NCBI GenBank assembly: GCA_029289265.1
Contig: JARFTX010000013.1
Location: 1 to 64,000 of the forward strand
DNA length: 64,000 nt
Source of the DNA: Gammaproteobacteria bacterium
Lineage (GTDB): Bacteria > Pseudomonadota > Gammaproteobacteria > Burkholderiales > Rhodocyclaceae
Reading direction: 5' to 3'
Part shown: positions 1-64,000 of the stretch, piece after piece
Numbering within the stretch: position 1 is the first letter of the stretch
How the letters are laid out: the number at the start of each line of letters is the position of its first letter
Made by a program: the position numbers and the translations under genes
Notes under the pieces: model-generated
Told to the model about the DNA's origin: nothing
Databases searched by the model: none
The model's input: the letters and a program-made list of their open reading frames with translations, nothing else

Positions 1-518
1 CATTGGATGCGGCCGGCCCATTGCGGGAAGGCGCGATCAACGATGGTGCGCTCGGCGAGGCTCGCCCAGTCGGCGCCGGCCGGGATCGCGCAGCGCTTGA
101 CCAGCACCACGCGCTCGGCGCCGAGCCGCGCGGCGAGCCACAGCGCGAGGCTGTCGGAGGTCGTGTCCCAGTTCGTGAGTTCGTCGGAGCGCTCGCGCAG
201 GAGCTCCAGCGGCAGCCACAGCGCCGCCTCGCCCGAGCGCAGCACGGGCGGGATCCCGCCGCTGTCGGCGACGAGGCGCAGTCGCGGGCAGAGCCCATGA
301 AGGGCGTGGGCGAACTGGCACATGCCGAGGACAGCGATGTTGTGGGCGGCGACGTCGTCGAGTTGCCAGCGCGCCTGCGCCGCGCGGCCGGCTTCGGCGA
401 AGGCGCCACCGCCGGGCACGACGACCACGCGCCCGGCGCCCTCATCGGCGAGCATCGCGAGCCAGTCCGGCAGCAGCGGATCGTCGGCGAGCGAACCGCC
501 GAGCTTCACGACCCACAT
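1..518 (-). CDS. Amino-acid-kinase-family protein, MfnE-like (3' end outside window)
   Basis: The reading frame starts at ATG 518 and runs off the left edge without a stop, so about 172 residues are visible. It opens MWVVKLGGSLADDP, the Lys-Gly-Gly-Ser phosphate-binding start of the amino acid kinase fold, followed by the glycine-rich VVVVPGGGAF loop. In methanogens a kinase of this family, MfnE, phosphorylates the aminomethylfuran unit of methanofuran. The assignment here is inferred from the MfnF- and MfnD-like genes directly upstream on the same strand. Its start overlaps the end of the MfnF-like gene by 13 bases, so the two are probably translationally coupled. It could also be a generic small-molecule kinase, but the context makes the C1-carrier role likely. 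Confidence 0.75.
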   Translation of the reverse strand, partial: MWVVKLGGSLADDPLLPDWLAMLADEGAGRVVVVPGGGAFAEAGRAAQARWQLDDVAAHNIAVLGMCQFAHALHGLCPRLRLVADSGGIPPVLRSGEAALWLPLELLRERSDELTNWDTTSDSLALWLAARLGAERVVLVKRCAIPAGADWASLAERTIVDRAFPQWAGRIQ

Positions 519-1651
519 TGGAGTGCGTCCCGTTCCAGCAGCAGCGCGACCGCGCAGGCCGGCGCGCAGACCTGCGACCAAGACTCGCCGCCTGGCACGA
601 GGTCTGCAAAATCGATACAGCGATGCCCGATCCGCGCCGCGAGCGCATGCGCGACGAACGCTCCGCAGCCGGCGGCCACTAGCGGGGCCGATGACGACAG
701 TACCTCGCCCGCCGGAGCGCGCACTCCGACTGAAGATTTTAAGTCTCCTGCGCTTTCCGTACCCGCGCAGCTTCTTCGTGAGGCAACCGGATTGGTCTGG
801 GCGCTTTTCGTCCCCGCGCCTGCGAGCACCACGGCGAGGGCCGCCGCGATCCGCGCCTCGACCACGCCTGCCCAGTGGTCGGCGAGCGCACGCCAGTCCG
901 TCTCCGGCGCGTCGCGCGCATCCAGTCCCGTCATGCGCGCGAGCCGCTGCATCGTCCCCGCGGCGTCCTTCGCCGCCCCGTCGGCGCTCGGCGCCTGGTC
1001 ATGGACGGGGTCGAGCTCGCCGCGAAGGCGGTAGACGTCGGCGGTGGTCGCGAACCACTCGTTCATCACGCCGACCTCGCGGCCGCGAAACGGCACGCGC
1101 TCGCCGAGCGCGCACAGCGGCGTGCGCACCACGCCCAGATACACGAGCTCTCCGCTCGCGAGCCGGCCGTGGTCGTCATTGGCCTGGGGTACGGGGCGGC
1201 CGTCGCGTACCGGGATCAGGTCGGTCGTGGTGCTGCCGATGTCGACCAGCACCGCCGCATCCAGCCGCGTGGCCACCCATTGCGCGCTCGCGAGCCAGTT
1301 CGCCGAGGCGATCTCGCGCCAGCGCGCGGCGGCCTCGCCCGCGGCGCAGAAGCCGGACGCCCCGGCGTAGCAGCGCAGGCGCGGCCCGAGCGCCGCCGCG
1401 AGGCGTGCGACGATCGCGGCGACGCCGGCCTCGCGGTGTGGGAAAAGATCGACCATCTCGCCGCTCATCGTCACCGCATGGGCTGCGCCGTCGAGCGCCG
1501 GCCAGCGCCCCCGCGCGGCGGCGAGCGCGGCATCGAGCTGCCCGAGCCCCTGCCACAGTGCGCACGGCCACTGCGCGACCTCGACGACGCGCCCGGCCTC
1601 GAGCCGCGCCGCCTTGACGTGCGCGCCGCCGATGTCCCAGCCGACGATCAT
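506..1651 (-). CDS. Hydantoinase/oxoprolinase-like H4MPT-linked C1 pathway protein (MfnF-like)
   Basis: This 381-residue protein begins MIVGWDIGGAHVKAARLE, the phosphate-1 motif of the ASKHA/hydantoinase-A fold, with a second motif VLVDIGSTTTDLIPV near residue 130. The family is known as a conserved H4MPT-linked C1-transfer protein. Its methanogen member MfnF joins the furan and tyramine parts of methanofuran. The start is chosen at the ATG beginning the IGG motif; the upstream extension reads like non-coding sequence. The ATG overlaps the stop of a possible 30-codon ORF (1648-1740). Expected location is the cytoplasm, making the formyl carrier used by the Fhc complex encoded nearby. Confidence 0.82.
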   Translation of the reverse strand: MIVGWDIGGAHVKAARLEAGRVVEVAQWPCALWQGLGQLDAALAAARGRWPALDGAAHAVTMSGEMVDLFPHREAGVAAIVARLAAALGPRLRCYAGASGFCAAGEAAARWREIASANWLASAQWVATRLDAAVLVDIGSTTTDLIPVRDGRPVPQANDDHGRLASGELVYLGVVRTPLCALGERVPFRGREVGVMNEWFATTADVYRLRGELDPVHDQAPSADGAAKDAAGTMQRLARMTGLDARDAPETDWRALADHWAGVVEARIAAALAVVLAGAGTKSAQTNPVASRRSCAGTESAGDLKSSVGVRAPAGEVLSSSAPLVAAGCGAFVAHALAARIGHRCIDFADLVPGGESWSQVCAPACAVALLLERDALQCGS

Positions 1652-1740
1652 GGCTGCGGCCCCGCGACGAGTATGCCGGCGGCTGCGAGCTGCGCCTTCG
1701 TCAGCGCGCGCCAGCCGCGCGCTTGTCCACTCCAACTCAC
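1648..1740 (-). CDS. Possible 30-residue small protein, coupled at both ends
   Basis: A GTG at 1740 overlaps the stop of the MfnD-like gene (GTGA). The frame runs 30 codons and stops at 1648-1650, overlapping the ATG of the MfnF-like gene (ATGA). The peptide starts VSWSGQARGWRALTKAQL and has a short Ala/Leu-rich tail. I recognise no family. Junctions of GTGA and ATGA type are common between real coupled genes in this window, which is the main argument for translation. It could instead simply be a coupling bridge that carries ribosomes from one gene to the next, or chance. Confidence 0.4.
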   Translation of the reverse strand: MSWSGQARGWRALTKAQLAAAGILVAGPQP

Positions 1741-2726
1741 GGGCCTACCCCTGCTTGGGTGGCCAGGGCGTCGAGCACCGCGCCTGCGACGTTGCGCCCG
1801 AGCGCAGCCGACAGGCCCACATAGGCGAGCGTGAGGCGCGGGTTGATCTCGATCACGACCGGGCCGCGCACGGCGTTCCAGACGAAATCGACGCCGACGT
1901 AGCCGGCCAGGCCAGGCACCGCCACGGCGATGCGCTGTGCGAGCGCGGCCAGCGCCGCGCCGCGCGGCCCGACGGGCGGCTCGACCGCACCCGACACCGC
2001 CTCGAGCGCAACCGCTCCGGCCGCGTCGACCCGGATGTGCTGCCGATTGACGGCGAGCACTTCGGCCCGCCCATCCGCGACGATCAGCGACAGGCTCATC
2101 GCCTCGCCCTCGACCCAGGCCTCGAGCGCGACCGCCTCCCCCGCGGCGCGGCGCGCCTCGGCCGCCGCGCGCGCCGTGGCGTAGTCGGCGTAGCGGTGCG
2201 TCGCGCAGGCTCCGGCGCCATCGTCGGGCTTGACGACCCAAGCCAGTGCTGCCCGCTCCGCCTCCATCGTGACGGAAGGTGAGCTCGCCGGCACGTCGAT
2301 GCCTGCCGCGGTCAGTCGCGCACGCGTCGCGTTCTTGCTCGACGCGAGCCGGATCGCCTCGGCCGAGCAGCCGATCCAGCGCCCGGCCGGCACGGCCTCG
2401 CAAAGCGAGGCGAGCTCTCCGCCGGTTTCCGGGGCGATGATCCACGCCGCTTCATGCGCCCGGCTCATGCGCGCGACGAACTCGGCGACCGCCTCGCCTT
2501 GTGCGGGCGTCACGCCCTCGACGCCCGCGCCCCACGCGCCGCGCTCGCCCGCGCCGCGCGCGCAGGTCACAATGACGCCGGGCAGCGCGGCGAGATCCGC
2601 GGCGAGCGCGTCGCGCATCCCGCGGCCTTCGCGCAGCAGCTCGGCCGCGGCCTGTTCTTCGAGCCCCGGGGGCGCGCCGCTCGCGGTCAGCGATTCGAAC
2701 ACGAACACACGCTTGGGCAACGTCAT
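1737..2726 (-). CDS. ATP-grasp ligase, MfnD-like (tyramine/tyrosine-glutamate ligase type)
   Basis: This 329-residue ATP-grasp protein shows WVVKPDDGAGA near the middle (ATP-binding Lys and loop) and the C-terminal metal-binding stretch VIEINPRLTLAYVG. In methanogens MfnD adds glutamate to tyramine in methanofuran synthesis, and methylotrophs make a related carrier with a polyglutamyl chain. The function here is inferred from family plus the adjacent MfnF- and MfnE-like genes. The start at 2726 is preferred because it begins MTLPKRVFVFESLT and has AGG just upstream. Three earlier in-frame ATGs (up to 2753) are possible. The start codon lies in a CATG shared with the divergent HisA-like gene. 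Confidence 0.8.
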   Translation of the reverse strand: MTLPKRVFVFESLTASGAPPGLEEQAAAELLREGRGMRDALAADLAALPGVIVTCARGAGERGAWGAGVEGVTPAQGEAVAEFVARMSRAHEAAWIIAPETGGELASLCEAVPAGRWIGCSAEAIRLASSKNATRARLTAAGIDVPASSPSVTMEAERAALAWVVKPDDGAGACATHRYADYATARAAAEARRAAGEAVALEAWVEGEAMSLSLIVADGRAEVLAVNRQHIRVDAAGAVALEAVSGAVEPPVGPRGAALAALAQRIAVAVPGLAGYVGVDFVWNAVRGPVVIEINPRLTLAYVGLSAALGRNVAGAVLDALATQAGVGP

Positions 2727-3456
2727 GGACCTCATTCCCGTCATCGACCTCATGGGCGGCCAGGTGGTGCGCGCCGTCGCGGGGCGGCGCGCCGCCTACC
2801 GGCCGATCCGCTCGGCGCTGTGCGCCGATCCGGCGCCGCTCGCGGTCGCCGCACGGCTGCTCGACTATACCGCCGCCGCCACGCTCTATGTCGCCGACCT
2901 CGACGCGCTCACCGGTGGCCGGCCTCAGCTCGCGCAGCTCGCCGCGCTCGCCGCAGCGCTGCCGGAGGTGGACCTCTGGCTCGACGCGGGCTTCACCGAC
3001 CGGGCTGCGTTCGAGACGGTGCGTCGCGAACTGGGCGCCGCTGAGCGGATCACGCCGGTCTTTGCCAGCGAGTCGCTCGCCAGCGCGGAAGCGGCTCGAG
3101 AGGCGCTGGCCGATCGCGAACACGCGGTACTGTCGCTCGACCGCCTGGGTGAACCCGCCGGCGCTGCCGCACCCGCCGACCGCGCCGCCTGCTGGGCGAC
3201 GCCGTTGCTGTGGCCACGCCGCGTCATCGTGATGACGCTCGAGCGCGTCGGCGCCTTCGCCGGCCCCGACCTTGCGACGCTTTCCGCCCTCGCCGCGCGG
3301 GCGCCCGACTGCCGCTTCTACGGCGCCGGCGGGATCCGCGACGCGGCCGATCTCGCCGCCGCCGAGCACACGGGCGCTGCCGGCTGGCTGGTCGCCTCGG
3401 CGCTGCACGACCGCCGCCTCCCGCCGGCCCCGAAACGGCCTCCCTTCAGCGCCTGA
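2725..3456 (+). CDS. HisA/HisF-like TIM-barrel protein of the C1-carrier cluster
   Basis: This 243-residue protein starts MDLIPVIDLMGGQVVRAVAG, the typical HisA beginning in which the Asp acts in ribose-isomerising enzymes. It continues with YVADLDALTGG and ends with the phosphate-binding FYGAGGIRDAADL. It is a HisA relative of the kind found only in organisms with H4MPT or methanofuran pathways, not the histidine enzyme: no other his genes are nearby. Its substrate is unproven, and a role in making the furan or pterin part is an inference. The ATG overlaps by two bases the start codon of the divergent MfnD-like gene, and there is no clear ribosome site. Confidence 0.75.
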   Translation: MDLIPVIDLMGGQVVRAVAGRRAAYRPIRSALCADPAPLAVAARLLDYTAAATLYVADLDALTGGRPQLAQLAALAAALPEVDLWLDAGFTDRAAFETVRRELGAAERITPVFASESLASAEAAREALADREHAVLSLDRLGEPAGAAAPADRAACWATPLLWPRRVIVMTLERVGAFAGPDLATLSALAARAPDCRFYGAGGIRDAADLAAAEHTGAAGWLVASALHDRRLPPAPKRPPFSA

Positions 3457-3721
3457 AACAATATCCGTGCCCAGCCAAGCGGCCGCGATTGCACCACACT
3501 GCACGCCGCCGTTACCCGAGGCGTCCCAATCTGTGACAGGTCGCCCGCGACGCAGGGCCCTGACTGCCCACGAATTGCGCACCCAGCCAATGCGGCCGAG
3601 CGTCGCGCGCTGGGCTCGAATCAAAGACGGAAGTTCTACAATCACTGCAAAGCGGCAGATCGCCCGACTTGGCCTATCCTGCGCCTTGTCACCCGGCACA
3701 CGACTTGCTGTTGAGCCGCCT

Positions 3722-4990
3722 ATGACGGCATCCCCGACCCCGACGGACGCTCCCCCCCTGCCCTGGACCTGCCCGTTCTGCGCGCTGCTGTGCGACGGCG
3801 TCGCGCTCGCGCGTGGCGAGACGCTCGAACTGCGCGGCAGCGACTGTCCGAAAGCCAGGCAGGCGCTCGCCCAGCAGCCGGCGGACACGGCTGCGGCGAC
3901 GCCCACGATCGACGGCCGGGCGGCGAGCCTCGACGAGGCGCTCGACGCCGCGGCGCGGCTCCTCGCCGGCGCGACGCTGCCGCTCTTCGCGGGACTGGCG
4001 ACCGACGTCGCCGGCATTCGGTCGCTCTACGCCCTGGCGAGCGCGCGCGACGCGATCCTCGACCACCTGCTGGGCGACGCGATCATGGCGAGCGTGCGCC
4101 CGCTGCAGGACCGCGGCGTCTATTACACGACGCTCGCCGAGGTGCGCACCCGCGCCGATCTGATCGTGTGCTTCGGGACCCGCCCCGCCGAGCGCTATCC
4201 CGAGTTCTTCCGCCGCATTGCGCCGGGCGAGCCGCGCCGGCGCGAGATCGTCTTCGTCGGCACCGATACCGACCCCGCCGCGGCCGGGCCGGACACCGAA
4301 CTCGAAGCCGTGCCGTTCGCCGGCGATGCCTTCGACACGCTCGCGCTGCTCAACGCGCTCGCCGCCGACCGGGCGCTCGCCGCGCCGCCACCGGGCCCGC
4401 TCGCCGGCCTCGCGGCGCGGCTGCAGGCCGCGCGCTACGCGGTGATCGTCTGGGAGCCGGGCGCGAGCGGAGCCCAGGGCGCGCTCGTCGGCGAGGCGAT
4501 CAACCGGCTGGTCGGCACGCTCAACGCCCGCACCCGCGCGGCGAGCCTCGCACTCGGCGGCAGCCAGGGCGGCTACACCGCCAACCAGGTCGTGACCTGG
4601 CTCTCCGGCCTGCCGCTGCGCACCGGCCTCTTCCGCGACGGGCTGCGGCACGATCCGTGGGCGCTCGCGACCGCGCGCGTGCTCGCCGGCCGCAACGCCG
4701 ACCTGCTGCTGTGGGTGTCGAGCTTCGACCCGTCGGCCACACCCCCCGCGGCGGACCTGCCGACCATCATCCTGGGCCACGCCGCGATGCCCCCGGTGGC
4801 CGGCGCACCGCAGGTCTTCATCCCCGTCGCGACCCCCGGCATCGGCGCCGCCGGCCACCTCTTCCGCCTCGACGGCGGCGTGGTGGTGCCGCTCGTGCAG
4901 GCGCGCGACGACGGCCTGCCTACGGTGGCTGCGATCGCCGGCGCCATCGCCCAGCGCCTCGCCGCCCCAGCCTCGGGAGCCGGATCATGA
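3722..4990 (+). CDS. fhcB: Formyltransferase/hydrolase complex subunit B (formylmethanofuran dehydrogenase B-like)
   Basis: The 422-residue product is homologous to the molybdopterin-type subunit B of archaeal formylmethanofuran dehydrogenase. It keeps the N-terminal cysteine cluster WTCPFCALLCDG near residues 17-28, then the long dehydrogenase-like domain. In methylotrophs the Fhc complex runs without redox chemistry: it takes formyl-H4MPT, moves the formyl group to methanofuran and hydrolyses it to formate. FhcB is thought to be structural there. It is first of four tightly packed genes (fhcBADC), and its stop overlaps the fhcA start as ATGA. A 265-base gap precedes it and must hold the promoter; TACAAT at 3637-3642 is the only -10-like word I see. 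Confidence 0.9.
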   Translation: MTASPTPTDAPPLPWTCPFCALLCDGVALARGETLELRGSDCPKARQALAQQPADTAAATPTIDGRAASLDEALDAAARLLAGATLPLFAGLATDVAGIRSLYALASARDAILDHLLGDAIMASVRPLQDRGVYYTTLAEVRTRADLIVCFGTRPAERYPEFFRRIAPGEPRRREIVFVGTDTDPAAAGPDTELEAVPFAGDAFDTLALLNALAADRALAAPPPGPLAGLAARLQAARYAVIVWEPGASGAQGALVGEAINRLVGTLNARTRAASLALGGSQGGYTANQVVTWLSGLPLRTGLFRDGLRHDPWALATARVLAGRNADLLLWVSSFDPSATPPAADLPTIILGHAAMPPVAGAPQVFIPVATPGIGAAGHLFRLDGGVVVPLVQARDDGLPTVAAIAGAIAQRLAAPASGAGS

Positions 4991-6666
4991 GCACCCTGCG
5001 CCTGCGCGGCGGCCGCCTCTACGACCCGGCCCACGGCATCGACGGCGAGGTCTGCGATCTAGGCGTGCGCGACGGCCGTATCGTCGCGCTGCACGAGAAC
5101 GAGCCGGTCGATCGCGAGCACGACGTCTCGGGCATGATCGTGATGGCGGGCGGCATCGATCTGCACTCGCACATCGGCGGCGGCAAGGTGAACCTCGCCC
5201 GCCTGCTGCTGCCCGAGGACCACCGCCCCGCGCCGCGCACCGACAACCCTCTGGAACTGGCCTCCTGCGGCGCCTGCACGCCGGGGACGCTCGCGACCGG
5301 CTACCGCTATGCCGAGATGGGCTACACGGCCGCGTTCGAGCCGGCGATGGCGCTCTCCAATGCGCGCCACGCCCACATGGAGATGGGCGACACCCCCATC
5401 CTCGACCACGGCGCCTATGTCATGCTCGGCAACGACGAGCTGCTGCTCGAGATGCTCGCGGAGGGGGGCGACCCGGCGCTGGTGCGCGACTACGTCGGCT
5501 GGGCGATCAACGCCGCGCGCGCGATGGGCGTCAAGGTCGTCAACCCCGGCGGCATCTCGGCGTTCAAGTTCAACCAGCGCAAGCTCGACGTCGACGAGCC
5601 CCACGTGCAACACCGCGTCACGCCGCGCCAGGTGGTGCATGCGCTGGCGCGCGCGCTCACCGAGCTCGCCGTGCCGCACCCGCTGCACATCCACGCGAGC
5701 AACCTGGGGGTGGCCGGCAACATCGCCTCGACGCTGGCGACCATCGATGCGCTCGAAGGGCTGCGCGGCCACCTCACCCACGTCCAGTTCCACAGCTACG
5801 GGACCGAGGGACCGCACAAGTTCTCGTCGGCGGCGCTCGCGCTCGTGGAGGCCGTCAACGCCCACCCCAACGTCAGCATCGACGTCGGCCAGATCATCTT
5901 CGGCCAGACCGTCACCGCCTCGGGCGACACGATGACGCAGATCCGCAACGCCGCGCTCGGCAGTCCGCGCAAGTGGGTCGGCGCCGACATCGAGTGCGAC
6001 GCCGGCTGCGGGCTGGTGCCGTTCCGCTACCGCGATCAGAGCTACGTGAACGCTTTGCAGTGGGTGATCGGGCTGGAGATCTTCCTGCTCGCGAACGACC
6101 CGTGGCGCGTCGTGCTGACCACCGACCACCCCAACGGCGGCCCGTTCACGAGCTACCCGCACCTGATCCGGCTGCTGATGGACAAGAGCTTCCGCGACGA
6201 GCAGTTGGCGAGGCTTCATCCCGAAGTCGCCGCGCACGCCGCACTGCGTGAAATCCGGCGCGAGCTCACGCTCTACGAGATCGCGATCATGACGCGCGCC
6301 GCGCCGGCGCGGCTCCTCGGCCTCGCCGACCGCGGGCATCTCGGCGTCGGGGCCGCCGCCGACATCGCGGTCTATCGCGAGGACGCCGACCGCGAGTATA
6401 TGTTCCGCACGCCCGAGTACGTCTTCAAGGACGGCGAACTGGTCGCCCGCCAGGGGCGCATCGTCGCAACGCCAGTGGGCGGCACGCACTTCGTCGAGCC
6501 CGGCTTCGACGGCGCAATCGAGCAGCGCATCGCGCGCTACGCCGAGCACCACCACGCGCTCGACTTCCGCAACGCGGCGATCGGCCGCGACGAGCTGTGC
6601 ACCTGCGCGAACGGCGGGCAACTGCTCGTCACGCCGTGCGCGGTGCACGGCACGAACGGGACGTGA
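4987..6666 (+). CDS. fhcA: Formyltransferase/hydrolase complex subunit A (amidohydrolase)
   Basis: This 559-residue member of the amidohydrolase superfamily carries the metal-binding DLHSHIGGGKVN near residues 57-68, an HIHASNLG His pair near 235, and TTDHPNGG further on with a catalytic-type Asp. In the Fhc complex this subunit hydrolyses formyl-methanofuran to formate and the free carrier at a two-metal site. Length and order match known fhcA genes. It overlaps fhcB by four bases, and fhcD starts two bases after its stop, so one transcript is expected. Confidence 0.94.
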   Translation: MSTLRLRGGRLYDPAHGIDGEVCDLGVRDGRIVALHENEPVDREHDVSGMIVMAGGIDLHSHIGGGKVNLARLLLPEDHRPAPRTDNPLELASCGACTPGTLATGYRYAEMGYTAAFEPAMALSNARHAHMEMGDTPILDHGAYVMLGNDELLLEMLAEGGDPALVRDYVGWAINAARAMGVKVVNPGGISAFKFNQRKLDVDEPHVQHRVTPRQVVHALARALTELAVPHPLHIHASNLGVAGNIASTLATIDALEGLRGHLTHVQFHSYGTEGPHKFSSAALALVEAVNAHPNVSIDVGQIIFGQTVTASGDTMTQIRNAALGSPRKWVGADIECDAGCGLVPFRYRDQSYVNALQWVIGLEIFLLANDPWRVVLTTDHPNGGPFTSYPHLIRLLMDKSFRDEQLARLHPEVAAHAALREIRRELTLYEIAIMTRAAPARLLGLADRGHLGVGAAADIAVYREDADREYMFRTPEYVFKDGELVARQGRIVATPVGGTHFVEPGFDGAIEQRIARYAEHHHALDFRNAAIGRDELCTCANGGQLLVTPCAVHGTNGT

Positions 6667-6668
6667 CG

Positions 6669-7583
6669 ATGGAGATCAACGGCATCGCGATCGACGACAC
6701 CTTCGCCGAGGCCTTCCCGATGAAGGCGACGCGGCTCGTCGTCACCGCCCACAACGAGACCTGGGCGATGCACGCCGCGGTCGCCGCGACCGGCTTCGCG
6801 ACCTCGGTGATCGCCTGTGGCTGCGAGGCCGGCATCGAGCGGCACCTCGACGCCGCCGAGACGCCGGACGGGCGGCCCGGCGTCGCGCTCCTGATGTTCT
6901 CGATGTCGGGCAAGGAGCTCGCCAAGCAGGTCGAACGCCGCGTCGGCCAGTGCGTGCTGACCTGCCCGACCACCGCCGTGTACGCCGGGCTCGCGGACGG
7001 CGAGCCGATCGCGCTCGGGCGCAACCTGCGCTTCTTCGGCGACGGCTGGCAGATCTCCAAGATGATCGGCGGCGTGCGCTACTGGCGGGTGCCGGTGATG
7101 GACGGCGAGTTCGTCGCGCAGGAGACGACGCCCGTCGTCAAGGCCGTGGGCGGCGGCAACCTGCTGATCCTCGCCCGCGACACCGACGCCGCGCTCGCCG
7201 CCGCCGAGGCCGCGGTCGCCACGATGCGCGCCGTGCCGGGCGTGATCCTGCCGTTTCCGGGCGGCGTGGTGCGCTCCGGCTCCAAGGTTGGTAGCCGCTA
7301 CAAGGCGCTGCCCGCCTCGACCAACGAGGCGTTCTGCCCAGCGCTCACCGGGCTTGCCGCGAAGACCAGCCTCACGCCCGAGGTGCGCTGCGTGATGGAG
7401 ATCGTCATCGACGGCCTGACCGAGGCCGACGTCACCACCGCGACCCGCGCCGGCATGCAGGCCATCCTCGAGCGCGGCGCGGCGGCCGGCGTGGTGCGCC
7501 TGTCGGCCGGCAACTACGGCGGCAAGCTCGGGCCGTTCCACTTCCACCTGCGCAGGATCATCGCCCCGGAGGCCGCATCGTGA
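6669..7583 (+). CDS. fhcD: Formylmethanofuran:H4MPT formyltransferase (Fhc subunit D)
   Basis: The 304-residue protein is the formyltransferase Ftr/FhcD. It starts MEINGIAIDDTFAEAFPMKA and has the conserved CPTTAVYAGL and GGGNLLILAR stretches and a C-terminal LSAGNYGGKLGPFHFHLR. It moves the formyl group between H4MPT and methanofuran (analogue) in the cytoplasm. The start at 6669 is chosen because it gives the family N-terminus. The fhcC gene begins at the overlapping GTGA, so expression of the two is coupled. Confidence 0.95.
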   Translation: MEINGIAIDDTFAEAFPMKATRLVVTAHNETWAMHAAVAATGFATSVIACGCEAGIERHLDAAETPDGRPGVALLMFSMSGKELAKQVERRVGQCVLTCPTTAVYAGLADGEPIALGRNLRFFGDGWQISKMIGGVRYWRVPVMDGEFVAQETTPVVKAVGGGNLLILARDTDAALAAAEAAVATMRAVPGVILPFPGGVVRSGSKVGSRYKALPASTNEAFCPALTGLAAKTSLTPEVRCVMEIVIDGLTEADVTTATRAGMQAILERGAAAGVVRLSAGNYGGKLGPFHFHLRRIIAPEAAS

Positions 7584-8407
7584 GCGCGCCCGCCGCCGTC
7601 TTCGAGCTGCGCCTGCGCGCACTGCCGCGCTTTCGCGTCGATCTCGCGGGCGTGACGCCGCTCGCGCTCGGCGCGCTGGGCGAGGCCGAGGCCGGGCGCG
7701 TCGCGATCCGCCACGGCAACGAGGCGCTCGCGCTCGGCGAGCTGTTCGAGATCCGGCGCCGCCCGGCGAACGCCCCGGCGCTGCACTTCGAGGGCGACCT
7801 GTCGCGCTTCGACCGCCTCGCCTGGGAGATGGAGGACGGCGAGATCCGCGTCGACGGCCCGGTCGGCCACTACGCAGCGGCGCGCCTGCGCGGCGGGCTG
7901 GTCGCCGTTGCCGGGGACGCCGGAGGCTTCGCCGCCTGCGAGATGGCGGGCGGCGAGCTCGCCGTCGCCGGCAGCGTCGGCGACTTCGCCGCGGCGGCGC
8001 TGCCGGGCAGCATGGACGGCATGCGCGGCGGCACGCTCGTCGTGCGCGGCGACGCCGGCGCACGCTTTGCCGACCGCATGCGCCGCGGCACCGCGTTCGT
8101 CTTCGGCAACGCCGGCGACTTTTTTGCCTCGCGCCTGGTCGCCGGCACGATCGCGCTGGGCGGACGCTGCGGCGCCCATCCGGGCTGGGCCATGCGACGC
8201 GGCACGCTGGTCTTCGCCGGCGAGACCCCCGCCGTGCCCGCTACCTTCGTCGAGACCGGCCACGATCTCCGCGTCATCTGGACGCTCCTCGCACGCGACC
8301 TGGCCCGCGCCGGCGGCCCCTTCACGGCGCTTCCGGACCGCCGCGTGCGGCGCTTCGCCGGCGACATCGCCGTCGACGGCAAGGGGGAGTGGCTCTTGCC
8401 CGAATAG
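7580..8407 (+). CDS. fhcC: Formyltransferase/hydrolase complex subunit C
   Basis: The 275-residue product belongs to the GXGXG beta-helix family of formylmethanofuran dehydrogenase subunit C. Repeating turns rich in Gly-Xaa-Gly-like steps run through residues 85-215 (for example GGLVAVAGDAGG, GGELAVAGSVGD, GGTLVVRGDAGA). The family role is to scaffold and shield the formyl-carrier cavity between FhcA and FhcD. It starts at GTG 7580, overlapping the fhcD stop. It completes the fhcBADC set, so the formate-releasing step from H4MPT-bound C1 is fully encoded here. Confidence 0.93.
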   Translation: MSAPAAVFELRLRALPRFRVDLAGVTPLALGALGEAEAGRVAIRHGNEALALGELFEIRRRPANAPALHFEGDLSRFDRLAWEMEDGEIRVDGPVGHYAAARLRGGLVAVAGDAGGFAACEMAGGELAVAGSVGDFAAAALPGSMDGMRGGTLVVRGDAGARFADRMRRGTAFVFGNAGDFFASRLVAGTIALGGRCGAHPGWAMRRGTLVFAGETPAVPATFVETGHDLRVIWTLLARDLARAGGPFTALPDRRVRRFAGDIAVDGKGEWLLPE

Positions 8408-8462
8408 GGGTAAAGTGCCGGTCCTACCGGCTCACCTTCCATTACCCGTGTCCGATTCGTCG

Positions 8463-10436
8463 ATGTCCTGCTTCGCCCTGCTCGATGACCTTCTGGCCCC
8501 GCCCGACAGGGCGGCGAGCCGGCTCTACACCGGCTTCGCCCGCGAGGTGCGCTGTGACGAGCCGACGCAGCTCGAGGCGGCCTGGGGCAAGGTCGAGGCC
8601 GCGCAGGCCGCGGGGCTTCACGCCGTCGTGCTCGCCGACTATGAGTGGGGCGCACGCTTGGCGGGGATCAACTCGGCCCCTCGGGCGCCCGGCCCCGAAG
8701 GCGTGAAGCCGGGCTCGCCCGATGCCAACGTCAATCGCCGGGGGGCGCTGCGCGTCCTGCTGTTCGAGCGGCTGGCGCGGCTGCGCCGTGACGAGGTCGA
8801 TGCCTGGCTCGCCGCGCTCGAAGGCGAGTCCGCACCGGCCCCGGCTGGCATCATGAACCTGTGCGCGAGCGTCGGCCGCGACGACTTCTGCGCCGCGATC
8901 GAACGTGTCCACGCGGCAATCCGCGAGGGCGAGACCTACCAGGTCAATTACACGCTGCGCCTGGATTTCGACGCCTACGGACCGCCCGTGGCGCTCTACC
9001 GGCGCCTGCGCACGGCGCAGCCGGTCGCCTACGGGGCACTCGTTGCGCTGCCCATCGGCCCGACCGGACACGGCGAGCCGGAGTACGTCCTGTCGTGCTC
9101 GCCCGAGCTGTTTCTCCGCCACGAAGCGGGGCGCCTGATCGCGCGGCCGATGAAGGGCACGGCGGCGCGCGCCGTCGACGCCGGCGAGGATGCGCGCGCG
9201 GCGCGCGCCCTCGCCAACGACCCGAAGAACCGCGCCGAGAACCTGATGATCGTGGACCTCTTGCGCAACGATCTCGGCCGCGTCGCCGAGACAGGCAGCG
9301 TGCGCGTGCCGGCGCTGTTCACGGTCGAGCCCTACCCGACCGTGTTCCAGATGACGTCGACCGTCCAGGCGACGTTGCCGCCAGAGACGGGGTTCCCCGC
9401 CGTGCTGCGCGCGCTCTTTCCCTGCGGCTCGATCACCGGCGCGCCCAAGCACCGCACGATGCAGCTCATCGCCGAGCTCGAGACCGAACCGCGCGGGCTC
9501 TACACCGGCGGCATCGGCTGGATCGACGCGCCGCCCGCGGACCGGCGCTGCGGCGACTTCTGCCTGTCGGTCGCGATCCGCACGCTCGCCCTCGGCGCCG
9601 CGCGCGGCGGCCTGCGGCCCGGCCGCCTCGGCGTCGGCGCCGGCATCGTGATCGACAGCCGCGCGGACGCCGAGTACGCCGAGACGCTGCTGAAGGCGCG
9701 CTTTGTAACCACGCTCGATCCGGGCTTCGCGCTTTTCGAGACCCTGCACGCAACGCGCGACGGCGTGCGCCACCTCGAACGCCATCTCGCGCGCCTGGCG
9801 GCGAGCGCGGCGATGCTCGGATTCACCTGCGAGGTGGGCGCACTGCGCGCCTCGATTGCGGCGCGCCTTGCCGCACTGCCCGGCGACGAGCCCTGCCGGA
9901 TGCGCCTGCAGCTCGAACGCGACGGCACGCACCGCGTCGAGGTCCACGCGCTCAAGCCGCTGCCGGCGGTCGACGACGCGCCTGTCGAAACGAGATTTGC
10001 GCTGGGCGCCGCAGCCGCGCCGACCGCGCCCGTGGCCACCGTTCGCCTGCTGCTCGCGGACGAGCCCATCGACGCCGACGATCCCCTGTTGCGCCACAAG
10101 ACCACCCGCCGGGCCCGCTACGACGACGCGATCCGCGCCGCCGAGGCGCACGGCGCCTTCGACATACTGTACTTCAACCGCTCGGGCGAGCTCGCCGAAG
10201 GCGCCCGCAGCAACGTCTTCGTGCGACTGGACGGCCGCTGGCTCACGCCACCGCTCAAAGCCGGCGTGCTGCCCGGGGTGATGCGCGCCGTGCTGCTCGA
10301 CGATCCCGCCTGGGACGCACGCGAGGCCCGCATCACGCGCGCCGATCTCGCGCGCGCCGAGCGCATCGTGGTGTGCAACGCCCTGCGCGGAGTGCTCGAC
10401 GCGAGGCTGGTCGAGCCCTGCACGAGCGCCGTCTAG
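8463..10436 (+). CDS. pabBC: Fused aminodeoxychorismate synthase component I / aminodeoxychorismate lyase
   Basis: This 657-residue fusion has an N-terminal chorismate-binding half (PabB; YQVNYTLRL, the GTAARAVDAG stretch and CGSITGAPKHRTMQ) and a C-terminal class IV aminotransferase-fold half (PabC; KTTRRARYDDAIRAAE with the PLP-binding Lys, then YFNRSGELAEGARSN). Together with a glutaminase it makes 4-aminobenzoate from chorismate. 4-Aminobenzoate is needed for folate, and also for H4MPT, where it is joined to phosphoribosyl pyrophosphate. Its place right after fhcC, as in other methylotroph clusters, suggests supply for H4MPT. ATG 8463 is chosen; an in-frame GTG at 8448 is an alternative. 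Confidence 0.93.
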   Translation: MSCFALLDDLLAPPDRAASRLYTGFAREVRCDEPTQLEAAWGKVEAAQAAGLHAVVLADYEWGARLAGINSAPRAPGPEGVKPGSPDANVNRRGALRVLLFERLARLRRDEVDAWLAALEGESAPAPAGIMNLCASVGRDDFCAAIERVHAAIREGETYQVNYTLRLDFDAYGPPVALYRRLRTAQPVAYGALVALPIGPTGHGEPEYVLSCSPELFLRHEAGRLIARPMKGTAARAVDAGEDARAARALANDPKNRAENLMIVDLLRNDLGRVAETGSVRVPALFTVEPYPTVFQMTSTVQATLPPETGFPAVLRALFPCGSITGAPKHRTMQLIAELETEPRGLYTGGIGWIDAPPADRRCGDFCLSVAIRTLALGAARGGLRPGRLGVGAGIVIDSRADAEYAETLLKARFVTTLDPGFALFETLHATRDGVRHLERHLARLAASAAMLGFTCEVGALRASIAARLAALPGDEPCRMRLQLERDGTHRVEVHALKPLPAVDDAPVETRFALGAAAAPTAPVATVRLLLADEPIDADDPLLRHKTTRRARYDDAIRAAEAHGAFDILYFNRSGELAEGARSNVFVRLDGRWLTPPLKAGVLPGVMRAVLLDDPAWDAREARITRADLARAERIVVCNALRGVLDARLVEPCTSAV

Positions 10437-10447
10437 GCGGACCACCG

Positions 10448-11119
10448 ATGGCCCGCCTCGCCCTCTTCGACCTCGACCATACGCTGATTCCGTTCGACAG
10501 CAGCGCCGTCTGGTTCGACTACCTGATCGGGCGCGGCATCGAACCGCCCGCGGTGGCCGCCGACTACCTCGACATCTGCCGGCGCTACCTGCGCGGCGAA
10601 GCGGGCGTCGAGGCCCTGCTCGGCTTCGTCGCGGCAAGTCTCGCGCGCCACAATCAGGCCGAGTTGGAGGCCTGGCGCCGCGCCTTCACCGCCGAACTCC
10701 CCGCCCGCATCCCGGCCGCCACCCATGCACTGGTCGAACGGCATCGCGCTGCCGGCGAGCTGTGCTGCATCGTCACCGCGACCTGCCGCTTCGTCGCCGA
10801 GCCCTTCGCCGCCGCGCTCGGCATCGAGCACCTGGTCGCGAGCGAGCTCGAATGCGAGGGGATACGCTTCACGGGGCGGCTCGACGGGCCACCCTGCCAC
10901 CGCGACGGCAAGCCGGCGCGCGTCGAGCGCTGGGTACAGCGACTGGGGCTGGCCGCGGACGCGCTCGCCGGCGCGAGCTTTTACTCGGACTCGGCGAGCG
11001 ACCTGCCGCTGCTCGAGCGCGTCGCCGAACCGGTCGCGGTCGCCCCCGACGCGCGCCTGCGCGCCCACGCCGAGCGATGCGGCTGGCGCATCGTCGAACG
11101 CTTGGACGAGGCGGGCTAG
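10448..11119 (+). CDS. HAD-superfamily IB hydrolase (SerB-like phosphatase)
   Basis: This 223-residue phosphatase begins MARLALFDLDHTLIPFDSS, with the nucleophile in DLDHT. It has the Thr motif CCIVTATCRF near residue 105 and the acidic motif YSDSASDLPLL near residue 180. The subfamily includes phosphoserine- and phosphomonoester-hydrolysing enzymes. The substrate cannot be read from sequence. As the gene sits between pabBC and folKP, a dephosphorylation step in pterin or carrier synthesis is possible. It lies 11 bases after pabBC. Its TAG stop lies inside the palindrome GCGGGCTAGCCCGC that begins the inverted repeat described separately. Confidence 0.85.
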   Translation: MARLALFDLDHTLIPFDSSAVWFDYLIGRGIEPPAVAADYLDICRRYLRGEAGVEALLGFVAASLARHNQAELEAWRRAFTAELPARIPAATHALVERHRAAGELCCIVTATCRFVAEPFAAALGIEHLVASELECEGIRFTGRLDGPPCHRDGKPARVERWVQRLGLAADALAGASFYSDSASDLPLLERVAEPVAVAPDARLRAHAERCGWRIVERLDEAG

Positions 11120-11298
11120 CCCGCATTTCTCACACCGTCGCGTCGCGAGGGCGTCGAGACGCCGGCGTGGCGGGCCGCACGCACCGAGGGGCGGCGAAGG
11201 CGTAGTCGAACTACGTCGAGCCGGCCCGCAGGGAGTACGGCCCGCCACGGCGAGCGTATCGGCGGCCGCAGCAGCGAGGGTGTGAGGAATGCGGGCTA
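11111..11298. repeat. Large imperfect palindrome filling a convergent intergenic region (MITE-like)
   Basis: The whole gap between two convergent genes is an inverted repeat. The outer arms at about 11118-11141 and 11275-11297 match with few mismatches (CTCACACC against GGTGTGAG, CCCGCATT against AATGCGGG). An inner pair shares CGTGGCGGGCCG and its complement, and the centre is the hairpin CGTAG-TCGAA-CTACG. The tips supply the stop codons of both neighbouring genes. The RNA would fold into a long hairpin from either side, so it may act as a two-way terminator. The build suggests a miniature mobile element. Confidence 0.7.
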
Positions 11299-12573
11299 AG
11301 CCTCCAGATGCGACCAGCCGCGGTAGGCGGCCGCGTGCCGCGGCACGTCGTGCACGCGCAGGATATCCACGCCCTGCGCACAGAGACTCAAGGACGCACC
11401 GACGGTGGCGAGGTCCTTGTCCTCGATCGCCAGGCTCGAGAAACTCTTCATGAAGGACTTGCGCGAGTGCCCCACCAGCACGCGCAACCCATGGCGGCGC
11501 AGGCGCCCGGCGCCGCGCAGCAGCGCGAGCGACTGCAGCGCGTCCTTGCCGAAGCCGATGCCGGGATCGAAGACGATGCGGTTCAGGTCGAGCCCGGCCT
11601 TGTCCCAGGCCTCGAGCCGCTCGGTGAGCCAAGCCTCGAGCGCCTCGACCGGATCGCAGCCGCGCGGCAGCGTCACGGCGGGATCGGCCGGCACCGTCAG
11701 GCTGTGCATCGCGATCCAGTCGACACCGCTGTCCTTGGCCAGCTCGATCATCGCCGGCTCGGTCAGCCCGCCGACGTCGTTGATGAGATCGACCCCGAGG
11801 TCGAGCGCCCGCCAGGCGGTCTCCGGGTGGTAGGTATCCACGCTGACGAGCGGCCGCAGATCGGCACCGCGATGGCGGTCGATCAGGCGCTCGAGCACGG
11901 GCGCAAGGCGGGCCCACTCTTCGTCGGGCGAGACGGCCTTCGCACCCGGCCGGGTCGACTCGCCACCGACGTCGAGGATGTGCGCGCCGGCCTCGAGCAT
12001 CTCCGCGACGTGCGCATCGAGCGCCATCTCGTCGCTAAAACGGCCGCCGTCGCTGAAGGAGTCGGGGGTCACATTGACGATCCCCATCCACAGCGGCACC
12101 GGGCGGCCCAGCTCTACCGAGCAGTCGAGCACCGTACGCCCGCCGAGTCCCGGGACCTGAAGGCGCGGCACCAGTGCCGCGAGCGGAGTGAGCACGAACT
12201 GCCGGCGCGACAGGTCGCGGTGGGGAATCGTCAGCGTCGGGGTGTCGATGCGGCGCTCGTCCCACAGCAGGATGTCGATGTCGATGGTTCGCGGCGCCCA
12301 GCGCGCCGCGTCGCCACGCCCCATGCCACGCTGGATCGCGACGATCCACTCGTACAGTTGCTCGGGCTCGGCGTCGACCTCGCACTCGATGGCGAGATTG
12401 AGATAAGGCAGGTTCCAGTCCGGCGTCGCACCGGGCGGCAGCAGCGCGGGCGTTTCGACGACCGGGGAGATTCTGCTTACCCGCACGCCGAGGGCGCGCA
12501 AGAGCCCGATCGCCTCGGCCAGATGACCGCGCCGATCGCCTAGGTTGGAACCCAGCCCGAGATAGACCGCCAT
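11296..12573 (-). CDS. folKP: Fused HPPK-DHPS (pterin pyrophosphokinase / dihydropteroate synthase)
   Basis: The 425-residue protein joins two enzymes. Residues 1-160 are HPPK (VYLGLGSNLGDRRGHL, then RWAPRTIDIDILLWD). Residues 165-425 are DHPS-like (MGIVNVTPDSFSDGG, LDVGGESTRPG, DPGIGFGKD, VGHSRKSF). HPPK activates hydroxymethylpterin; DHPS couples it to 4-aminobenzoate or, in H4MPT synthesis, a DHPS-like enzyme couples it to the ribosyl-aminobenzene. Given fhc and pabBC alongside, a dedicated H4MPT role is a reasonable inference, but ordinary folate synthesis cannot be excluded. The start at 12573 gives the usual HPPK N-terminus. It lies 19 bases after the small gene upstream. Confidence 0.88.
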   Translation of the reverse strand: MAVYLGLGSNLGDRRGHLAEAIGLLRALGVRVSRISPVVETPALLPPGATPDWNLPYLNLAIECEVDAEPEQLYEWIVAIQRGMGRGDAARWAPRTIDIDILLWDERRIDTPTLTIPHRDLSRRQFVLTPLAALVPRLQVPGLGGRTVLDCSVELGRPVPLWMGIVNVTPDSFSDGGRFSDEMALDAHVAEMLEAGAHILDVGGESTRPGAKAVSPDEEWARLAPVLERLIDRHRGADLRPLVSVDTYHPETAWRALDLGVDLINDVGGLTEPAMIELAKDSGVDWIAMHSLTVPADPAVTLPRGCDPVEALEAWLTERLEAWDKAGLDLNRIVFDPGIGFGKDALQSLALLRGAGRLRRHGLRVLVGHSRKSFMKSFSSLAIEDKDLATVGASLSLCAQGVDILRVHDVPRHAAAYRGWSHLEA

Positions 12574-12592
12574 GAACCGACCCGAGACGGTC

Positions 12593-12913
12593 TCAACCGC
12601 CGCCGAGCTTGCGCAGCAAGCGCCCGAACCAGCTCGTCGGCTCGTCGCGCGAGCGTGCGCCGGCATCGGCGACCGCCGCGAGCGCAGGCTCCCGTGGCTG
12701 AGCCTTCGGCGCGGCCGTCCGCTCCGGCGCGGCCCGCGCGGTCACGGCGGCCACTACGCCGACAGACGGGGCGTCGAGCGCCGCGGCGAGCCGCTGCAGA
12801 TAGTGGCGACGCAACACCGACTCTTCGGGGATCGCCGGCAGGCCCAGCGACATGGCGCGCTGCTCGAAATGTCTTCGCAGTACGGAATCCGTGGGAATGG
12901 CCAGATCGCTCAT
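12593..12913 (-). CDS. Hypothetical protein with duplicated SVLRRH motif
   Basis: This 106-residue protein has no recognised family. Its N-terminal part holds two similar units about 28 residues apart, PTDSVLRRHFEQR and PEESVLRRHYLQR, followed by an Ala/Pro-rich low-complexity middle and a short basic C-terminus (WFGRLLRKLGGG). The ATG at 12913 is preferred because GAGGAG lies at the right distance upstream; an earlier ATG exists at 12967. It is 19 bases upstream of folKP on the same strand and probably co-transcribed with it. There is no signal peptide or membrane segment. Confidence 0.65.
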   Translation of the reverse strand: MSDLAIPTDSVLRRHFEQRAMSLGLPAIPEESVLRRHYLQRLAAALDAPSVGVVAAVTARAAPERTAAPKAQPREPALAAVADAGARSRDEPTSWFGRLLRKLGGG

Positions 12914-12988
12914 GACGTGACGCTCCTCTTCAAGGCTGCGCCGGACCTTACGCAGTTTTCGTGCCACAGTCCAGCGCGGCCGGGGCGA

Positions 12989-15028
12989 TCACCGCGCGAC
13001 CGCCCTGCGCCCGAGCTTGCGGTAGAGCGTATTGCGGCTGACCCCGAGGCGGCGTGCCGCTTCGGAGACGTTGCCGCCGACCTCCCGGATCGCCGCCGCC
13101 ATCAACTCCAGCTCGATCTCGTCGAGGCTTCGCACGGACGCCGCGGCATCGGCTGCGGCATTCGCCTGCTCTTCGGGCGCGGCCTCTCCGGTCTCGCCCC
13201 GCGATCCGGCATCGGCCGCACTGTCCACGACGAAGAGCCCTTCCGGCAGGTGATCGGGAAGGATCTCCTTCTCGTCGTCCTCCATCAGCGCAAGCGACAG
13301 CCGGATCACATTGTGCAACTGCCGGATGTTGCCGGGCCAGACGTGACGCGCGAAGAATCGCATCACCGCGTCGCTGACGATCACCTCGCCATGCCGCGCC
13401 GGGTCGATCTCGGAGGCCAGGATCCGGCCCACCAGGGTACGGATGTCGCTGCGCTCGCGCAGCGGCGGCAGCGTCACGGTGAGGCCGTCCACCCGGTAGT
13501 ACAAGTCCTCGCGAAACTCGCCCTTCGCGACCGCGTCCGCAAGCACCCGGTGCGTCGCGCAGATCAGCGACACGTCGACCGGCACCGCCTTCAGTCCGCC
13601 GATGGGCACGACGCTGCGCTCCTGCAGCACGCGCAGCAGGCGCGCCTGCATGCCGAGCGGCATGTCGCCGATCTCGTCGAGAAAGAGTGTGCCGCCGTGC
13701 GCCTGCTGGATCTTGCCGACCGCACCCTCGCGCCGCGCCCCGGTGAAGGCGCCGCCGACATAGCCGAAGAGCTCGGACTCGATCAGCGTCTCGGGAATCG
13801 CGGCACAGTTCAGCGCGACGAACGGCCCCGATGCGCGCGGGCCGCTATTGTGGAAGGCGCGTGCGAAAAGCTCCTTGCCGACCCCCGACTCACCCTGGAT
13901 CAGCAGCGGGATATCCTTGCCCGCAATGCGCCGCGCCCGGTCGATCGCGCGCTGCAGGGCGCCGTCGCCGGTCGCGAGCGCTTCGAGCGTGGAGTGCGCG
14001 ACCTCGCGCGCCCCCGCGACGGCCGCCGGCCGAGTTGCCGCGGCAGGCGACGGCGGCTCCAGCTCCGCCGCAGCGCCACCGCTCTTCGCCGTTGCACGCG
14101 GGCCGAGACCCCGCATCTGCACATAGAGCGCCCCGCCGTGGCGCAATTCGAGCTTGAGCAGCGAGCGTGACGCACCCGCGGCCCGATCGAAGATTGCCCC
14201 CAGGCTCAGCTTGAACAGGCTGGCGAAGCTCTGCGTCGGACTCACCCCGGCCTCGGCGAACCACTCCCGCGCCACCGGGTTGGCACCGAGTATCCAGCCG
14301 TCGGTGCTGATCGCGATCAACGCCTCCTGCAAGGTGCCGATGTACTCCGGCCGGGAATGGAAGGCGACCAGAATCTCTTTCTGGTGCTCGATCTCGAACA
14401 AGCGACGCTCCAGCAACTGCACTGAAAGGCGCACCAGCCCCAGGGTGTGGTTCTGCGAACCGCGATAGTCGCCCGAGATGTCGAATACGCCGAGCGGCTT
14501 GCCGCGCGGATCGAAGACCGGCGCCGCGCTGCAGGTCAGGAAACCGTAGCGCGAGAAGTAATGCTCGGAGCCGAACACTTCCAGCGGCGCACCCTCGATC
14601 AATGCCGTGCCGATGCCGTTGGTGCCGCGCACCTCCTCGCTCCAGCAGGCGCCGGGTTGCAACGCGACGCGCTCGGCGCGGTCGACGAAGCTCGCATCGC
14701 CGAGGCTGTGAATGATCATGCCGTCCACGTCGGCCAGGATGACCATGCTGCCGGAGGCCCGGATCTGGTTGAAGACGTGCTCCATGACGCCGCTCGCCTG
14801 CTCGAGCAGGCCCGCGTTGCGCTCGCGCGACTCGGCCAGCCGCACCCGCGCAGCACCGTCGATGCCGAGCCCGCCGGCGGGATCGAGCCCGCTTCGGCGG
14901 CAGCGCTGCCACGATCGGAGTATCGCCTCGGAGATGGCGCCTTCTGGTTCCGCACCCTCGATGAAGAACTGGCGCCGCGCAGCATCGAGCCGCTGACCGC
15001 GCGCCTCCCACAACTGGGGTAGGCCCAT
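12989..15028 (-). CDS. Sigma54-dependent transcriptional activator (AcoR-like)
   Basis: This 679-residue enhancer-binding regulator has an N-terminal GAF sensor (about residues 60-210) and a PAS-like stretch around 230-320. Its AAA+ domain has Walker A GESGVGKE near residue 380 and the sigma54-contacting GAFTGA loop near 425. A Fis-type helix-turn-helix closes the protein (NVSEAARRLGVSRNTLYRKL). GAFTGA is intact, so activation of RpoN promoters is expected. The start is set by AGGAGGAG at 15032-15039. It is divergent from the formate dehydrogenase operon, which has a perfect sigma54 promoter, and similar promoters precede xoxF and other operons here. The ligand is unknown; a C1 compound is likely from context. 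Confidence 0.9.
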   Translation of the reverse strand: MGLPQLWEARGQRLDAARRQFFIEGAEPEGAISEAILRSWQRCRRSGLDPAGGLGIDGAARVRLAESRERNAGLLEQASGVMEHVFNQIRASGSMVILADVDGMIIHSLGDASFVDRAERVALQPGACWSEEVRGTNGIGTALIEGAPLEVFGSEHYFSRYGFLTCSAAPVFDPRGKPLGVFDISGDYRGSQNHTLGLVRLSVQLLERRLFEIEHQKEILVAFHSRPEYIGTLQEALIAISTDGWILGANPVAREWFAEAGVSPTQSFASLFKLSLGAIFDRAAGASRSLLKLELRHGGALYVQMRGLGPRATAKSGGAAAELEPPSPAAATRPAAVAGAREVAHSTLEALATGDGALQRAIDRARRIAGKDIPLLIQGESGVGKELFARAFHNSGPRASGPFVALNCAAIPETLIESELFGYVGGAFTGARREGAVGKIQQAHGGTLFLDEIGDMPLGMQARLLRVLQERSVVPIGGLKAVPVDVSLICATHRVLADAVAKGEFREDLYYRVDGLTVTLPPLRERSDIRTLVGRILASEIDPARHGEVIVSDAVMRFFARHVWPGNIRQLHNVIRLSLALMEDDEKEILPDHLPEGLFVVDSAADAGSRGETGEAAPEEQANAAADAAASVRSLDEIELELMAAAIREVGGNVSEAARRLGVSRNTLYRKLGRRAVAR

Positions 15029-15209
15029 CGTCTCCTCCTGTCCGGGCACGGGCCGCTCTGGGTCACCGCACCGGGTGGTCGTCTTGTCATTCCCGCCGAT
15101 GCCCATCGCGGGAGCCAACCGGCGCACGCACCGCAAAGGCTCGCGCGACCGGCCCGGCCAGCACCCCTGCCTTGCGCCCACGCACAGCATGGCGTCGTTT
15201 CTTATGCGT

Positions 15210-15217
15210 CAAAAAGT
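15210..15217 (+). promoter_or_regulatory. Possible upstream activator site (CAAAAAGT) of the formate dehydrogenase operon
   Basis: CAAAAAGT followed by AGCACCTG resembles the direct repeat CAAAAAGTGACAYGTG upstream of xoxF. It is flanked by an inverted pair, GCGTCA and TGACGC (15206-15239). It lies about 130 bases upstream of the sigma54 promoter, a normal distance for an enhancer-binding activator. Only one copy is present and the match is partial. Confidence 0.4.
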
Positions 15218-15348
15218 AGCACCTGTACCTTGCTGACGCAAATGATTCTTGCCCATACTGGACTGATGGAGGGCGGGCCGACGACCATGCTCGGGGCACG
15301 ATCGCCGGGCCTGTCCGCAGCCGACCGGCGGGATCGCGGCGGATCGCG

Positions 15349-15363
15349 TGGCACGATGCTTGC
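15349..15363 (+). promoter_or_regulatory. Sigma54 (RpoN) promoter of the formate dehydrogenase operon
   Basis: TGGCACG-ATGC-TTGC fits the -24/-12 consensus exactly, with the conserved GG and GC at the correct spacing. The predicted transcript would start about 15376, roughly 155 bases before the first gene. The divergent regulator at 12989-15028 is a sigma54 activator. The rest of the 500-base gap (15029-15529) shows no gene that I can support. Confidence 0.85.
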
Positions 15364-15529
15364 CTCCGAAGTTGGCCTTGCCACCCAGGCGGACGGCGCG
15401 AGCGCAGTCGGCCGCAAGCGCTCCGCGCGGCGGTCCCGGGCGACGACCCGGTTTCCCGACCGAACCCGAACGGACACCTCACAGGTGCCCTCGCACTTTG
15501 CCCAATTCAGGATCCACATTGACGAGCTC

Positions 15530-17251
15530 ATGACGACTTCGACGACCCAGCGGCCCGCCAAGGCCGCCCGCGGCACCCAGCGCGGCCGCCAGCCCGAGAC
15601 CGAGGCGCTGCGCGAGGTGGAAGCTCTGCTCGGCGACGCGCCGCGACGCCGCGACCTGCTGATCGAGCACCTGCACGCGCTCCAGGACCACTACGGGCAT
15701 CTCGCCCTGAGCCACCTGCGCGCGCTCGCGCAGTGGATGAATCTGCCGATGGCGGCGGTCTACGAGACCGCGACCTTCTACGCCCACTTCGACATTGTTC
15801 GCGACGGCGCAACGCCCCCGCCCGAGGTCACGATCCGCGTGTGCGACTCGCTGACGTGCGAGCTCGCCGGCGCCCAGGCGCTGCGCCGGGCGCTCGTCGC
15901 CGGAACCGATCCGGCCCAGGTGCGCGTGCTGCGCGCGCCCTGCATGGGCCGCTGCGAGGCCGCGCCGATTGCCGAGATCGGCCACCGCCACATCGGCCAC
16001 GCGACGCCCGAGCGCGTACTGCACGCACTCGCGGCGGGCGAGCGCGAACCCGAGCCGATCGCCTGGCAGCGGCTCGACGCCTGTCGGGCCGCGGGCGGCT
16101 ACCGGCTGCTCGACGACTGTCGCGCCGGCAAGGTCACGGCCGAGCAGTTGAGCCGCGTGATCGAGGCCGCCGGCCTGCGCGGCCTCGGCGGCGCGGGCTT
16201 TCCGACCTTTCGCAAGTGGCAGTTCGTGCGCGCCGAACCCGCCCCCCGCTATGTCGTCATCAACGCCGACGAGGGCGAGCCGGGCACCTTCAAGGACCGC
16301 TTCTACCTGGAGCGGGCGCCGCACTGCTTCCTGGAAGGGGCGCTCGTGAGCGCCTGGGCGGTCGAGGCCGAGACGGTCTGGATCTACCTGCGCGACGAGT
16401 ACCCGGGCCTGCACCGGGTGCTGCGAGAGGCGATCGCCGAGCTCGAGGCGGCCGGCCTCGCCGCGCCCGGCTCGATCGTGCTGCGCCGCGGCGCCGGCGC
16501 CTACATCTGCGGCGAGGAGTCGGCGCTGATCGAATCGCTCGAAGGCAAGCCCGGCAAGCCGCGCCACCGCCCGCCCTTCGTCGCTCAGAAGGGGCTGTTC
16601 GACCGCCCCACCCTCGTGAACAACGTCGAGACCGTCTACTGGATCCCGATCCTGTACGAGCGCGGCGCCGACTGGTTCGCCAGCCAGGGCCGTCACGGCC
16701 GCAAGGGCTTGCGCAGCTTCTCGGTGTCGGGCCGCGTCAAGCGCCCGGGCGTGCATCTCGCCCCGGCCGGCATCACCCTGCGGGAGCTCATCGACGAGTT
16801 CTGCGGCGGCATGGCCGACGGACACCGGCTGCTCGCCTACCTGCCGGGCGGAGCCTCGGGCGGGCTGCTGCCGGCCGCCAAGGCCGGCATCCCGCTCGAC
16901 TTCGACACCTTGCAGGCCGAGGACTGCTTCATCGGCTCAGCCGCGGTGATCGTCGTCTCCGACCGCGACGACCTGCGCGCGGTGGCGAAGAATCTGATGG
17001 CCTTCTTCGCCGACGAGTCCTGCGGCCAGTGCACGCCCTGCCGCGTCGGCACCGAGAAGATGCTGAAACTGCTCGAGCGCGACGAATGGGATGCAGGCGA
17101 GTTGCGCCGGCTCGCCCGGGTCATGCAGGACGCTTCGATCTGCGGACTGGGCCAGGCGGCGCCGAACCCGGTGCTGGGACTGCTGCGCCACTTCCCCGCG
17201 CGGCTCGCCGAGCAGGGCGTGACGGTGCGCGAAGGAGGCGCGGCGCAATGA
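15530..17251 (+). CDS. fdh1B: NAD-dependent formate dehydrogenase, fused gamma-beta subunit (FdsG-FdsB type)
   Basis: The 573-residue protein fuses a NuoE-like N-terminus (about 20-175; 2Fe-2S cysteines in RVCDSLTCELAG and APCMGRCEAAP) to a NuoF-like part. The NuoF part has the FMN loop GLRGLGGAGFPTFRKW, NADEGEPGTFKDR, and a 4Fe-4S site in SCGQCTPCRVGTEK. It passes electrons from the alpha subunit through FeS centres and FMN to NAD+. The length matches the Fdh1B-type fused subunit of methylotrophs (about 572 residues). It is separate FdsG and FdsB in many other bacteria. It overlaps the alpha gene by four bases (ATGA). The ribosome site is weak. Confidence 0.93.
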   Translation: MTTSTTQRPAKAARGTQRGRQPETEALREVEALLGDAPRRRDLLIEHLHALQDHYGHLALSHLRALAQWMNLPMAAVYETATFYAHFDIVRDGATPPPEVTIRVCDSLTCELAGAQALRRALVAGTDPAQVRVLRAPCMGRCEAAPIAEIGHRHIGHATPERVLHALAAGEREPEPIAWQRLDACRAAGGYRLLDDCRAGKVTAEQLSRVIEAAGLRGLGGAGFPTFRKWQFVRAEPAPRYVVINADEGEPGTFKDRFYLERAPHCFLEGALVSAWAVEAETVWIYLRDEYPGLHRVLREAIAELEAAGLAAPGSIVLRRGAGAYICGEESALIESLEGKPGKPRHRPPFVAQKGLFDRPTLVNNVETVYWIPILYERGADWFASQGRHGRKGLRSFSVSGRVKRPGVHLAPAGITLRELIDEFCGGMADGHRLLAYLPGGASGGLLPAAKAGIPLDFDTLQAEDCFIGSAAVIVVSDRDDLRAVAKNLMAFFADESCGQCTPCRVGTEKMLKLLERDEWDAGELRRLARVMQDASICGLGQAAPNPVLGLLRHFPARLAEQGVTVREGGAAQ

Positions 17252-20073
17252 CGACGAATGCGACGATGAACACCACGGCTTCCCAAGACGCCGCGACCTT
17301 CGAGCTGACGGTCGACGGCCGCACCGTCATCGCCCGCGCCGGCGAGACGATCTGGCAGGTCGCCCGCCGCGGCGGCGAGACGATCCCCCACCTGTGCTTC
17401 AAGGACGCGCCGGGCTATCGCGCCGACGGCAACTGCCGCGCCTGCATGGTCGAGATCGAGGGCGAGCGCACGCTCGCCGCGAGCTGCATCCGCGAGGCCC
17501 GCCCCGGCATGGTGGTGCGCAGCGCCACGTCCGAGCGCGCCCGCGTCGCCCGCGTGGGCGTGCTGGAGCTGCTGCTCGCCGACCAGCCGGCGCGCGCGGC
17601 AAGCCCCGACCGCTCGGCCCACATCTGGAACATCGCCGACGCGCTCGGCGTCGATGCCGAGGACGCGCGCGCCCGCCTGCCGGCCCGAGAGCCGGCGCCC
17701 AATGCCGTCGACAGCTCGCACACCGCGATGCGCGTGGATCTGGAGGCCTGTATCGCCTGCACGTTGTGCGTGCGCGCCTGCCGCGAGGTGCAGGTGAACG
17801 ACGTGATCGGCATCGCCCACCGCGGCGCCGCGGCCAAGATCGTGTTCGACTTCGACGACCCGATGGGCGAGAGCACCTGTGTCGCCTGCGGCGAGTGCGT
17901 GCAGGCCTGCCCCACCGGCGCGCTGATGCCGGCCACGCTCGTCGACCGCGAAGGGCACGGCGACTCGGCCGTCGCCGACCGCAAGGTCGACTCGGTGTGC
18001 CCGTACTGCGGCGTCGGCTGCCAGCTCACCTACCACGTCAAGGATGAACGCATCGTGTTCGTCGAGGGCCGCGACGGCCCGTCGAACCGCAACCGCCTGT
18101 GCGTCAAGGGGCGCTTCGGCTTCGACTACCCGGCCCACCGCTCGCGCCTGCTGCGCCCCCTGATCCGCCGCCCGGGCGTGCCCAAGCGCTTCGACCCCGA
18201 TTTCGATCCGGCCGCGCCGCTCACCCATTTCCGCGAGGCGAGCTGGGACGAGGCGCTCGACTTCGCCGCCTCCGGCCTCAGGGGCCTGCGCGATGCGCAC
18301 GGACCCGACGCGCTCGCCGGCTTCGGCAGCGCCAAGTGCTCGAACGAGGAGGCGTGGCTCTTCCAGAAGCTGGTGCGCACGGGTTTCGGCTCGAACCACG
18401 TCGACCACTGCACGCGGCTGTGCCACGCGAGCTCGGTCGCGGCGCTGATCGAATGCATCGGCTCGGGCGCGGTCACCGCGTCGTTCATGCAGGCGATGGA
18501 AGCCGACGTCGTGATCCTGACCGGCTGCAACCCGGCGGTGAACCACCCCGTCGCGGCAACCTTCTTCAAGCAGGCGGCGCAACGCGGCACCAAGCTCGTG
18601 ATCCTCGATCCGCGCGGCCAGGCGCTCGGCGCCTACGCCCACCGCATGGTCCGCTTCAGCCCCGGCGCCGACGTGCCGTTGCTCAACGCGATGCTGAACG
18701 TCATCGTCGCCGAGCATCTCTACGACGAGACCTACATCGCCGCCCACACCGAGGGCTTCGAGGCCCTCAAGACCCACGTCGCCGACATGACCCCCGAGGC
18801 GATGGCGCCGCTGTGCGGCGTCGAACCGGCGCTGATCCGCGAAGTGGCGCGCCTTTACGCGACCGCCGAGCGCGCGATGATCTTCTGGGGCATGGGCATT
18901 TCGCAGCACACCCACGGCACCGACAATGCGCGCTGCCTGATCTCGCTCGCGCTCGCCTGCGGTCAGGTCGGTCGGCCCGGCACGGGGCTGCACCCGCTGC
19001 GCGGCCAGAATAACGTCCAGGGGGCGTCCGATGCCGGTTTGATCCCGATGGTGTTCCCCGACTACCAGCCGGTCGGCGACGCCCAGGTCCGCGCCGCCTT
19101 CGAGGAGCTTTGGAATGCGCCGCTCGACGCGAAGCCGGGACTGACGGTGGTCGAGATCATGAACGCCATCCTCGCCGGCACCATCCGCGGCATGTACGTC
19201 CTCGGCGAAAACCCGGCGATGTCGGACCCCGACCTCGAGCACGCCCGCAAGGCGCTGGCCAAGCTCGAGCACCTGGTCGTGCAGGACCTCTTCATCACCG
19301 AGACGGCGCAGTTCGCCGATGTGATCCTGCCCGCCTCGGCCTGGCCCGAGAAGGACGGCACGGTGACCAACACCAACCGCCAGGTGCAGATGGGGCGCGC
19401 CGCCGTGCCGCTGCCGGGCGAGGCGCGGCCCGACTGGTGGATCGTCCAGGAGATCGCCCGCCGTTTCGGCCTTGCCTGGGACTACGGCCACCCGCGCGAC
19501 GTGTTCGCCGAGATGAAGCGCGGCATGCGCTCGCTCGATCACATCACCTGGGAGCGCCTGGAGCGCGAGGACTCGGTCACCTACCCTTGCCCGGACGAGA
19601 TCTCGCACGGCCAGGATGTCGTCTTCGGCGACCGCTTCCCGACCGCGACCGGCCGCGCGCGCTTCACACCGACCCGCCCGCTGCCGCCCGACGAACCGGT
19701 GGATGCGGACTATCCGGTCGTGCTCACCACCGGGCGCCAGCTCGAGCACTGGCACACCGGCTCGATGACGCGCCGGGCCCGCGTCCTCGACGACCTCGAA
19801 CCAGCCGCGGTGGCGACGCTCGCTGCGGCCGAGCTCGCGCGCCTGGGGATCGTGCCGGGCGAGCCGATCACGATCACGACGCGGCGGGGCAGCATCACGC
19901 TCACCGCCCGCGTCGACCCCCTGATGGCCGAGGGCATGGTGTTCGTGCCGTTCTGCTATGCGGAAGCGGCCGCCAACATGCTGACCAATCCGGCGCTCGA
20001 CCCTTTCGGCAAGATCCCCGAGTTCAAGTACGCCGCCTGCCGCCTGAGCGCGGCAACCATCACGACGACCTGA
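17248..20073 (+). CDS. fdh1A: NAD-dependent formate dehydrogenase, catalytic alpha subunit
   Basis: The 941-residue cytoplasmic subunit starts with a NuoG-like 2Fe-2S domain (CRACMVEIEG). It then has two 4Fe-4S clusters (CIACTLCVRACREVQ near 168; CVACGECVQACPTG near 211) and the bis-MGD enzyme domain with its own cluster (VCPYCGVGCQLTYHV). The metal ligand is a cysteine in VDHCTRLCHASS, not selenocysteine (codon TGC). It oxidises formate to CO2, the last step of methanol oxidation. GAAGGAGG lies just upstream. No fdsC or fdsD accessory gene follows; sulfuration and assembly factors must be encoded elsewhere. Confidence 0.94.
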   Translation: MTTNATMNTTASQDAATFELTVDGRTVIARAGETIWQVARRGGETIPHLCFKDAPGYRADGNCRACMVEIEGERTLAASCIREARPGMVVRSATSERARVARVGVLELLLADQPARAASPDRSAHIWNIADALGVDAEDARARLPAREPAPNAVDSSHTAMRVDLEACIACTLCVRACREVQVNDVIGIAHRGAAAKIVFDFDDPMGESTCVACGECVQACPTGALMPATLVDREGHGDSAVADRKVDSVCPYCGVGCQLTYHVKDERIVFVEGRDGPSNRNRLCVKGRFGFDYPAHRSRLLRPLIRRPGVPKRFDPDFDPAAPLTHFREASWDEALDFAASGLRGLRDAHGPDALAGFGSAKCSNEEAWLFQKLVRTGFGSNHVDHCTRLCHASSVAALIECIGSGAVTASFMQAMEADVVILTGCNPAVNHPVAATFFKQAAQRGTKLVILDPRGQALGAYAHRMVRFSPGADVPLLNAMLNVIVAEHLYDETYIAAHTEGFEALKTHVADMTPEAMAPLCGVEPALIREVARLYATAERAMIFWGMGISQHTHGTDNARCLISLALACGQVGRPGTGLHPLRGQNNVQGASDAGLIPMVFPDYQPVGDAQVRAAFEELWNAPLDAKPGLTVVEIMNAILAGTIRGMYVLGENPAMSDPDLEHARKALAKLEHLVVQDLFITETAQFADVILPASAWPEKDGTVTNTNRQVQMGRAAVPLPGEARPDWWIVQEIARRFGLAWDYGHPRDVFAEMKRGMRSLDHITWERLEREDSVTYPCPDEISHGQDVVFGDRFPTATGRARFTPTRPLPPDEPVDADYPVVLTTGRQLEHWHTGSMTRRARVLDDLEPAAVATLAAAELARLGIVPGEPITITTRRGSITLTARVDPLMAEGMVFVPFCYAEAAANMLTNPALDPFGKIPEFKYAACRLSAATITTT

Positions 20074-20105
20074 CCCCACGCGTGGGCAGCGACCCGCGAT
20101 CCGAA

Positions 20106-20137
20106 TGCGCCGCGCCTTCCTCACGAGGCGCGGCGCA
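20106..20137 (+). terminator. Terminator-like hairpin after the formate dehydrogenase operon
   Basis: There is a perfect 12-base stem, TGCGCCGCGCCT with its exact complement, around an 8-base loop, starting 33 bases after the fdh1A stop. It is followed by a short T stretch (GTTT), so it is a moderate intrinsic terminator. It separates the formate dehydrogenase transcript from the xoxF promoter region. Confidence 0.7.
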
Positions 20138-20220
20138 CTGCCGTTTGCGGGTACCGAAAACCTTCAAATCGATCACCTCTGGTCTATGCTGATTGCAGGA
20201 CGAGCGAGTCACCCGCGCCG

Positions 20221-20259
20221 TGTCACAAAAAGTGACACGTGACCAAAAAGTGACATGTG
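20221..20259 (+). promoter_or_regulatory. Tandem activator sites upstream of xoxF
   Basis: Two direct copies of CAAAAAGTGACAYGTG start at 20226 and 20244, 18 bases apart. The first also forms the inverted repeat TGTCAC-AAAAA-GTGACA (20221-20237). They end about 124 bases before the sigma54 promoter at 20383, a typical enhancer position. A related CAAAAAGT lies about as far upstream of the formate dehydrogenase promoter, so one activator may bind both. Confidence 0.65.
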
Positions 20260-20382
20260 CGTCCTGCTGTATCACATCATCCGAGGGCAATTGACCGCAG
20301 GCACGCATCCCCACCGTGCTTCGACGGGGCAAACCACCCGGCCCACCCGCCAGAAGCGCGCGAAGGCGCGTTCCAGCCGTAT

Positions 20383-20397
20383 TGGCACAGGTTTTGC
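20383..20397 (+). promoter_or_regulatory. Sigma54 (RpoN) promoter of xoxF
   Basis: TGGCACA-GGTT-TTGC matches the -24/-12 consensus with GG and GC correctly spaced. The predicted transcript would begin near 20409, leaving about 215 untranslated bases before xoxF. Apart from this promoter, the enhancer repeats and the hairpin, the 551-base gap 20074-20624 shows nothing coding. Confidence 0.8.
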
Positions 20398-20624
20398 GAT
20401 GACGACCCCATCCCGGCTTCGCCGCAGGCCTGCGGGGTTCGGGCCCGACAGTCGCATCGACGCGTGGTATCAGGCAGATGCGGTCGTTGCCGCCCAGGCG
20501 GCATGTCCGCACCGACCGCCACCGTCGCTATCGACTGTCGGTGCCTGCTCCGGCGGCCGCTCCGGGGCTTTGGGTGGTTTCAGCTGCGGCACACGCTCGA
20601 TCGCCAATCGATGAGGAGACAACA

Positions 20625-22460
20625 ATGAAGATTTCCGAACGATTCATCAAGGTAGGATCACCTTTGCTGGGCGCGCTGCTGCTGGCGCTACCCGGACTCG
20701 CACCGGCAAACGCCGACCTCCAGAAGAAGATGTCCGACCCGAAGAATTGGGCCGCCCAGGCAGGAGACTTCTTCAACCAGCGTTACAGCAAGCTCGAACA
20801 GATCAACGCCGGCAACGTCGGCAAGATGCAGGTCGCATGGACGTTCTCGACCGGCGTCCTGCGCGGCCACGAAGGGTCGCCGCTGGTGGTCGATGGCATG
20901 ATGTTCGTGCATACGCCGTTCCCCAACAAGGTGTTCGCGCTCGATCTCGACACGCAGAAGATCGTCTGGCGCTACGAGCCGCGTCAGGATCCCTCGGTCA
21001 TCGCGCAGATGTGCTGCGACACCGTCTATCGCGGCCTCGCCTATGCCGAAGGCAAGATCTTCCTGCAGCAGGCCGACAGCACCCTGGTCGCCCTCAATGC
21101 GAAGGACGGCAACGTGCTGTGGAGCGTCGTGAACGGTGATCCCAAGCTCGGCGCGGTCAACACCAACGCCCCGCACGTGTTCGGCGACAAGGTCATCACC
21201 GGCATCTCCGGCGGCGAATGGGGCGTGCGCGGCTTCCTGGCGGCCTATGACATCAACACCGGCAAGCTGGCGTGGAAAGGCTACAGCACCGGCCCCGACA
21301 ACGAGATGCTGATCGACCCCGAGAAGACCGTGACCTGGACGGACGGCGAGCTCAAGCCGGTCGGCAAGGATTCGTCGCTCAAGACCTGGGAAGGCGACCA
21401 GTGGAAGATCGGCGGCGGCACGACCTGGGGCTGGTTCAGCTGGGATCCCGAGCTCAATCTGGTCTATTACGGGACGGGCAACCCGTCGACCTGGAACCCC
21501 TCGCAGCGTCCCGGCGACAACCGCTGGTCGATGACCATCTTCGCGCGCGACCTCAATACCGGGGTGGCGAAGTGGGTCTACCAGATGACGCCGCACGACG
21601 AGTGGGACTACGACGGCGTCAATGAAATGATCCTCGCCGACATCCCGGTCAAGGGCAAGCCGACCAAGGCGCTGGTGCATTTCGACCGCAACGGTTTTGC
21701 CTACACGCTGGATCGCGCCACCGGCGCCCTGCTGGTCGCCGAGAAGTACGATCCGACGGTGAACTGGGCGACCCATGTCGACATGAAGACCGGTCGTCCC
21801 GCGGTCGATCCGACGTTCTCCACGTCCAAGTTCACCAACCCGCAGCATGGGCCGGACGTGAACGTGAAGGGCATCTGCCCGGCGGCGCTCGGCACCAAGG
21901 ACCAGCAGCCGGCGTCGTTCGATCCGAAGACCGGCCTGTTCTACGTGCCGACCAACCACGTCTGCATGGACTACGAGCCGTTCGAGGTCGATTACGTGGC
22001 CGGCCAGCCGTACGTCGGCGCAACGCTGTCGATGTACCCGACGCCGAACAGCCATGGCGGCATGGGCAACTTCATCACCTGGGACGCGGGCGAAGGCAAG
22101 ATCGTGCAATCCAAGGCCGAGAAGTTCTCGGTGTGGAGCGGCTCGCTCAACACCGCCGGCGGCATCTCCTGCTACGGCACGCTGGAAGGCTACCTGAAGT
22201 GCGTCGATGCCAAGGACATCACGAAGGAGCTCTACAGCTTCAAGACCCCGTCCGGCATCATCGGCAACGTGTTCACGTATGAGCACAAGGGCAAGCAGTA
22301 CATCGGCGTGTACTCCGGCATCGGCGGCTGGGCCGGCATCGGCATGGCCGCGGGCCTCGAGGCGGACACCGACGGTCTCGGCGCAGTGGGCGGCTACCGT
22401 GAGCTGCAGGATTACACGCAGCTCGGCGGGTCGCTGACCATCTTCGCCTTGCCCGATTGA
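20625..22460 (+). CDS. xoxF: Lanthanide-dependent PQQ methanol dehydrogenase XoxF
   Basis: This 611-residue periplasmic quinoprotein has a signal peptide of about 30 residues and the eight-blade PQQ propeller. Visible active-site marks are the vicinal Cys130-Cys131 (QMCCDT), catalytic-type Glu198 (GGEWG), Asn286 (GTGNPS) and Asp328 in DEWDYDG. The extra Asp330, two residues after the catalytic Asp, is the mark of lanthanide enzymes; calcium MxaF has Ala there. It oxidises methanol to formaldehyde or formate, giving electrons to XoxG. GAGGAGA lies 6 bases upstream of the ATG. No mxaF or mxaI is seen, so this is the methanol dehydrogenase of the locus. Confidence 0.97.
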
Positions 22461-22474
22461 CGCAAGCCTGCGCC

Positions 22475-22506
22475 GGGGCGGCGCTTCCCCTCGTGGGCGC
22501 CGCCCC
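22475..22506 (+). terminator. Hairpin terminator after xoxF
   Basis: A perfect 10-base stem, GGGGCGGCGC with GCGCCGCCCC, and a 12-base loop are followed by GATGTTT, 15 bases after the xoxF stop. It probably attenuates rather than stops readthrough into xoxG, so that xoxF mRNA exceeds the xoxGJ mRNA. No promoter for xoxG is obvious in 22507-22675. Confidence 0.75.
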
Positions 22507-22675
22507 GATGTTTCTCGCGGTCCTGTTCCGTGGAAGCGGTATGCCACACCCTCCCCTGCCGCCGATGCGACAACGGGACCGCACGACACTGCAACTTAGG
22601 GGCTCTGGCCCGATCGAAGCCCAATAACAAGAAATCGGAGCAACCGATCCGCACCCACACCAGGAGGATGTGTAG

Positions 22676-23095
22676 ATGAGGTATCTGGAGTTCGCTGTTG
22701 CCGCCGCGCTGTGCGTGGTCGGAGTTTCCCACGCCCAGGAGGCGCTCGCCGGCAAGAAGCAGAGCGACTCGGACAAGGCCCTTTATACGGTGGTCGACGG
22801 CTACAAGGTCGATGCCGACACGCTCGCCGGCTTTCGCGCCTGGCGCGCCGCTGCGTGCGACCGCTGCCACGGCGCCAACCAGGAAGGCATGGTCGGGCCA
22901 TCGCTGATCGAATCGCTGAAAGTCATTACCAAGGAGGAGTTCATCGCCGTGGTGCGCGACGGACGGCTCGATCGCGGCATGCAGAGCTTCGGCAACGATC
23001 CGCGGGTGATGGACAACATCGACCACCTGTACGCCTATCTCAAGGGCCGCTCCGATGGCGCGATCACGCGTGCTCGCGTGCAAGCCATGGACTGA
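22676..23095 (+). CDS. xoxG: Periplasmic cytochrome c XoxG (electron acceptor of XoxF)
   Basis: This 139-residue c-type cytochrome has a signal peptide (MRYLEFAVAAALCVVGVSHA) and one heme motif, C61-DRC64-H65. Met102 in RGMQSFG is the likely second iron ligand. It is short compared with classical cytochrome cL (about 170-200 residues). As the partner encoded right after xoxF it should accept single electrons from the reduced PQQ and pass them to a terminal oxidase chain. GGAGGATG lies just before the start. xoxJ follows after 12 bases. Confidence 0.92.
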   Translation: MRYLEFAVAAALCVVGVSHAQEALAGKKQSDSDKALYTVVDGYKVDADTLAGFRAWRAAACDRCHGANQEGMVGPSLIESLKVITKEEFIAVVRDGRLDRGMQSFGNDPRVMDNIDHLYAYLKGRSDGAITRARVQAMD

Positions 23096-23107
23096 CCGGG
23101 AGGCTTC

Positions 23108-24004
23108 ATGACCGAAACGAGCCCGAGCCGGGACGGACCCGGGGTCCGCCGCGGCACCGTCCGGCTTCTCGCAGCCGCGGCCATCGCGACACTGCTCGCA
23201 ACCGCCCCGTCGGCCTACGCCCAGAGCGCGAACGGCCGAGACACCCTGCGCGTGTGCCAGGATCCCAACAACATGCCCTTCTCCAACGACAAGGAGGAAG
23301 GCTTCGAGAATCGCATCGCCGAGCTGTTCGCCCAGCATCTCGGCGTGCCGGTCACCTACTTCAACTATCCGCAGCGCTTCGTCTTCATCCGCAACACCCT
23401 GCGCTACAAGCTTCCGGGCCAGGACTATCCCTGCGACATCATCATCGGCCTGCCCGTCGGCTTCGACCAGACCGCGGTCACCAAGCCGTACTACCGCTCG
23501 ACCTACGCCCTCGTCTTCCCCAGCGGCAAGGGGATGGACCACGTCAAGTCGACGGCGGACTTCCTCGCCCTCGGACGCGAGCGGCTCACCCAGCTCAAGA
23601 TCGGCCTCTACGACAAGTCGCCGGCGTCGCGCTGGATGGACCGCCACGATCTGGTCGACCAGGGCGTGCCCTACCAGACCATCAACATGGACATGGACCA
23701 CTATGTCGGCGACATCATCGACAAGGACCTGGTGTCCGGCAAGATCGACGTCGCGATCGTGTGGGGTCCGGTCGCCGGCTATTTCGCCCGGCAGGTGGAG
23801 CCGCCCCTGATCGTGGTCCCGATGAAATCCGAGCCGGGCGTCAGGTTCGACTTCGCCTTCGGCATGGGGCTGCGCCGCGGCGAGCCGGAATGGCAGAAGC
23901 AGATCGAGGACTTCATCGACTCGCACCAGGCGGAGATCGAGCAGATCCTCGGCGACTACCATGTTCCCCTGATCGACGAGGCCCTCGAACCGATCGCCCG
24001 CTGA
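23108..24004 (+). CDS. xoxJ: XoxJ/MoxJ-like periplasmic binding protein
   Basis: The 298-residue protein has a Tat/Sec-like leader (basic start, hydrophobic run, cleavage after AYAQ) and a solute-binding fold of the quinoprotein-associated MoxJ family. It starts with LRVCQDPNNMPFSN and has YPCDIIIGLPVGFDQ, VAIVWGPVAGYFA and a C-terminal helix. No transporter genes accompany it. Family members are thought to help activate or mature the methanol dehydrogenase instead of importing a solute. It is co-directional with xoxFG, the classic xoxFGJ order. Two cysteines may form a disulfide. Confidence 0.92.
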   Translation: MTETSPSRDGPGVRRGTVRLLAAAAIATLLATAPSAYAQSANGRDTLRVCQDPNNMPFSNDKEEGFENRIAELFAQHLGVPVTYFNYPQRFVFIRNTLRYKLPGQDYPCDIIIGLPVGFDQTAVTKPYYRSTYALVFPSGKGMDHVKSTADFLALGRERLTQLKIGLYDKSPASRWMDRHDLVDQGVPYQTINMDMDHYVGDIIDKDLVSGKIDVAIVWGPVAGYFARQVEPPLIVVPMKSEPGVRFDFAFGMGLRRGEPEWQKQIEDFIDSHQAEIEQILGDYHVPLIDEALEPIAR

Positions 24005-24103
24005 CCGCGCGCGAGGCCGCCACCGGCGGCCTCGCGAATCCGCTCGCCCGAGTTCGCGGCGTCGTACCGACCGCCTGGAGCACCGCCCATTACGGAGAGA
24101 CCG

Positions 24104-24472
24104 ATGAAACGCCGACATTCCGCCCTGATCGTCCTCGCGACCTGTGCCACCCTGACCGCGGCGCCGACTCAGGCCAACGACTTCCCTACCATCGAGCGGG
24201 TGAACTTCGTCTTCGAGTGCATGCGCGACCACCCCGGCCCGTACTACGAGATGTCCACCAAGTGCTCGTGCGCGCTCGATTCAGTCGCCTCCAAGGTAAG
24301 CTTCGAGGACTACCGCACCATGCACACGGCCGCGCTGGCGAACACCATAGGCGGGGAGCGCGGCGGCTACTACCGCGCCAAGATGTGGCGCGACCAGGCC
24401 CGGACTTACGCGAAGTTGCGCGACGACGCTAAGAAGGGCTGCTTCATCGACACCCCGGCGGCGGTGCGTTAA
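24104..24472 (+). CDS. Small secreted Cys-containing protein of the xox cluster
   Basis: This 122-residue protein has a clear signal peptide (MKRRHSALIVLATCATLTAA, cut near AQA-ND). Its mature part has four cysteines: FECMRDH, KCSCALDSV and KGCFID. I know no named family, although similar small proteins occur after xoxJ in other methylotrophs (recalled, not checked). It has no CxxCH heme motif and no metal motif I can name. GGAGAG lies upstream. Its position between xoxJ and the metallohydrolase suggests a periplasmic helper of the XoxF system. Confidence 0.75.
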   Translation: MKRRHSALIVLATCATLTAAPTQANDFPTIERVNFVFECMRDHPGPYYEMSTKCSCALDSVASKVSFEDYRTMHTAALANTIGGERGGYYRAKMWRDQARTYAKLRDDAKKGCFIDTPAAVR

Positions 24473-24520
24473 GGCCACCCCTTTCCCCATCGGCCCTGCC
24501 CGCTCGCGGAGGCCTGTCCG

Positions 24521-25540
24521 ATGGTCACTTTCTCGGCCTGCGCCCTGCCTTCCAGGTCGTTCGGGCCAGGATTCGTGGCGCTTGCCGCCGTGCTTGCCAT
24601 CACTGTGCCCCTGTCCGGAACAGCCGCTGTGGACGGCCCGGCTCCGCTGCCGGTCGAGGAAATCGCTACCGGCGCGACACCCCTGCCGGTCGAGGAGATC
24701 GCGCCGGGCGTCATGCTCCATGTGGGACGGCAGGAGGTCTGGTCCGCGGCCAATGGCGGCGACGTCGCCAATCTCGCCTTCGTGGTCGGCTCGGAGTGCG
24801 TCGCGGTCATCGACAGCGGCGGCAGCCCGGCGCTGGGCGCCCGCATGCTCGCCGCGGTGCGTGCCCGCACCCCCTTGCCGGTGTGTTACGTGATCCACAC
24901 CCACGTCCATCCCGACCACGTTCTCGGCGCGGCCGCCTTTGCGGCCCTCGAACCGCGCCCGCGCTTCGTCGCCCACGCCCGCTTCGCCGCGTCGCTCGCC
25001 GCGCGCGCCGGCCATTACCTCGCCGCGGCCGAACGCGAACTGGGCCACGCGCAGGAGGCGGCCGACATCGTCTTCCCCGACATCGAGGTCGCCGATACGC
25101 TCGAACTCGACCTCGGCGGCCGCGCACTCACGCTGCGCGCCTGGCCCACCGCGCACACCGACAACGACCTGACCGTGCATGAACGCGCCACCGGCGTGCT
25201 CTTTCTCGGTGACCTGCTGTTCGCCGGCCACCTGCCCGTACTCGACGGCCGGCTGCTCGGCTGGCTGGCCGTGATGGACGAGTTGGCAGAACTCGAGATC
25301 GCCCTCGCCGTTCCCGGCCACGGCCCGCCCTCGCGCGCCTGGCCGGCGGCACTCCAACTGCAACGCGACTACCTCGACGGGCTGCGCGACCAGGTGCGCG
25401 CCGCATTGCGCGCGGGCCGGACGCTGGCCGAAACGGTCAACGCCTTGGGCGAAACGGGCACCGACACCTGGCTGCTCGCCGATGAATTCCACCGTCGCAA
25501 CCTCACCGCCGCCTATGCCGAGCTGGAGTGGGAGGACTGA
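24521..25540 (+). CDS. Quinoprotein relay system zinc metallohydrolase (SoxH-like)
   Basis: The 339-residue secreted protein has a metallo-beta-lactamase fold with an intact metal site: HTHVHPDH (His128, His130, Asp132, His133), AHTDNDL, LFLGDLLF and VPGHGPP. It belongs to the SoxH-related group found beside PQQ dehydrogenases; the reaction is unknown. Residues 42-64 hold a tandem 12-residue duplication (PLPVEEIATGAT, PLPVEEIAPG), encoded by a 36-base repeat at 24647-24718. GGAGG lies upstream. It is followed closely by the SoxYZ-like carrier, which suggests that it acts on a group carried by that protein. Confidence 0.88.
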   Translation: MVTFSACALPSRSFGPGFVALAAVLAITVPLSGTAAVDGPAPLPVEEIATGATPLPVEEIAPGVMLHVGRQEVWSAANGGDVANLAFVVGSECVAVIDSGGSPALGARMLAAVRARTPLPVCYVIHTHVHPDHVLGAAAFAALEPRPRFVAHARFAASLAARAGHYLAAAERELGHAQEAADIVFPDIEVADTLELDLGGRALTLRAWPTAHTDNDLTVHERATGVLFLGDLLFAGHLPVLDGRLLGWLAVMDELAELEIALAVPGHGPPSRAWPAALQLQRDYLDGLRDQVRAALRAGRTLAETVNALGETGTDTWLLADEFHRRNLTAAYAELEWED

Positions 25541-25555
25541 CCCCCGGGGGGTACC

Positions 25556-26380
25556 ATGAACGCACCGTCGCTGCTGCTCGCATCCATCCTGGCCCTGGGG
25601 CTCGTCGCCGAGGCCTCGGCGCAGAAGTCAGACCCCGACCGGCCCGAGGCCAACGCCACCTGGCAGCAGGTGCGCACGAGCCTCTTCCAGGCGCAGGAGA
25701 TCCGGACCCCGGCCGACGCCGTGATCACGCTCGACGCCCCCGAACGCGCCCAGGACGCCGCAATCGTGCCGGTCTCGATCCGCACCGGCCTGGAGCAGAC
25801 CCCCGAGCGCCACATCGAGAAGGTCTATCTGGTGATCGACAACAACCCCTCGCCGGTCGGCGCGGTATTCACCTTCACGCCGGCGAGCGGTCGCGCCGAC
25901 ATCGAGTTGCGCGTGCGGATCGAGACCTACACCCACGTGCGCGCGATCGCCCGGACGAGCGACGGCGAGCTCCACATGGCGACGCGCTTCGTCAAGGCCT
26001 CGGGCGGGTGCTCGGCGCCGCCGGGCAAGGACATGAGCGCGGCGCTTGCGAACCTCGGCAAGATGCGCCTGCGCGTCGAGGGCGACGTCGCGCCCGGCCG
26101 TCCCGCGCTTGCGCAGCTGATGGTAAGCCACCCCAACCACTCGGGCCTCGCGATGGACCAGCTGACACGCCACTACACGCCCGCCTATTTCGTGCGCCGC
26201 GTCGAGATCAGCTTTGCCGGCGAGCCGGTGATGAGCGCCGACATCGATTTCACGATCAGCGAGAACCCGAACTTCCGCTTCTGGTTCGTGCCGCGCGGCG
26301 ACGGTGAGCTCAAGGCCGAGGTCGTCGACACCCGCGATCTGCGCTTCGCGACGGCGGTCGCCGTCAATCCCTTGCGCTGA
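25556..26380 (+). CDS. Quinoprotein dehydrogenase-associated SoxYZ-like carrier
   Basis: The 274-residue secreted protein is a natural fusion of SoxY-like (about 30-160) and SoxZ-like (about 165-270) domains. The SoxY part ends in KASGGCSAPPG with a single cysteine, Cys152, like the swinging thiol of SoxY that carries sulfur intermediates. No sulfur-oxidation genes are present, so the cargo here is unknown. It starts 16 bases after the metallohydrolase stop, suggesting an enzyme-carrier pair. Its 3' end overlaps by 17 bases the end of the minus-strand DUF3280 gene. Confidence 0.88.
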   Translation: MNAPSLLLASILALGLVAEASAQKSDPDRPEANATWQQVRTSLFQAQEIRTPADAVITLDAPERAQDAAIVPVSIRTGLEQTPERHIEKVYLVIDNNPSPVGAVFTFTPASGRADIELRVRIETYTHVRAIARTSDGELHMATRFVKASGGCSAPPGKDMSAALANLGKMRLRVEGDVAPGRPALAQLMVSHPNHSGLAMDQLTRHYTPAYFVRRVEISFAGEPVMSADIDFTISENPNFRFWFVPRGDGELKAEVVDTRDLRFATAVAVNPLR

Positions 26381-26957
26381 CGCCGGCGGGAGACGCGCCG
26401 CCGTGCGATCCGATGCCGTAGCCGGGATTGCGGGCGCGCCGTTCGCCCATGTCGCGCACCAGAAAGCGCACGCCGCGGGCCCAGGTCTCGTCGGTATTGC
26501 CGCGGATGTCCACAGACTTGGTCAGCACAAGCCGGTCCTCGCGCGCGTCGCGGATCACGATGTTGATGTTGAGGATCAGGTTGCTGACCTTCTGCACCCA
26601 GCCCGCCGCGACCAGGTCCACGTCCAGCGCACGGCCCACCTCGGTCAGGCACGGGTCGCAGCGGTAAAGGTACTCGTGGCGGGCGCGCAACCGCTCGAGG
26701 ACGTCGCGCGCCGGCTCGAGCGCGACGACGCGGTAGAGCCCGGCTTCGGCGAGAGCCGTCTGGATCTGGGCGTGGATCATGCCGAGACGCCGCTGCTGGT
26801 CCGCCTCGCGGCTCGGGTCGGGCTCGTTCTCGAGCAGTTCGAAGCCCACGATCGCCAGCGTCGGCGGTTCGGCGCCGCCGGCCGCCTGCGCGGCAAAGGT
26901 CAGGCACGCACCCGCCAGGATGCAGACGGCGATTCGAAGGAGATGGGAGGCAGTCAT
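26364..26957 (-). CDS. DUF3280-type secreted protein
   Basis: This 197-residue protein has a signal peptide (cut near AQAAGG) and the conserved features of the DUF3280 group: LAIVGFELLENE near residue 34, a CDPCLTEVGRAL cysteine pair, WVQKVSNLILNINIVIRDA and DIRGNTDETWARGV. The fold resembles TolB-like domains. The function is unknown, and it recurs in quinoprotein gene clusters. It is the only minus-strand gene in this block; it converges on the SoxYZ gene and diverges from the degenerate metallohydrolase with about 20 bases between starts. Confidence 0.78.
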   Translation of the reverse strand: MTASHLLRIAVCILAGACLTFAAQAAGGAEPPTLAIVGFELLENEPDPSREADQQRRLGMIHAQIQTALAEAGLYRVVALEPARDVLERLRARHEYLYRCDPCLTEVGRALDVDLVAAGWVQKVSNLILNINIVIRDAREDRLVLTKSVDIRGNTDETWARGVRFLVRDMGERRARNPGYGIGSHGGASPAGVSARD

Positions 26958-26978
26958 CGGCGAGGGACTCCGTTGGGG

Positions 26979-27935
26979 GTGTGGTCGTTGTCGGGACGGC
27001 TTTTCGTATCGTTAGCAATATGCGTGCTCGCCTGCTTCGGCACGGTCGCCGCCACCGCGCAGCCGCTTCCGGCGGTCGAGCTTGCCCCCGGCGTGCATGT
27101 AGCCCTGGGTGCCCGCGACGAGGCGGCCGCCGACAACGGCGGCGCGGTCGGCAACATCGGCTTCATCGTCGGTGCAGACGGCACCATCGTCATCAACACC
27201 GGCAGCTCGCGCCAGCACGGCGTCCGCATCCTGGAGGCGGCCGAGGCCCTCGGCGGCAAGCCGGTGGTGCTCGCGATCATTACCCAGCCGCTGCAGGAGT
27301 TCGTAATGGGCGCCGCGGCCTTCGCCGAGCGCGGCATCCCCATCCTCGCTCACGAAGCGGCTGCCCAGCTCATCGTCGAGCGCTGCGAGCGCTGCCTCGC
27401 CAACCTCACCGCGCTGCTCGGCGAGGAAGCGATGCGCGGCACCCGCGTGGTGGCGCCGGACCGGACGGTATCGGGCTCGCTGACCCTCATCGCCGGCGGG
27501 CGGTCCCTGCACCTGATGCACTTCGGCTGGGGGCACACCCCGGGCGACCTCGCCGTGCTCGACCCCGCGAGCGGCGTACTCTTCGCCGGCGCCCTCATCT
27601 CCATCGGACGCATACCGGCGGTGCGCGATGCGCAGCCGACCGGCTGGCTCGATGCGCTCGCCGAACTCGAACGCCTGCCGGTGCAGACCCTTGTGCCCGG
27701 CTACGGCCCGCCGGGCGGTCTCGACGACATCGGCCCGGTGCGCGACTACCTGACCCAACTCGACGCCCGCGTCGGGGCGCTCGTCGACGACGGCGCCGGA
27801 CTGCAGGAGACACTCGCCGCCGCCGAGCTGCCGCAGTTCGCCCACTGGGCGCTCTATCCGGTGATGCACCCGCGCAACGTGCAGCACCGCTACCTGCGCC
27901 TCGAGACCGAGCTCTTCGACCGCGAGCCGCGCTGA
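26979..27935 (+). CDS. Degenerate metallo-beta-lactamase-fold protein (relay metallohydrolase 1-like)
   Basis: This secreted protein of about 318 residues aligns along its length with the neighbouring zinc metallohydrolase but has lost its metal ligands. HTHVHPDH is replaced by ITQPLQEF (near residues 101-108), the bridging Asp in LFLGDLLF is Ala in LFAGALIS, and the His in VPGHGPP is Tyr in VPGYGPP. Only GHTPGDL keeps its His. It is therefore probably a non-catalytic binding protein. The start is uncertain: TTG 26973, GTG 26979 or TTG 26985; AGGGA lies at 26963. It belongs to the PQQ-relay block. Confidence 0.8.
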   Translation: MWSLSGRLFVSLAICVLACFGTVAATAQPLPAVELAPGVHVALGARDEAAADNGGAVGNIGFIVGADGTIVINTGSSRQHGVRILEAAEALGGKPVVLAIITQPLQEFVMGAAAFAERGIPILAHEAAAQLIVERCERCLANLTALLGEEAMRGTRVVAPDRTVSGSLTLIAGGRSLHLMHFGWGHTPGDLAVLDPASGVLFAGALISIGRIPAVRDAQPTGWLDALAELERLPVQTLVPGYGPPGGLDDIGPVRDYLTQLDARVGALVDDGAGLQETLAAAELPQFAHWALYPVMHPRNVQHRYLRLETELFDREPR

Positions 27936-27957
27936 TTGCCGGCAGTTCGTGCGGGCT

Positions 27958-28767
27958 TCAGCCCGGCTTGCCGGTGCGCTTGAGCATGCCGCGCTGCGGG
28001 TCGTAGCCCCAGGCCGCGAGCAGGAAGAAGGCCACCAGGCAGCCGACGACGACGCCGAGCGCCTCGAACGAGATCTGACCATAGAGCGCGAAGCGGATCG
28101 CCTCGACCGCATAGGTGAACGGATTCACCTGGGCGAGGAAATGCACCACGGCCGCACCCGACTCCTCGAGCTTCCACAGCGGATAGAGCGCCGGCGAAAT
28201 AAAGAACATCGGGAAGATCACGAAGTTCATCGTGCCAGCGAAGTTCTCGAGCTGGCGGATGTGCACCGACATCAGCAGGCCGAGCGCGCCCAGCATCATC
28301 CCCGCCAGGACCAGCGCCGGCAGCGCGTAGAGCCAACCGCTCCAGGGGAGCTCGACGCCGAAGAGCGCCGCGATCCCGAGAAAGGCATAGGCCTGCAGCA
28401 CCGACAGCAGGGTGCCGGCGAGCAGCTTGGCGAAGAGCAGGTACCAGCGCGGCAAGGGCGCCGTCAGCAGCAGGCGCATCACGCCCATCTCGCGGTCGTA
28501 GACCATCGCGAGCGAGGACTGCATGCCGTTGAAGAGCAGCACCATGCCGAGCAGCCCCGGCACGATGTAGACCTGGTACGGGATGTAAGTCTCGTAGGGC
28601 GGGATGATCGATATCCCGAACACGTTCTGGAAGCCCGCGGCGAAGACCACCAGCCAGAGCATCGGCCGCACCAGCGCCGAGGCGAAGCGCCCGCCCTGGC
28701 GGACGAATTTCGCGACCTCGCGGCTGGTGACGGCCTGCAGTGCGAGCAAGGCGTGGCTCAGGCGCAT
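27958..28767 (-). CDS. ABC-2 type permease of the PQQ-associated (Lut-like) transporter
   Basis: This 269-residue membrane protein has about six hydrophobic segments, for example MLWLVVFAAGFQNVF, VYIVPGLLGMVLLF and FVIFPMFFISPALYPLW. It carries the ABC-2 signature around PLPRWYLLFAKLLAG. It belongs to the permease family found with PQQ alcohol dehydrogenases and, in Methylorubrum, in the lanthanide-uptake (lut) cluster. Its ATPase is encoded at 31366-32133 in the same operon, separated by the propeller and binding-protein genes. The start at 28767 follows GGGGGC. The direction of transport is not settled for this family. Confidence 0.88.
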   Translation of the reverse strand: MRLSHALLALQAVTSREVAKFVRQGGRFASALVRPMLWLVVFAAGFQNVFGISIIPPYETYIPYQVYIVPGLLGMVLLFNGMQSSLAMVYDREMGVMRLLLTAPLPRWYLLFAKLLAGTLLSVLQAYAFLGIAALFGVELPWSGWLYALPALVLAGMMLGALGLLMSVHIRQLENFAGTMNFVIFPMFFISPALYPLWKLEESGAAVVHFLAQVNPFTYAVEAIRFALYGQISFEALGVVVGCLVAFFLLAAWGYDPQRGMLKRTGKPG

Positions 28768-28891
28768 GAACGCCCCCTGCCCGCGATGCGAACTTCCGCA
28801 CCGTCCGACACCCTTCGTGGCTGGCGCCACGCCGATAAAGCTGCCGTCCCCGGCACCTCCACGCTCCGTCCGCCACCGCACCCGATCGGCC

Positions 28892-30094
28892 TCATCGCGT
28901 CGCTCCGTCGAAGCTGCAGCGGCTGTCGCGGCGATCGAAGCCGATGGTGTCGAGATTGTTGGTCTGGTGCAGGAAGCCCTGCAGCGGCGCGCGCTCGATC
29001 ACCGCGTTGTGGGTCGCGAGCAGCATGGGCTGGCGCAGCTGCTTGTCCCACGGCCGGAAACTCAGTCGGTTGCCCTTGAAGCCGTCGATGATGATCTCCT
29101 CGCCGGTGAGGTAGGCGAGGAGATCGTCGAAGCTGGCGTTCTCGGTGCGCAGCACCGCCTCGACCACCGCCTTCACGGCGATCCATGCCGCCCAGTCGAC
29201 GTCGGCCATCTTGCGCTTGGCCTGGCGCTCCACGCGGTTGCTGAGCTGCGGCGCGCCGTGGCGGTCCCACGACCAATGCCAGGCCGCGGCAACCAAACCC
29301 TCGGCGCCGACCACGGGTCGCGGCCGCACGCTGCGGTAGGGCACGCCGCGCGCGAACTCGCCGTCGCTGTCGGCGACGAACACGACGTCGTAATCCGGTC
29401 CGGCCGTGAGCAGCGCGACGTTGCCCTGGTCGCGCAGGCGCGGGTCGTTGCTCAGCACGAACTCGCGCTTGGCGACGACGCGCAGGCCGAAGCGACGCGC
29501 GGAGTTCTCGAAGGCGGCGGCGATCAACTTGTCGTCGGCGAGCGGGCCTTCGAGCAGCAGCACCGTGCGCCATTTCTTCGACACCACGTACTGCACCAGC
29601 GCATCGGCCTGCATCGCGTGGTTGGGCAGGGTGTGAAGCAGATGGGGCTGGCAGGCCTCCTGGCGCAGCGCGTCGTCCGGTGCCGAGACGTTGAACAGCA
29701 CCAGCGGCTTGCCGCGCGTCGCGCGGGCGACCTCGGCGACCATCCCGCCCGGCGCATCGAGCAGGAAGTAGCGCACGCCTTCGGCGTGCAGCGCCTCGAT
29801 GCGCCCCACCATCGCCGCCGCGTCGGCGGCCGTCGCGCGCTCGAGCGCGAAGGCGACGCCCAACGCCTGGCCGACGAAGCGCGCCTCGCGCAGCGCCACC
29901 TCGGCACCGGCGAACGGCGCGCCGAAGGGCTGGGCGAGGTTGCGGTACTGAAGCCGGCGCTCGTCGTAGCGCGCGTCCTTGTCGAGCCCGACGTAAGCGA
30001 AGCGGATCGTCTCGGCGCCGGCCGGCAGCGCGAACGCCAGCACGGCGACGAGCAGCAGCCTGCACACGAGGCGCAGGGACAGGCGGGTCGGCAT
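28892..30094 (-). CDS. Substrate-binding protein of the PQQ-associated ABC system (LutA-like)
   Basis: The 400-residue secreted protein has a leader ending LPAGA-ETIRFAYVG and a two-lobe, branched-chain-type periplasmic binding fold. It matches the family annotated as substrate-binding protein of PQQ alcohol dehydrogenase ABC systems, which includes LutA of the lanthanide-uptake cluster. Features include LFNVSAPDDALRQEAC, HLLHTLPNHAMQADAL and a C-terminal HQTNNLDTIGFDRRDS. It starts 30 bases after the propeller gene stop; the start at 30094 is supported by GGAG, and 30109 is the longest option. Ligand unknown; lanthanide or lanthanophore binding is an inference. Confidence 0.87.
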   Translation of the reverse strand: MPTRLSLRLVCRLLLVAVLAFALPAGAETIRFAYVGLDKDARYDERRLQYRNLAQPFGAPFAGAEVALREARFVGQALGVAFALERATAADAAAMVGRIEALHAEGVRYFLLDAPGGMVAEVARATRGKPLVLFNVSAPDDALRQEACQPHLLHTLPNHAMQADALVQYVVSKKWRTVLLLEGPLADDKLIAAAFENSARRFGLRVVAKREFVLSNDPRLRDQGNVALLTAGPDYDVVFVADSDGEFARGVPYRSVRPRPVVGAEGLVAAAWHWSWDRHGAPQLSNRVERQAKRKMADVDWAAWIAVKAVVEAVLRTENASFDDLLAYLTGEEIIIDGFKGNRLSFRPWDKQLRQPMLLATHNAVIERAPLQGFLHQTNNLDTIGFDRRDSRCSFDGATR

Positions 30095-30123
30095 TGCACT
30101 CATCTCCATCGGCCGCGGGGCGA

Positions 30124-31110
30124 TCAGTCGTCGATGACGACCGTGTGCGGAACGCGCCCGACCGGGACCGAGCGCAGCACGCGGTTCGTGCGCGTATCGA
30201 CGATGGAGACGTCGTCCGACAGGCCGTTGGCGATGAAGAGCAGGCTCTCGTCGCCGTTAAGCGCCGCGCCCCAGGCGCGGGACCCGACCAGCACGAAGTC
30301 GCGCACGGCGCGGCTCGCGACGTCCACCACCGCGAAGTGGTTGGCGCGGCCCAGCGTCACGTAGGCGGTCTTGCCGTCGCGCGTCATCGTGATGCCCACC
30401 GGCGTCACCTCCTCGGCGCGAAAGCCGCGCGGCTCGAAGGCGACGGTGCCCTTCACCTCGTGCGTGCGGCCGTCGAGGATGGTGACGGTGCCGCCCAGCT
30501 CGTTGGTGACCCAAACCTCGGCCCCGTCCGGCGTCGCGGCGAAGCGGCGCGGCCGGTTGCCGACGACGACGTTGGCGACGATCTCGTGCGTCGCGGTGTC
30601 GATCACGTGCACCATGTTCGCGACTTCCGAGGTCACATACAGGAACCTGCCGTCGGGGCTGACGAGGATGCCCTCGGGCTCCTCGCCGACCTCGATGGTC
30701 GTGACGAGCTCGCCGCTCGCGACGTCGATCACGCTCACCATCGCGTCGTCCTCGTTCGATACGTAGACCCGCGTGCCGTCCTTGCTGAAGTCGAACATCT
30801 CGGGGTCGTCGCCGACCTCGAAGCTGCGCACCACCTCGAGCTTGGCAAGATCGATCACGTCGATGCGCTCGTCGTTGCTGGCGATCACGAAGAGCTCGCT
30901 GCGGTCGGGCGTGAGCTTCATGTCGCGCGGACGCTCGCCGGTGGGGATCACCTTGATTACCGCGTGGGTCTTGCCGTCGAGCACCGTCACGGCGTTGTCG
31001 TTCTCGCTGCTGACGAAGATGTGGCCGGTTCCCCGCGCCAGCGTGGCGCCGCTGCCCAAGGCGAGCGCGAGGGCGATGGCAAGGCCTGTGCAGAGTCGTT
31101 TCAGGGTCAT
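30124..31110 (-). CDS. PQQ-associated YVTN-type beta-propeller protein
   Basis: The 328-residue secreted protein has a signal peptide (MTLKRLCTGLAIALALALG) and seven YVTN-like repeats of about 42 residues, with steps such as VFVSSENDNAVTVLD, LFVIASNDERIDVID, VYVSNEDDAMVSVID and LYVTSEVANMVHVID. This family is tied to PQQ-dependent alcohol use and to lut clusters. It is not an enzyme by any motif I see. GGAGA lies upstream. The repeat element at 31261-31360 separates it from the ATPase gene of the same operon. Confidence 0.9.
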   Translation of the reverse strand: MTLKRLCTGLAIALALALGSGATLARGTGHIFVSSENDNAVTVLDGKTHAVIKVIPTGERPRDMKLTPDRSELFVIASNDERIDVIDLAKLEVVRSFEVGDDPEMFDFSKDGTRVYVSNEDDAMVSVIDVASGELVTTIEVGEEPEGILVSPDGRFLYVTSEVANMVHVIDTATHEIVANVVVGNRPRRFAATPDGAEVWVTNELGGTVTILDGRTHEVKGTVAFEPRGFRAEEVTPVGITMTRDGKTAYVTLGRANHFAVVDVASRAVRDFVLVGSRAWGAALNGDESLLFIANGLSDDVSIVDTRTNRVLRSVPVGRVPHTVVIDD

Positions 31111-31260
31111 GTCGTCGGTCTCCTTGTGGTCGAGTCGTTGTCGTTTGTTTGATTTCCGCTACATCTTCCGTACCGCCGGGCGCCGGTCGGGCGTACGGCT
31201 GGGCCCGCGAGGCCGCTGCGGGCGATGCGCCCCACCCGCTCAAGCCGGCACATCGACACT

Positions 31261-31360
31261 CCCTCCCCTTCAAGGGGAGGGCTGGGGTGGGGATGGGTGG
31301 ACTCCAAAGTGCCCGCCATAAACCCATCCCCATCCTGTCCTTCCCCTTGAAGGGGAAGGA
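31261..31360. repeat. Inverted-repeat element (CTCCCCTTCAAGGGGAG family)
   Basis: Two arms (31261-31298 and 31322-31360) are near-complementary: the outer palindromes CCCTCCCCTTCAAGGGGAGG and TTCCCCTTGAAGGGGAA, and inner GGGGATGGGT against ACCCATCCCC. Similar short elements are scattered in many high-GC proteobacterial genomes. Here it lies inside an operon, between the ATPase gene and the propeller gene. It may fold as a processing or partial-termination hairpin. The remaining part of the 255-base gap shows nothing coding. Confidence 0.75.
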
Positions 31361-31365
31361 ACCTG

Positions 31366-32133
31366 CTAATCACTTCCGCGAACGACCGCCTCCGCGCCGC
31401 CCGTCATCGCCAGGAACGCTTCGGCGAGCGTCCCCGTGCCGGCCTGCGCCACCAGCGCCGCGGGCGTGCCCTCGGCGAGGATCTTGCCCTGGTGCAGCAC
31501 GATGACGCGGTCGGCCGCCTCGGCCTCGTCGACCAGGTGCGTCGCCCACAGCACGCCGACGCCGTCCTCGCGCAAGGCCAGCACCTGGTCGAGCAACTGC
31601 CGCCGCGAGGCCGGGTCGAGCCCGACGGTGGCCTCGTCCATCAGCAGCACGCGGGGCCGGTGCAGCAGCGCCCGGGCGAGCTCGACCTTGCGGCGGTTGC
31701 CGCCGGAGAGTTCGCGCACCTTGTCGCCGGCGCGCTCGGCGAGCCCCAGCTGCGCCAGCGCCTCGGCGATGCGCGCCGTCGCGTCGCGTCCGGCCATGCC
31801 GTGCAGCCGGGCGTGGAAGCGCAGGTTCGCCTCGACGCTGAGGTCCAGATCCAGTGTGGCCTGCTGGAACACCACGCCGATGCCGGCGAGCGCCGTGATC
31901 GCGTCGCGGCGGATGTCGCAGCCGCAGACCTCGACGCGGCCCCGGTCGGCGTTGAACAGCCCGGTCAGGAGCTGGAACAGCGTGCTCTTGCCCGCACCGT
32001 TGGGGCCGAGCAGCGCGACGAACTCGCCGCGCCCGACCGCGAGGCTCACGCCCTTGAGCGCCTTGCGGGGCCCATAGGACTTCTCCGCGGCCTCGACCCG
32101 CAGGACGGCAGCCACGGTGGTTTCAGCGCCCAT
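31366..32133 (-). CDS. ABC ATPase of the PQQ-associated (Lut-like) transporter
   Basis: The 255-residue ATPase has Walker A GPNGAGKST, signature LSGGNRRKVELARALL, Walker B VLLMDEATVGLD and the switch His in LWATHLVDEAE. It is of the CcmA/daunorubicin-type branch that pairs with ABC-2 permeases, so its partner should be the permease at 27958-28767. It is the LutE-like member of the set. The start at MGAETT overlaps the end of the preceding importer-type ATPase by 11 bases, so the two transporter sets are coupled. Confidence 0.9.
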   Translation of the reverse strand: MGAETTVAAVLRVEAAEKSYGPRKALKGVSLAVGRGEFVALLGPNGAGKSTLFQLLTGLFNADRGRVEVCGCDIRRDAITALAGIGVVFQQATLDLDLSVEANLRFHARLHGMAGRDATARIAEALAQLGLAERAGDKVRELSGGNRRKVELARALLHRPRVLLMDEATVGLDPASRRQLLDQVLALREDGVGVLWATHLVDEAEAADRVIVLHQGKILAEGTPAALVAQAGTGTLAEAFLAMTGGAEAVVRGSD

Positions 32134-32917
32134 CGCCGCCTCCTTCGATGTCCTCGGCGCTCGCCGCCAGCCCGGCAAGAATCTCCGGGTAGCGGGTCAT
32201 CAGCTCGGCGTACAGCGTCGACACGGCCTCGTCGTCGTGCGCGCGCGGTCGCGGCAGGCCGACCGGCAGGTCGAGCACGACCCGCCCGGGCGAGCCGGAC
32301 AGAAAGCACACACGGTCGCCGAGGGCGAGCGCCTCGCGCAAGTCGTGGGTGACGAACAAGACGGTCGCGCCGCGGCGCTGCCACAGCTCGACCAGCATCG
32401 TGCGCAGGCGGTTGGCGGTCGGTGCATCGAGCGACACAAAGGGCTCGTCCATCAGCAGCAAGCCCGGGTCGATCGAGAACGCGCGGGCGAGCGCCACGCG
32501 CCGCTGCATGCCGCCCGAGAGCCGCCCGGGATACGCGTCGAGCACGTCGCCCAGCTCCATCGCCTCGAGCAGCGCGCGCGCGTGCGGCCGCGCCGCTTCG
32601 GGGTCGGGCGCGACCAGCAGCACGTTGTCGAGCACGGTGAGCCACGGCATCAGCCGCGGCTCCTGAAACATGAAGCCGACCCCAGCCGAAGGCGGCTTGC
32701 CGTCGAGCAGCACGCGGCCGTCGACGTCGGCATCGAGGCCGCCGACGACGTTGAGCAGCGTCGTCTTGCCGCAGCCCGATGGCCCCACCACGCAGACGAA
32801 CTCGCCGCCCCCGATGCTCAGGCGCAAGTCGGCGAGCGCGAGGTGCGGCCGGCCGCCGCGGTCCGGGTAGCGCTTGCGCGCGATGTCGATCTCGAGCATT
32901 TCGGTCGGGCCCGTCAT
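32123..32917 (-). CDS. ABC ATPase, nitrate/sulfonate/taurine importer type
   Basis: The 264-residue ATPase has Walker A GPSGCGKTT, signature LSGGMQRRVALARA, Walker B LLLMDEPFVSLD and the switch FVTHDLREA. The family energises importers for nitrate, taurine, aliphatic sulfonates or thiamin precursors. Its permease (32922-33755) and binding protein (33752-34753) are directly upstream. The substrate cannot be told from sequence. Five bases separate it from the permease stop. Confidence 0.9.
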   Translation of the reverse strand: MTGPTEMLEIDIARKRYPDRGGRPHLALADLRLSIGGGEFVCVVGPSGCGKTTLLNVVGGLDADVDGRVLLDGKPPSAGVGFMFQEPRLMPWLTVLDNVLLVAPDPEAARPHARALLEAMELGDVLDAYPGRLSGGMQRRVALARAFSIDPGLLLMDEPFVSLDAPTANRLRTMLVELWQRRGATVLFVTHDLREALALGDRVCFLSGSPGRVVLDLPVGLPRPRAHDDEAVSTLYAELMTRYPEILAGLAASAEDIEGGGDGR

Positions 32918-32921
32918 CCGT

Positions 32922-33755
32922 TCAGCCCCGCCATCCGGTCAGCCGGCGCTCGAGCGGACGCATCAGCAGCGCCTCGACCAGCAGCACGACGGCGGCAAAC
33001 ACCAGGGTGTACGCGAGGATGCCGGAGATGTCGAAGAACTGGAAGAAGACGTTGAGCTGGAAGCCGACGCCGTTGCTGCGGCCGAGCAATTCCACCACCA
33101 GCACGATCTTCCAGATCAGCGACAGGCCCGAGCGCGCAGCCGCCATCAGATAGGGCACGAGCTGCGGCAGATACACGCGCGTGAAGGTGCGCCAGCGCGA
33201 CAGCCGGTAGGCGCGCGCGACCTGCATGAGCCTGGGGTCGATCGCGCGCGCGCCCTCGCGCACCATCACGACCACAGTCGGGATCTTGTTGATCGCCACC
33301 GCGACGATCGCCGCGACATCGGTCAGCCCGAACCACACGTAGCACAGGATGATGGTGACGAGCGCCGGGATGTTGAGCCCGAGCACGAGCCACGCATCGA
33401 GAAAGAGGTCGACCCTGCGCCAGCGCCCCATGGCGATGCCGATGGCCGTGCCGATCGCCATCGCGAGCAGGAAACTGACCACGACGCGCCCCAGTGTGAT
33501 CGTCAGATGCTGCGGCAGCACGAGCGAGGCGGTCTCCTCCGCCACGCGGACGAACACCGCTGCCGGCGAGGGCAGCAGCGAGCTGTCGAGGATTGCCGCG
33601 AGGATCTGCCACAGCAGGACGAAGGCGAGGAGCGAGGCGAGACGCAGGCTCACATCGGCCCCGGGCACCCAGGGTCGCGTCGCCTTCCCGCCCTTGCGCA
33701 GACCCGGCAGCGACAACGCGGCAACCGGCTCGGAGCGGTTCTGCGGCCTCTTCAC
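32922..33755 (-). CDS. ABC importer permease, nitrate/sulfonate/taurine type
   Basis: The 277-residue membrane protein of the BPD-type permease family has five to six hydrophobic segments and the ATPase-contact loop near ARAYRLSRWRTFTRVYLP. The GTG start at 33755 overlaps the stop of the binding-protein gene (GTGA). The N-terminal 40 residues are polar before the first membrane segment LRLASLLAFVLLWQIL. It is the middle gene of a three-gene importer placed upstream of the PQQ/Lut-like genes. Confidence 0.88.
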   Translation of the reverse strand: MKRPQNRSEPVAALSLPGLRKGGKATRPWVPGADVSLRLASLLAFVLLWQILAAILDSSLLPSPAAVFVRVAEETASLVLPQHLTITLGRVVVSFLLAMAIGTAIGIAMGRWRRVDLFLDAWLVLGLNIPALVTIILCYVWFGLTDVAAIVAVAINKIPTVVVMVREGARAIDPRLMQVARAYRLSRWRTFTRVYLPQLVPYLMAAARSGLSLIWKIVLVVELLGRSNGVGFQLNVFFQFFDISGILAYTLVFAAVVLLVEALLMRPLERRLTGWRG

Positions 33756-34753
33756 CGATATGCACCCGTAGTCCAGAAGGTGCCCGGCGCGAGCGCGTCG
33801 GACCGGCCGACCAGTGCGGGGCCGCCCTCGGCCGCGAGAATCGCGTACACCTGACGCGCCACCGCCTCGGCGCTCGCCGTATCGTGGGAGGGACCCGGGA
33901 TCCCGGCGCGGAATCCATCGCGCAAGGCCTCGAAGGTCGCCTCGTCCTCGACCCGCATCGACGGTCGCAGCGCCTCCCAGACCGCGTCGGATTCGAGCAT
34001 GCGCTGCTTGGCGGCGGCGGAAGCGCGAAGGAAGCCGTCGATCGCGGCGCGATTCGAACCCGCCCAGCCCTCGCGGAAGACCCAGCCGATCATGGGCATG
34101 CTGCCGGTCACGCCGAGTTCCTCCAGCATCTCGTCGAGCGTCAGCAGCGGCTCCATCCCGGCCGCGCGCAGGCGCGCGTTGAAGTGCCAGAAATTGAGCA
34201 CCGCCGGCAGCTCGCCGCGCAGCATCAGCTGGTTGAGCAACGGCGGGGCGGCGAAATCGGTGCGGACGAACTGCGCGGCATCCTCGCCGGCCATGCGCCG
34301 CGAGTAGGCGCGGAGCAGCAGCCAGCTCTTGTCGAGCGCGCCGCCGGCGATGCCCAGGCGCTTGCCGCGCAGGTCGGCCCACTTCGTGGCGCCCGCGTCG
34401 GGTCGCACCATCACGCCACCGACCGCCAGCGAATAAGGCGCAAACACGAAGTCGCGCCCTTCGCTGCGCTGGCGCGACACCCAGATCCAGTCGTTGACGA
34501 TGACATCCACCGCGCCGCCGAGGAGCGCCACGTTGGCCGCGTCGTTGAGCGCCATCGGCACGACGACGAGCTTGACGCCTTCGCGCTCGGCGAGCCCCTC
34601 GCGCTGCATGACTTCGAGCTCCCAGCTGACGGTGCCGTATTGCAGCACCCCCACGCGCACCGTCGTCGTCTCCGCGGCAGACGCCGACGGCGCAAGGCTG
34701 GCCCAAAGCACGAGCCATCCGAGCAGCCGGAAGGCCTTATCGAACACCCTCAT
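33752..34753 (-). CDS. ABC importer substrate-binding protein (NMT1/SsuA-like)
   Basis: The 333-residue secreted protein has signal peptide MRVFDKAFRLLGWLVLWASL cut after SASA. The SsuA/NMT1-like fold shows VRVGVLQYGTVSWELEVMQ at the start, VDVIVNDWIWVSRQRSEG and a hinge near KRLGIAGGALDKSWLL. The related importers take up sulfonates, nitrate or organic C/N sources. The gene leads a seven-gene minus-strand operon (down to 27958) and has a sigma54-like promoter about 80 bases upstream, so the whole operon may be part of the methanol regulon. Confidence 0.87.
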   Translation of the reverse strand: MRVFDKAFRLLGWLVLWASLAPSASAAETTTVRVGVLQYGTVSWELEVMQREGLAEREGVKLVVVPMALNDAANVALLGGAVDVIVNDWIWVSRQRSEGRDFVFAPYSLAVGGVMVRPDAGATKWADLRGKRLGIAGGALDKSWLLLRAYSRRMAGEDAAQFVRTDFAAPPLLNQLMLRGELPAVLNFWHFNARLRAAGMEPLLTLDEMLEELGVTGSMPMIGWVFREGWAGSNRAAIDGFLRASAAAKQRMLESDAVWEALRPSMRVEDEATFEALRDGFRAGIPGPSHDTASAEAVARQVYAILAAEGGPALVGRSDALAPGTFWTTGAYR

Positions 34754-34831
34754 CTGTCACCCTCGCCCAAGGCACCCACCCGCCGCACAGGCCGGGCCGC
34801 TCCTCGAATTCTTGTAATAGTGTCCATCAAA

Positions 34832-34846
34832 GCAGTCTTTGTGCCA
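34832..34846 (-). promoter_or_regulatory. Sigma54-like promoter of the ABC transporter operon
   Basis: On the minus strand TGGCACA-AAGA-CTGC keeps the essential GG and GC at the -24/-12 spacing, with one departure (C for T) in the -12 half. The predicted start near 34820 lies about 65 bases before the first gene. Further upstream at 34963-34976 is the inverted repeat GGAGCA-AG-TGCTCC, a possible regulator site. Nothing else is seen in 34754-35095. Confidence 0.6.
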
Positions 34847-35095
34847 CCGGGCAAGTCCCAAAGGCACTCGCGGCGCGGTTTCGCCTCGATCCGGGCGATC
34901 CGGGGCTTCGCCTGCCATCGCGGACGAGGCCTGCCGGTTGCAGTGCCCGGCTGTTTCACATGGGAGCAAGTGCTCCATCCTGACACAGACGCCGCGACGG
35001 CACCGGCGGACGAGCTGCGGCCCCGAAACGGGCAGCCCACGGCATGAATCGTGCATCGGATGCGGCGGGCCTTTTTCAGGACGGCGCACGCAACC

Positions 35096-35929
35096 ATGTC
35101 CTATCCGGACGGCCGCATGGCCGCACGCTTCCCACCCACCTCGACACCGGCGATCTGGAAATCGCCGCGCCTCGCGGCCGGCGTGAACGGCGCAAGCACG
35201 GCAGCACGGCTGCTCGCCTTCGCGCTGCCGGCGATGGAAGCGCTCTATCGGCAGTTTGCCGATCCGGGCCTCACTGTGCTGCTCAGCGACCAGGACGGTG
35301 CCATCCTGTGCATGATTGGCGCCGGTGTGGCCCAGCGCGAAGCGCTCGACGCAAGCCGAAGTGCCGTGCCGGAGGAATCGCTCGTCGGGCCGTGGCCTGA
35401 ACGGTGGCAGCGCCGCGCCGGACCGCCCGGCATCGCCACGCTGCGCCTCGACCCGGCACAGGCCGATCCGGCGCTGCTGGGGATCGCCGCGCCAGTGCTT
35501 TCTCCCGACCAGCGGGTGCTGGGCATGCTGGGCGCGGTCGGCTTTTTCGGCGGACGCCCGGCGAGCTCGGAGCAGCTCACCCATCCGAACGCGCTGCTGC
35601 ACACCACGGTGGAGATCATCGAGCATCGCATGATCGAGCACGACGAGCGCGGCTTTCTGGTGCTGCGCTTTCACCCGCGCCGCGGCATGCTGGGGAGCCC
35701 CCTCGAAGCGCTCGCGGTGTTCGACCACGACAGCCGGCTGGTGGCGGCCAACCGCGTGGCCAGACGCCTGCTCCCGGACGGCGACCGCGCCAACGGGGCC
35801 CAATGCTCCACCCTGTTCGATGCGCCTTGGCAGGGGCTGGTCGGCTATGCTGCGCTGTGCCTCGCCGACCCCTTCAAGCTGCGCGTGCGCGGCGGCACGC
35901 CGCTGTTCGCCCAAGCGCTGCTGCGCTGA
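35096..35929 (+). CDS. Orphan GAF/PAS sensor protein (AcoR N-terminal-like, no AAA+ domain)
   Basis: The 277-residue cytoplasmic protein resembles only the sensory half of AcoR-type sigma54 activators: a GAF domain (FADPGLTVLLSDQDGAILC near residues 55-75, continuing to about 195) and a PAS-like segment (LEALAVFDHDSRLVAANRVA). It ends at residue 277 with no AAA+ or HTH, and no remnant of these follows. It may act as a partner or inhibitor of the full-length regulator at 12989-15028, or be a remnant. The start is uncertain (35051 or 35096). A sigma54 promoter for the next operon lies 22 bases after its stop. Confidence 0.72.
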   Translation: MSYPDGRMAARFPPTSTPAIWKSPRLAAGVNGASTAARLLAFALPAMEALYRQFADPGLTVLLSDQDGAILCMIGAGVAQREALDASRSAVPEESLVGPWPERWQRRAGPPGIATLRLDPAQADPALLGIAAPVLSPDQRVLGMLGAVGFFGGRPASSEQLTHPNALLHTTVEIIEHRMIEHDERGFLVLRFHPRRGMLGSPLEALAVFDHDSRLVAANRVARRLLPDGDRANGAQCSTLFDAPWQGLVGYAALCLADPFKLRVRGGTPLFAQALLR

Positions 35930-35950
35930 GCCGAGAAACGGCTCTCACGC

Positions 35951-35965
35951 TGGCACGACGCTTGC
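35951..35965 (+). promoter_or_regulatory. Sigma54 (RpoN) promoter of the two-component operon
   Basis: TGGCACG-ACGC-TTGC fits the -24/-12 consensus exactly. The predicted start is near 35977, about 243 bases before the kinase gene. In the rest of the gap 35930-36219 I see no gene and no CAAAAAGT enhancer repeat. Confidence 0.8.
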
Positions 35966-36219
35966 GGGCCGAACATGTATCGATGACAAACCAACCCTAC
36001 TGAAACCCGGGCCGACATGATCCAGTCTACGTGCTACGGTCGGCGCCCATTCGCCCCTGCGACGACTTCGTCCGCAAGCGGCCGACCGCATTGCATCGGC
36101 GCGGAAACGGCGCACGCCGCTTGCGAAGCGGCAAGCCGTCGGGGGCGGGTCCACCGCGTCCAGGGTGTTCCGGTGCACCGCGGCGGGCGGCGCCGTGATC
36201 GGATCGAGGGAGATCGGTC

Positions 36220-37599
36220 TTGAACCAGAAGCGCTTCATCCCCACGCTGCACGGCCGCATCGTCGTGGTGCTGACCGCTTTGCTCGCGGTGGTGCTGGTC
36301 ATTCTCGCAATGTGGTGGGCGCGCGAGGCGCGCAACGCGATCCACGAGGAAGTGCAGGCGGCCACGCGCGTCGCCGAGCAGTGGCTCGTCGTCCTGATTC
36401 CCGAGACGCTGCGCGACACGGCACAAGGCCAGGACCGGCTCATGACCCACTTGCAGGCGGTCGGCCGCCTGCGCGCCAACCGCCTGGAAGTGCTCGGCCC
36501 GGGCGGCGATCTGCTGCACGTCTCGCCGGAGCCTACGTGGAAGGCCGGGCGCGATGCGCCGCACTGGTTCGCGCGCTGGATCTCGCCGGTCGTGCCCGAG
36601 CGCCGCTTCGCCGCGGGCGAATGGGAGATCGTGCTGCGCCCGGACACCTCGCGCGCGGTGCTCGACGCCTGGGACGACGTCACCGCCGGCCTGGGCTGGG
36701 CCGGCGCGGTGCTGCTGCTGGTGTGGGTCGCCTCGCGCGCAGCGCTCAATCGGGCGTTGGCGCCGCTGGGCCAGATCGAGGCGGCGCTGTCGCGTGGTGC
36801 CGACGGCAAGTTCGACACGCGGCTGCCGGCGTTCCATGTCCAGGAGCTCGACCATCTCGCGGAGAGCTACAACCGGCTTGCCGACAGCCTCGACCGAACC
36901 CGCGCGCACAACGTGCGCCTGGAACAGGACCAGGCCTTCTCCCGCGCGGTGCAGAGCCGACTCGAAGAGGAGCGGCGGCTCATCGCGCGCGAGCTTCACG
37001 ACGAGGTCGGCCAGGCCGTGACCGCGGTGCGGGCGATCACCGGCGCGATTCTGCAGCGCACTGCCGACCAGCCGCAGCTCTACGGCAGCGCGCAGGCGAT
37101 CATGGCGATGACCGGCCAGATGCAGGACGGCGTGCGCACGATCGTGCAACGGCTGCGCCCGCCGGCCGGATCCGGCTCGCGTCTCGACCAGGCCGTGAGC
37201 GGCTATTGCGCGCTGTGGTCGAGCCACCACCCCGACATCCAGGTCGAGTGCCGCACCACGCCGCTGCCCTCGCCCGCCGCCGACGCGCTGGCGCTCGCCG
37301 TGCTGCGCCTGCTGCAGGAAAGCCTGACCAACGTCGCCCGCCATGCCTGCGCGAGCCGGGTCGAGGTGCGGCTCGAATGCGACGACGAGCACATCGAGCT
37401 CGAAGTCACCGACAACGGCCGCGGGCTCGCCGGCACCGCCGCACCCAACCGCTTCGGCATCACCGGCATGCGCGAGCGCGTGAGCGAATTGCACGGCGAG
37501 CTGCGGCTCGAGTCGCCACGCGAGGGGGGACTGCGCGTGCGCGCGCTGCTGCCGCGCAATCTGCCTCTCGAGGAGAGCCACGATGGCGATGCCGCTTGA
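36220..37599 (+). CDS. NarL-type sensor histidine kinase (HisKA_3)
   Basis: The 459-residue membrane kinase has a first transmembrane helix at about 13-33, a periplasmic domain of about 120 residues, a second helix near 165-185 and HAMP. The dimerisation domain has the phospho-acceptor His260 in RELHDEVGQAV, and the HATPase shows NVARHA, DNGRGL and GITGMRERV. The start is TTG with GAGGGAG upstream. It overlaps the response regulator gene by 17 bases. Kinase/regulator pairs of this kind control PQQ alcohol dehydrogenase genes in Pseudomonas and methylotrophs, so sensing of alcohol, aldehyde or lanthanide status is plausible but unproven. Confidence 0.9.
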   Translation: MNQKRFIPTLHGRIVVVLTALLAVVLVILAMWWAREARNAIHEEVQAATRVAEQWLVVLIPETLRDTAQGQDRLMTHLQAVGRLRANRLEVLGPGGDLLHVSPEPTWKAGRDAPHWFARWISPVVPERRFAAGEWEIVLRPDTSRAVLDAWDDVTAGLGWAGAVLLLVWVASRAALNRALAPLGQIEAALSRGADGKFDTRLPAFHVQELDHLAESYNRLADSLDRTRAHNVRLEQDQAFSRAVQSRLEEERRLIARELHDEVGQAVTAVRAITGAILQRTADQPQLYGSAQAIMAMTGQMQDGVRTIVQRLRPPAGSGSRLDQAVSGYCALWSSHHPDIQVECRTTPLPSPAADALALAVLRLLQESLTNVARHACASRVEVRLECDDEHIELEVTDNGRGLAGTAAPNRFGITGMRERVSELHGELRLESPREGGLRVRALLPRNLPLEESHDGDAA

Positions 37600-38230
37600 G
37601 AATCTTCGCCTGGTGCTGGCGGACGACCACGCGGTGGTGCGCATGGGCTTCCGGATGCTGCTCGAAGGCGCCGGCGCGACCATCGTCGCCGAGGCCGACA
37701 GCGGCGAGGCCGCGCTCGCCGCCTGCACCGAACACCGTCCCGACGTGCTGGTGATGGACGTTTCGATGCCCGGCATCGGCGGACTCGGCGCGCTCGAACG
37801 CCTGCTCAGCCGCTCACCCGAGGCCCGCGTGCTGATGCTCTCGGCCCACGACGACGCGCAGATCCCGTCGCGGGCGCTGCGCGCCGGCGCGACCGGCTAC
37901 CTCTCCAAGCGCGCCCAGCCGCAGGAGTTCGTCCGCGCCGTGGGCCTGGTCGCGCGCGGCCAGCGCTACCTCGACCCCGAGATCGCCCCGCAGCTCGCGC
38001 TGGCGCAGTTCGGCGGCGCCTCGAGCCCGGCCGATGCGCTGACCGACAAGGAATTCACGATCTTCCTCGAACTCGCCCGCGGCCACTCCGTCGCCGAGGT
38101 CGCAAGCACCCACAAGCTCAGCCCCAGCACCGTCGGCACCCACCTCTACCACATCAAGCAAAAGCTCAACGCCTCGAACGCCGCGGAGCTGGCGCTGATC
38201 GCGGTGCGCGCGGGCCTGATCGACGTGTAG
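37583..38230 (+). CDS. LuxR/NarL-family response regulator
   Basis: The 215-residue regulator has a receiver domain (Asp59 in VLVMDVSMPG, Lys in YLSKRAQP) and a LuxR helix-turn-helix (LARGHSVAEVASTHKLSPST, VGTHLYHIKQKL). Size and layout match regulators such as ErbR/AgmR/ExaE of PQQ alcohol oxidation systems, which is suggestive given the adjacent pqq operon. It converges with pqqE, with 54 bases between the stops. It is co-expressed with the kinase from a sigma54 promoter. Confidence 0.9.
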   Translation: MAMPLENLRLVLADDHAVVRMGFRMLLEGAGATIVAEADSGEAALAACTEHRPDVLVMDVSMPGIGGLGALERLLSRSPEARVLMLSAHDDAQIPSRALRAGATGYLSKRAQPQEFVRAVGLVARGQRYLDPEIAPQLALAQFGGASSPADALTDKEFTIFLELARGHSVAEVASTHKLSPSTVGTHLYHIKQKLNASNAAELALIAVRAGLIDV

Positions 38231-38284
38231 CGCCGCCCGGCGCGACCTCGCGCACAGGGACAGAGCCCCAGCCACACACGCGGC

Positions 38285-39475
38285 TCAGCGCCCCCGCTCC
38301 GCAATCAGCCGCTTCGACTCGGCCGGGCCGCGGAAGACCAGCGGCGCGATCTGGCTCGGGCGCAATTCGGCGCTCTGCGCCCGCTCGACCGCGGCCGTCA
38401 CCACGCCGTGCGCCGGCGACTTGTCGCACACCGGGTCGGCCACGGCGGCGTCGCCCGCCAGCATGAACGCCTGGCAGCGGCAGCCGCCGAGGTCCTTCTC
38501 CTTCTCGGGGCAGCTGCGGCACGGCTCCTTCATCCAGCCGGTGCCGCGGAAGCGGTTGAAGCCTTCGGAGTCATACCAGATGCGCGCGACGGCCATGTCG
38601 CGGACGTTGGGAAAGGCGAGCCCGGGCAGCATCCTCGCGGTATGGCACGGCAGCGCGGTGCCGTCGGGCGTGACGGTCAGGAAGACGTTGCCCCAGCCGT
38701 TCATGCACTTCTTGGGCCGCGTCTCGTAGTAGTCGGGAACGACGAAGAAGATGCGGATGCGCTCGCCGAAGCGTGCCCGATACTCGTTGGTGACGCGCTC
38801 GGCGAGCTCGATCTGTTCGCGCGAGGGCAGCAGGTGGTCACGGTTCACGAGCGCCCACGAGTAGTACTGGCTGTTGGCGAGCTCGAGGTACTCGGCGCCG
38901 AGCTCCAGCGCGAGTTCGATGATCTGGTCGATGTAGTCGATGTTGAGCCGATGGATCACGCAGTTCATCACCATCGGCCAGCCGTGCGCCTTGATCGTGT
39001 GCGCGACCCGGCGCTTGAGCTCGAAAGTGCGGGTGTGCGACAGGAAGTCGTTGAGCTCGCGCGTCGAGTCCTGGAACGAGAGCTGGATGTGGTCGAGCCC
39101 CGCCTCGCGCAGCGCCCGCGCGCGGGCCTCGTCGAGGCCCACGCCCGAGGTCAGCAGGTTGGTGTAGAAGCCCAGCCGGTGCGCCTCGGCGACCAGCACC
39201 TCGAGGTCATCGCGCAGCATCGGCTCGCCGCCCGAGAAGCCACACTGCACGCTGCCGGCGGCGCGCGCCTCGCGCAGCACCCGCAGCCAGTCGTCGGTCG
39301 AAAGCTCGTTCTCTGTCGCCGCGAAGTCGACCGGGTTGTAGCAAAACACGCAGTGCAGCGGGCAGCGGTAGGTCAGCTCGAGCAGCAGCCACAGCGGCGG
39401 GCCGATGGCGCGATCGGCGGCCGACGACGGTTCGGACGCCGGAGCGGTGAGGAGGCCGGGGTCGGTGGCGTTCAT
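38285..39475 (-). CDS. pqqE: PQQ synthase PqqE (radical SAM)
   Basis: The 396-residue radical SAM/SPASM enzyme has the cluster motif C38-PLH-C42-VF-C45 and C-terminal cysteines (CMNGW, CHTA, CRSCPEKEKDLGGCRCQ) for the auxiliary clusters. It makes the carbon-carbon bond between Glu and Tyr of the PqqA peptide, the first chemical step of PQQ synthesis. It starts just after the pqqD stop. The residues before position 25 are a less conserved extension. It is last in the pqqABCDE operon. Confidence 0.97.
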   Translation of the reverse strand: MNATDPGLLTAPASEPSSAADRAIGPPLWLLLELTYRCPLHCVFCYNPVDFAATENELSTDDWLRVLREARAAGSVQCGFSGGEPMLRDDLEVLVAEAHRLGFYTNLLTSGVGLDEARARALREAGLDHIQLSFQDSTRELNDFLSHTRTFELKRRVAHTIKAHGWPMVMNCVIHRLNIDYIDQIIELALELGAEYLELANSQYYSWALVNRDHLLPSREQIELAERVTNEYRARFGERIRIFFVVPDYYETRPKKCMNGWGNVFLTVTPDGTALPCHTARMLPGLAFPNVRDMAVARIWYDSEGFNRFRGTGWMKEPCRSCPEKEKDLGGCRCQAFMLAGDAAVADPVCDKSPAHGVVTAAVERAQSAELRPSQIAPLVFRGPAESKRLIAERGR

Positions 39476-39476
39476 A

Positions 39477-39758
39477 TCAGACCTCGATCCAGTGCTGGTG
39501 CAGCGCGACGTCGAGGAAGCCGATCACGTCGTCCTCCAGCCCCTGCGTCGAAAAGGCCGCCTCGAGCTCGGCGACGAGCTCGGCGACGCTGCGGCGGCCG
39601 TCGCAGCGCTTGAGGATTTCGCCGGCGCTGCCGTTGAGCTTCACCATCCCCTCCGGATAGAGCAGCACCCACGACTGCTGCGCCTCCTCCCACTGCAGCC
39701 GAAAGCGCGGCGACACGCGCGGGCGCGTGCTCGACGTGACCTCGACCGCGGCGCTCAT
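39477..39758 (-). CDS. pqqD: PqqA-binding chaperone PqqD
   Basis: The 93-residue winged-helix peptide-recognition protein has the family core [35 protein letters not shown] and a C-terminal helix. It binds PqqA and presents it to PqqE. Its ATG overlaps the pqqC stop (ATGA). The length is typical. Confidence 0.96.
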
Positions 39759-40540
39759 GCCTTGGGCCCCTTGATCTCGATCTCGCACTCGCTCAGCATG
39801 ATCGCGTCGGCGAGCGCCCACAGCACGTCGAGCTTGAACTGCAGGATCGCCAGCGCCCGCTCTTGCAGTGCGCGGCTGCGGCTGAAGTACTCGAGCGTGA
39901 ACCGCAGGCCGTGCTCGACGTCGCGCCGCGCCTGGGTGAGGCGGTTGCGGAAGTACTGCAGCCCCTCGGTATCGACCCACGGATACATGCTCGGCCAGGT
40001 GTCGATGCGCTGCTGGTGGATGTGCGGCGCGAAGAGCTCGGTGAGGCTCGCCGCGATCGCCTCCTGCCAGGGTCGCTGGCGCGCGAAGTTCACGTAGGCG
40101 TCGACCGCGAAGCGCACGCCCGGCACGACCCGGCGCAACGAGGTCGTCTCCTCGCGCGCGAGCCCCACCGCCTCGCCGAGCCGGATCCACGCCTCGATGC
40201 CGCCTGCATCGGCCGCGCCGCCCAGCTGATAGCCGTCGTGGTCGAGGATGCGCTGCACCCACTCGCGACGGATCGCGCGATCCGGGCAGTTGGCGAGGAT
40301 CGCCGCATCCTTCACCGGAATCGCGATCTGGTAGTAGAAGCGGTTCGCGACCCAGCCCTGCAGCTGCGCGCGGGTGAGCCGCCCTTCGGCCATCATCACG
40401 TGGAACGGATGGTGGATGTGGTAGCTCGTGCCCTTGGCCCGCAGCTTGGCCTCGAACTCGTCGCGCGGCCACGGCGCGCCGGCCGTGTCGTCGGCGGCGA
40501 GATCGGTGAGGTGGTCGGCGACCGGTTCCAGTTGGTCCAT
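39755..40540 (-). CDS. pqqC: Pyrroloquinoline-quinone synthase PqqC
   Basis: The 261-residue cofactor-free oxidase catalyses the last ring closure and eight-electron oxidation to PQQ. Hallmarks are [14 protein letters not shown] near residue 40, [18 protein letters not shown] and a C-terminal bundle, with [11 protein letters not shown] and [13 protein letters not shown]. The start is chosen at the ATG giving [10 protein letters not shown], as the upstream part does not fit the family. Confidence 0.97.
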
Positions 40541-40577
40541 GCAGCGCTCCCGTGTCCGGCACGCCCGCTCGCGCGGT

Positions 40578-41492
40578 CTACAGCTCGATCTCCATCCCGT
40601 CGAAGGCAAGCTCGACACCTCGGGCGTCGAGTTCGGCCCGCTCGGGGCTGTCCTCGTCCAGGATCGGATTGGTGTTGTTGATGTGGATCAGCACCTTGCG
40701 GGTGCGCGACGGCAGCCGCGCGAGCCACTCGAGCATCCCGCCCTCGCCGGACTGCGGCAGGTGCCCCATCGCGCGCGAGGTCTTCGCCGAGGCGCCGAGG
40801 CGGATCATCTCGTCGTCGGTCCACAAGGTGCCGTCGACCAGCACGCAGTCGGCCTGCTCCATCGCCGCCCACACCTCGGGCTCCATCACGCCGAGCCCCG
40901 GCGCGTAGAACAACCGCCGGCCGGTGGCCGCCGCGATCAGGCTCACCCCGATGTTGTCGCCGGGCTGCGGACGGTCGCGGTGCGGCGAATACGGCGGGGC
41001 ATTGCTCGTGAGCGGCACCGCCGCCAGGCGCACGCCCGGCACCGCAGGAATCTCGAACATTCCGGCGAGCGGTACTTCGTGCCAGTCCACGCCGCAATAA
41101 TGGCCGAGCACGCGAAAGAGCGGATTACCGGTATTGAGGTCCTCGCGCACCTGGGCCGTGGTCCATACCGGCCAACGGCTGCGATGTTCGCGCAGCATGT
41201 AGAGGCCGGTGGTGTGGTCGATCTGCGCGTCGATCAGCACGATCGCCGCGATCGCGGTGTCGCGCAGCGCGCGCCCCGGCTGCAGCTCGGGGAAGTCCTG
41301 AACCTGCCGCAGCACGTCGGGCGAGGCGTTGAACAGGATCCATGCCCCGGCGTCGCCGCTCACCGCGATCGAGGACTGGGTGCGGGCTTGAGCTCGCACC
41401 GTGCCCCGACGCAGGCCGTCACAGTTGCGGCAATTGCAGTTCCACTGCGGAAAGCCGCCCCCCGCGGCGGAGCCGAGTACGCGAACGCGCAT
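40578..41492 (-). CDS. pqqB: PQQ biosynthesis hydroxylase PqqB
   Basis: The 304-residue metallo-beta-lactamase-fold protein has [19 protein letters not shown] at the start (zinc site cysteines WNCNCRNC) and [15 protein letters not shown]. It hydroxylates the Tyr of the PqqE-crosslinked dipeptide. The start at 41492 gives the exact family N-terminus. It follows pqqA by 56 bases; the pqqA-pqqB gap has no strong hairpin that I can point to. Confidence 0.97.
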
Positions 41493-41548
41493 GCGACCGT
41501 CGACCGAGCTGGCGGGGCCGTCGCGCGCGACGGCACCGCCGCCCAACC

Positions 41549-41623
41549 TCACCGCGTTGCGATGTACATCGTGATTTCAAAGCCGAAGCGATAGTCGCAG
41601 GCCTTGGGCGTTTCCCATTTCAT
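41549..41623 (-). CDS. pqqA: PQQ precursor peptide PqqA
   Basis: The 24-residue peptide MKWETPKACDYRFGFEITMY plus four residues contains the conserved Glu16 and Tyr20 (E-x-x-x-Y) that become PQQ. GGAGAGAG lies 8 bases upstream. It heads pqqABCDE. The upstream region (41624-41760) contains no sigma54 match; a Fur-like word is noted separately. Confidence 0.95.
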   Translation of the reverse strand: MKWETPKACDYRFGFEITMYIATR

Positions 41624-41763
41624 GATGTCTCTCTCCGTTTGCATGTGGGCTGAAACTGGCGCATCCGGCCAGGCGCTCCGGGTTGCCCCATCGCACGCCT
41701 CATCGTGCACCGACGGACAACCCCGGGGCAGCCCGGAATTCGCGAAATGGGGGTAGAGATTTT

Positions 41764-41782
41764 CATGAGAATCGTTGTCGTT
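41764..41782. promoter_or_regulatory. Possible Fur-like box between pqqA and the toxin-antitoxin module
   Basis: ATGAGAATCGTTGTC at 41765-41779 agrees at 12 of 15 positions with the Fur-box core ATGATAATCATTATC. It is about 140 bases upstream of pqqA and 180 upstream of the antitoxin. A single hand match of this kind is weak evidence for iron control of PQQ synthesis. Confidence 0.25.
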
Positions 41783-41911
41783 CGCGACCACTTCCTTCAA
41801 GAGGTCGGAAGAACGTTTCGGCCATCAATACTCGCTGCGCGCAGCAAGACGGCGCGACGCGGCGACTTCTGGGCAAGAGGCCCCTGCATGACAAGGCGCA
41901 TCACAAGGCGC

Positions 41912-41940
41912 TTGACTCGCTCCATTTTCGTCGCTATTTT
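41912..41940 (+). promoter_or_regulatory. Sigma70 promoter of the first toxin-antitoxin module
   Basis: TTGACT and TATTTT are separated by exactly 17 bases, a good match to the -35/-10 consensus, 25 bases before the antitoxin ATG. The rest of the 341-base gap 41624-41964 shows nothing coding. Confidence 0.6.
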
Positions 41941-41964
41941 CAGCTCTTATTCAGGAGCCAAAGC

Positions 41965-42216
41965 ATGGAAACGATCTTTAGCGACGTCACGGTCAGCATG
42001 TCGGAATTCAAGAAGAATCCCGCCTCCGTGCTGCGGGAAGCCAATAGCCGTCCCGTAGCGGTGCTCAACCACAACAAGGCCGCGTTCTACATGGTCGAGC
42101 CTAAGCTGTTCCAGGCGATGGTCGAGGAACTGGCCGATCAGGACCTGTACCGCACGGTGCTGGCCCGCGTCGCGGAAAAAGGCCAGGCGGTCGAGGTCGA
42201 CATTGACGAAATCTGA
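41965..42216 (+). CDS. Antitoxin, Phd/YefM family
   Basis: The 83-residue protein starts METIFSDVTVSMSEFKKNPA, the Phd/YefM DNA-binding fold in which a short strand-helix unit (SEFKKNPASVLREAN) precedes VAVLNHNKAAFYMVEP. Its acidic C-terminus (VEVDIDEI) would wrap the toxin. CAGGAG lies at -12. It overlaps the toxin gene by 14 bases, giving a standard antitoxin-first type II module. Confidence 0.88.
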   Translation: METIFSDVTVSMSEFKKNPASVLREANSRPVAVLNHNKAAFYMVEPKLFQAMVEELADQDLYRTVLARVAEKGQAVEVDIDEI

Positions 42217-42571
42217 GCCGCCGAAGACGAAGTACAAGCACAAGCTGTTCTTCGTCCCATCCGCCCTGCGTGAATGGCAGGCGCTCGACGGCTCGGTGAA
42301 GGAGCCCCTGCGCAAACTGCTGCGCAAGCGCCTCGACAACCCACACGTACCCGGCAGTGCGCTCCGTGGGGAGCTTGCGGGCTACTACAAGATCAAGCTC
42401 CTCAGGCAGGGTTACCGGCTGGTCTATTGCGTCGAGGACGACGCGCTCATCGTCATGGTCATGGCCATCGACAAACGCGAGGACGGGCTGGTCTATCGCT
42501 CGGTGCTGAACCGACTCGCCGAGAAGGCGACCGAACTCGCCCAAGCGGTCAAGGCGAAAATCGCCCCCTGA
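42203..42571 (+). CDS. Toxin, RelE family mRNA interferase
   Basis: The 122-residue RelE-fold protein has the core LFFVPSALREWQALDGSVKE, LRGELAGYYKIKLLRQGYRLVYCVED and a C-terminal part longer than in E. coli RelE (95 residues). The basic and aromatic residues used for ribosome-bound mRNA cleavage (the Lys-rich start, Arg in YKIKLLRQGYRL) are present. It is paired with the upstream Phd/YefM antitoxin. Confidence 0.88.
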   Translation: MTKSEPPKTKYKHKLFFVPSALREWQALDGSVKEPLRKLLRKRLDNPHVPGSALRGELAGYYKIKLLRQGYRLVYCVEDDALIVMVMAIDKREDGLVYRSVLNRLAEKATELAQAVKAKIAP

Positions 42572-42641
42572 CAACGCCGCGCCAGGTTCGCGCGGCGGTC
42601 CGAAGGCACCGCCTCGACGCGGCGCTCATGATTTTCTGTAG

Positions 42642-42662
42642 CCCCATTTCGTGCGAATGGGG
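42642..42662 (+). terminator. Hairpin between the RelE toxin gene and the TonB receptor gene
   Basis: CCCCATT and AATGGGG form a perfect 7-base stem around a 7-base loop. No T tract follows, so it may instead be a leader hairpin or operator for the receptor gene that starts 75 bases downstream. Confidence 0.4.
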
Positions 42663-42736
42663 AGGCGGCAAGGTATGCGGGCCGCCGACAATCTGGGGCC
42701 ATACCAACAATTCGACCGCCAAAGGAAAATCCACCG

Positions 42737-44920
42737 ATGCCACGCCCGCCCGCGCTCTCGACGCTCGCCCGCCTCGTCCGCCGCCTGCCGCTCGCCCTGC
42801 TCGCCGCCGCCGTCCCCGCGACAGCCACAGCCCAGCAGGGCGACTCCGCCCCGGCCGCGGGCACGCTGCTCAGCCCCGTGGTCGTCACCGGCAGCCGCGT
42901 CGAAACCGACAGCTTCGAGCTGCCCTATTCGATCGACGTCGTCGACATGCGCGCCGTGCAGGAAGGCAACCTCGGCGTCAATGCGTCGGAGGCGCTCGCC
43001 TCGGTGCCGGGGCTGGTCGTGCAGAACCGCCAGAACTACGCCCAGGACCTGCAGATCTCGATCCGCGGCTTCGGCTCGCGCGCCGCCTTCGGCGTGCGCG
43101 GCGTCAAGCTCATCACCGACGGCATCCCCGCCAGCACCCCCGACGGCCAGGGCCAGGCCGCGACCTTCAACCTCGACACCGCCGAGCGCATCGAGGTGCT
43201 GCGCGGGCCGTTCTCGACCGTCTACGGCAACCACGCCGGCGGCGTGATCCAGCTCTTCTCGCGCGACGGCCAGGGTGCGCCGCGGCTGCGCGCCAACGCG
43301 CTCGCCGGCGCGTGGGGCACCACCAAGTTCGGCCTCGGCGCCGAGGGCGAGACGCGCGGCGTCGGCTTCGTGCTCGACGCCTCGCGCTTCGACACCGACG
43401 GCTACCGCGACCACAGCGCCGCCACCCGCGACCAGGCGTTTGCCAAGCTCACGCTCAATCCGGACGCGCAGAGCAAGCTCACACTGGTGGCGAGCGGACT
43501 GCGGCAGCCGGACACGCAGGATCCGCTGGGCGTCCTATACACGACGTTCCAGCAGAACCCACGCGCCGTCGAGAGCGTCGCCACGCAGTTCAACACGCGC
43601 AAGAGCATTGACCATCTGCAGGCTGGAGCCACCTATGAGCGCCGCTTCGGCGCGGACCGGCTTCAACTCCAAGCTTATGCGGGACGGCGGGATGTCATCC
43701 AGTTTTTAGCGGTGCCCACCGAAGTCCAAGCAAATCCGCGCCACTCTGGCGGGGTAATCGACTTTTCCCGAGATTTTCACGGAGCCGGTGCGCGATGGAT
43801 CGCAGAACGCGAAGTCGGGGACGGCAAGCTGATCGTAACCACGGGTGTCGACTACGATCGTTCGGAAGATGACCGGCAAGGCTACGAGAATTTCACGGGC
43901 CTCGCGACCAGCCCTATTCAGCGCGGCGTGCGGGGCAATCTGCGCCGCGATGAGATCGACACCGTCACCAGCCTCGATCCATACCTTCAAGCCAGTTGGA
44001 CAAGGGACAAGTGGACGCTTCAGGCCGGACTGCGCCACAGTCGCGTGAAATTCGAGGTTGACGACCGTTTCGTCGTGCTTAACAACCCCGACGACAGCGG
44101 AAGCATCACCTACAAGAAGACCACCCCGGCAATCGGACTCGTATATCGCATGACCACGCTTGTGAACGTGTACGCGAGTGCCGCCCGGGGATTCGAAACG
44201 CCCACGCTTGCCGAATTGTCCTACTCCGGCAATCAAGGCTCGGACGGCTTCAACTTCGGACTCAGGCCTGCAACGAGCGCACAGTTCGAACTCGGCGTAA
44301 AAGCCTTCGCTGGCGAGAGTACGCGCATCGACGTGGCAGTGTTCCAGATTCGCACGAAGGACGAGTTGGTCGTCCAGAGCAATGTGGGCGGCAGGGCCGT
44401 ATTCCAGAATGCGACCCGCACCCTGCGTCGGGGTATCGAGCTGGCTGTAGACAGTGAAATCACCGAACATCTGCGTACCCGATTCGCGGTCACTCACCTT
44501 CGCGCGGTCTACGATCAGGCCTTCGAGACGAGGGCCACGCGCAACGGCATTAGCCAACTTCTCACCGTCAATGACGGCAATCGCATCCCCGGGATCCCTG
44601 CAACGACGGTCTATGGTGAAGTTGAATGGAGGCCCCTGACCGGAATCTCGACGGCCGTTGAAGCGCTATATCGGACAAAGGTTCACGTACACGATCTGAA
44701 CGACGAGAAGCCTGCGCCCGGCCACGCCCTCGTCAATCTGCGCGCCTCCGCAGAGCAGAAGGCTGGCGCCTGGACCTTCGGCCAACTGCTGCGCATCGAC
44801 AATGTCCTCGATCGCAAGCATATCGGGTCCGTGATCGTCGGCGAGGGCAACCGCCGCTTCTACGAACCCGGCCCCGAGCGCAGCTGGTACGCCGGCCTGC
44901 GCGCCACTTACCAGTTCTGA
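42737..44920 (+). CDS. TonB-dependent outer-membrane receptor, PqqU/YncD-like
   Basis: The 727-residue receptor has a signal peptide (to about residue 33), a TonB-box-like stretch (LSPVVVTGSR), a plug domain and a 22-strand barrel. Several stretches match E. coli PqqU (YncD), the PQQ transporter, as I recall it: VPGLVVQNRQNYAQDLQ, IRGFGSR, DGIPASTPDGQGQ, ARGFETPTLAELSY and the C-terminal GSVIVGEGNRRFYEPGPER. The pqq operon lies 1.1 kb away in divergent orientation. Third-base use is strongly GC in the plug and in the last 100 bases, but clearly more mixed between about 43640 and 44760, suggesting an exchanged barrel segment. AAAGGA lies upstream. Confidence 0.88.
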   Translation: MPRPPALSTLARLVRRLPLALLAAAVPATATAQQGDSAPAAGTLLSPVVVTGSRVETDSFELPYSIDVVDMRAVQEGNLGVNASEALASVPGLVVQNRQNYAQDLQISIRGFGSRAAFGVRGVKLITDGIPASTPDGQGQAATFNLDTAERIEVLRGPFSTVYGNHAGGVIQLFSRDGQGAPRLRANALAGAWGTTKFGLGAEGETRGVGFVLDASRFDTDGYRDHSAATRDQAFAKLTLNPDAQSKLTLVASGLRQPDTQDPLGVLYTTFQQNPRAVESVATQFNTRKSIDHLQAGATYERRFGADRLQLQAYAGRRDVIQFLAVPTEVQANPRHSGGVIDFSRDFHGAGARWIAEREVGDGKLIVTTGVDYDRSEDDRQGYENFTGLATSPIQRGVRGNLRRDEIDTVTSLDPYLQASWTRDKWTLQAGLRHSRVKFEVDDRFVVLNNPDDSGSITYKKTTPAIGLVYRMTTLVNVYASAARGFETPTLAELSYSGNQGSDGFNFGLRPATSAQFELGVKAFAGESTRIDVAVFQIRTKDELVVQSNVGGRAVFQNATRTLRRGIELAVDSEITEHLRTRFAVTHLRAVYDQAFETRATRNGISQLLTVNDGNRIPGIPATTVYGEVEWRPLTGISTAVEALYRTKVHVHDLNDEKPAPGHALVNLRASAEQKAGAWTFGQLLRIDNVLDRKHIGSVIVGEGNRRFYEPGPERSWYAGLRATYQF

Positions 44921-44948
44921 GCACCATGACCGCGAGCGTTGCTGCTTC

Positions 44949-44990
44949 GCGCCGCCCGATGCTGCTGCACCGGGCGGCGCACCTTTTTTC
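44949..44990 (+). terminator. Intrinsic terminator after the TonB receptor gene
   Basis: A perfect 10-base GC stem (GCGCCGCCCG with CGGGCGGCGC) and a 12-base loop are followed by ACC and six T residues, 28 bases after the receptor stop. It is the best intrinsic terminator in the window. In the remaining gap to 45309 I see only the TA operator noted below. Confidence 0.88.
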
Positions 44991-45267
44991 GCTTGCGGCC
45001 CTTCCGGCTTTCGGCGCAGCCGGGGAATCGAAGGTCTTCACACACGCGGCACCCGCTGCCGCGACCATCGAGGCGTCCGTCGCCTGACTTGCCACGCATC
45101 GGCGCGTCCGTACGCGCGAACTCACCGTCTATCACTCCATTGGCATAGTCCTATATCATTTGCGCCCAGTTCGCTCCTACGGCACGAGGTCGATTCAATC
45201 GCCTGCGACCGGCGCTCGCCGGCCTCGCAGCTCGTTTCGGGCAAACTTTTCTCCACGCGCCCGCTTC

Positions 45268-45279
45268 TTGTATATACAA
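45268..45279. promoter_or_regulatory. Palindrome TTGTATATACAA, probable operator of the second toxin-antitoxin module
   Basis: This is a perfect 12-base palindrome in an AT-rich spot 31 bases before the toxin start. The ten-base word GTATATACAA recurs at 45572-45581, just before the antitoxin start, suggesting a second binding site or an internal antitoxin promoter. Confidence 0.55.
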
Positions 45280-45309
45280 TGAACGGGCCATCACACGGGA
45301 AGCGTGCGC

Positions 45310-45603
45310 ATGGCGTTGGTCATTTCTCAGAAGATTCGCGCAAAATTGGCGAGCAAGATGCCGCCGGTAGCCGAGGAAGAGATCACGCAGTGCTTTGCCA
45401 ACAGAACGGGCAAGGCCCTGATCGACACCCGGGAAGACCACCTGACGAACCCGTATACCCGCTGGTTCATCGCTGAGACCGACTTCGGGCGAAAGCTCAA
45501 GATCTGTTACGTACCCATCGACGGCGATCTGCACATCAAGAGTGCCTACGACCCTGAGCCCGAAGCAGTTCGTATATACAAGAAATATGGGGAAAAGAAA
45601 TGA
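45310..45603 (+). CDS. Small protein annotated in relatives as ADP-ribosyl-(dinitrogen reductase) hydrolase; toxin-like
   Basis: The 97-residue protein (MALVISQKIRAKLASKMPPV, then CFANRTGKALIDTREDH, WFIAETDFGRKLKICYVP) belongs to a small family often given the hydrolase name. It lacks the size and motifs of DraG, so that name is unlikely to describe its activity. Its length, its basic character, and the overlapping downstream gene with a ribbon-helix-type antitoxin motif fit a BrnT/RelE-like toxin. The ATG at 45310 is preferred over GTG 45304. Its stop overlaps the next start (ATGA). Confidence 0.75.
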   Translation: MALVISQKIRAKLASKMPPVAEEEITQCFANRTGKALIDTREDHLTNPYTRWFIAETDFGRKLKICYVPIDGDLHIKSAYDPEPEAVRIYKKYGEKK

Positions 45604-45953
45604 GCCCGAAGCACTCGATTCCGTCCACCGACGAAGCGTGGGACACCGGCCAACTCGGTAACGACGAGGCCTCGGTCGAAGTGGCGCCGGACGACGAAGC
45701 ATTGATCAATGAAGCACTGGGGCTGCAGCCGATCTCGATCCGCCTCGAGAAATCGCTCATCGAGGACTTCAAGATGATCGCCGAGCTGCACGGTCTCGGA
45801 TACCAGCCGCTCATGCGGCAGGCGTTGCGGCGTTTCGCCGATTGCGAGAAGAAGCGCCTGCTTCGCGATGCGCTGGAGAACGCGAAGCGTGTGAAGGCTG
45901 GCGAGCCTGCGAAGCGTCGAAGGGCGCCGTCGAAGGCGAAGAAGGCTGCATGA
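45600..45953 (+). CDS. BrnA/CopG-like antitoxin
   Basis: The 117-residue protein has an acidic N-terminal half (VEVAPDDEALINEALG) that could cover a toxin, then a ribbon-helix-helix-like segment (LQPISIRLEKSLIEDFKMIA, LHGLGYQPLMRQALRRF), and a Lys/Arg-rich tail. It follows the toxin-like gene with a four-base overlap. The toxin-first order is that of BrnTA modules. Confidence 0.8.
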   Translation: MSPKHSIPSTDEAWDTGQLGNDEASVEVAPDDEALINEALGLQPISIRLEKSLIEDFKMIAELHGLGYQPLMRQALRRFADCEKKRLLRDALENAKRVKAGEPAKRRRAPSKAKKAA

Positions 45954-46013
45954 CTGCCGTATGCAAACTCGATCCCGGCGCCGGAACCGCCACGCCGGGG
46001 CCGGCGCCTCCCC

Positions 46014-46445
46014 TCACCCCGGCATGCGATTGAGCACGCACCAGTAAAGCTCGATGTGCTCGGCGACCTCGATGAACTTGCTGAAATTGACCGGCTTGAC
46101 GATGTAGGAATTGACGCCGAGATCGTAGGCGGCCTTGAGGTCGCCGCCGTCGTCGGAGGAGGTGAGCATCACCACCGGGATGTAGCGGTAGCGCTCGTGC
46201 GCCTTCAACTGGCGCAGAACCTCCAGGCCGTTGACCCGCGGCAGCTTGATGTCGAGCAGCACGACCGCGGGCAGGCGCTCGCCCTGCTCCCACGACTTCA
46301 TGTAGGCGAGCGCCTCCTCGCCGTCGCGGGCGACCTGGATGGGGTTGGCGAGCCGCTTGCGGGCGAAGGCGCGCTGCGTCAGGTCGAGATCGACCGGGTT
46401 GTCCTCGACCAGGAGGATCGGGGGCGGCAGGTTCTCCGTCGTCAT
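46014..46445 (-). CDS. Single-domain response regulator (Rcp1/CheY-like)
   Basis: The 143-residue receiver-only protein has ILLVEDNPVDLDL (acidic pair), LLDIKLPRVNG (phospho-Asp), MLTSS and IVKPVNF (Lys). It has no output domain. The subgroup usually works with phytochrome-like or PAS kinases. It overlaps the kinase gene by four bases, so the two are coupled. Confidence 0.92.
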   Translation of the reverse strand: MTTENLPPPILLVEDNPVDLDLTQRAFARKRLANPIQVARDGEEALAYMKSWEQGERLPAVVLLDIKLPRVNGLEVLRQLKAHERYRYIPVVMLTSSDDGGDLKAAYDLGVNSYIVKPVNFSKFIEVAEHIELYWCVLNRMPG

Positions 46446-48211
46446 TTCGGAAGCTCCAGGTAAAACACGGCACCCTCGCCGGGCTTGCTTTCGGCCCAGA
46501 CGCGGCCGCCCATGCGGTGCACCGCTTTCTTCACGAGCGCCAGCCCGATGCCGGTGCCGGGATAGTCCTCGGCTCGATGCAGTCGCTGGAAGATCTCGAA
46601 TATGCGCTCATGATACTTCATGTCGAAGCCGACGCCGTTATCGCGCACCCACATCAAGACATACTCGCCTAGATCGCGCGCTCCGACCTCGATCTTCGGC
46701 GCCACCACGTCGCGCGTGAACTTGAGCGCGTTCTCCATCAGGTTGCGCAGCACCAGCGTGAGGCCGTCGCGATCGACACGCACGCTGATCGGCGGCAACT
46801 GCGCGTCGATCGCGACGCCGCGCTCGCTTGCCGCCCCTTGGTAGGTTTCGGTAACGGCAATGGTCAGCATGTCGAGCTCGATCGGATGCGCCTCGAGCGT
46901 ACGCCGCTCCATGCGCGAATAGGCGAGCATGTCCTCGATCAGTTCATGCATCTGGCGGACACCGGCGCGGATCTTGTTCAGGATCTGCTGCCCCTCGGCG
47001 TCGAGCCGCTGGGCGTAATCCTCGAGCAGGATATCGCTGTAGCCGTCGATGCCGCGCAACGGCGCCTTGAGGTCGTGTGACACGGCGTACGAGAACGACT
47101 CCAGCTCGCGATTGGCCGCCTCCAGTTGGGCGGTGCGGTCGGCGACGCGCGCCTCGAGTTCGGCGTTGAGCGCCTGCAGCGCCTCCTCGGCCTGCTTGCG
47201 TTGCGTGATGTCCTGCACCATCGCGACCACGTCGCGCACGCGGCCGTCCTCCTCGCGCGTGCAGCGGATGTTGATGGTCGAGAAGATCACGGTGCCGTCC
47301 TTGCGGACGAAGCGCTTGTCGAGTTCGTAACCGTCGATCTCGGCACACAGCATGCGCTCGAATTGCTGCGCGTCGGCCACCAGATCATCGGGGTGGGTCA
47401 GTTCGGCCCAGGTGAGTTCGATCAACTCCTCGGAGTCGTATCCGAGAATCTGGCACAACCGGTCGTTCACGGCGACCCAGCGCCGTGTCTGCGGCGAGGT
47501 GATTGCCATGCCGATGAAAGGCAGATCGAAGAACAGCCGGATCAGGGTCGCCTGCTCGCGCAAGTCCTCCTCGGCGCGCTTGCGCGCCTGGATGTCGCGC
47601 ACGACGACGATCACGATGGTGCGGTCGTCGACGACGGCGGTCGACATGTTCACCTCGACCCAGAACGAGTGGCCGTCGCGATGGCGCGCGAGCCATTCGA
47701 ACACCTGCGACCCGCCGTCGCGCGCCTTGCGCACCCACTCGAGCGCCACCTCCTGCGAGAAGCGCGGATCGTCGGCGCTCAACTGCGCGATGCTCGTCGC
47801 CCGCAAGTCCTCGAGCGAATAGCCGTACGCCTCGGCCGCGCGCGCGTTCACATCGAGAATCGCGCCGGAATCGGCATCGTGGATGAAGATCGGGTCGTTG
47901 GCGCCCTCGAAGATCGCCCGGAAGCGAGCCTCGCTGCGCACCAGCGCGCGCTCGACCGTCGACTGATCGGCCAGTGCACCGCGTACGAGGTGATAGAGCA
48001 GAGCAGCCGTGACCGCGACGTAGAACCAGCCCTTGTAGGTCTGCAGCTGGGCGAGCGCTGCGACGTCGTCGACGATGGCGAGCAGCACGCGATCCGAGAA
48101 AAGAATCCACAACACGCCGAGAAGCGCGTAGATCAGGGCAACACGGCCAGCCCCCATCCGCATGCGATTGCGTAGTTCGCGCGTCACAGCGCCCCCTTTG
48201 GCCGGCTCCAT
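46442..48211 (-). CDS. PAS-domain sensor histidine kinase
   Basis: The 589-residue kinase has two membrane helices near the N-terminus (RVALIYALLGVLWILFSD; GWFYVAVTAALLYHLV) and two PAS/PAC units (about 95-220 and 225-350). A HisKA domain has His in SYAVSHDLKAPLRG near residue 385, followed by a HATPase with ENALKF, DNGVGFD and GTGIGLALVKK. The membrane start and HisKA resemble bacteriophytochrome-like kinases without the chromophore part. The start is uncertain: ATG 48211, or GTG 48187 with AAAGGGGG upstream. Ligand unknown. Confidence 0.9.
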   Translation of the reverse strand: MEPAKGGAVTRELRNRMRMGAGRVALIYALLGVLWILFSDRVLLAIVDDVAALAQLQTYKGWFYVAVTAALLYHLVRGALADQSTVERALVRSEARFRAIFEGANDPIFIHDADSGAILDVNARAAEAYGYSLEDLRATSIAQLSADDPRFSQEVALEWVRKARDGGSQVFEWLARHRDGHSFWVEVNMSTAVVDDRTIVIVVVRDIQARKRAEEDLREQATLIRLFFDLPFIGMAITSPQTRRWVAVNDRLCQILGYDSEELIELTWAELTHPDDLVADAQQFERMLCAEIDGYELDKRFVRKDGTVIFSTINIRCTREEDGRVRDVVAMVQDITQRKQAEEALQALNAELEARVADRTAQLEAANRELESFSYAVSHDLKAPLRGIDGYSDILLEDYAQRLDAEGQQILNKIRAGVRQMHELIEDMLAYSRMERRTLEAHPIELDMLTIAVTETYQGAASERGVAIDAQLPPISVRVDRDGLTLVLRNLMENALKFTRDVVAPKIEVGARDLGEYVLMWVRDNGVGFDMKYHERIFEIFQRLHRAEDYPGTGIGLALVKKAVHRMGGRVWAESKPGEGAVFYLELPK

Positions 48212-48418
48212 CTGCGCCCATGCTAGTTCGATCGGCGCGCGGTGTCATGCGCACAATGTCCGCGATGCGGCAATTGTTCTCGCCCCGGCACACGACGGAG
48301 CGCGGCCCTGGCCACGCCGAATGCAGGGGGCGGATAACGAAGCAGCGGCCGAGCCCCACCGAGTCGGGCGGCCGCAAGGGCCGGGCGGCGAGGATCGCGA
48401 GCGAAGCGGCGCGCGGGT

Positions 48419-48847
48419 TCAACCGCCCGCGCCGCCGAGCTCGGCGACGTGCTCCGCGACGTCGGCCGGAAACGGGCGGGACCGGCGCGTCGCGGGGTCG
48501 AGGCACACCACGGTGAACTCGCAGGTCGCGCACACCTCGCCGCTCTCGGTGTTCACCAGTTCGTGGCGGAAGCGCAACACCTTGTCGCGCAGCTCCTGCA
48601 CGCCGGTGCGCACCACCACCGTGTCGCCCGGATAGAGCTCGCGGTGATAGCCGATGTTCTGCTGCACCGCGGCCAGATGCACGTCGCCGCTGCGCAGCCG
48701 CGTCGCGGTGAGGCCGAGCATCGCGTAGAACTGCCAGCACGCCTGCTCGAACAGGTCCATGTAGGCGCGCACGTTGATGTGCCCCATGTGGTCGCGCTGC
48801 CACTCGTGCACGGTGCCGCGCGCGGTCTCCATCGTCTTCGTCGTCAT
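48419..48847 (-). CDS. Hotdog-fold acyl-CoA thioesterase at the end of the qhp operon
   Basis: The 142-residue protein is a 4HBT-type thioesterase with HEWQRDHMGHINVRAYMDLF near residue 13 (Asp and His of the active loop) and ATCEFTVVCLDPATRRSRPF near the end. It hydrolyses an acyl-CoA; the substrate is not readable. It starts 46 bases after qhpE on the same strand, so it is probably the last gene of the amine dehydrogenase operon. It could act on the acyl-CoA that follows from oxidised amines. Confidence 0.83.
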   Translation of the reverse strand: MTTKTMETARGTVHEWQRDHMGHINVRAYMDLFEQACWQFYAMLGLTATRLRSGDVHLAAVQQNIGYHRELYPGDTVVVRTGVQELRDKVLRFRHELVNTESGEVCATCEFTVVCLDPATRRSRPFPADVAEHVAELGGAGG

Positions 48848-48893
48848 GTCGTCGCCAGGAAAGCTGTATTCGGGTCGATCGTCTGCGCCCGCC

Positions 48894-49577
48894 TCAGGCG
48901 CGGCGCCGCTCCGGCCCATGGTAACGCGCCCGGGCGGCCAGCCAGGCATGCACGTCGTCGCGCCCGGGCGCACCCCCGGCCGCGAGATGGCCGGCGACGA
49001 GCGCCGAGAGCCGCCCGCAGGCGACGCTCGCCCCCGCGCCGATGGGCGAACCGGGCGGCGGCTCGACATGGGCACCGAAGTCGGCCTGGGCGGTGGCGAG
49101 GTGCGAGATCTCGTCGAGGGCGCAGCGGGCGTCGCCCGTCATGCGCAGCACGCCGGGATAGGCCGCGGGATGGACGGGGCCGCCGCGCGCCGGGCTGGCA
49201 GCGCAGAGCACGACGCCGGCGGCAAGCGCGCGCGCGCACGCCTCGGCAAGCACCGGCCGGTCGTCGCGCAGGCCCAGGCTCAGATTGATGAGCTGGGCGC
49301 CGCCGGCGGTGAGCCAGTCGATCGCCGCCGCGACCTGGCGGGCGCTGGTCGCCAGCCGGTCGCGAAAGACCTGCGCCACCAGCACGCTTGCCGAGGGCGC
49401 CGCCGCGCCAATCAGCCCGAGCAGCGCGCTGCCGTGGCCGACCTGGTCGGCCTGCGCCGAAATCCTGCGCACTTCGCCGCCATCCAGCACGAACGCCGCC
49501 GACGCAGCGGCCGCCGCGAGCTGCGCCGCGGTGCCGCCGCTGTCGACGATGCCGACCCGCAGCGCCGCGCCGCTCAT
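48894..49577 (-). CDS. qhpE: QHNDH maturation protease QhpE (subtilisin-like)
   Basis: The 227-residue small serine protease has a subtilisin-type triad visible as Asp12 (VGIVDSGG), His48 (VGHGSALLG) and Ser184 (GAGASVACG, in place of the usual GTS). It cuts the leader from the crosslinked QhpC peptide. It starts at ATG 49577 with GGAGG upstream and overlaps the qhpF stop. There is no signal peptide, consistent with cytoplasmic cleavage before export. Confidence 0.9.
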   Translation of the reverse strand: MSGAALRVGIVDSGGTAAQLAAAAASAAFVLDGGEVRRISAQADQVGHGSALLGLIGAAAPSASVLVAQVFRDRLATSARQVAAAIDWLTAGGAQLINLSLGLRDDRPVLAEACARALAAGVVLCAASPARGGPVHPAAYPGVLRMTGDARCALDEISHLATAQADFGAHVEPPPGSPIGAGASVACGRLSALVAGHLAAGGAPGRDDVHAWLAARARYHGPERRRA

Positions 49578-51307
49578 GCCGGAATCCTCCATACGGATTG
49601 CAGCGAGCGCAGCCCGCCCTCCTCCAAGACAAGACGATGCTCGCAGCCCACCAGGGTGGCGGCCCGATGGCTGACCAGGATGCGGGTGCGCCCGGCGAAG
49701 AGGCGATCGACGGCCGCCCCGATCTGCGCTTCGGTGGCGACATCGACCGCCGAGGTCGCCTCGTCGAGCACCAGCACGGCCGGGCGCTGCAGCAGCGCCC
49801 GCGCGATCGCGATGCGCTGGCGCTGGCCGCCCGACAGCTGCTGCCCGCGCTCGCCGAGCGGCGTCGCGAGCCCCTCCGGCAGTTCCGCGATCAGCTCGCC
49901 GAGTTGCGCCGCCTCGGCCGCCGCGCGCACCTCGGCATCGCCCGCCTCATGCCGCGCATAGCGGATGTTGTCGGCAAGCGAGCCGCGAAAGAGCACCAGA
50001 TCCTGGCTCACGACGGCGATCGCGCGGCGCAATGCCGCCGGGTCGAGCCGACGGATGTCGATGCCGTCGAGCAGGATGCGGCCGCGTTGCGGATCGAAGT
50101 GGCGATGCAGCAGGTCGATCAAGGTCGTCTTGCCGACGCCCGAGGCGCCGCACAGCGCGACCTTGCTTCCCGCCGCGATCTCGGCGCTCGCCCCGGTAAG
50201 CACCGGGCGCTCGCTGCCTGGGTAGGCGAACACCACGTCCTCGAGCCGGATCGAGCCTTCGAGCGGCACCGGCAGCGCGACCGGACGGTCCGGCGCGCGC
50301 ACTTCGGGTGCGCATTGGCGCAGCTCGCTCACGCGGGCGAGGCTCACGCTCATGCGCTGCACGGCGACATAAAGGCCCAGCAGGCTGTTCACGGGGCCCA
50401 CCGCCATGCCCAGGTAGGCGGAGAAGGCGATCAGCGCGCCCAGCTGCCACTGCCCCTGGATCACCCACCAGCCGCCGATCAGGAACACCGCGGCGCGCGC
50501 CGCCGAAGTCAATGTGCCGGGCACGGCATGGGTGAAGAACTCGGTCACCTGCAACCGCAGCAGGTCGCCCAGGTAGCGGTCGTTGAGACGGCCCAGGCGC
50601 TCCTGCTCGCGCCGCTCCTGGCCGCTCGCCTGGATGAACTTGGTCGCCGGCAACGTCTCGACCAGAAAGCTCGAGACGTCGGCCGAGCGTTCGCGCAGCG
50701 CCCGCGTGCGGGCCGCGACCTTGCCGCGCATCCAGCGCAGCCAGGCGAACTCGACGGGCACCAGCGCCAGCGCGACCAGCGCCAGCTCCCACGACAGCGC
50801 GAAGAGCAGCACCAGCGCGCCGGCCAGCCCCAGCAGGCTGGTCACCGCGGCGAACAGGCTGTCGACGGCGAAGCGCTGGATCTCGGCGACGTCGCCGTCG
50901 ATGCGCGACAGCAGGTCGCCGGTGCGGCGCGACGCGAAAAAGGCCGGCGACAAGGTCTGCAGATGGCGGTAGAGGTCGCCGCGCAGCGCAAAGAGGATGC
51001 GACCCGAGAGGCGCGTGTGCAGATAGCGGTTCACGCCCGCGAGCGCCGTGCTCGCGACACCCACCAGCAGCATCACGGCGGCAATCGTGACGAGCGCCCG
51101 GTAGTCGCCGGCGAGCAGCCCGTCGTCGATCAGCACCTTGACGAGCCAGGGCTGCGCCAGCGCGAACGCCGAGGCGACGAGTGAGAGCGCGAGCAGGCCG
51201 GCGATCGCGCGCCGCTGCGGGCGCACGAAGCCGTAGAGCCAGCCGAGCCCGGCCTCGACGCCGGGCCGGTCGTCGCTGCGGATGGCGCGGGCGAGCCAGC
51301 TCACCAT
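49574..51307 (-). CDS. qhpF: ABC exporter QhpF for the crosslinked gamma subunit
   Basis: The 577-residue fused membrane/ATPase exporter has six membrane segments in residues 25-320, then Walker A GASGVGKTT, signature LSGGQRQRIAIARALL, Walker B VLVLDEATSAVD and the switch VSHRAATLV. In the qhp system it moves QhpC to the periplasm. It sits between qhpB and qhpE in the usual order. Confidence 0.9.
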   Translation of the reverse strand: MVSWLARAIRSDDRPGVEAGLGWLYGFVRPQRRAIAGLLALSLVASAFALAQPWLVKVLIDDGLLAGDYRALVTIAAVMLLVGVASTALAGVNRYLHTRLSGRILFALRGDLYRHLQTLSPAFFASRRTGDLLSRIDGDVAEIQRFAVDSLFAAVTSLLGLAGALVLLFALSWELALVALALVPVEFAWLRWMRGKVAARTRALRERSADVSSFLVETLPATKFIQASGQERREQERLGRLNDRYLGDLLRLQVTEFFTHAVPGTLTSAARAAVFLIGGWWVIQGQWQLGALIAFSAYLGMAVGPVNSLLGLYVAVQRMSVSLARVSELRQCAPEVRAPDRPVALPVPLEGSIRLEDVVFAYPGSERPVLTGASAEIAAGSKVALCGASGVGKTTLIDLLHRHFDPQRGRILLDGIDIRRLDPAALRRAIAVVSQDLVLFRGSLADNIRYARHEAGDAEVRAAAEAAQLGELIAELPEGLATPLGERGQQLSGGQRQRIAIARALLQRPAVLVLDEATSAVDVATEAQIGAAVDRLFAGRTRILVSHRAATLVGCEHRLVLEEGGLRSLQSVWRIPA

Positions 51308-51400
51308 GGGTCGGCTCCGGCGCCGGCGCAGTCGCCCTGGCCGGCGAGGACGCTCGATAGGCGCCTCGCCCGCCGGCCGCGCGCGCCCGCGCCGCTCACC

Positions 51401-52534
51401 TCAGCGCCGGATGCGCGCAACGCGCAGATCGGCCGTGGACATGTCGCCCGGCAGCTGGATCGAGCCGATCTTCGCCAGGCTGGCCGAGTCGTGGATCGAG
51501 ATGTCGTTGCCGGCGCCGCCGATGAAGAGCTTGCTGCCGTCCCCCGAGATGTTGATCGCGTAGTAGGTGTGATCGAGCGGCTCGACCGCGAGCGTCTCCT
51601 TCTTCGCGACGTCGTGGCGCGACACGGTATTGAACGCGCCGTAGAGAATGTTCCGGTCGTTCGGGTCGCTCACCATCGTGAAGATGATGAACTCGAGCGG
51701 AAAGATCTCCATCTGCTCGGCCCGGCCGGTGGCGAGATCGACGCGCGAGAAGCCCCACCACCATTCGGCGGCGTCGAAGTCCCACTCCTCGCTTTCGAAG
51801 CGGGCCGTCACGTAGGGCATGATGTACTCGTTCACGTGCTCGCCCTGCGAGTGCATCGCAAAGGCATCCGGCGGCAGCCACAGCGGGCCGCGGTCCCAGT
51901 TGGCGAGCGCGGTCACGACGCGGGTCGCGCCCGTGCGCGGGTCGATCGCCTCGACGTCGGCGCCGCCGAGGATCACCTCGCCGGTGGCCGTGGCGGCGAT
52001 CTTGGTGATCCGCCGGTTCACCGGGAAGGTGCGCGCCGGCTGCGCGTTCAGCCCGTCGGCGATGTTGTAGACGGCCAGTTGCGGCTGCAGCACCTCGAGC
52101 CGGTCGGGCAGGTGACGCACCGGGTTCTGCACGGTGTAGAGCTCGCGCCCGTCGACGCTGACGGCGACCGACTGGAAGGTCTTGACCCGGATGTCGCCGC
52201 CCGACTGGATCGCCGAGAACACCACCTCGCAGGTCTCGATGTCGATGCCGTAGACGTCTTCCCACATGTTGCTCAGCACGAACGCGGTGCGCCCGTCGGG
52301 CGAGGGCGCAATCGAGCCCGAGCCGAACTTGCCGGGGATGTCGCAGCTGCGCAGGATGGCATGCGCCTGCATGTCCATGACCTGAAGCTGGCCGGGCCGG
52401 GTCACGGTCAGCAGGTACTCGTCGGTGACGCCGGCGGTCGGCGCCATCGTCTTCGTCGCGCAGCCCGCGGCGAGCACCGCGGCGCCGAGCAGGCCCGCCA
52501 GCGCGGCGGTGCGGTGTGGCTTGATCGAACTCAT
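51401..52534 (-). CDS. qhpB: Quinohemoprotein amine dehydrogenase beta subunit
   Basis: The 377-residue seven-blade beta-propeller sits against the gamma subunit at the active site. Repeats include YLLTVTRPGQLQVMDM and AINISGDGSKLFIGGAG, and WWWGFSRVDLATGRAEQM is typical. The N-terminus has a signal sequence that ends in LAAGCATK, a lipobox, so this copy may be lipid-anchored. It starts 14 bases after the qhpC stop. Confidence 0.93.
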   Translation of the reverse strand: MSSIKPHRTAALAGLLGAAVLAAGCATKTMAPTAGVTDEYLLTVTRPGQLQVMDMQAHAILRSCDIPGKFGSGSIAPSPDGRTAFVLSNMWEDVYGIDIETCEVVFSAIQSGGDIRVKTFQSVAVSVDGRELYTVQNPVRHLPDRLEVLQPQLAVYNIADGLNAQPARTFPVNRRITKIAATATGEVILGGADVEAIDPRTGATRVVTALANWDRGPLWLPPDAFAMHSQGEHVNEYIMPYVTARFESEEWDFDAAEWWWGFSRVDLATGRAEQMEIFPLEFIIFTMVSDPNDRNILYGAFNTVSRHDVAKKETLAVEPLDHTYYAINISGDGSKLFIGGAGNDISIHDSASLAKIGSIQLPGDMSTADLRVARIRR

Positions 52535-52548
52535 GAACAGCGCCCCCG

Positions 52549-52872
52549 TCAGTCGTTGTCTTCGAAAATGCCGTCGAGCTTGCGCCAGTCCTGGTCGGCC
52601 CGGTCGGCGCCCTGGCCCCAGTCGGGATAACGGCTCATCGTGTCCGGCACCTGGGCCGGCCACCAGCACGAGTCCGCGCAGCCGTAAAGGTCCGCCTCCA
52701 TCGGCTGGCACAGCGAGGCCATGCCGCCGAAGGGGTCGATCTCCCAGCCCGGATCGACGGTGGCGGTGCAGCCGACCACGGTCTGCATCGCGACCACCTC
52801 GTCGACCTCGGCCTGGCTCGCCGCCTCGTCGATTCGCTTCGCCTTCTTGTTCAGTGGCTTCAGGTGTTTCAT
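52549..52872 (-). CDS. qhpC: Quinohemoprotein amine dehydrogenase gamma subunit (CTQ-bearing)
   Basis: The 107-residue peptide has a 28-residue leader. Numbered from residue 29, every residue used in the crosslinks of known QHNDH is present: Cys7-Glu16, Cys27-Asp33, Cys41-Asp49 and the CTQ pair Cys37-Trp43 (precursor C35, E44, C55, D61, C69, D77, C65, W71). It is the substrate of QhpD, then of QhpE and QhpF. GAGGAG inside the end of qhpD serves its start, which directly abuts the qhpD stop. Confidence 0.96.
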
Positions 52873-54306
52873 TCAGGCACTCCTCCTCGGAGAAACGTGG
52901 GCGGCAAAGAACCCGGGGTTGCCGGCGAGGATGCGCGCATAGACCTCGATGCCGAAGCCGATCCAGTCGCGCAGCAGCTCGCAGTAGTGGTAGGACGGCC
53001 GGGTCGCGTCGCCGTACTTCGCATAGCTTTCGTGGTAGCACCCGCCCGAGCAGATGTTGCGGATGCGGCAGGTGCTGCAGCCGGTGTCGCTGCGGTCGAG
53101 CCGCCGCGCCAGGAAGGACGCGAGGCGCGGCTTGTCGAGGCCGGCCTCGACGCTGCCGAAGGTGGGCAGGGCCGAACCCGTGAAGCGGTGGCACAGGTTG
53201 AGGCCGCCGTCCTTGTCGACCGCCAGCAGCGCCACCCCGGCGCCGCAGGGCAGCTGCTTGCGGTTGCCCTCGTGCAGGTCGCCCAGCAGCTGGTGCAGGT
53301 TGGCGAAGCCGAGGCTCCGTCCGCCGAGCGCCGCGTCGAGATAGCGCCCGCCCAGCCGCTTGAGGCCGGCGAAGACCTCGGCCAGCTCGTCCGGCGGCAG
53401 GTTGAACGCCGCGATGTCACCCGAGGTGACCGGACCGAAGCCGACCTCGCGGAAGCCGACCTCGCCGTGCAGGTGATCGAAGATGCGCTGGACGTCGGTG
53501 AGTCCGTGCGTGAGCGTGACGCGGCAGCCGACCGGGCGCGAGCGGTAGCGCGCGAGCAGCATGTCCACCTTGCGCCGCACCGCGTCGTAGGTCCCGCGCC
53601 CGCCGACGGTGAGGCGGTTGCGGTCGTGCATCGCCTTCGGCCCGTCCATCGACACCGTGAGCCCGAAGCGGTGGGCGTCGAACCAGTCGACGAGTTCCTC
53701 GCTCAGCAGCGTCGCGTTGGTCGTCAGGGTGAAGTCGACCGTGGCGCCGTGGCGGGCGAAGCGCGACGTGCAATACTCGACGACCTCGCGGATCAGCCCC
53801 ATGTTGGAGAGCGGTTCGCCGCCGAAGAACACGATGCTGTAGCGCGGTTGATCGGGCGACTCGCGCAGCAACATCTCGACCGCCTTCGTCGCCGTCTCCA
53901 GCGTCATCCGGCCGCCTTTTGCGGGCGTGGTCAGGTCTTCCTTGTAGCAGTAGGTGCAGCTCAGGTTGCAGCCGGTGTTCACGTTGAGCACCAGCGTCGT
54001 GAGCGGAAACCGGGTCACCGCACGGGGCACCGGGTTGATGCTGGCCTCGGACTCGTGGTCGACCACCAGGTCGAGTGCGCGCAACTCGTCGAGCGCCTCG
54101 GCGATCGCCTCGGACGGATGCGTCGCGGCGAGCTCGGCGCGCACCGTCGCGCGGTCGACCCGCGCGTGCCGGTCCCACAGCGCGAGCAGGTCGAGACTCA
54201 CCGGATCGAGCTCGAACAGACTGCTGCTCGGCACATGGAACAGCAGCCGGCGCCCGTCGACCTCGACGGGCTGCAGGTTGGGCCGCACCAGCGTCATCGC
54301 CTGCAT
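52873..54306 (-). CDS. qhpD: Radical SAM/SPASM thioether-forming enzyme QhpD
   Basis: The 477-residue enzyme has an N-terminal PqqD-like peptide-recognition region (about 1-90), the radical SAM motif C113-NLS-C117-TY-C120, and a C-terminal SPASM cysteine set (CSTCRIRNICSGGC). It makes the three Cys-to-Asp/Glu thioether bonds in QhpC. The start at 54306 has GAGGAGG upstream and gives the usual length; an earlier start at 54336 is less likely. Confidence 0.95.
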   Translation of the reverse strand: MQAMTLVRPNLQPVEVDGRRLLFHVPSSSLFELDPVSLDLLALWDRHARVDRATVRAELAATHPSEAIAEALDELRALDLVVDHESEASINPVPRAVTRFPLTTLVLNVNTGCNLSCTYCYKEDLTTPAKGGRMTLETATKAVEMLLRESPDQPRYSIVFFGGEPLSNMGLIREVVEYCTSRFARHGATVDFTLTTNATLLSEELVDWFDAHRFGLTVSMDGPKAMHDRNRLTVGGRGTYDAVRRKVDMLLARYRSRPVGCRVTLTHGLTDVQRIFDHLHGEVGFREVGFGPVTSGDIAAFNLPPDELAEVFAGLKRLGGRYLDAALGGRSLGFANLHQLLGDLHEGNRKQLPCGAGVALLAVDKDGGLNLCHRFTGSALPTFGSVEAGLDKPRLASFLARRLDRSDTGCSTCRIRNICSGGCYHESYAKYGDATRPSYHYCELLRDWIGFGIEVYARILAGNPGFFAAHVSPRRSA

Positions 54307-54332
54307 CGTCGCCTCCTCGCGCCGTGTCCGCG

Positions 54333-55934
54333 TCAATCGAGGACGCGGCGCACGAAATCGGGCGCGGCGACGAGCAGGCTCGCGCGGCCCTCGACCGGCT
54401 CGGCCCCGCCGGCCACGGTCGCGACCACGGCGAGCCGTCCGGTGTTGCCGCCGGACATCGAGCGCTTCGGGTTCGGCCCGGCGTCGCCCGGGGTGAACAA
54501 GCCGTCCGCATCGATGCTGCCGGCGAAGACGTGATCGTCGGCCTCGGCCGCGTCGTCGTCGGCCGGCTCGATCGACCAGCTCACCGGCACCGGACCGAGC
54601 CGGATGTCGTCGTCGGTGCCGGCCTCGCCGTCAGGACCGGCCGCGTAGGCGACCGCACGATAGGCGACGCGCACCTTCTCCATCTGCGCGTCGCCCGGCC
54701 CGCCGACGCGCGCCACCGCGTTGTGCGGCAATACCTCGACGCGGGCGATGCGGTCATACACTGCCAGCATCCCGGCGCCGCGCGCCGTCCCGACGCGCAC
54801 CTCGCGCAGGCCGTTGGCGCCATCGGCGCGGGCGCGCACCACGACCCGGTCGGCGTCGCGCGACAGCACCTCGAGCACGCGCACGCCGGCACCCAGCGAG
54901 ACATTGCCGGCGAGCCGGCTGCCGACGATGGTGACGATGCCGGTCTCGCCGCGCCGCAGATGCCCCGGCAGCGCCGCGATCACCTGGCCCGTCGCGCCCT
55001 CGCGCACCGCCCGCAGCTCGCCGCCCAGCTCGCGCGCGTCGCGCCGGAACATGCGCCCCTGCATTTCGGCGCCGTCGGCGGCGGCCGCCATCACCTGGCG
55101 CATCGGCACGCCGTCGAGCTCGAGCGTGCCGCGCCATTCGTAGCCGGTGTAGACCGTCGCGCTGCCGCGGCCCGAAAGCCGGCTGCCGTCGAGGTAGCGG
55201 CCGTCGACGCGCAGGGTGTAGCCGTCCGCCGCCGAGCCCTCGGCCGTCATGCGCGCATCGAACTCGCCCTTGCCCGGCACGTGACCGACCAGCCGCCAGG
55301 ACCCCGCCAGCTCCGGCTTCACGGCCGCCTGCCAAGCGCGCCACTCGGCGCTATCGAGCGGAAAATCGGCCGCGAGCGCCGGCGCCGTCTCGTCCAGCGC
55401 GAGCTGCATCCAGGGCCGGTCGCGGGAGAGCGCGTGCAGCTCGAGCGTCGGATTCTGTCCCATATGGGTGTGCACCAGCAGCGCCCACTCCCCGGCGCTG
55501 CGCCGCTGCAGCGCGAAGCGCGCGCCCGAGTGGCAGCGCGCGCACATCTCGGCATACGGCTCGGCGACGTCCTCGACGCGATTGGTGTCCTGTTCGAGCA
55601 GGTAGCGCCACGGCTCGGCCTCGGCCGGCGCGAGCCCGCGCGTGTCGGCCAGGTGCTTGATCACCGCGCGCTTGTCCTCCGGCGGCATCGTCAGGCCGTG
55701 CATGTTCTGCATGCGGTTCATCGTCATGTGCCAGCCCTCGGGGCTCTTGCGCATCTCGTTGATGCGCGAGAGCCCGCCGCTGCCGGCGCCCTGCTCGGTG
55801 TGACAGGTCAGGCAGTAGCTGCGGAGCAGCGCCTCGCCGTCGGCGGCGCCCGCCACCGGCGGCGCCGCCAGCGCCCCGGCCAGGACGAGCGCTCCCGCCC
55901 CGAATATCGTCCGGATCGAGTAATCGTGGATCAA
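54333..55934 (-). CDS. qhpA: Quinohemoprotein amine dehydrogenase alpha subunit (diheme)
   Basis: The 533-residue periplasmic protein has a signal peptide and a two-heme cytochrome domain (C41-LTC-H45 and C131-ARC-H135), then immunoglobulin-like beta domains to the C-terminus. It takes electrons from the CTQ of the gamma subunit and passes them to soluble cytochrome c. TTG 55934 is chosen because AAGGAG lies 8 bases before it; GTG 55970 is an alternative. It is first gene of the operon; a shared direct-repeat box lies about 125 bases upstream. Confidence 0.94.
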   Translation of the reverse strand: MIHDYSIRTIFGAGALVLAGALAAPPVAGAADGEALLRSYCLTCHTEQGAGSGGLSRINEMRKSPEGWHMTMNRMQNMHGLTMPPEDKRAVIKHLADTRGLAPAEAEPWRYLLEQDTNRVEDVAEPYAEMCARCHSGARFALQRRSAGEWALLVHTHMGQNPTLELHALSRDRPWMQLALDETAPALAADFPLDSAEWRAWQAAVKPELAGSWRLVGHVPGKGEFDARMTAEGSAADGYTLRVDGRYLDGSRLSGRGSATVYTGYEWRGTLELDGVPMRQVMAAAADGAEMQGRMFRRDARELGGELRAVREGATGQVIAALPGHLRRGETGIVTIVGSRLAGNVSLGAGVRVLEVLSRDADRVVVRARADGANGLREVRVGTARGAGMLAVYDRIARVEVLPHNAVARVGGPGDAQMEKVRVAYRAVAYAAGPDGEAGTDDDIRLGPVPVSWSIEPADDDAAEADDHVFAGSIDADGLFTPGDAGPNPKRSMSGGNTGRLAVVATVAGGAEPVEGRASLLVAAPDFVRRVLD

Positions 55935-56058
55935 AGCCGTCGCTCCTTGCTGTGGATTTCGTGCAGTAACCCCGCCGTGCCGGCGCCGCGATGACTCGCA
56001 GCCCAGCCTCGAGCACGCCTCGAAAATTAGCGCCGCGCTGTAAATCAACTTGCCGCGA

Positions 56059-56087
56059 AATGTGCGAAGTTGTGCTGAGATGTAACC
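56059..56087 (-). promoter_or_regulatory. Regulator box upstream of qhpA (GGTTACA-N5-GCACAA-N4-GCACAT)
   Basis: Read on the minus strand, three 10-base-spaced words (GCACAA, GCACAT and a looser GGCAAG) follow GGTTACA. The same arrangement occurs upstream of the porin at 63443-63471, agreeing at 20 of 29 positions. Ten-base direct repeats are typical of OmpR-family binding, and an OmpR-type regulator starts at 56227. The rest of the gap 55935-56226 shows no gene. Confidence 0.55.
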
Positions 56088-56226
56088 GGTTTGCTACGTC
56101 GTGTCAGAGGGCCGACCTTCTGCAGTTGATATCCAACCGATTGAAGTCCATCATTAACGCAACCGCCGCGCGCGGGCGGCGATCTGCGCCGCAAGGCGGT
56201 TCCCGCTCGACCCGGAGAGTCCCGTG

Positions 56227-56952
56227 ATGCACCGAGATGCCAGCCGCCACCACGTCATGGTCGTCGAGGACGATCCCGTCTCGCGGGCACTGCTGGTCGG
56301 CTATCTCGACCGGGAAGGCTACCGCATCAGCGAGTCCGACCACGCCGACGATCTGGTTGGGCGCGTCGGGCGCGACGGCATCGACCTCGTGCTGCTCGAC
56401 ATCAACCTGCCGGGCAAGGACGGACTGACGCTCACGCGCGAGCTGCGCGCCGCCTCGCGGGTCGGCATCATCCTGGTCACCGCCCGCGACGACGACATCG
56501 ACCGCATCGTCGGACTCGAACTGGGCGCCGACGACTATGTGACCAAGCCGTTCAATCCGCGCGAGCTGGTGGTCCGCGTCAAGAACCTGCTGTGGCGCAT
56601 CGGCGAGAGCCGGCAGAACGGCCAGGATTGCGCCGAGCACGCCTGCTGGCGCTTCGAGGGCTGGATGCTCAACGCCCACAAGCGCCAGCTGCGCAGCCCC
56701 GATGGCGAATACGAGCGCCTGCCCCAGGGCGAGTTCAAGCTGCTGCAGACGCTGGTCACGCACCCCGGCCAGGTGCTGTCGCGCGACCAGCTCATGGACG
56801 CCATCCACGACCGCGAGTGGACCCCCAACGACCGCTCGATCGACGTGCTGATCGGCCGCCTGCGGCGCAAGCTCGGCGACAGCCCGGCCGCGCCGCACTT
56901 CATCCTCACCGCCCACGGCGCCGGCTACATCTTCGCCGGCGAGCTGGACTGA
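56227..56952 (+). CDS. OmpR-family response regulator
   Basis: The 241-residue regulator has a receiver domain (VVEDDPVSR, phospho-Asp in [10 protein letters not shown], Lys in YVTKPFNP) and a winged-helix output domain ([46 protein letters not shown]). It is similar in build to TorR/ArcA. GTG 56224 directly before the ATG is an alternative start. It is divergent from qhpA and 4 bases upstream of the hybrid kinase that should phosphorylate it. Confidence 0.92.
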
Positions 56953-56956
56953 GGCG

Positions 56957-59900
56957 ATGGGCGCCGACGGCGCCCTGCGCGTGCTCAAGCGCCTGCATCA
57001 GGGGCGCGACTGCACGATCAGCCGCATGCAGCCGGCCGGCGGCGGAGAGCCCGTCGTCCTCAAGCAGGTGCACCGCGCCGCCTGCGGCGACGAACGCCTG
57101 AGCCGCCTGCAGCACGAGTACGAGATGCTGCGCGCGCTCGAGCTGCCCGGCATCGTGCGCGTGCTCGACCTGCTCGAACTCGAGCGCGGCCCGGCCATCG
57201 TCTTTGCCGACCACGGCGGGCGCTCGCTTCGCCAGCTCATGCGCGCGCCGGATCTCGACTGGCCCGACTGGCTCGCCCTGATGGCGCGCGTCGCCGAGGT
57301 GCTGGGGCGGCTGCACGAGGCGCGCATCGTGCACAAGCAGCTGCGCCCCGACCACATCCTGGTGAATCTCGACAGCGGCGCACCGCAGCTCATCGACTTC
57401 TCGCTCGCGACCCGGCTCGCCCGCGAACAGGCGAGCTGGGACACGCCGCAGCTCGCCCCCGACAGCCTCCCCTACATCGCGCCCGAGCAGACCGGGCGCA
57501 TCAACCGCGCAATCGACTATCGCAGCGACTACTACGGGCTGGGCGCGACGCTCTACGAGCTGCTCACCGGACACCCGCCGTTCGCCGGCGAGCAATGCCT
57601 GGAGCTGGTGCATTGCCACATCGCCAAGGCCCCGCGCCCGCCCCACCTGATCAACCGCACCCTGCCCGAGATGGTCTCGGCGATCGTCCTCAGGCTGCTC
57701 GCCAAGGACGCCGCCGACCGCTACCAGTCGGCCGCGGCCATCGCCCACGACCTGCAGCGCTGCGTCGAGCTGTGGCGGCGCGACCGCACGATCGCGCCGT
57801 TCCGCGTCGCCGAACGCGACGTACCGGCACGCTTCCAGATCCCCCAGCGCCTGTACGGGCGCGAGCGGCTGCTGCAGCGGCTGCGCGCGCGCATCGACGA
57901 CTGCGCCGGCGGCGGCCAGGCGCTGGCGCTGATCAGCGGCTACACCGGTGTCGGCAAGTCGAGCCTCGTGCACGAACTGCGGCACGACATCGACGGCCGC
58001 GGCGGCCTCTTCAGCAGCGGCAAGTTCGACCAGTACCGGCGCAATCGCCCGTATTTCGCGCTTCTGCAAGCGCTGCAGGGGCTCATCCGGCAGCGTCTCA
58101 CGCAGCCCGAGGCGGCGGTCGCGGCCTGGCGCGCGCGCCTCGCCGAGGCGCTGGGCGGGCAGGCCGGGACGCTGCTGCGGCTCCTGCCCGATCTCGCCCT
58201 GGTGCTCGGCGAGCCGGGCGAGGCGGCGGGCCACACGCCGCTCGCCGAGCCGGCGCGCTTCCGGCTATTCACCCGGCTGCTGGGAGCGACCGTGGAGGCC
58301 GGGCGGCCGCTCGTGCTGTTTCTGGACGATCTGCAGTGGGCCGATCTCGCCTCCCTGCAACTGGTCGAGGCGCTCGCCCGCAGCCCCGACCTGCCGCACG
58401 TCCTGCTGATCGCCAGCTATCGCGGGGAGGACCTGCACACCGTCCATCCGCTCGCGGCGACCCTGGAACGGCTGCGCGAGGCGCCGCTCCCGCTCGAAGA
58501 GCACGCGCTCGCGCCTCTCGGCGTCGCCGACATCGCCAGCCTGCTTGCCGATGCGCTCCACCGCGACGCGCGCAGCTGCGACGCCCTGGCCTTGATCTGC
58601 CACCGCAAGACCGACGGCAACCCGTTCTTCCTCAACGAATTTCTCAACTCGCTCTACGAGGACGGCCTGATCCGCCTGCGCGGCGAGGCGTGGGACTGGG
58701 ACGAGCCGGCGATCGCCGCGCGCGAGATCTCCGCGGGCGTGGTGTCGCTGATGGTGGGCCGCATCCGGCGCCTGCCGCCCGGCACGCAGCGCATCCTGCC
58801 GATCGCGGCCTGCCTCGGCGCGACCTTCAACCTGCGCACGCTCTCGCTCGCGAATGAGGCGACCGCGGCGCAGACCGCCGAGGACCTCTGGCCGGCCCTC
58901 ACCGAGGGCCTGGTGGTGCCCCTCGACGACGCCTACCGCCTCACCCGCAACGTCGACCCGCGCCAGGTGCGCTACCGCTTCGTCCATGACCGCGTGCAGC
59001 AGGCGGCCTACTCGGTGATCGGGGAGTCGGAGCTCGAAGCGCTGCACCTGCGCATCGGCCGGCTGCTGCAGCAAAGCCTGGAGCCGGCCGAGGTCGAGCA
59101 GCGGGTGTTCGAGATCGCCGGCCACCTCAACCTTGCGAGGGGACTGATCCGCGATCCGGCCGAACGCATCGCGCTGGCGCGCCTCAACCTCGCCGCGGGC
59201 CAGCGGGCGCGCGAGTCGGCGGCCTTCGACTCGGCGCTCGACTGCCTGCAGTCCGGCCTGGAGATGCTGCCCGCGAGTGCCTGGGACGAATGCCGCGAGC
59301 TCGCACTCGGGCTGCACGTCGCCGCGGCCGAAGCCGCCGCCATCAAGGGCGATTTCGCGCTGATGGAGCACCTGCTCGATGCCGTCGACCGGCATGGGCC
59401 CAGCCTCCTCGAGCGCGTCCGGCCCTTCGAGCTGCGCATCCACGCCCACATCGCGCACAACCGCTTCGCCGACGCGCTGACGGTCGCGCTCGAAGTGCTC
59501 GCACTGCTCGGCGTCTCGCTGCCGGCACGGCCGGGGCGGCTGCGCATCGCCGCCGACCTGCTGCGCACCCAGGCGCTGGTGCGGCGCACCCCGGCCGAGC
59601 GCATCCACGCCGCGCCGCCGATGACCGACCCGCACACGCTCGCGGCGCTGCGCGTGCTGTCCTCGATGTTCGGCATCGTCAAGTTCTCGAGCTCGGCGCT
59701 GCGCCCGCTGGTGATGGCGCGCGAGGTCGAGCTGACCATCCGCCACGGCTTCACCGAGTCGGCCGCGTCGGCGCTTGCCGGCTACGGCGGCGTCCTGTGC
59801 GGCCAGTTCGGAGCCATCGACGAGGGCTACCGGCTCGGACGCATCGGGCTCGAGCTCGAGGAGCGCCGCCCCTCGCGCACGACCCGCCACAAGACGCTGA

Positions 59901-62900
59901 CGCTGTTCAACACCTACGTGCGCCATTACAAGGAGCCGCTCGGCGCAAGCCTCGACGCCCTGCTCGATGCCCACCGGCTCGCCCTCGACGCCGGCGACAT
60001 GGAGTACGCGGCCTACAGCCTCGCTGCCCACATCCAGTACTCGTTCGCGCTCGCGCGCAACCTCGCCGAGTTTCAGCCCCGGCTCGAGCGCGACCTCGCC
60101 CAGCTCCGCCAGACCGGCCAGAAGCAGTCGCTCCAGTACTCGATCATGACGCTGCAGTGCGTCGCCAACCTGCGCGGTCGCTGCCGCGATCCGCTTGCCC
60201 TCGACGGCGAGTTCTACGACGAGGCGGCGATGCGCGCCGAGCACGAGCGCGAGAACCACCGCACCGCGATCTGCCTGCACCATTTCTACAAGGCGCTGCT
60301 CGCCTTCGCCTTCGCCGATTACGAGGCGGCGCGCGCCCAGTGCGCCGAAGGCATGCCGTACCTGCCCTACGTCTCCGGGACCTTCACGATCGGCTGGTTC
60401 CAGGGGCTGCAAGCCCTGGCGATCCTCGCCTGCCCGGTGGCGCCGAGCGCGGCCGAGCGGCGGCGCAGGATGGCGACGGTGCGGCGCGCGCTGCGGCACA
60501 CGGCACGCTGGGCACGCCACTGCCCGCACAACCACGAGCACCGCCTGCTGCTGATGCGCGCCGAGCTGCTGCGCGTGCGCGGCCGACCGCAGGCGGCCAT
60601 GGACTTGTACGAACAGGCCGTCGAGCTCGCCCACGCGCGCGGCTTCCTGCTCGAAGCGGCGCTCGGCGCCGAACGCGCGGCGAGCTTTTATCGCGACTGG
60701 GACAAGCCCAGGCTCGCCGGCGCCTGGCTCGACGATGCCGGCCAGCGCTACCGGCTGCTCGGCGCTCGCGCCAAGCTCGACCAGTTGCGCCGCGACCACG
60801 ACCTCTCCCTCGACGACGCCACCGACATCGCGCCGGGCGCGCTGGAGGCCGGCGAAGCGGCCTCGGCGCGCGGCGCCTCGCAAAGCAATCAGGCCTTCGA
60901 CATCGGCTCGGTGATCAAGGCCTCGCAGGCGATCTCGGACGAGATCGTCCTCGAGCGCCTGCTCGGCCGCCTGATGCAGCTCGCGCTCGCCAACGCCGGG
61001 GCGCAGCGCGGCACCCTGGTCCTGGAGCGCGCCGGCCGCTATGCCATCGAGATCGAGGCCGACCTCGACACGCCGCACCGCCCGCTCGCCTCGCTCGCCC
61101 TCGAGGACGGCAGCGGACACCTGCCGGTCAGTGTCGTCAACTACGTCGTGCGCACCCGCGAGGCGGTCGTCCTGGGCGACGCGACGCAGCAGCCGATGTT
61201 CGCCCAGGACGCCTACATCCGCGCCCACCGGCCGCGCTCGCTGCTGTGCATGCCGATGCTCTACCACGGCCACCTGACCGCCGTGATGTATCTCGAACAC
61301 CGCGAGAGCCGCGACATCTTCGACGCCGAGCGGCTCAAGACGCTGCAGATCCTCGCCGCCCAGGCAGCCATCTCGATCGAGAACGCCAAGCTCTACGAGA
61401 GCCTGCAGCGCTCCGAGAGCGAGTACCGTTCGCTCTTCGAGAACGCGATCGAGGGCATCTTCCGTGTCGACGCCCAAGGCGCCTTCATCTCCGCCAATCC
61501 GGCGCTGGTGGGCCTGCTCGGCTATGACTCGGCCGATGCGTTTCTCGCCTCGGTGACCCAGGTCGGCAGCCAGTGCTTCGTCGACCCGGCCGACATGCGC
61601 CGCCTGCTCGGCAAGCTCAACATGAACCAGCACGTCGCCGGCTTCGAAACGCGCTGGCGGCGGCGCGACGGCACGGCCATCCACGTCTCGATCTCGGCGC
61701 GGCGGGTGCTCGACGGCGATCGCCGCCTGCTCTTCTACGAGGGCTCGCTCACCGACGTGAGCGAGCGCAAGGCAAAGGAACAGGCCGAGCTCGCGCGCGA
61801 GAAGGCCGAGGCCGCGAGCCAGGCCAAGAGCCAGTTCCTCGCCACCATGAGCCACGAGATCCGCACGCCGATGAACGGCATCCTCGGCATGGCCCAGCTG
61901 GTGCTGCGCAACGGACTCGACCCCGAGCAGCAGCGTCGCGTCGAAGCGATCTACCAGTCGGGCCGGCATCTGTTGGCGATCCTCAACGACGTGCTCGACT
62001 TCACCAAGATCGAGGCCGGACAGCTCGAGATCGAATGCCGCCCGTTCTCGATTCGCGACGTGATCGGGGACCTGCAGCCGATGCTGCAGTCGGTCGCGCA
62101 GGAGCGCGGGCTGGGCTTCTCGGTCCATGTGCCGGCCGACCTGCCGCCGGCCGTCATGGGCGATCGCCGCGCCCTCAGCCAGGTCCTGCTCAACCTCGCC
62201 AGCAACGCCCTGAAATTCACGCCGCGGGGCCACATCGCCCTGCGCGCCCGAGTTCTGACTGCGGCCGACGGTCAGGCGCGACTGCGCTTCGAGGTCGAGG
62301 ACACCGGAATCGGCATCGCCGCCGACGCACACGAGCGCATCTTCGAGCACTTCAGCCAGGCCGACAGTTCGATCACCCGGCGCTTCGGGGGCACCGGCCT
62401 GGGGCTGTCGATCTGCCGCCGCCTGGTCGAGGCCCAGGGCGGGCGGATCGGCCTTTCGAGCACGCCGGGGCGCGGCTCGCTGTTCTGGTTCGAGCTGGAC
62501 TATCCGGTCGCCGCGGCCGTTGCCACGACCTCGCCCCAGCACCCGGCCGTGTCGTGCCGCCCGCTGGCGATCCTGCTGGTCGAGGACACCGAGATCAATC
62601 AGCAGGTCACCCGCGATTTGCTGGAGGGCGAGGGCCACGCGGTGGCGATCGCCGGCGACGGCCACACCGCCCTCGCCCTGCACGCCGCCCGCGACTTCGA
62701 CGTCGTGCTGATGGACATCCACCTGCCCGAGATGGACGGCCTCGAGACCACCCGCCGCATGCGCCGCCACCCCGATCCGCGCAAGGCGGCCGTGCGCATC
62801 GTCGCCCTTACCGCCTCGCTGACGCACGGCGAGATCGAGCGCTATCGCGCCGCCGGCATCGACGCGGTGGTCGGCAAGCCCATCCAGTTCGACGAGCTGG

Positions 62901-63406
62901 CGCGTGCGCTCGTGGCCGGCGAGCCGCAGCCCCCGGAAGACCGCGACCGCGGCGGACCCGCCCGCCTGCTCGACACCGCCCTCATCGACCAGCACCGCGC
63001 CATGCTCGGCGCCGAGCGCTTCGCCCAGCTCGCCGCCGCGCTCGCGGCCCAGTGCGACCAGCTTCTGGTTCAGCTGCGCGCCGCTCCCGGTCGGGCTGCG
63101 CGCCGCGACCTCGCGCACCGGCTGGCCGGCGCCTGCGCCAACTTCGGCCTCGAGGCCGCCGCCCGGCGCTGCCGCGACGTCGAACGCCAGGCCGGCGGCG
63201 ACGACGCGGCAGACCCGCCCGAAGCACTCGCCGCCCTCGTCGCGGCGAGCGTCGCCGAACTGGTGCAGCGCTACCCTGCCCCCGCAACCGCCGAACCCGC
63301 CCCGACCGATGCGCCCACGCCGCCGGCCGCCTCGCGCCGCCACCCCGACGGTCCCGATCCGGACCCTGCGGAGCAGGCACCCCACATCGCCGTCGCCCAG
63401 CACTGA
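56957..63406 (+). CDS. Giant hybrid sensor: pseudokinase - AAA ATPase - GAF - PAS - histidine kinase - receiver - Hpt
   Basis: The 2149 residues run as follows: Ser/Thr kinase-like head (about 1-285), AAA/STAND ATPase with Walker [10 protein letters not shown] near 328, a long helical repeat region (about 620-1290), GAF (about 1320-1480), PAS (about 1490-1610), HisKA with His1633 ([10 protein letters not shown]), HATPase (GTGLGLSIC), a receiver with Asp1920 ([11 protein letters not shown]) and Hpt with His2054 (LAHRLAGA). The head keeps Lys36 and Asp147 but has HKQ for HRD and DFS for DFG, so it is probably a pseudokinase. A full phosphorelay to the adjacent regulator is expected. No membrane segments are seen. 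Confidence 0.92.
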
Positions 63407-63424
63407 GCGCCCGCCGGCGTGCCC

Positions 63425-63440
63425 GCCGACCTGTGTCGGC
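63425..63440 (+). terminator. Short hairpin after the hybrid kinase gene
   Basis: GCCGAC-CTGT-GTCGGC is a perfect 6-base stem with a 4-base loop, 18 bases after the stop. It is followed by CCGTTT, so it is a weak intrinsic terminator at best. Confidence 0.45.
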
Positions 63441-63442
63441 CC

Positions 63443-63491
63443 GTTTACAACTGCGCACAAATCGGCACAAACGGCGCAAAGCTGGTTTACA
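63443..63491 (+). promoter_or_regulatory. Direct-repeat regulator region upstream of the porin
   Basis: GTTTACA (63443) is followed by GCACAAA (63455), GCACAAA (63465) and GCGCAAA (63474), about one helical turn apart, and a second GTTTACA (63485). The first part copies the box upstream of qhpA with the same 12- and 10-base offsets. It lies about 100 bases before the porin start and probably binds the OmpR-family regulator at 56227. Confidence 0.55.
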
Positions 63492-63574
63492 CCGCTTCAC
63501 TACGCTTGCCCTCGTGATCAATCCGCTACGGCCGGTTGCCGCCGGAATCCGTGCGCATCAGGGGGAACGCATCG

Positions 63575-64000
63575 ATGAAGAAGAACCGCCCGGGCCGAAC
63601 GGCCGCCATCGTCTCCGCAGGCCTCGTCGCCGCCGCACTGGCGTCGCCGGCAAGCGCGATCGAGCTCTACAACCAGGACAGCGACGAGCTGCACTTCGAC
63701 GGCCTCGCGATCTTCGGCTTCTTCGACAGCCAGCGAAACTACGACCTCCTCGGCACCAAGGAGCCGGGCGGTTCGTCCTGGCGCGAGGGCTTCGCCAACT
63801 ACGGCTTCACCGGCGCCAAGGGCCTCGGCGAGGGCGCGGCGCTTTACGGCCGCATCAGCCTGCTCAGCTCCGGCACCTGGGGCGACGGCGACGCCGGCGG
63901 CATCACCTCGGGCAAGGAGCGCCGCACCGCGGTCGAGGACGCCTATCTCGGCTGGCGTTCCGGAAATCTCTTCCCGGCGCTGGGGGAAGACGGCATCGAC
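63575..64000 (+). CDS. Outer-membrane porin-like protein (5' part only)
   Basis: 142 codons are visible, in frame to the window edge. They show a signal peptide (MKKNRPGRTAAIVSAGLVAA, cut after SASA), then beta-barrel sequence with alternating aromatic and polar residues (LHFDGLAIFGFFDSQ, GAALYGRISLLSSGTWG, EDAYLGWRSG). This is the start of a trimeric porin type. AGGGGGA lies upstream. It may admit the amine or another substrate of the nearby QHNDH system, given the shared regulatory box. Confidence 0.85.
   Translation, partial: MKKNRPGRTAAIVSAGLVAAALASPASAIELYNQDSDELHFDGLAIFGFFDSQRNYDLLGTKEPGGSSWREGFANYGFTGAKGLGEGAALYGRISLLSSGTWGDGDAGGITSGKERRTAVEDAYLGWRSGNLFPALGEDGID

Follow-up and report, generated by a model that had tools for sequence, protein, structure and literature searches.

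We propose that a gene block in the window, the 64,000-nucleotide stretch of Rhodocyclaceae DNA analysed here, encodes a thiol-carrier module that serves a lanthanide-type PQQ alcohol dehydrogenase, in which a one-thiol carrier would be assisted by a hydrolase and by dithiol partners. Its most likely task would be clearing sulfur or disulfide adducts near the PQQ dehydrogenase; we give this reading a probability of roughly 0.4, and the docking, the thiol exchange, the nature of the adduct and the purpose are the parts that we infer. The proposal builds on the parts present at the locus (Table 1), the restriction of the carrier to genomes with a PQQ dehydrogenase in our panel, the exchange of metal ligands for a CXXC in a paralogue of the hydrolase, and the alternation of this paralogue with a rhodanese-like protein across one taxonomic boundary.

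Table 1. Genes of the dehydrogenase and carrier locus, with window positions and profile scores
Feature	Position	Strand	Evidence
XoxF-type PQQ alcohol dehydrogenase	20625..22460	+	TIGR03075 708 bits (cut-off 480); CC pair, WDYD motif
c-type cytochrome adjoining the dehydrogenase	22676..23095	+	PF13442 41.4 bits, above cut-off; TIGR03874 60.5 bits, below cut-off
MoxJ/XoxJ-type periplasmic binding protein	23108..24004	+	TIGR03871 283.2 bits (cut-off 212)
P122, small periplasmic helical protein, 122 residues	24104..24472	+	four invariant Cys
SoxH-type zinc metallohydrolase, intact dinuclear site	24521..25540	+	TIGR04559 368.8 bits (cut-off 280)
Fused SoxYZ-like carrier	25556..26380	+	TIGR04557 274.6 bits (cut-off 140)
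DUF3280 periplasmic protein with CXXC	26364..26957	-	PF11684 148.7 bits
Former hydrolase (CXXC paralogue), ligands gone	26943..27935	+	below TIGR04558/TIGR04559 cut-offs
PedC-type ABC permease, PQQ-dehydrogenase-associated transporter	27958..28881	-	TIGR03861 373.3 bits (cut-off 241)
Substrate-binding protein of PedC-type ABC transporter	28892..30109	-	TIGR03863 448.8 bits (cut-off 414)
Beta-propeller protein, PedC-type ABC cluster	30124..31110	-	TIGR03866 350.4 bits (cut-off 287)
ATPase of PedC-type ABC transporter	31366..32178	-	TIGR03864 336.5 bits (cut-off 302)

Profile matches agreed with the original prediction on gene content, namely a metallohydrolase, a thiol carrier, a DUF3280 protein, a pseudo-hydrolase and XoxF. 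The signal peptides it assigned to the block were partly recovered: a simple hydropathy scan found a hydrophobic start in all four block proteins, and in the carrier no positive charge precedes it. The gene for P122 lies outside the block as first delimited, yet recurs at carrier loci. P122 was present in 30 of the 44 carrier-positive and 2 of the 36 carrier-negative genomes of the panel, with C39, C54, C56 and C113 invariant in 30/30 sequences; it matched no Pfam or NCBIfam family at E 0.001, and Foldseek returned no PDB match with E ≤0.001. The CXXC of the DUF3280 protein (C100 and C103) was found in 12/12 relatives read. The DUF3280 gene occurred in 10 of the named loci, which are the best 80 of 578 (L043-L122), found by patterns; absences at these loci are lower bounds because the flanks are of unequal length (18 kb or longer in 43/80). 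No RNA families or tRNAs were matched in the window.

Judged by sequence, the carrier and the intact hydrolase are members of the NCBIfam "quinoprotein relay system", which is named and functionally unproven. The intact SoxH-like zinc hydrolase of the original prediction was confirmed by a score above the TIGR04559 cut-off and a complete ligand set, HHDHHDH, with the motif HTHVHPDH at 24896-24919. The carrier, above the curated TIGR04557 cut-off, is a SoxY-SoxZ fusion with exactly one Cys, Cys152 (codon 26009-26011), conserved between the SoxY and SoxZ parts. This Cys was invariant in 23/23 carriers of set A1, and since that set was collected by profile with no Cys pattern, the conservation is more than chance; Cys counts on the named loci are biased, because one search pattern includes the carrier's GGC. 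In the predicted carrier model (pLDDT 89.9), Cys152 sits in the Y-Z linker, where local confidence is low. SoxY and SoxZ chains superposed well on this model in Foldseek, and the first-ranked match, a transglutaminase, superposed poorly (TM 0.27). The single Cys had been called correctly, but "swinging" is unsupported, because the residue is in an inter-domain linker, whereas SoxY carries its Cys on a free C-terminal tail.

The pseudo-hydrolase, a metallo-beta-lactamase paralogue, carries QLEFHAY at the positions of the seven ligands of the intact enzyme, bearing out the claimed loss of metal ligands, and fails the cut-offs of both hydrolase families (TIGR04558 197.7 bits, cut-off 300; TIGR04559 195.9 bits, cut-off 280). 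A feature that the original prediction did not mention is its conserved CXXC, Cys148 and Cys151 (codons 27384-27386 and 27393-27395). CXXC was present in 44/44 proteins of the ligand-less clade, and neither Cys was found in any of 84 intact hydrolases. All 44 have lost at least 3 of the 7 metal ligands, in 24 patterns, and whereas the ligand positions drift, the two Cys belong to the positions conserved in 44/44. A single origin suffices for the clade on the tree (SH-aLRT 83), which like all trees here is a quick tree without bootstrap. The idea of a decaying copy was rejected, as CXXC and other residues are kept in 44/44. In this protein a conserved CXXC seems to have taken the place of the metal site, and the protein looks new, as no description was found within the literature searched. 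We tentatively suggest, at somewhat lower odds than the main reading, that a metallo-beta-lactamase hydrolase of the thiol carrier lost its zinc site, gained CXXC and became, in a single conversion, a protein that exchanges thiols with carriers of this same type. In its lineage it would replace an unrelated CxxxCW rhodanese-like partner, and PQQ dehydrogenases would there be served by a beta-lactamase fold acting as dithiol oxidoreductase (or persulfide transferase).

The distribution of these proteins was followed in a hand-chosen panel of 80 genomes. Its 44 carrier-positive members, drawn from 398 genomes, have an uninterrupted carrier frame above the cut-off, and its 36 carrier-negative members are part of the genomes with no match. 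A PQQ alcohol dehydrogenase above cut-off was found in 44/44 carrier-positive versus 6/36 carrier-negative genomes, counts that are inflated by relatedness, in an uncorrected panel with many small genomes among its negatives; the proposed tie between an enzyme plus single-thiol carrier and PQQ dehydrogenases was supported. The rhodanese-like family TIGR03865 was above cut-off in 38/44 carrier-positive and 0/36 carrier-negative genomes, including 0/6 of the negatives with a PQQ dehydrogenase, and its loop read CxxxCW in 16/16 ORFs. No TIGR03865 match was obtained in the genome of the window (98.55% complete). The six carrier-positive genomes lacking the family are all six of the window's order, and it is present in 38/38 others. 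The CXXC profile, like soxB and formate dehydrogenase, was searched in 50 of the 80 genomes (the 44 positives and the 6 negatives with a PQQ dehydrogenase). A CXXC beta-lactamase-fold protein was found in five of the six genomes of the window's order (G000, the window's genome, G246, G328, G019 and G231); those of G328, G019 and G231 are of a distant kind, about 8, 25 and 11 kb from the carrier, respectively. In the sixth, G360, neither a CXXC hydrolase relative nor a rhodanese-like protein was found. CXXC was absent from all matches listed at E ≤1e-15 in the 38 carrier-positive genomes of other orders. The alternation is one taxonomic contrast, since it coincides with a single boundary (TIGR03865 in 0/6 versus 38/38). 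Among the best 80 of 578 loci, 42 had a CXXC paralogue match and none a rhodanese-like gene, so that 38/80 show neither in the flanks examined, Methylococcales included.

Another dithiol gene accompanies second carriers. A CXXC thioredoxin-like gene adjoins the second carrier in 13/13 loci; among the best 80 of 578 loci it is found in 12, all of those, and only those, that contain a second carrier. At 8 of the 13, no intact hydrolase was found in the flanks examined, and enzyme plus carrier, as originally presented, is therefore not a fixed pair. A thioredoxin-like gene also adjoins the Methylobacterium homologues, according to section 15 of a 2026 review (PMC12997753).

In the mechanism that we favour, the SoxYZ-derived carrier would offer Cys152, to which a small group would become covalently attached in the periplasm; this adduct would most likely be sulfur-based (mixed disulfide, persulfide, sulfite or thiosulfate). 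The zinc hydrolase would strip hydrolysable adducts from the carrier, and a dithiol partner would take off those needing thiol exchange and restore the free thiol of the carrier, as SoxS does for SoxYZ in sulfur oxidisers. The partner in the window's lineage would be the CXXC paralogue, with the beta-lactamase fold kept and a dithiol in place of the zinc site; it may also have kept a docking face for the carrier. In the panel genomes outside the window's order, the CxxxCW rhodanese-like protein would take this part. The net effect would be to protect PQQ and the dehydrogenase against sulfur nucleophiles or incorrect disulfides.

Parts of this system are known, and the chemistry cannot be called undescribed, as the original prediction had it: the families are named in NCBIfam (TIGR04557, TIGR04558 and TIGR04559, with a link to PQQ dehydrogenases), and the system is discussed in the sections of the 2026 review covered here (PMC12997753). 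Two proteins of the locus fall outside the NCBIfam relay, as the CXXC paralogue is below both hydrolase cut-offs and P122 matches no NCBIfam model. The same review sections describe the Pseudomonas putida ped cluster, where a fused SoxYZ and a SoxH-like hydrolase (PP_2677/PP_2678) likewise adjoin a lanthanide-type dehydrogenase; P. putida has the rhodanese-domain protein PP_2666, whereas the window's genome has the CXXC paralogue instead. Disulfide formation, cofactor stabilisation and PQQ protection from sulfur nucleophiles are the functions proposed there, and section 15 gives minimal phenotypes for P. putida transposon data assayed without lanthanides (PMC12997753). A further analogy is SoxYZ with SoxS, a single-thiol carrier of SoxY-SoxZ fold with a periplasmic dithiol partner: in the portions of the sources covered, SoxS binds SoxY and reduces false mixed disulfides on SoxYZ (PMC10451225; PMC11582611). 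The window's carrier differs in being fused with an internal Cys, its proposed partner has a beta-lactamase and not a thioredoxin fold, and its cluster is without soxB or soxC.

The absence of sulfur-oxidation genes noted originally held on the contig of the window for SoxB and SoxC, whose profiles gave no match above cut-off there, but not for the genome: another contig carries soxB (806.4 bits), a soxXA fusion and soxY. SoxC was not found above cut-off anywhere in this genome. As soxB and soxXA sit with that separate soxY, apart from the carrier, the carrier was not assigned to Sox thiosulfate oxidation. In one carrier clade, 60-65% identical to the window's carrier and making up 5 of the best 80 of 578 loci, soxC follows the carrier, and a cytochrome c gene follows in 4/5; this association has one origin on the tree. 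Pyne 2018 reportedly dealt with the thiol dehydrotransferase and Sox enzymes of Advenella kashmirensis. That dehydrotransferase is a XoxF relative, again a XoxF-type enzyme with Sox-type proteins in thiol and sulfur chemistry, and XoxF relatives converting thiosulfate are reported in the excerpts considered (PMC6548844; PMC9774590). In Hyphomicrobium, pmpAB adjoins a SoxYZ fusion and SoxH, as stated in the portion considered (PMC11582611). A sulfur importer as partner, an idea taken from pmpAB, was rejected: sulfur-transport genes of the DUF6691 family occurred in 27/44 versus 15/36 genomes, with none adjoining the carrier. The covered text of a methanotroph CRISPRi screen contains no mention of Sox, XoxF or quinoprotein (PMC13108547). 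The sulfur and dithiol reading is thus favoured by the CXXC clade, the rhodanese alternation, the thioredoxin pairing, the SoxS parallel, the soxC-linked clade, the Sox genes of this genome and thiosulfate conversion by XoxF relatives. It is weakened by the alternation being one taxonomic contrast, by the distant kind and position of three of the five CXXC proteins, by the single origin of the soxC association, by the 38/80 loci (best 80 of 578) with neither partner, by soxB not being found in 23/44 carrier-positive genomes, by the unassociated DUF6691 and by the minimal P. putida phenotypes.

The main rival, which we consider unlikely, is a periplasmic counterpart of glutathione-dependent formaldehyde oxidation. 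The carrier thiol would trap formaldehyde as S-hydroxymethyl, a dehydrogenase would convert this to S-formyl, and the zinc hydrolase would release formate. Formate dehydrogenase genes were found in 14 of the best 80 of 578 carrier loci, which fits C1 chemistry better than sulfur. For eleven carriers of such loci, neither XoxF nor MoxJ was present in the flanks examined (3 changes of this label on the tree), G271 and G143 have the same gene order, their formate dehydrogenase lying about 4 kb away from a carrier, and in the window this enzyme (TIGR01591 689.5 bits) is directly upstream of XoxF. Neighbourhood tables include candidate genes for LysR, class III alcohol dehydrogenase and S-formylglutathione hydrolase; the putative class III-like gene was in 9 of the best 80 of 578 loci, and Gfa, a glutathione-formaldehyde enzyme identified by a profile scan, in 5 of the same 80. 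However, methylotrophy genes cluster anyway, the hydrolase that the route needs is the one not found at most second-carrier loci, and the dithiol partners would have no role. Formate dehydrogenase alpha above cut-off was also missing in five carrier-positive genomes, in G250 and G229 by a wide margin.

Thioredoxins have their CXXC in a WCxxC context, which, as judged by eye, the CXXC paralogue lacks. It might therefore be only a docking or metal-binding partner that holds the carrier without reducing it, its Cys pair binding a metal or forming a structural disulfide, and the DUF3280 protein likewise has a CXXC with no redox role known for it. The CxxxCW alternation and the strict pairing of thioredoxin-like gene and second carrier point to thiol exchange instead, and make this quite improbable. 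We rate no higher a maturation role, in which the module would form or mend a disulfide: the vicinal one of the dehydrogenase, or one in its cytochrome or in P122. Such a role, proposed in section 15 of the review (PMC12997753), would agree with the confinement of the carrier to PQQ-dehydrogenase genomes and with the Cys pairs seen in several proteins of the clusters, but a disulfide catalyst would not be expected to include a one-Cys carrier or a hydrolase. Moreover, in a motif count of 7 carrier-negative and 31 carrier-positive dehydrogenases (from 40 regions, with L169, L170 and L174 left out), the CC pair was present in 7/7 and the lanthanide-type Asp in 5/7 of the carrier-negative ones. 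The module is hence dispensable for the CC pair, a requirement of the carrier for the CC pair or for a lanthanide-type dehydrogenase was rejected, and the cofactor maturation originally suggested is weakened as an indispensable role. Loading or transport of PQQ or a lanthanide by the carrier set and the ABC transporter directly after the block is very improbable: the ABC substrate-binding gene was in 9 of the best 80 of 578 loci, a single Cys is a poor lanthanide site, and lanthanide-type dehydrogenases occur in carrier-negative genomes.

The CXXC exchange, the CxxxCW alternation and the thioredoxin pairing all point at thiol exchange, which suggests concrete mutants and makes the relay chemistry testable. 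Carrier and hydrolase genes adjoin PQQ dehydrogenases in methylotrophs, methanotrophs and Pseudomonas. If thiol exchange is indeed at work, a beta-lactamase-fold protein would join the known ways to build a dithiol partner, and the finding has a bearing on the way in which sulfur compounds are dealt with during lanthanide methanol oxidation.

Downstream of the XoxF-type PQQ dehydrogenase gene, the plus strand carries genes for a cytochrome c, a MoxJ-type binding protein, a 122-residue protein (P122), a SoxH-type zinc hydrolase and a fused SoxYZ-like carrier. A DUF3280 gene on the opposite strand lies 3' of the carrier, followed by a second beta-lactamase-fold protein and then by a PedC-type ABC cluster on the minus strand. 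The original prediction had described the hydrolase, the carrier, the DUF3280 protein and the second beta-lactamase-fold protein correctly. The carrier and the first hydrolase score above the curated thresholds that NCBIfam sets for the 'quinoprotein relay system', a family that is already known and named, and sections of a 2026 review (PMC12997753) put forward hypotheses on its role. The nitrate/sulfonate/taurine-type ABC set in the table adjoins the PQQ-linked ABC cluster, and parts of it are also present in five other loci (L043, L046, L049, L146 and L149). The quinohemoprotein amine dehydrogenase is a second quinoprotein system within the same window.

Features of the block, its surroundings and related loci (positions in the window unless a locus is named)
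Feature	Position	Strand	Remark
XoxF-type PQQ dehydrogenase	20625-22460	+	first in this gene order
P122	24104-24472	+	
SoxH-type zinc hydrolase	24521-25540	+	TIGR04559
Fused SoxYZ-like carrier	25556-26380	+	TIGR04557
Second beta-lactamase-fold protein (CXXC paralogue)	26943-27935	+	
Nitrate/sulfonate/taurine-type ABC transporter set	32123-34753		below NCBIfam cut-offs
pqqE, pqqD, pqqB	38285-41552	-	PQQ biosynthesis; pqqD is end of longer frame
Quinohemoprotein amine dehydrogenase beta subunit near ABC exporter	51401-53194 and 49574-51307		subunit 316.6 bits, over cut-off; exporter MsbA-like, below cut-offs
soxX-soxA fusion	L032 (own genome, contig C112), 8059-9336		between soxY and soxB; both models over cut-off
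~250-residue secreted protein	L104, 4585-5352, and others		
202-residue secreted protein	L123, about 2526-3134	-	recurs in L145, L146, L148, L161

The carrier has one cysteine, Cys152, within a VKASGGCSAP segment, and this residue was invariant in all 23 carriers collected by profile. The AlphaFold model shows two domains and is confident (mean pLDDT 89.9), with the linker around the Cys less certain (residues 151-160, mean pLDDT 69). Foldseek superposed the two halves on the SoxY and SoxZ chains of Paracoccus. Based on the two-domain model and this superposition, the Cys is predicted to lie in a tethered linker, whereas that of SoxY is on a free tail.

Among 398 genomes from the window's phylum, 65 gave a carrier match over cut-off. 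The frame is uninterrupted in 44 of them, and these were counted; in the remainder the frame was split, or neighbouring soxY and soxZ had been read as one. All 44 contain a PQQ alcohol dehydrogenase that exceeds its cut-off, compared with six of 36 chosen carrier-negative genomes. The CC pair was found in 7/7 dehydrogenases read from those six genomes and the lanthanide-type Asp in 5/7, so neither feature strictly depends on the module. soxB was over cut-off in 21/44 carrier-positive genomes versus 0/6 carrier-negative ones with a PQQ dehydrogenase, and formate dehydrogenase alpha was found in 39/44 versus 5/6. The claim that there were no sulfur-oxidation genes holds for soxB and soxC on the window's contig, with zero soxB matches and zero SoxC matches over cut-off, but not for the genome, where contig C112 carries soxB, a soxXA fusion and soxY. 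Another contig (C114) carries a second carrier-hydrolase pair adjoining another PQQ dehydrogenase. In five loci (L055, L060, L061, L065 and L066) the fused carrier is followed by soxC, and in four of them there is also a cytochrome c gene. These carriers form one clade; no hydrolase match was found near them, and neither soxAX nor soxB was recognised nearby (not by model search).

To characterize the second beta-lactamase-fold protein, 132 hydrolase-like proteins, all from carrier loci, were compared. All seven metal ligands are kept in 84, and neither Cys of the CXXC motif is present in any of these. In 44 proteins at least three ligands are lost, in 24 patterns, and all 44 have the CXXC. The remaining four are the hydrolase partners at L035-L038, carrier loci of the ethanol type in the window's order; all share the same degenerate site (NHDYHGH) and have no CXXC. 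On a quick tree (SH-aLRT 83) the CXXC group can be explained by a single origin, and further positions including W235, Y269 and N312 are kept in 44/44. The pattern is not a selection artefact, because the loci were picked by the carrier and not by the CXXC paralogue gene. Judged from its sequence, the second hydrolase of the window does not look dead; in its group the cysteines stay constant while the ligand positions drift, which suggests that a new function is being selected for.

A rhodanese-like protein (TIGR03865) was over cut-off in 38/44 carrier-positive genomes versus 0/36 of the others. Its loop is [YF]CxxxCW in all 16 ORFs read, and the CRxGxR loop of classical rhodaneses is absent. 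The six carrier-positive genomes without it are all six of the window's order, and five of them (G000, the window's own, G246, G328, G019 and G231) encode a CXXC beta-lactamase-fold protein; none was found in the sixth, G360. The G000 and G246 proteins fall in the XoxF-type clade, whose profile scores them at 441 and 414 bits, respectively, against 246 for the next match. In G328, G019 and G231 the protein is of a more distant kind that partly keeps the ligands, and the distance to the carrier is about 8, 25 and 11 kb, respectively. Among the matches listed for the 38 rhodanese-positive genomes (E 1e-15 or better, all read), none has the CXXC. This alternation of the putative dithiol partners, in which the CXXC protein is proposed to take the place of the rhodanese-like one, follows a single taxonomic boundary and therefore counts as one contrast. 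Among the 80 named loci (L043-L122, best 80 of 578, flanks of unequal length, so absences are lower bounds), a CXXC paralogue match was present in 42 and a rhodanese-like gene in none, so 38 have neither in the flanks examined. Neither the ligand-to-CXXC exchange nor the alternation with the CxxxCW protein was found in the literature searched, which leaves most subscription papers outside.

The second carrier copies group in a single clade (13 rows, support 100, quick tree). A CXXC thioredoxin-like gene adjoins the second carrier in 13/13 loci and was not found elsewhere among the 80 named loci (best 80 of 578). Eight of the 13 contain the CXXC paralogue with the intact hydrolase not in the flanks examined, and the intact hydrolase is present in five, in one of these as a fragment located at the end of a contig. 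Both the second carrier and the thioredoxin-like gene are absent from the window. Sections of the 2026 review (PMC12997753) already note that the Methylobacterium homologues have a thioredoxin-like gene as a neighbour.

At E 0.001, neither Pfam nor NCBIfam gave a match for P122. Its four Cys are invariant in 30/30 aligned relatives. Its model is all-helical (pLDDT 83), and Foldseek returned no similar fold from the PDB at E 0.001. P122 was found in 30/44 carrier-positive and 2/36 carrier-negative genomes. Both of the latter (G249 and G294) have XoxF-type dehydrogenases, directly downstream of P122 in G294; it is absent from G360 and G191, both with a XoxF-type hydrolase over cut-off. P122 seems to be a companion of XoxF rather than of the carrier. 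Its relatives in L043-L122 and L146-L161 make up an unnamed helical, predicted periplasmic four-cysteine family, which, having no name to search by, was not found in the literature searched. The conserved ~250-residue secreted protein, present in 33 of the 80 named loci (best 80 of 578), often has the MoxJ-type gene on one side and P122 on the other. A single representative had no Pfam or NCBIfam match, and the window had no match to this protein.

We tentatively read the block as a thiol relay, with a probability of about 0.4. The carrier adduct is most likely sulfur-based, because the components are similar to sulfur-handling families, the carriers of one clade lie directly 5' of soxC, and the literature proposes or reports adducts of sulfur with PQQ and XoxF relatives active on thiosulfate (section 15 of PMC12997753; parts of PMC6548844). 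Against a sulfur adduct, C1 genes are the commoner carrier neighbours: formate dehydrogenase occurs in 14 of the 80 named loci (best 80 of 578), and in the window it is encoded directly upstream of XoxF. These neighbours favor a formyl-thiol route, which we consider the main rival but less likely; they are also why the thiol relay is put no higher. In sulfur oxidisers, according to parts of PMC10451225, the periplasmic dithiol protein SoxS serves SoxYZ and reduces false mixed disulfides. The same logic fits the window's carrier type and the dithiol protein seen in many lineages. In such a thiol relay, the zinc hydrolase would handle those carrier adducts that are open to hydrolysis, and the dithiol protein would serve the carrier as SoxS serves SoxYZ.
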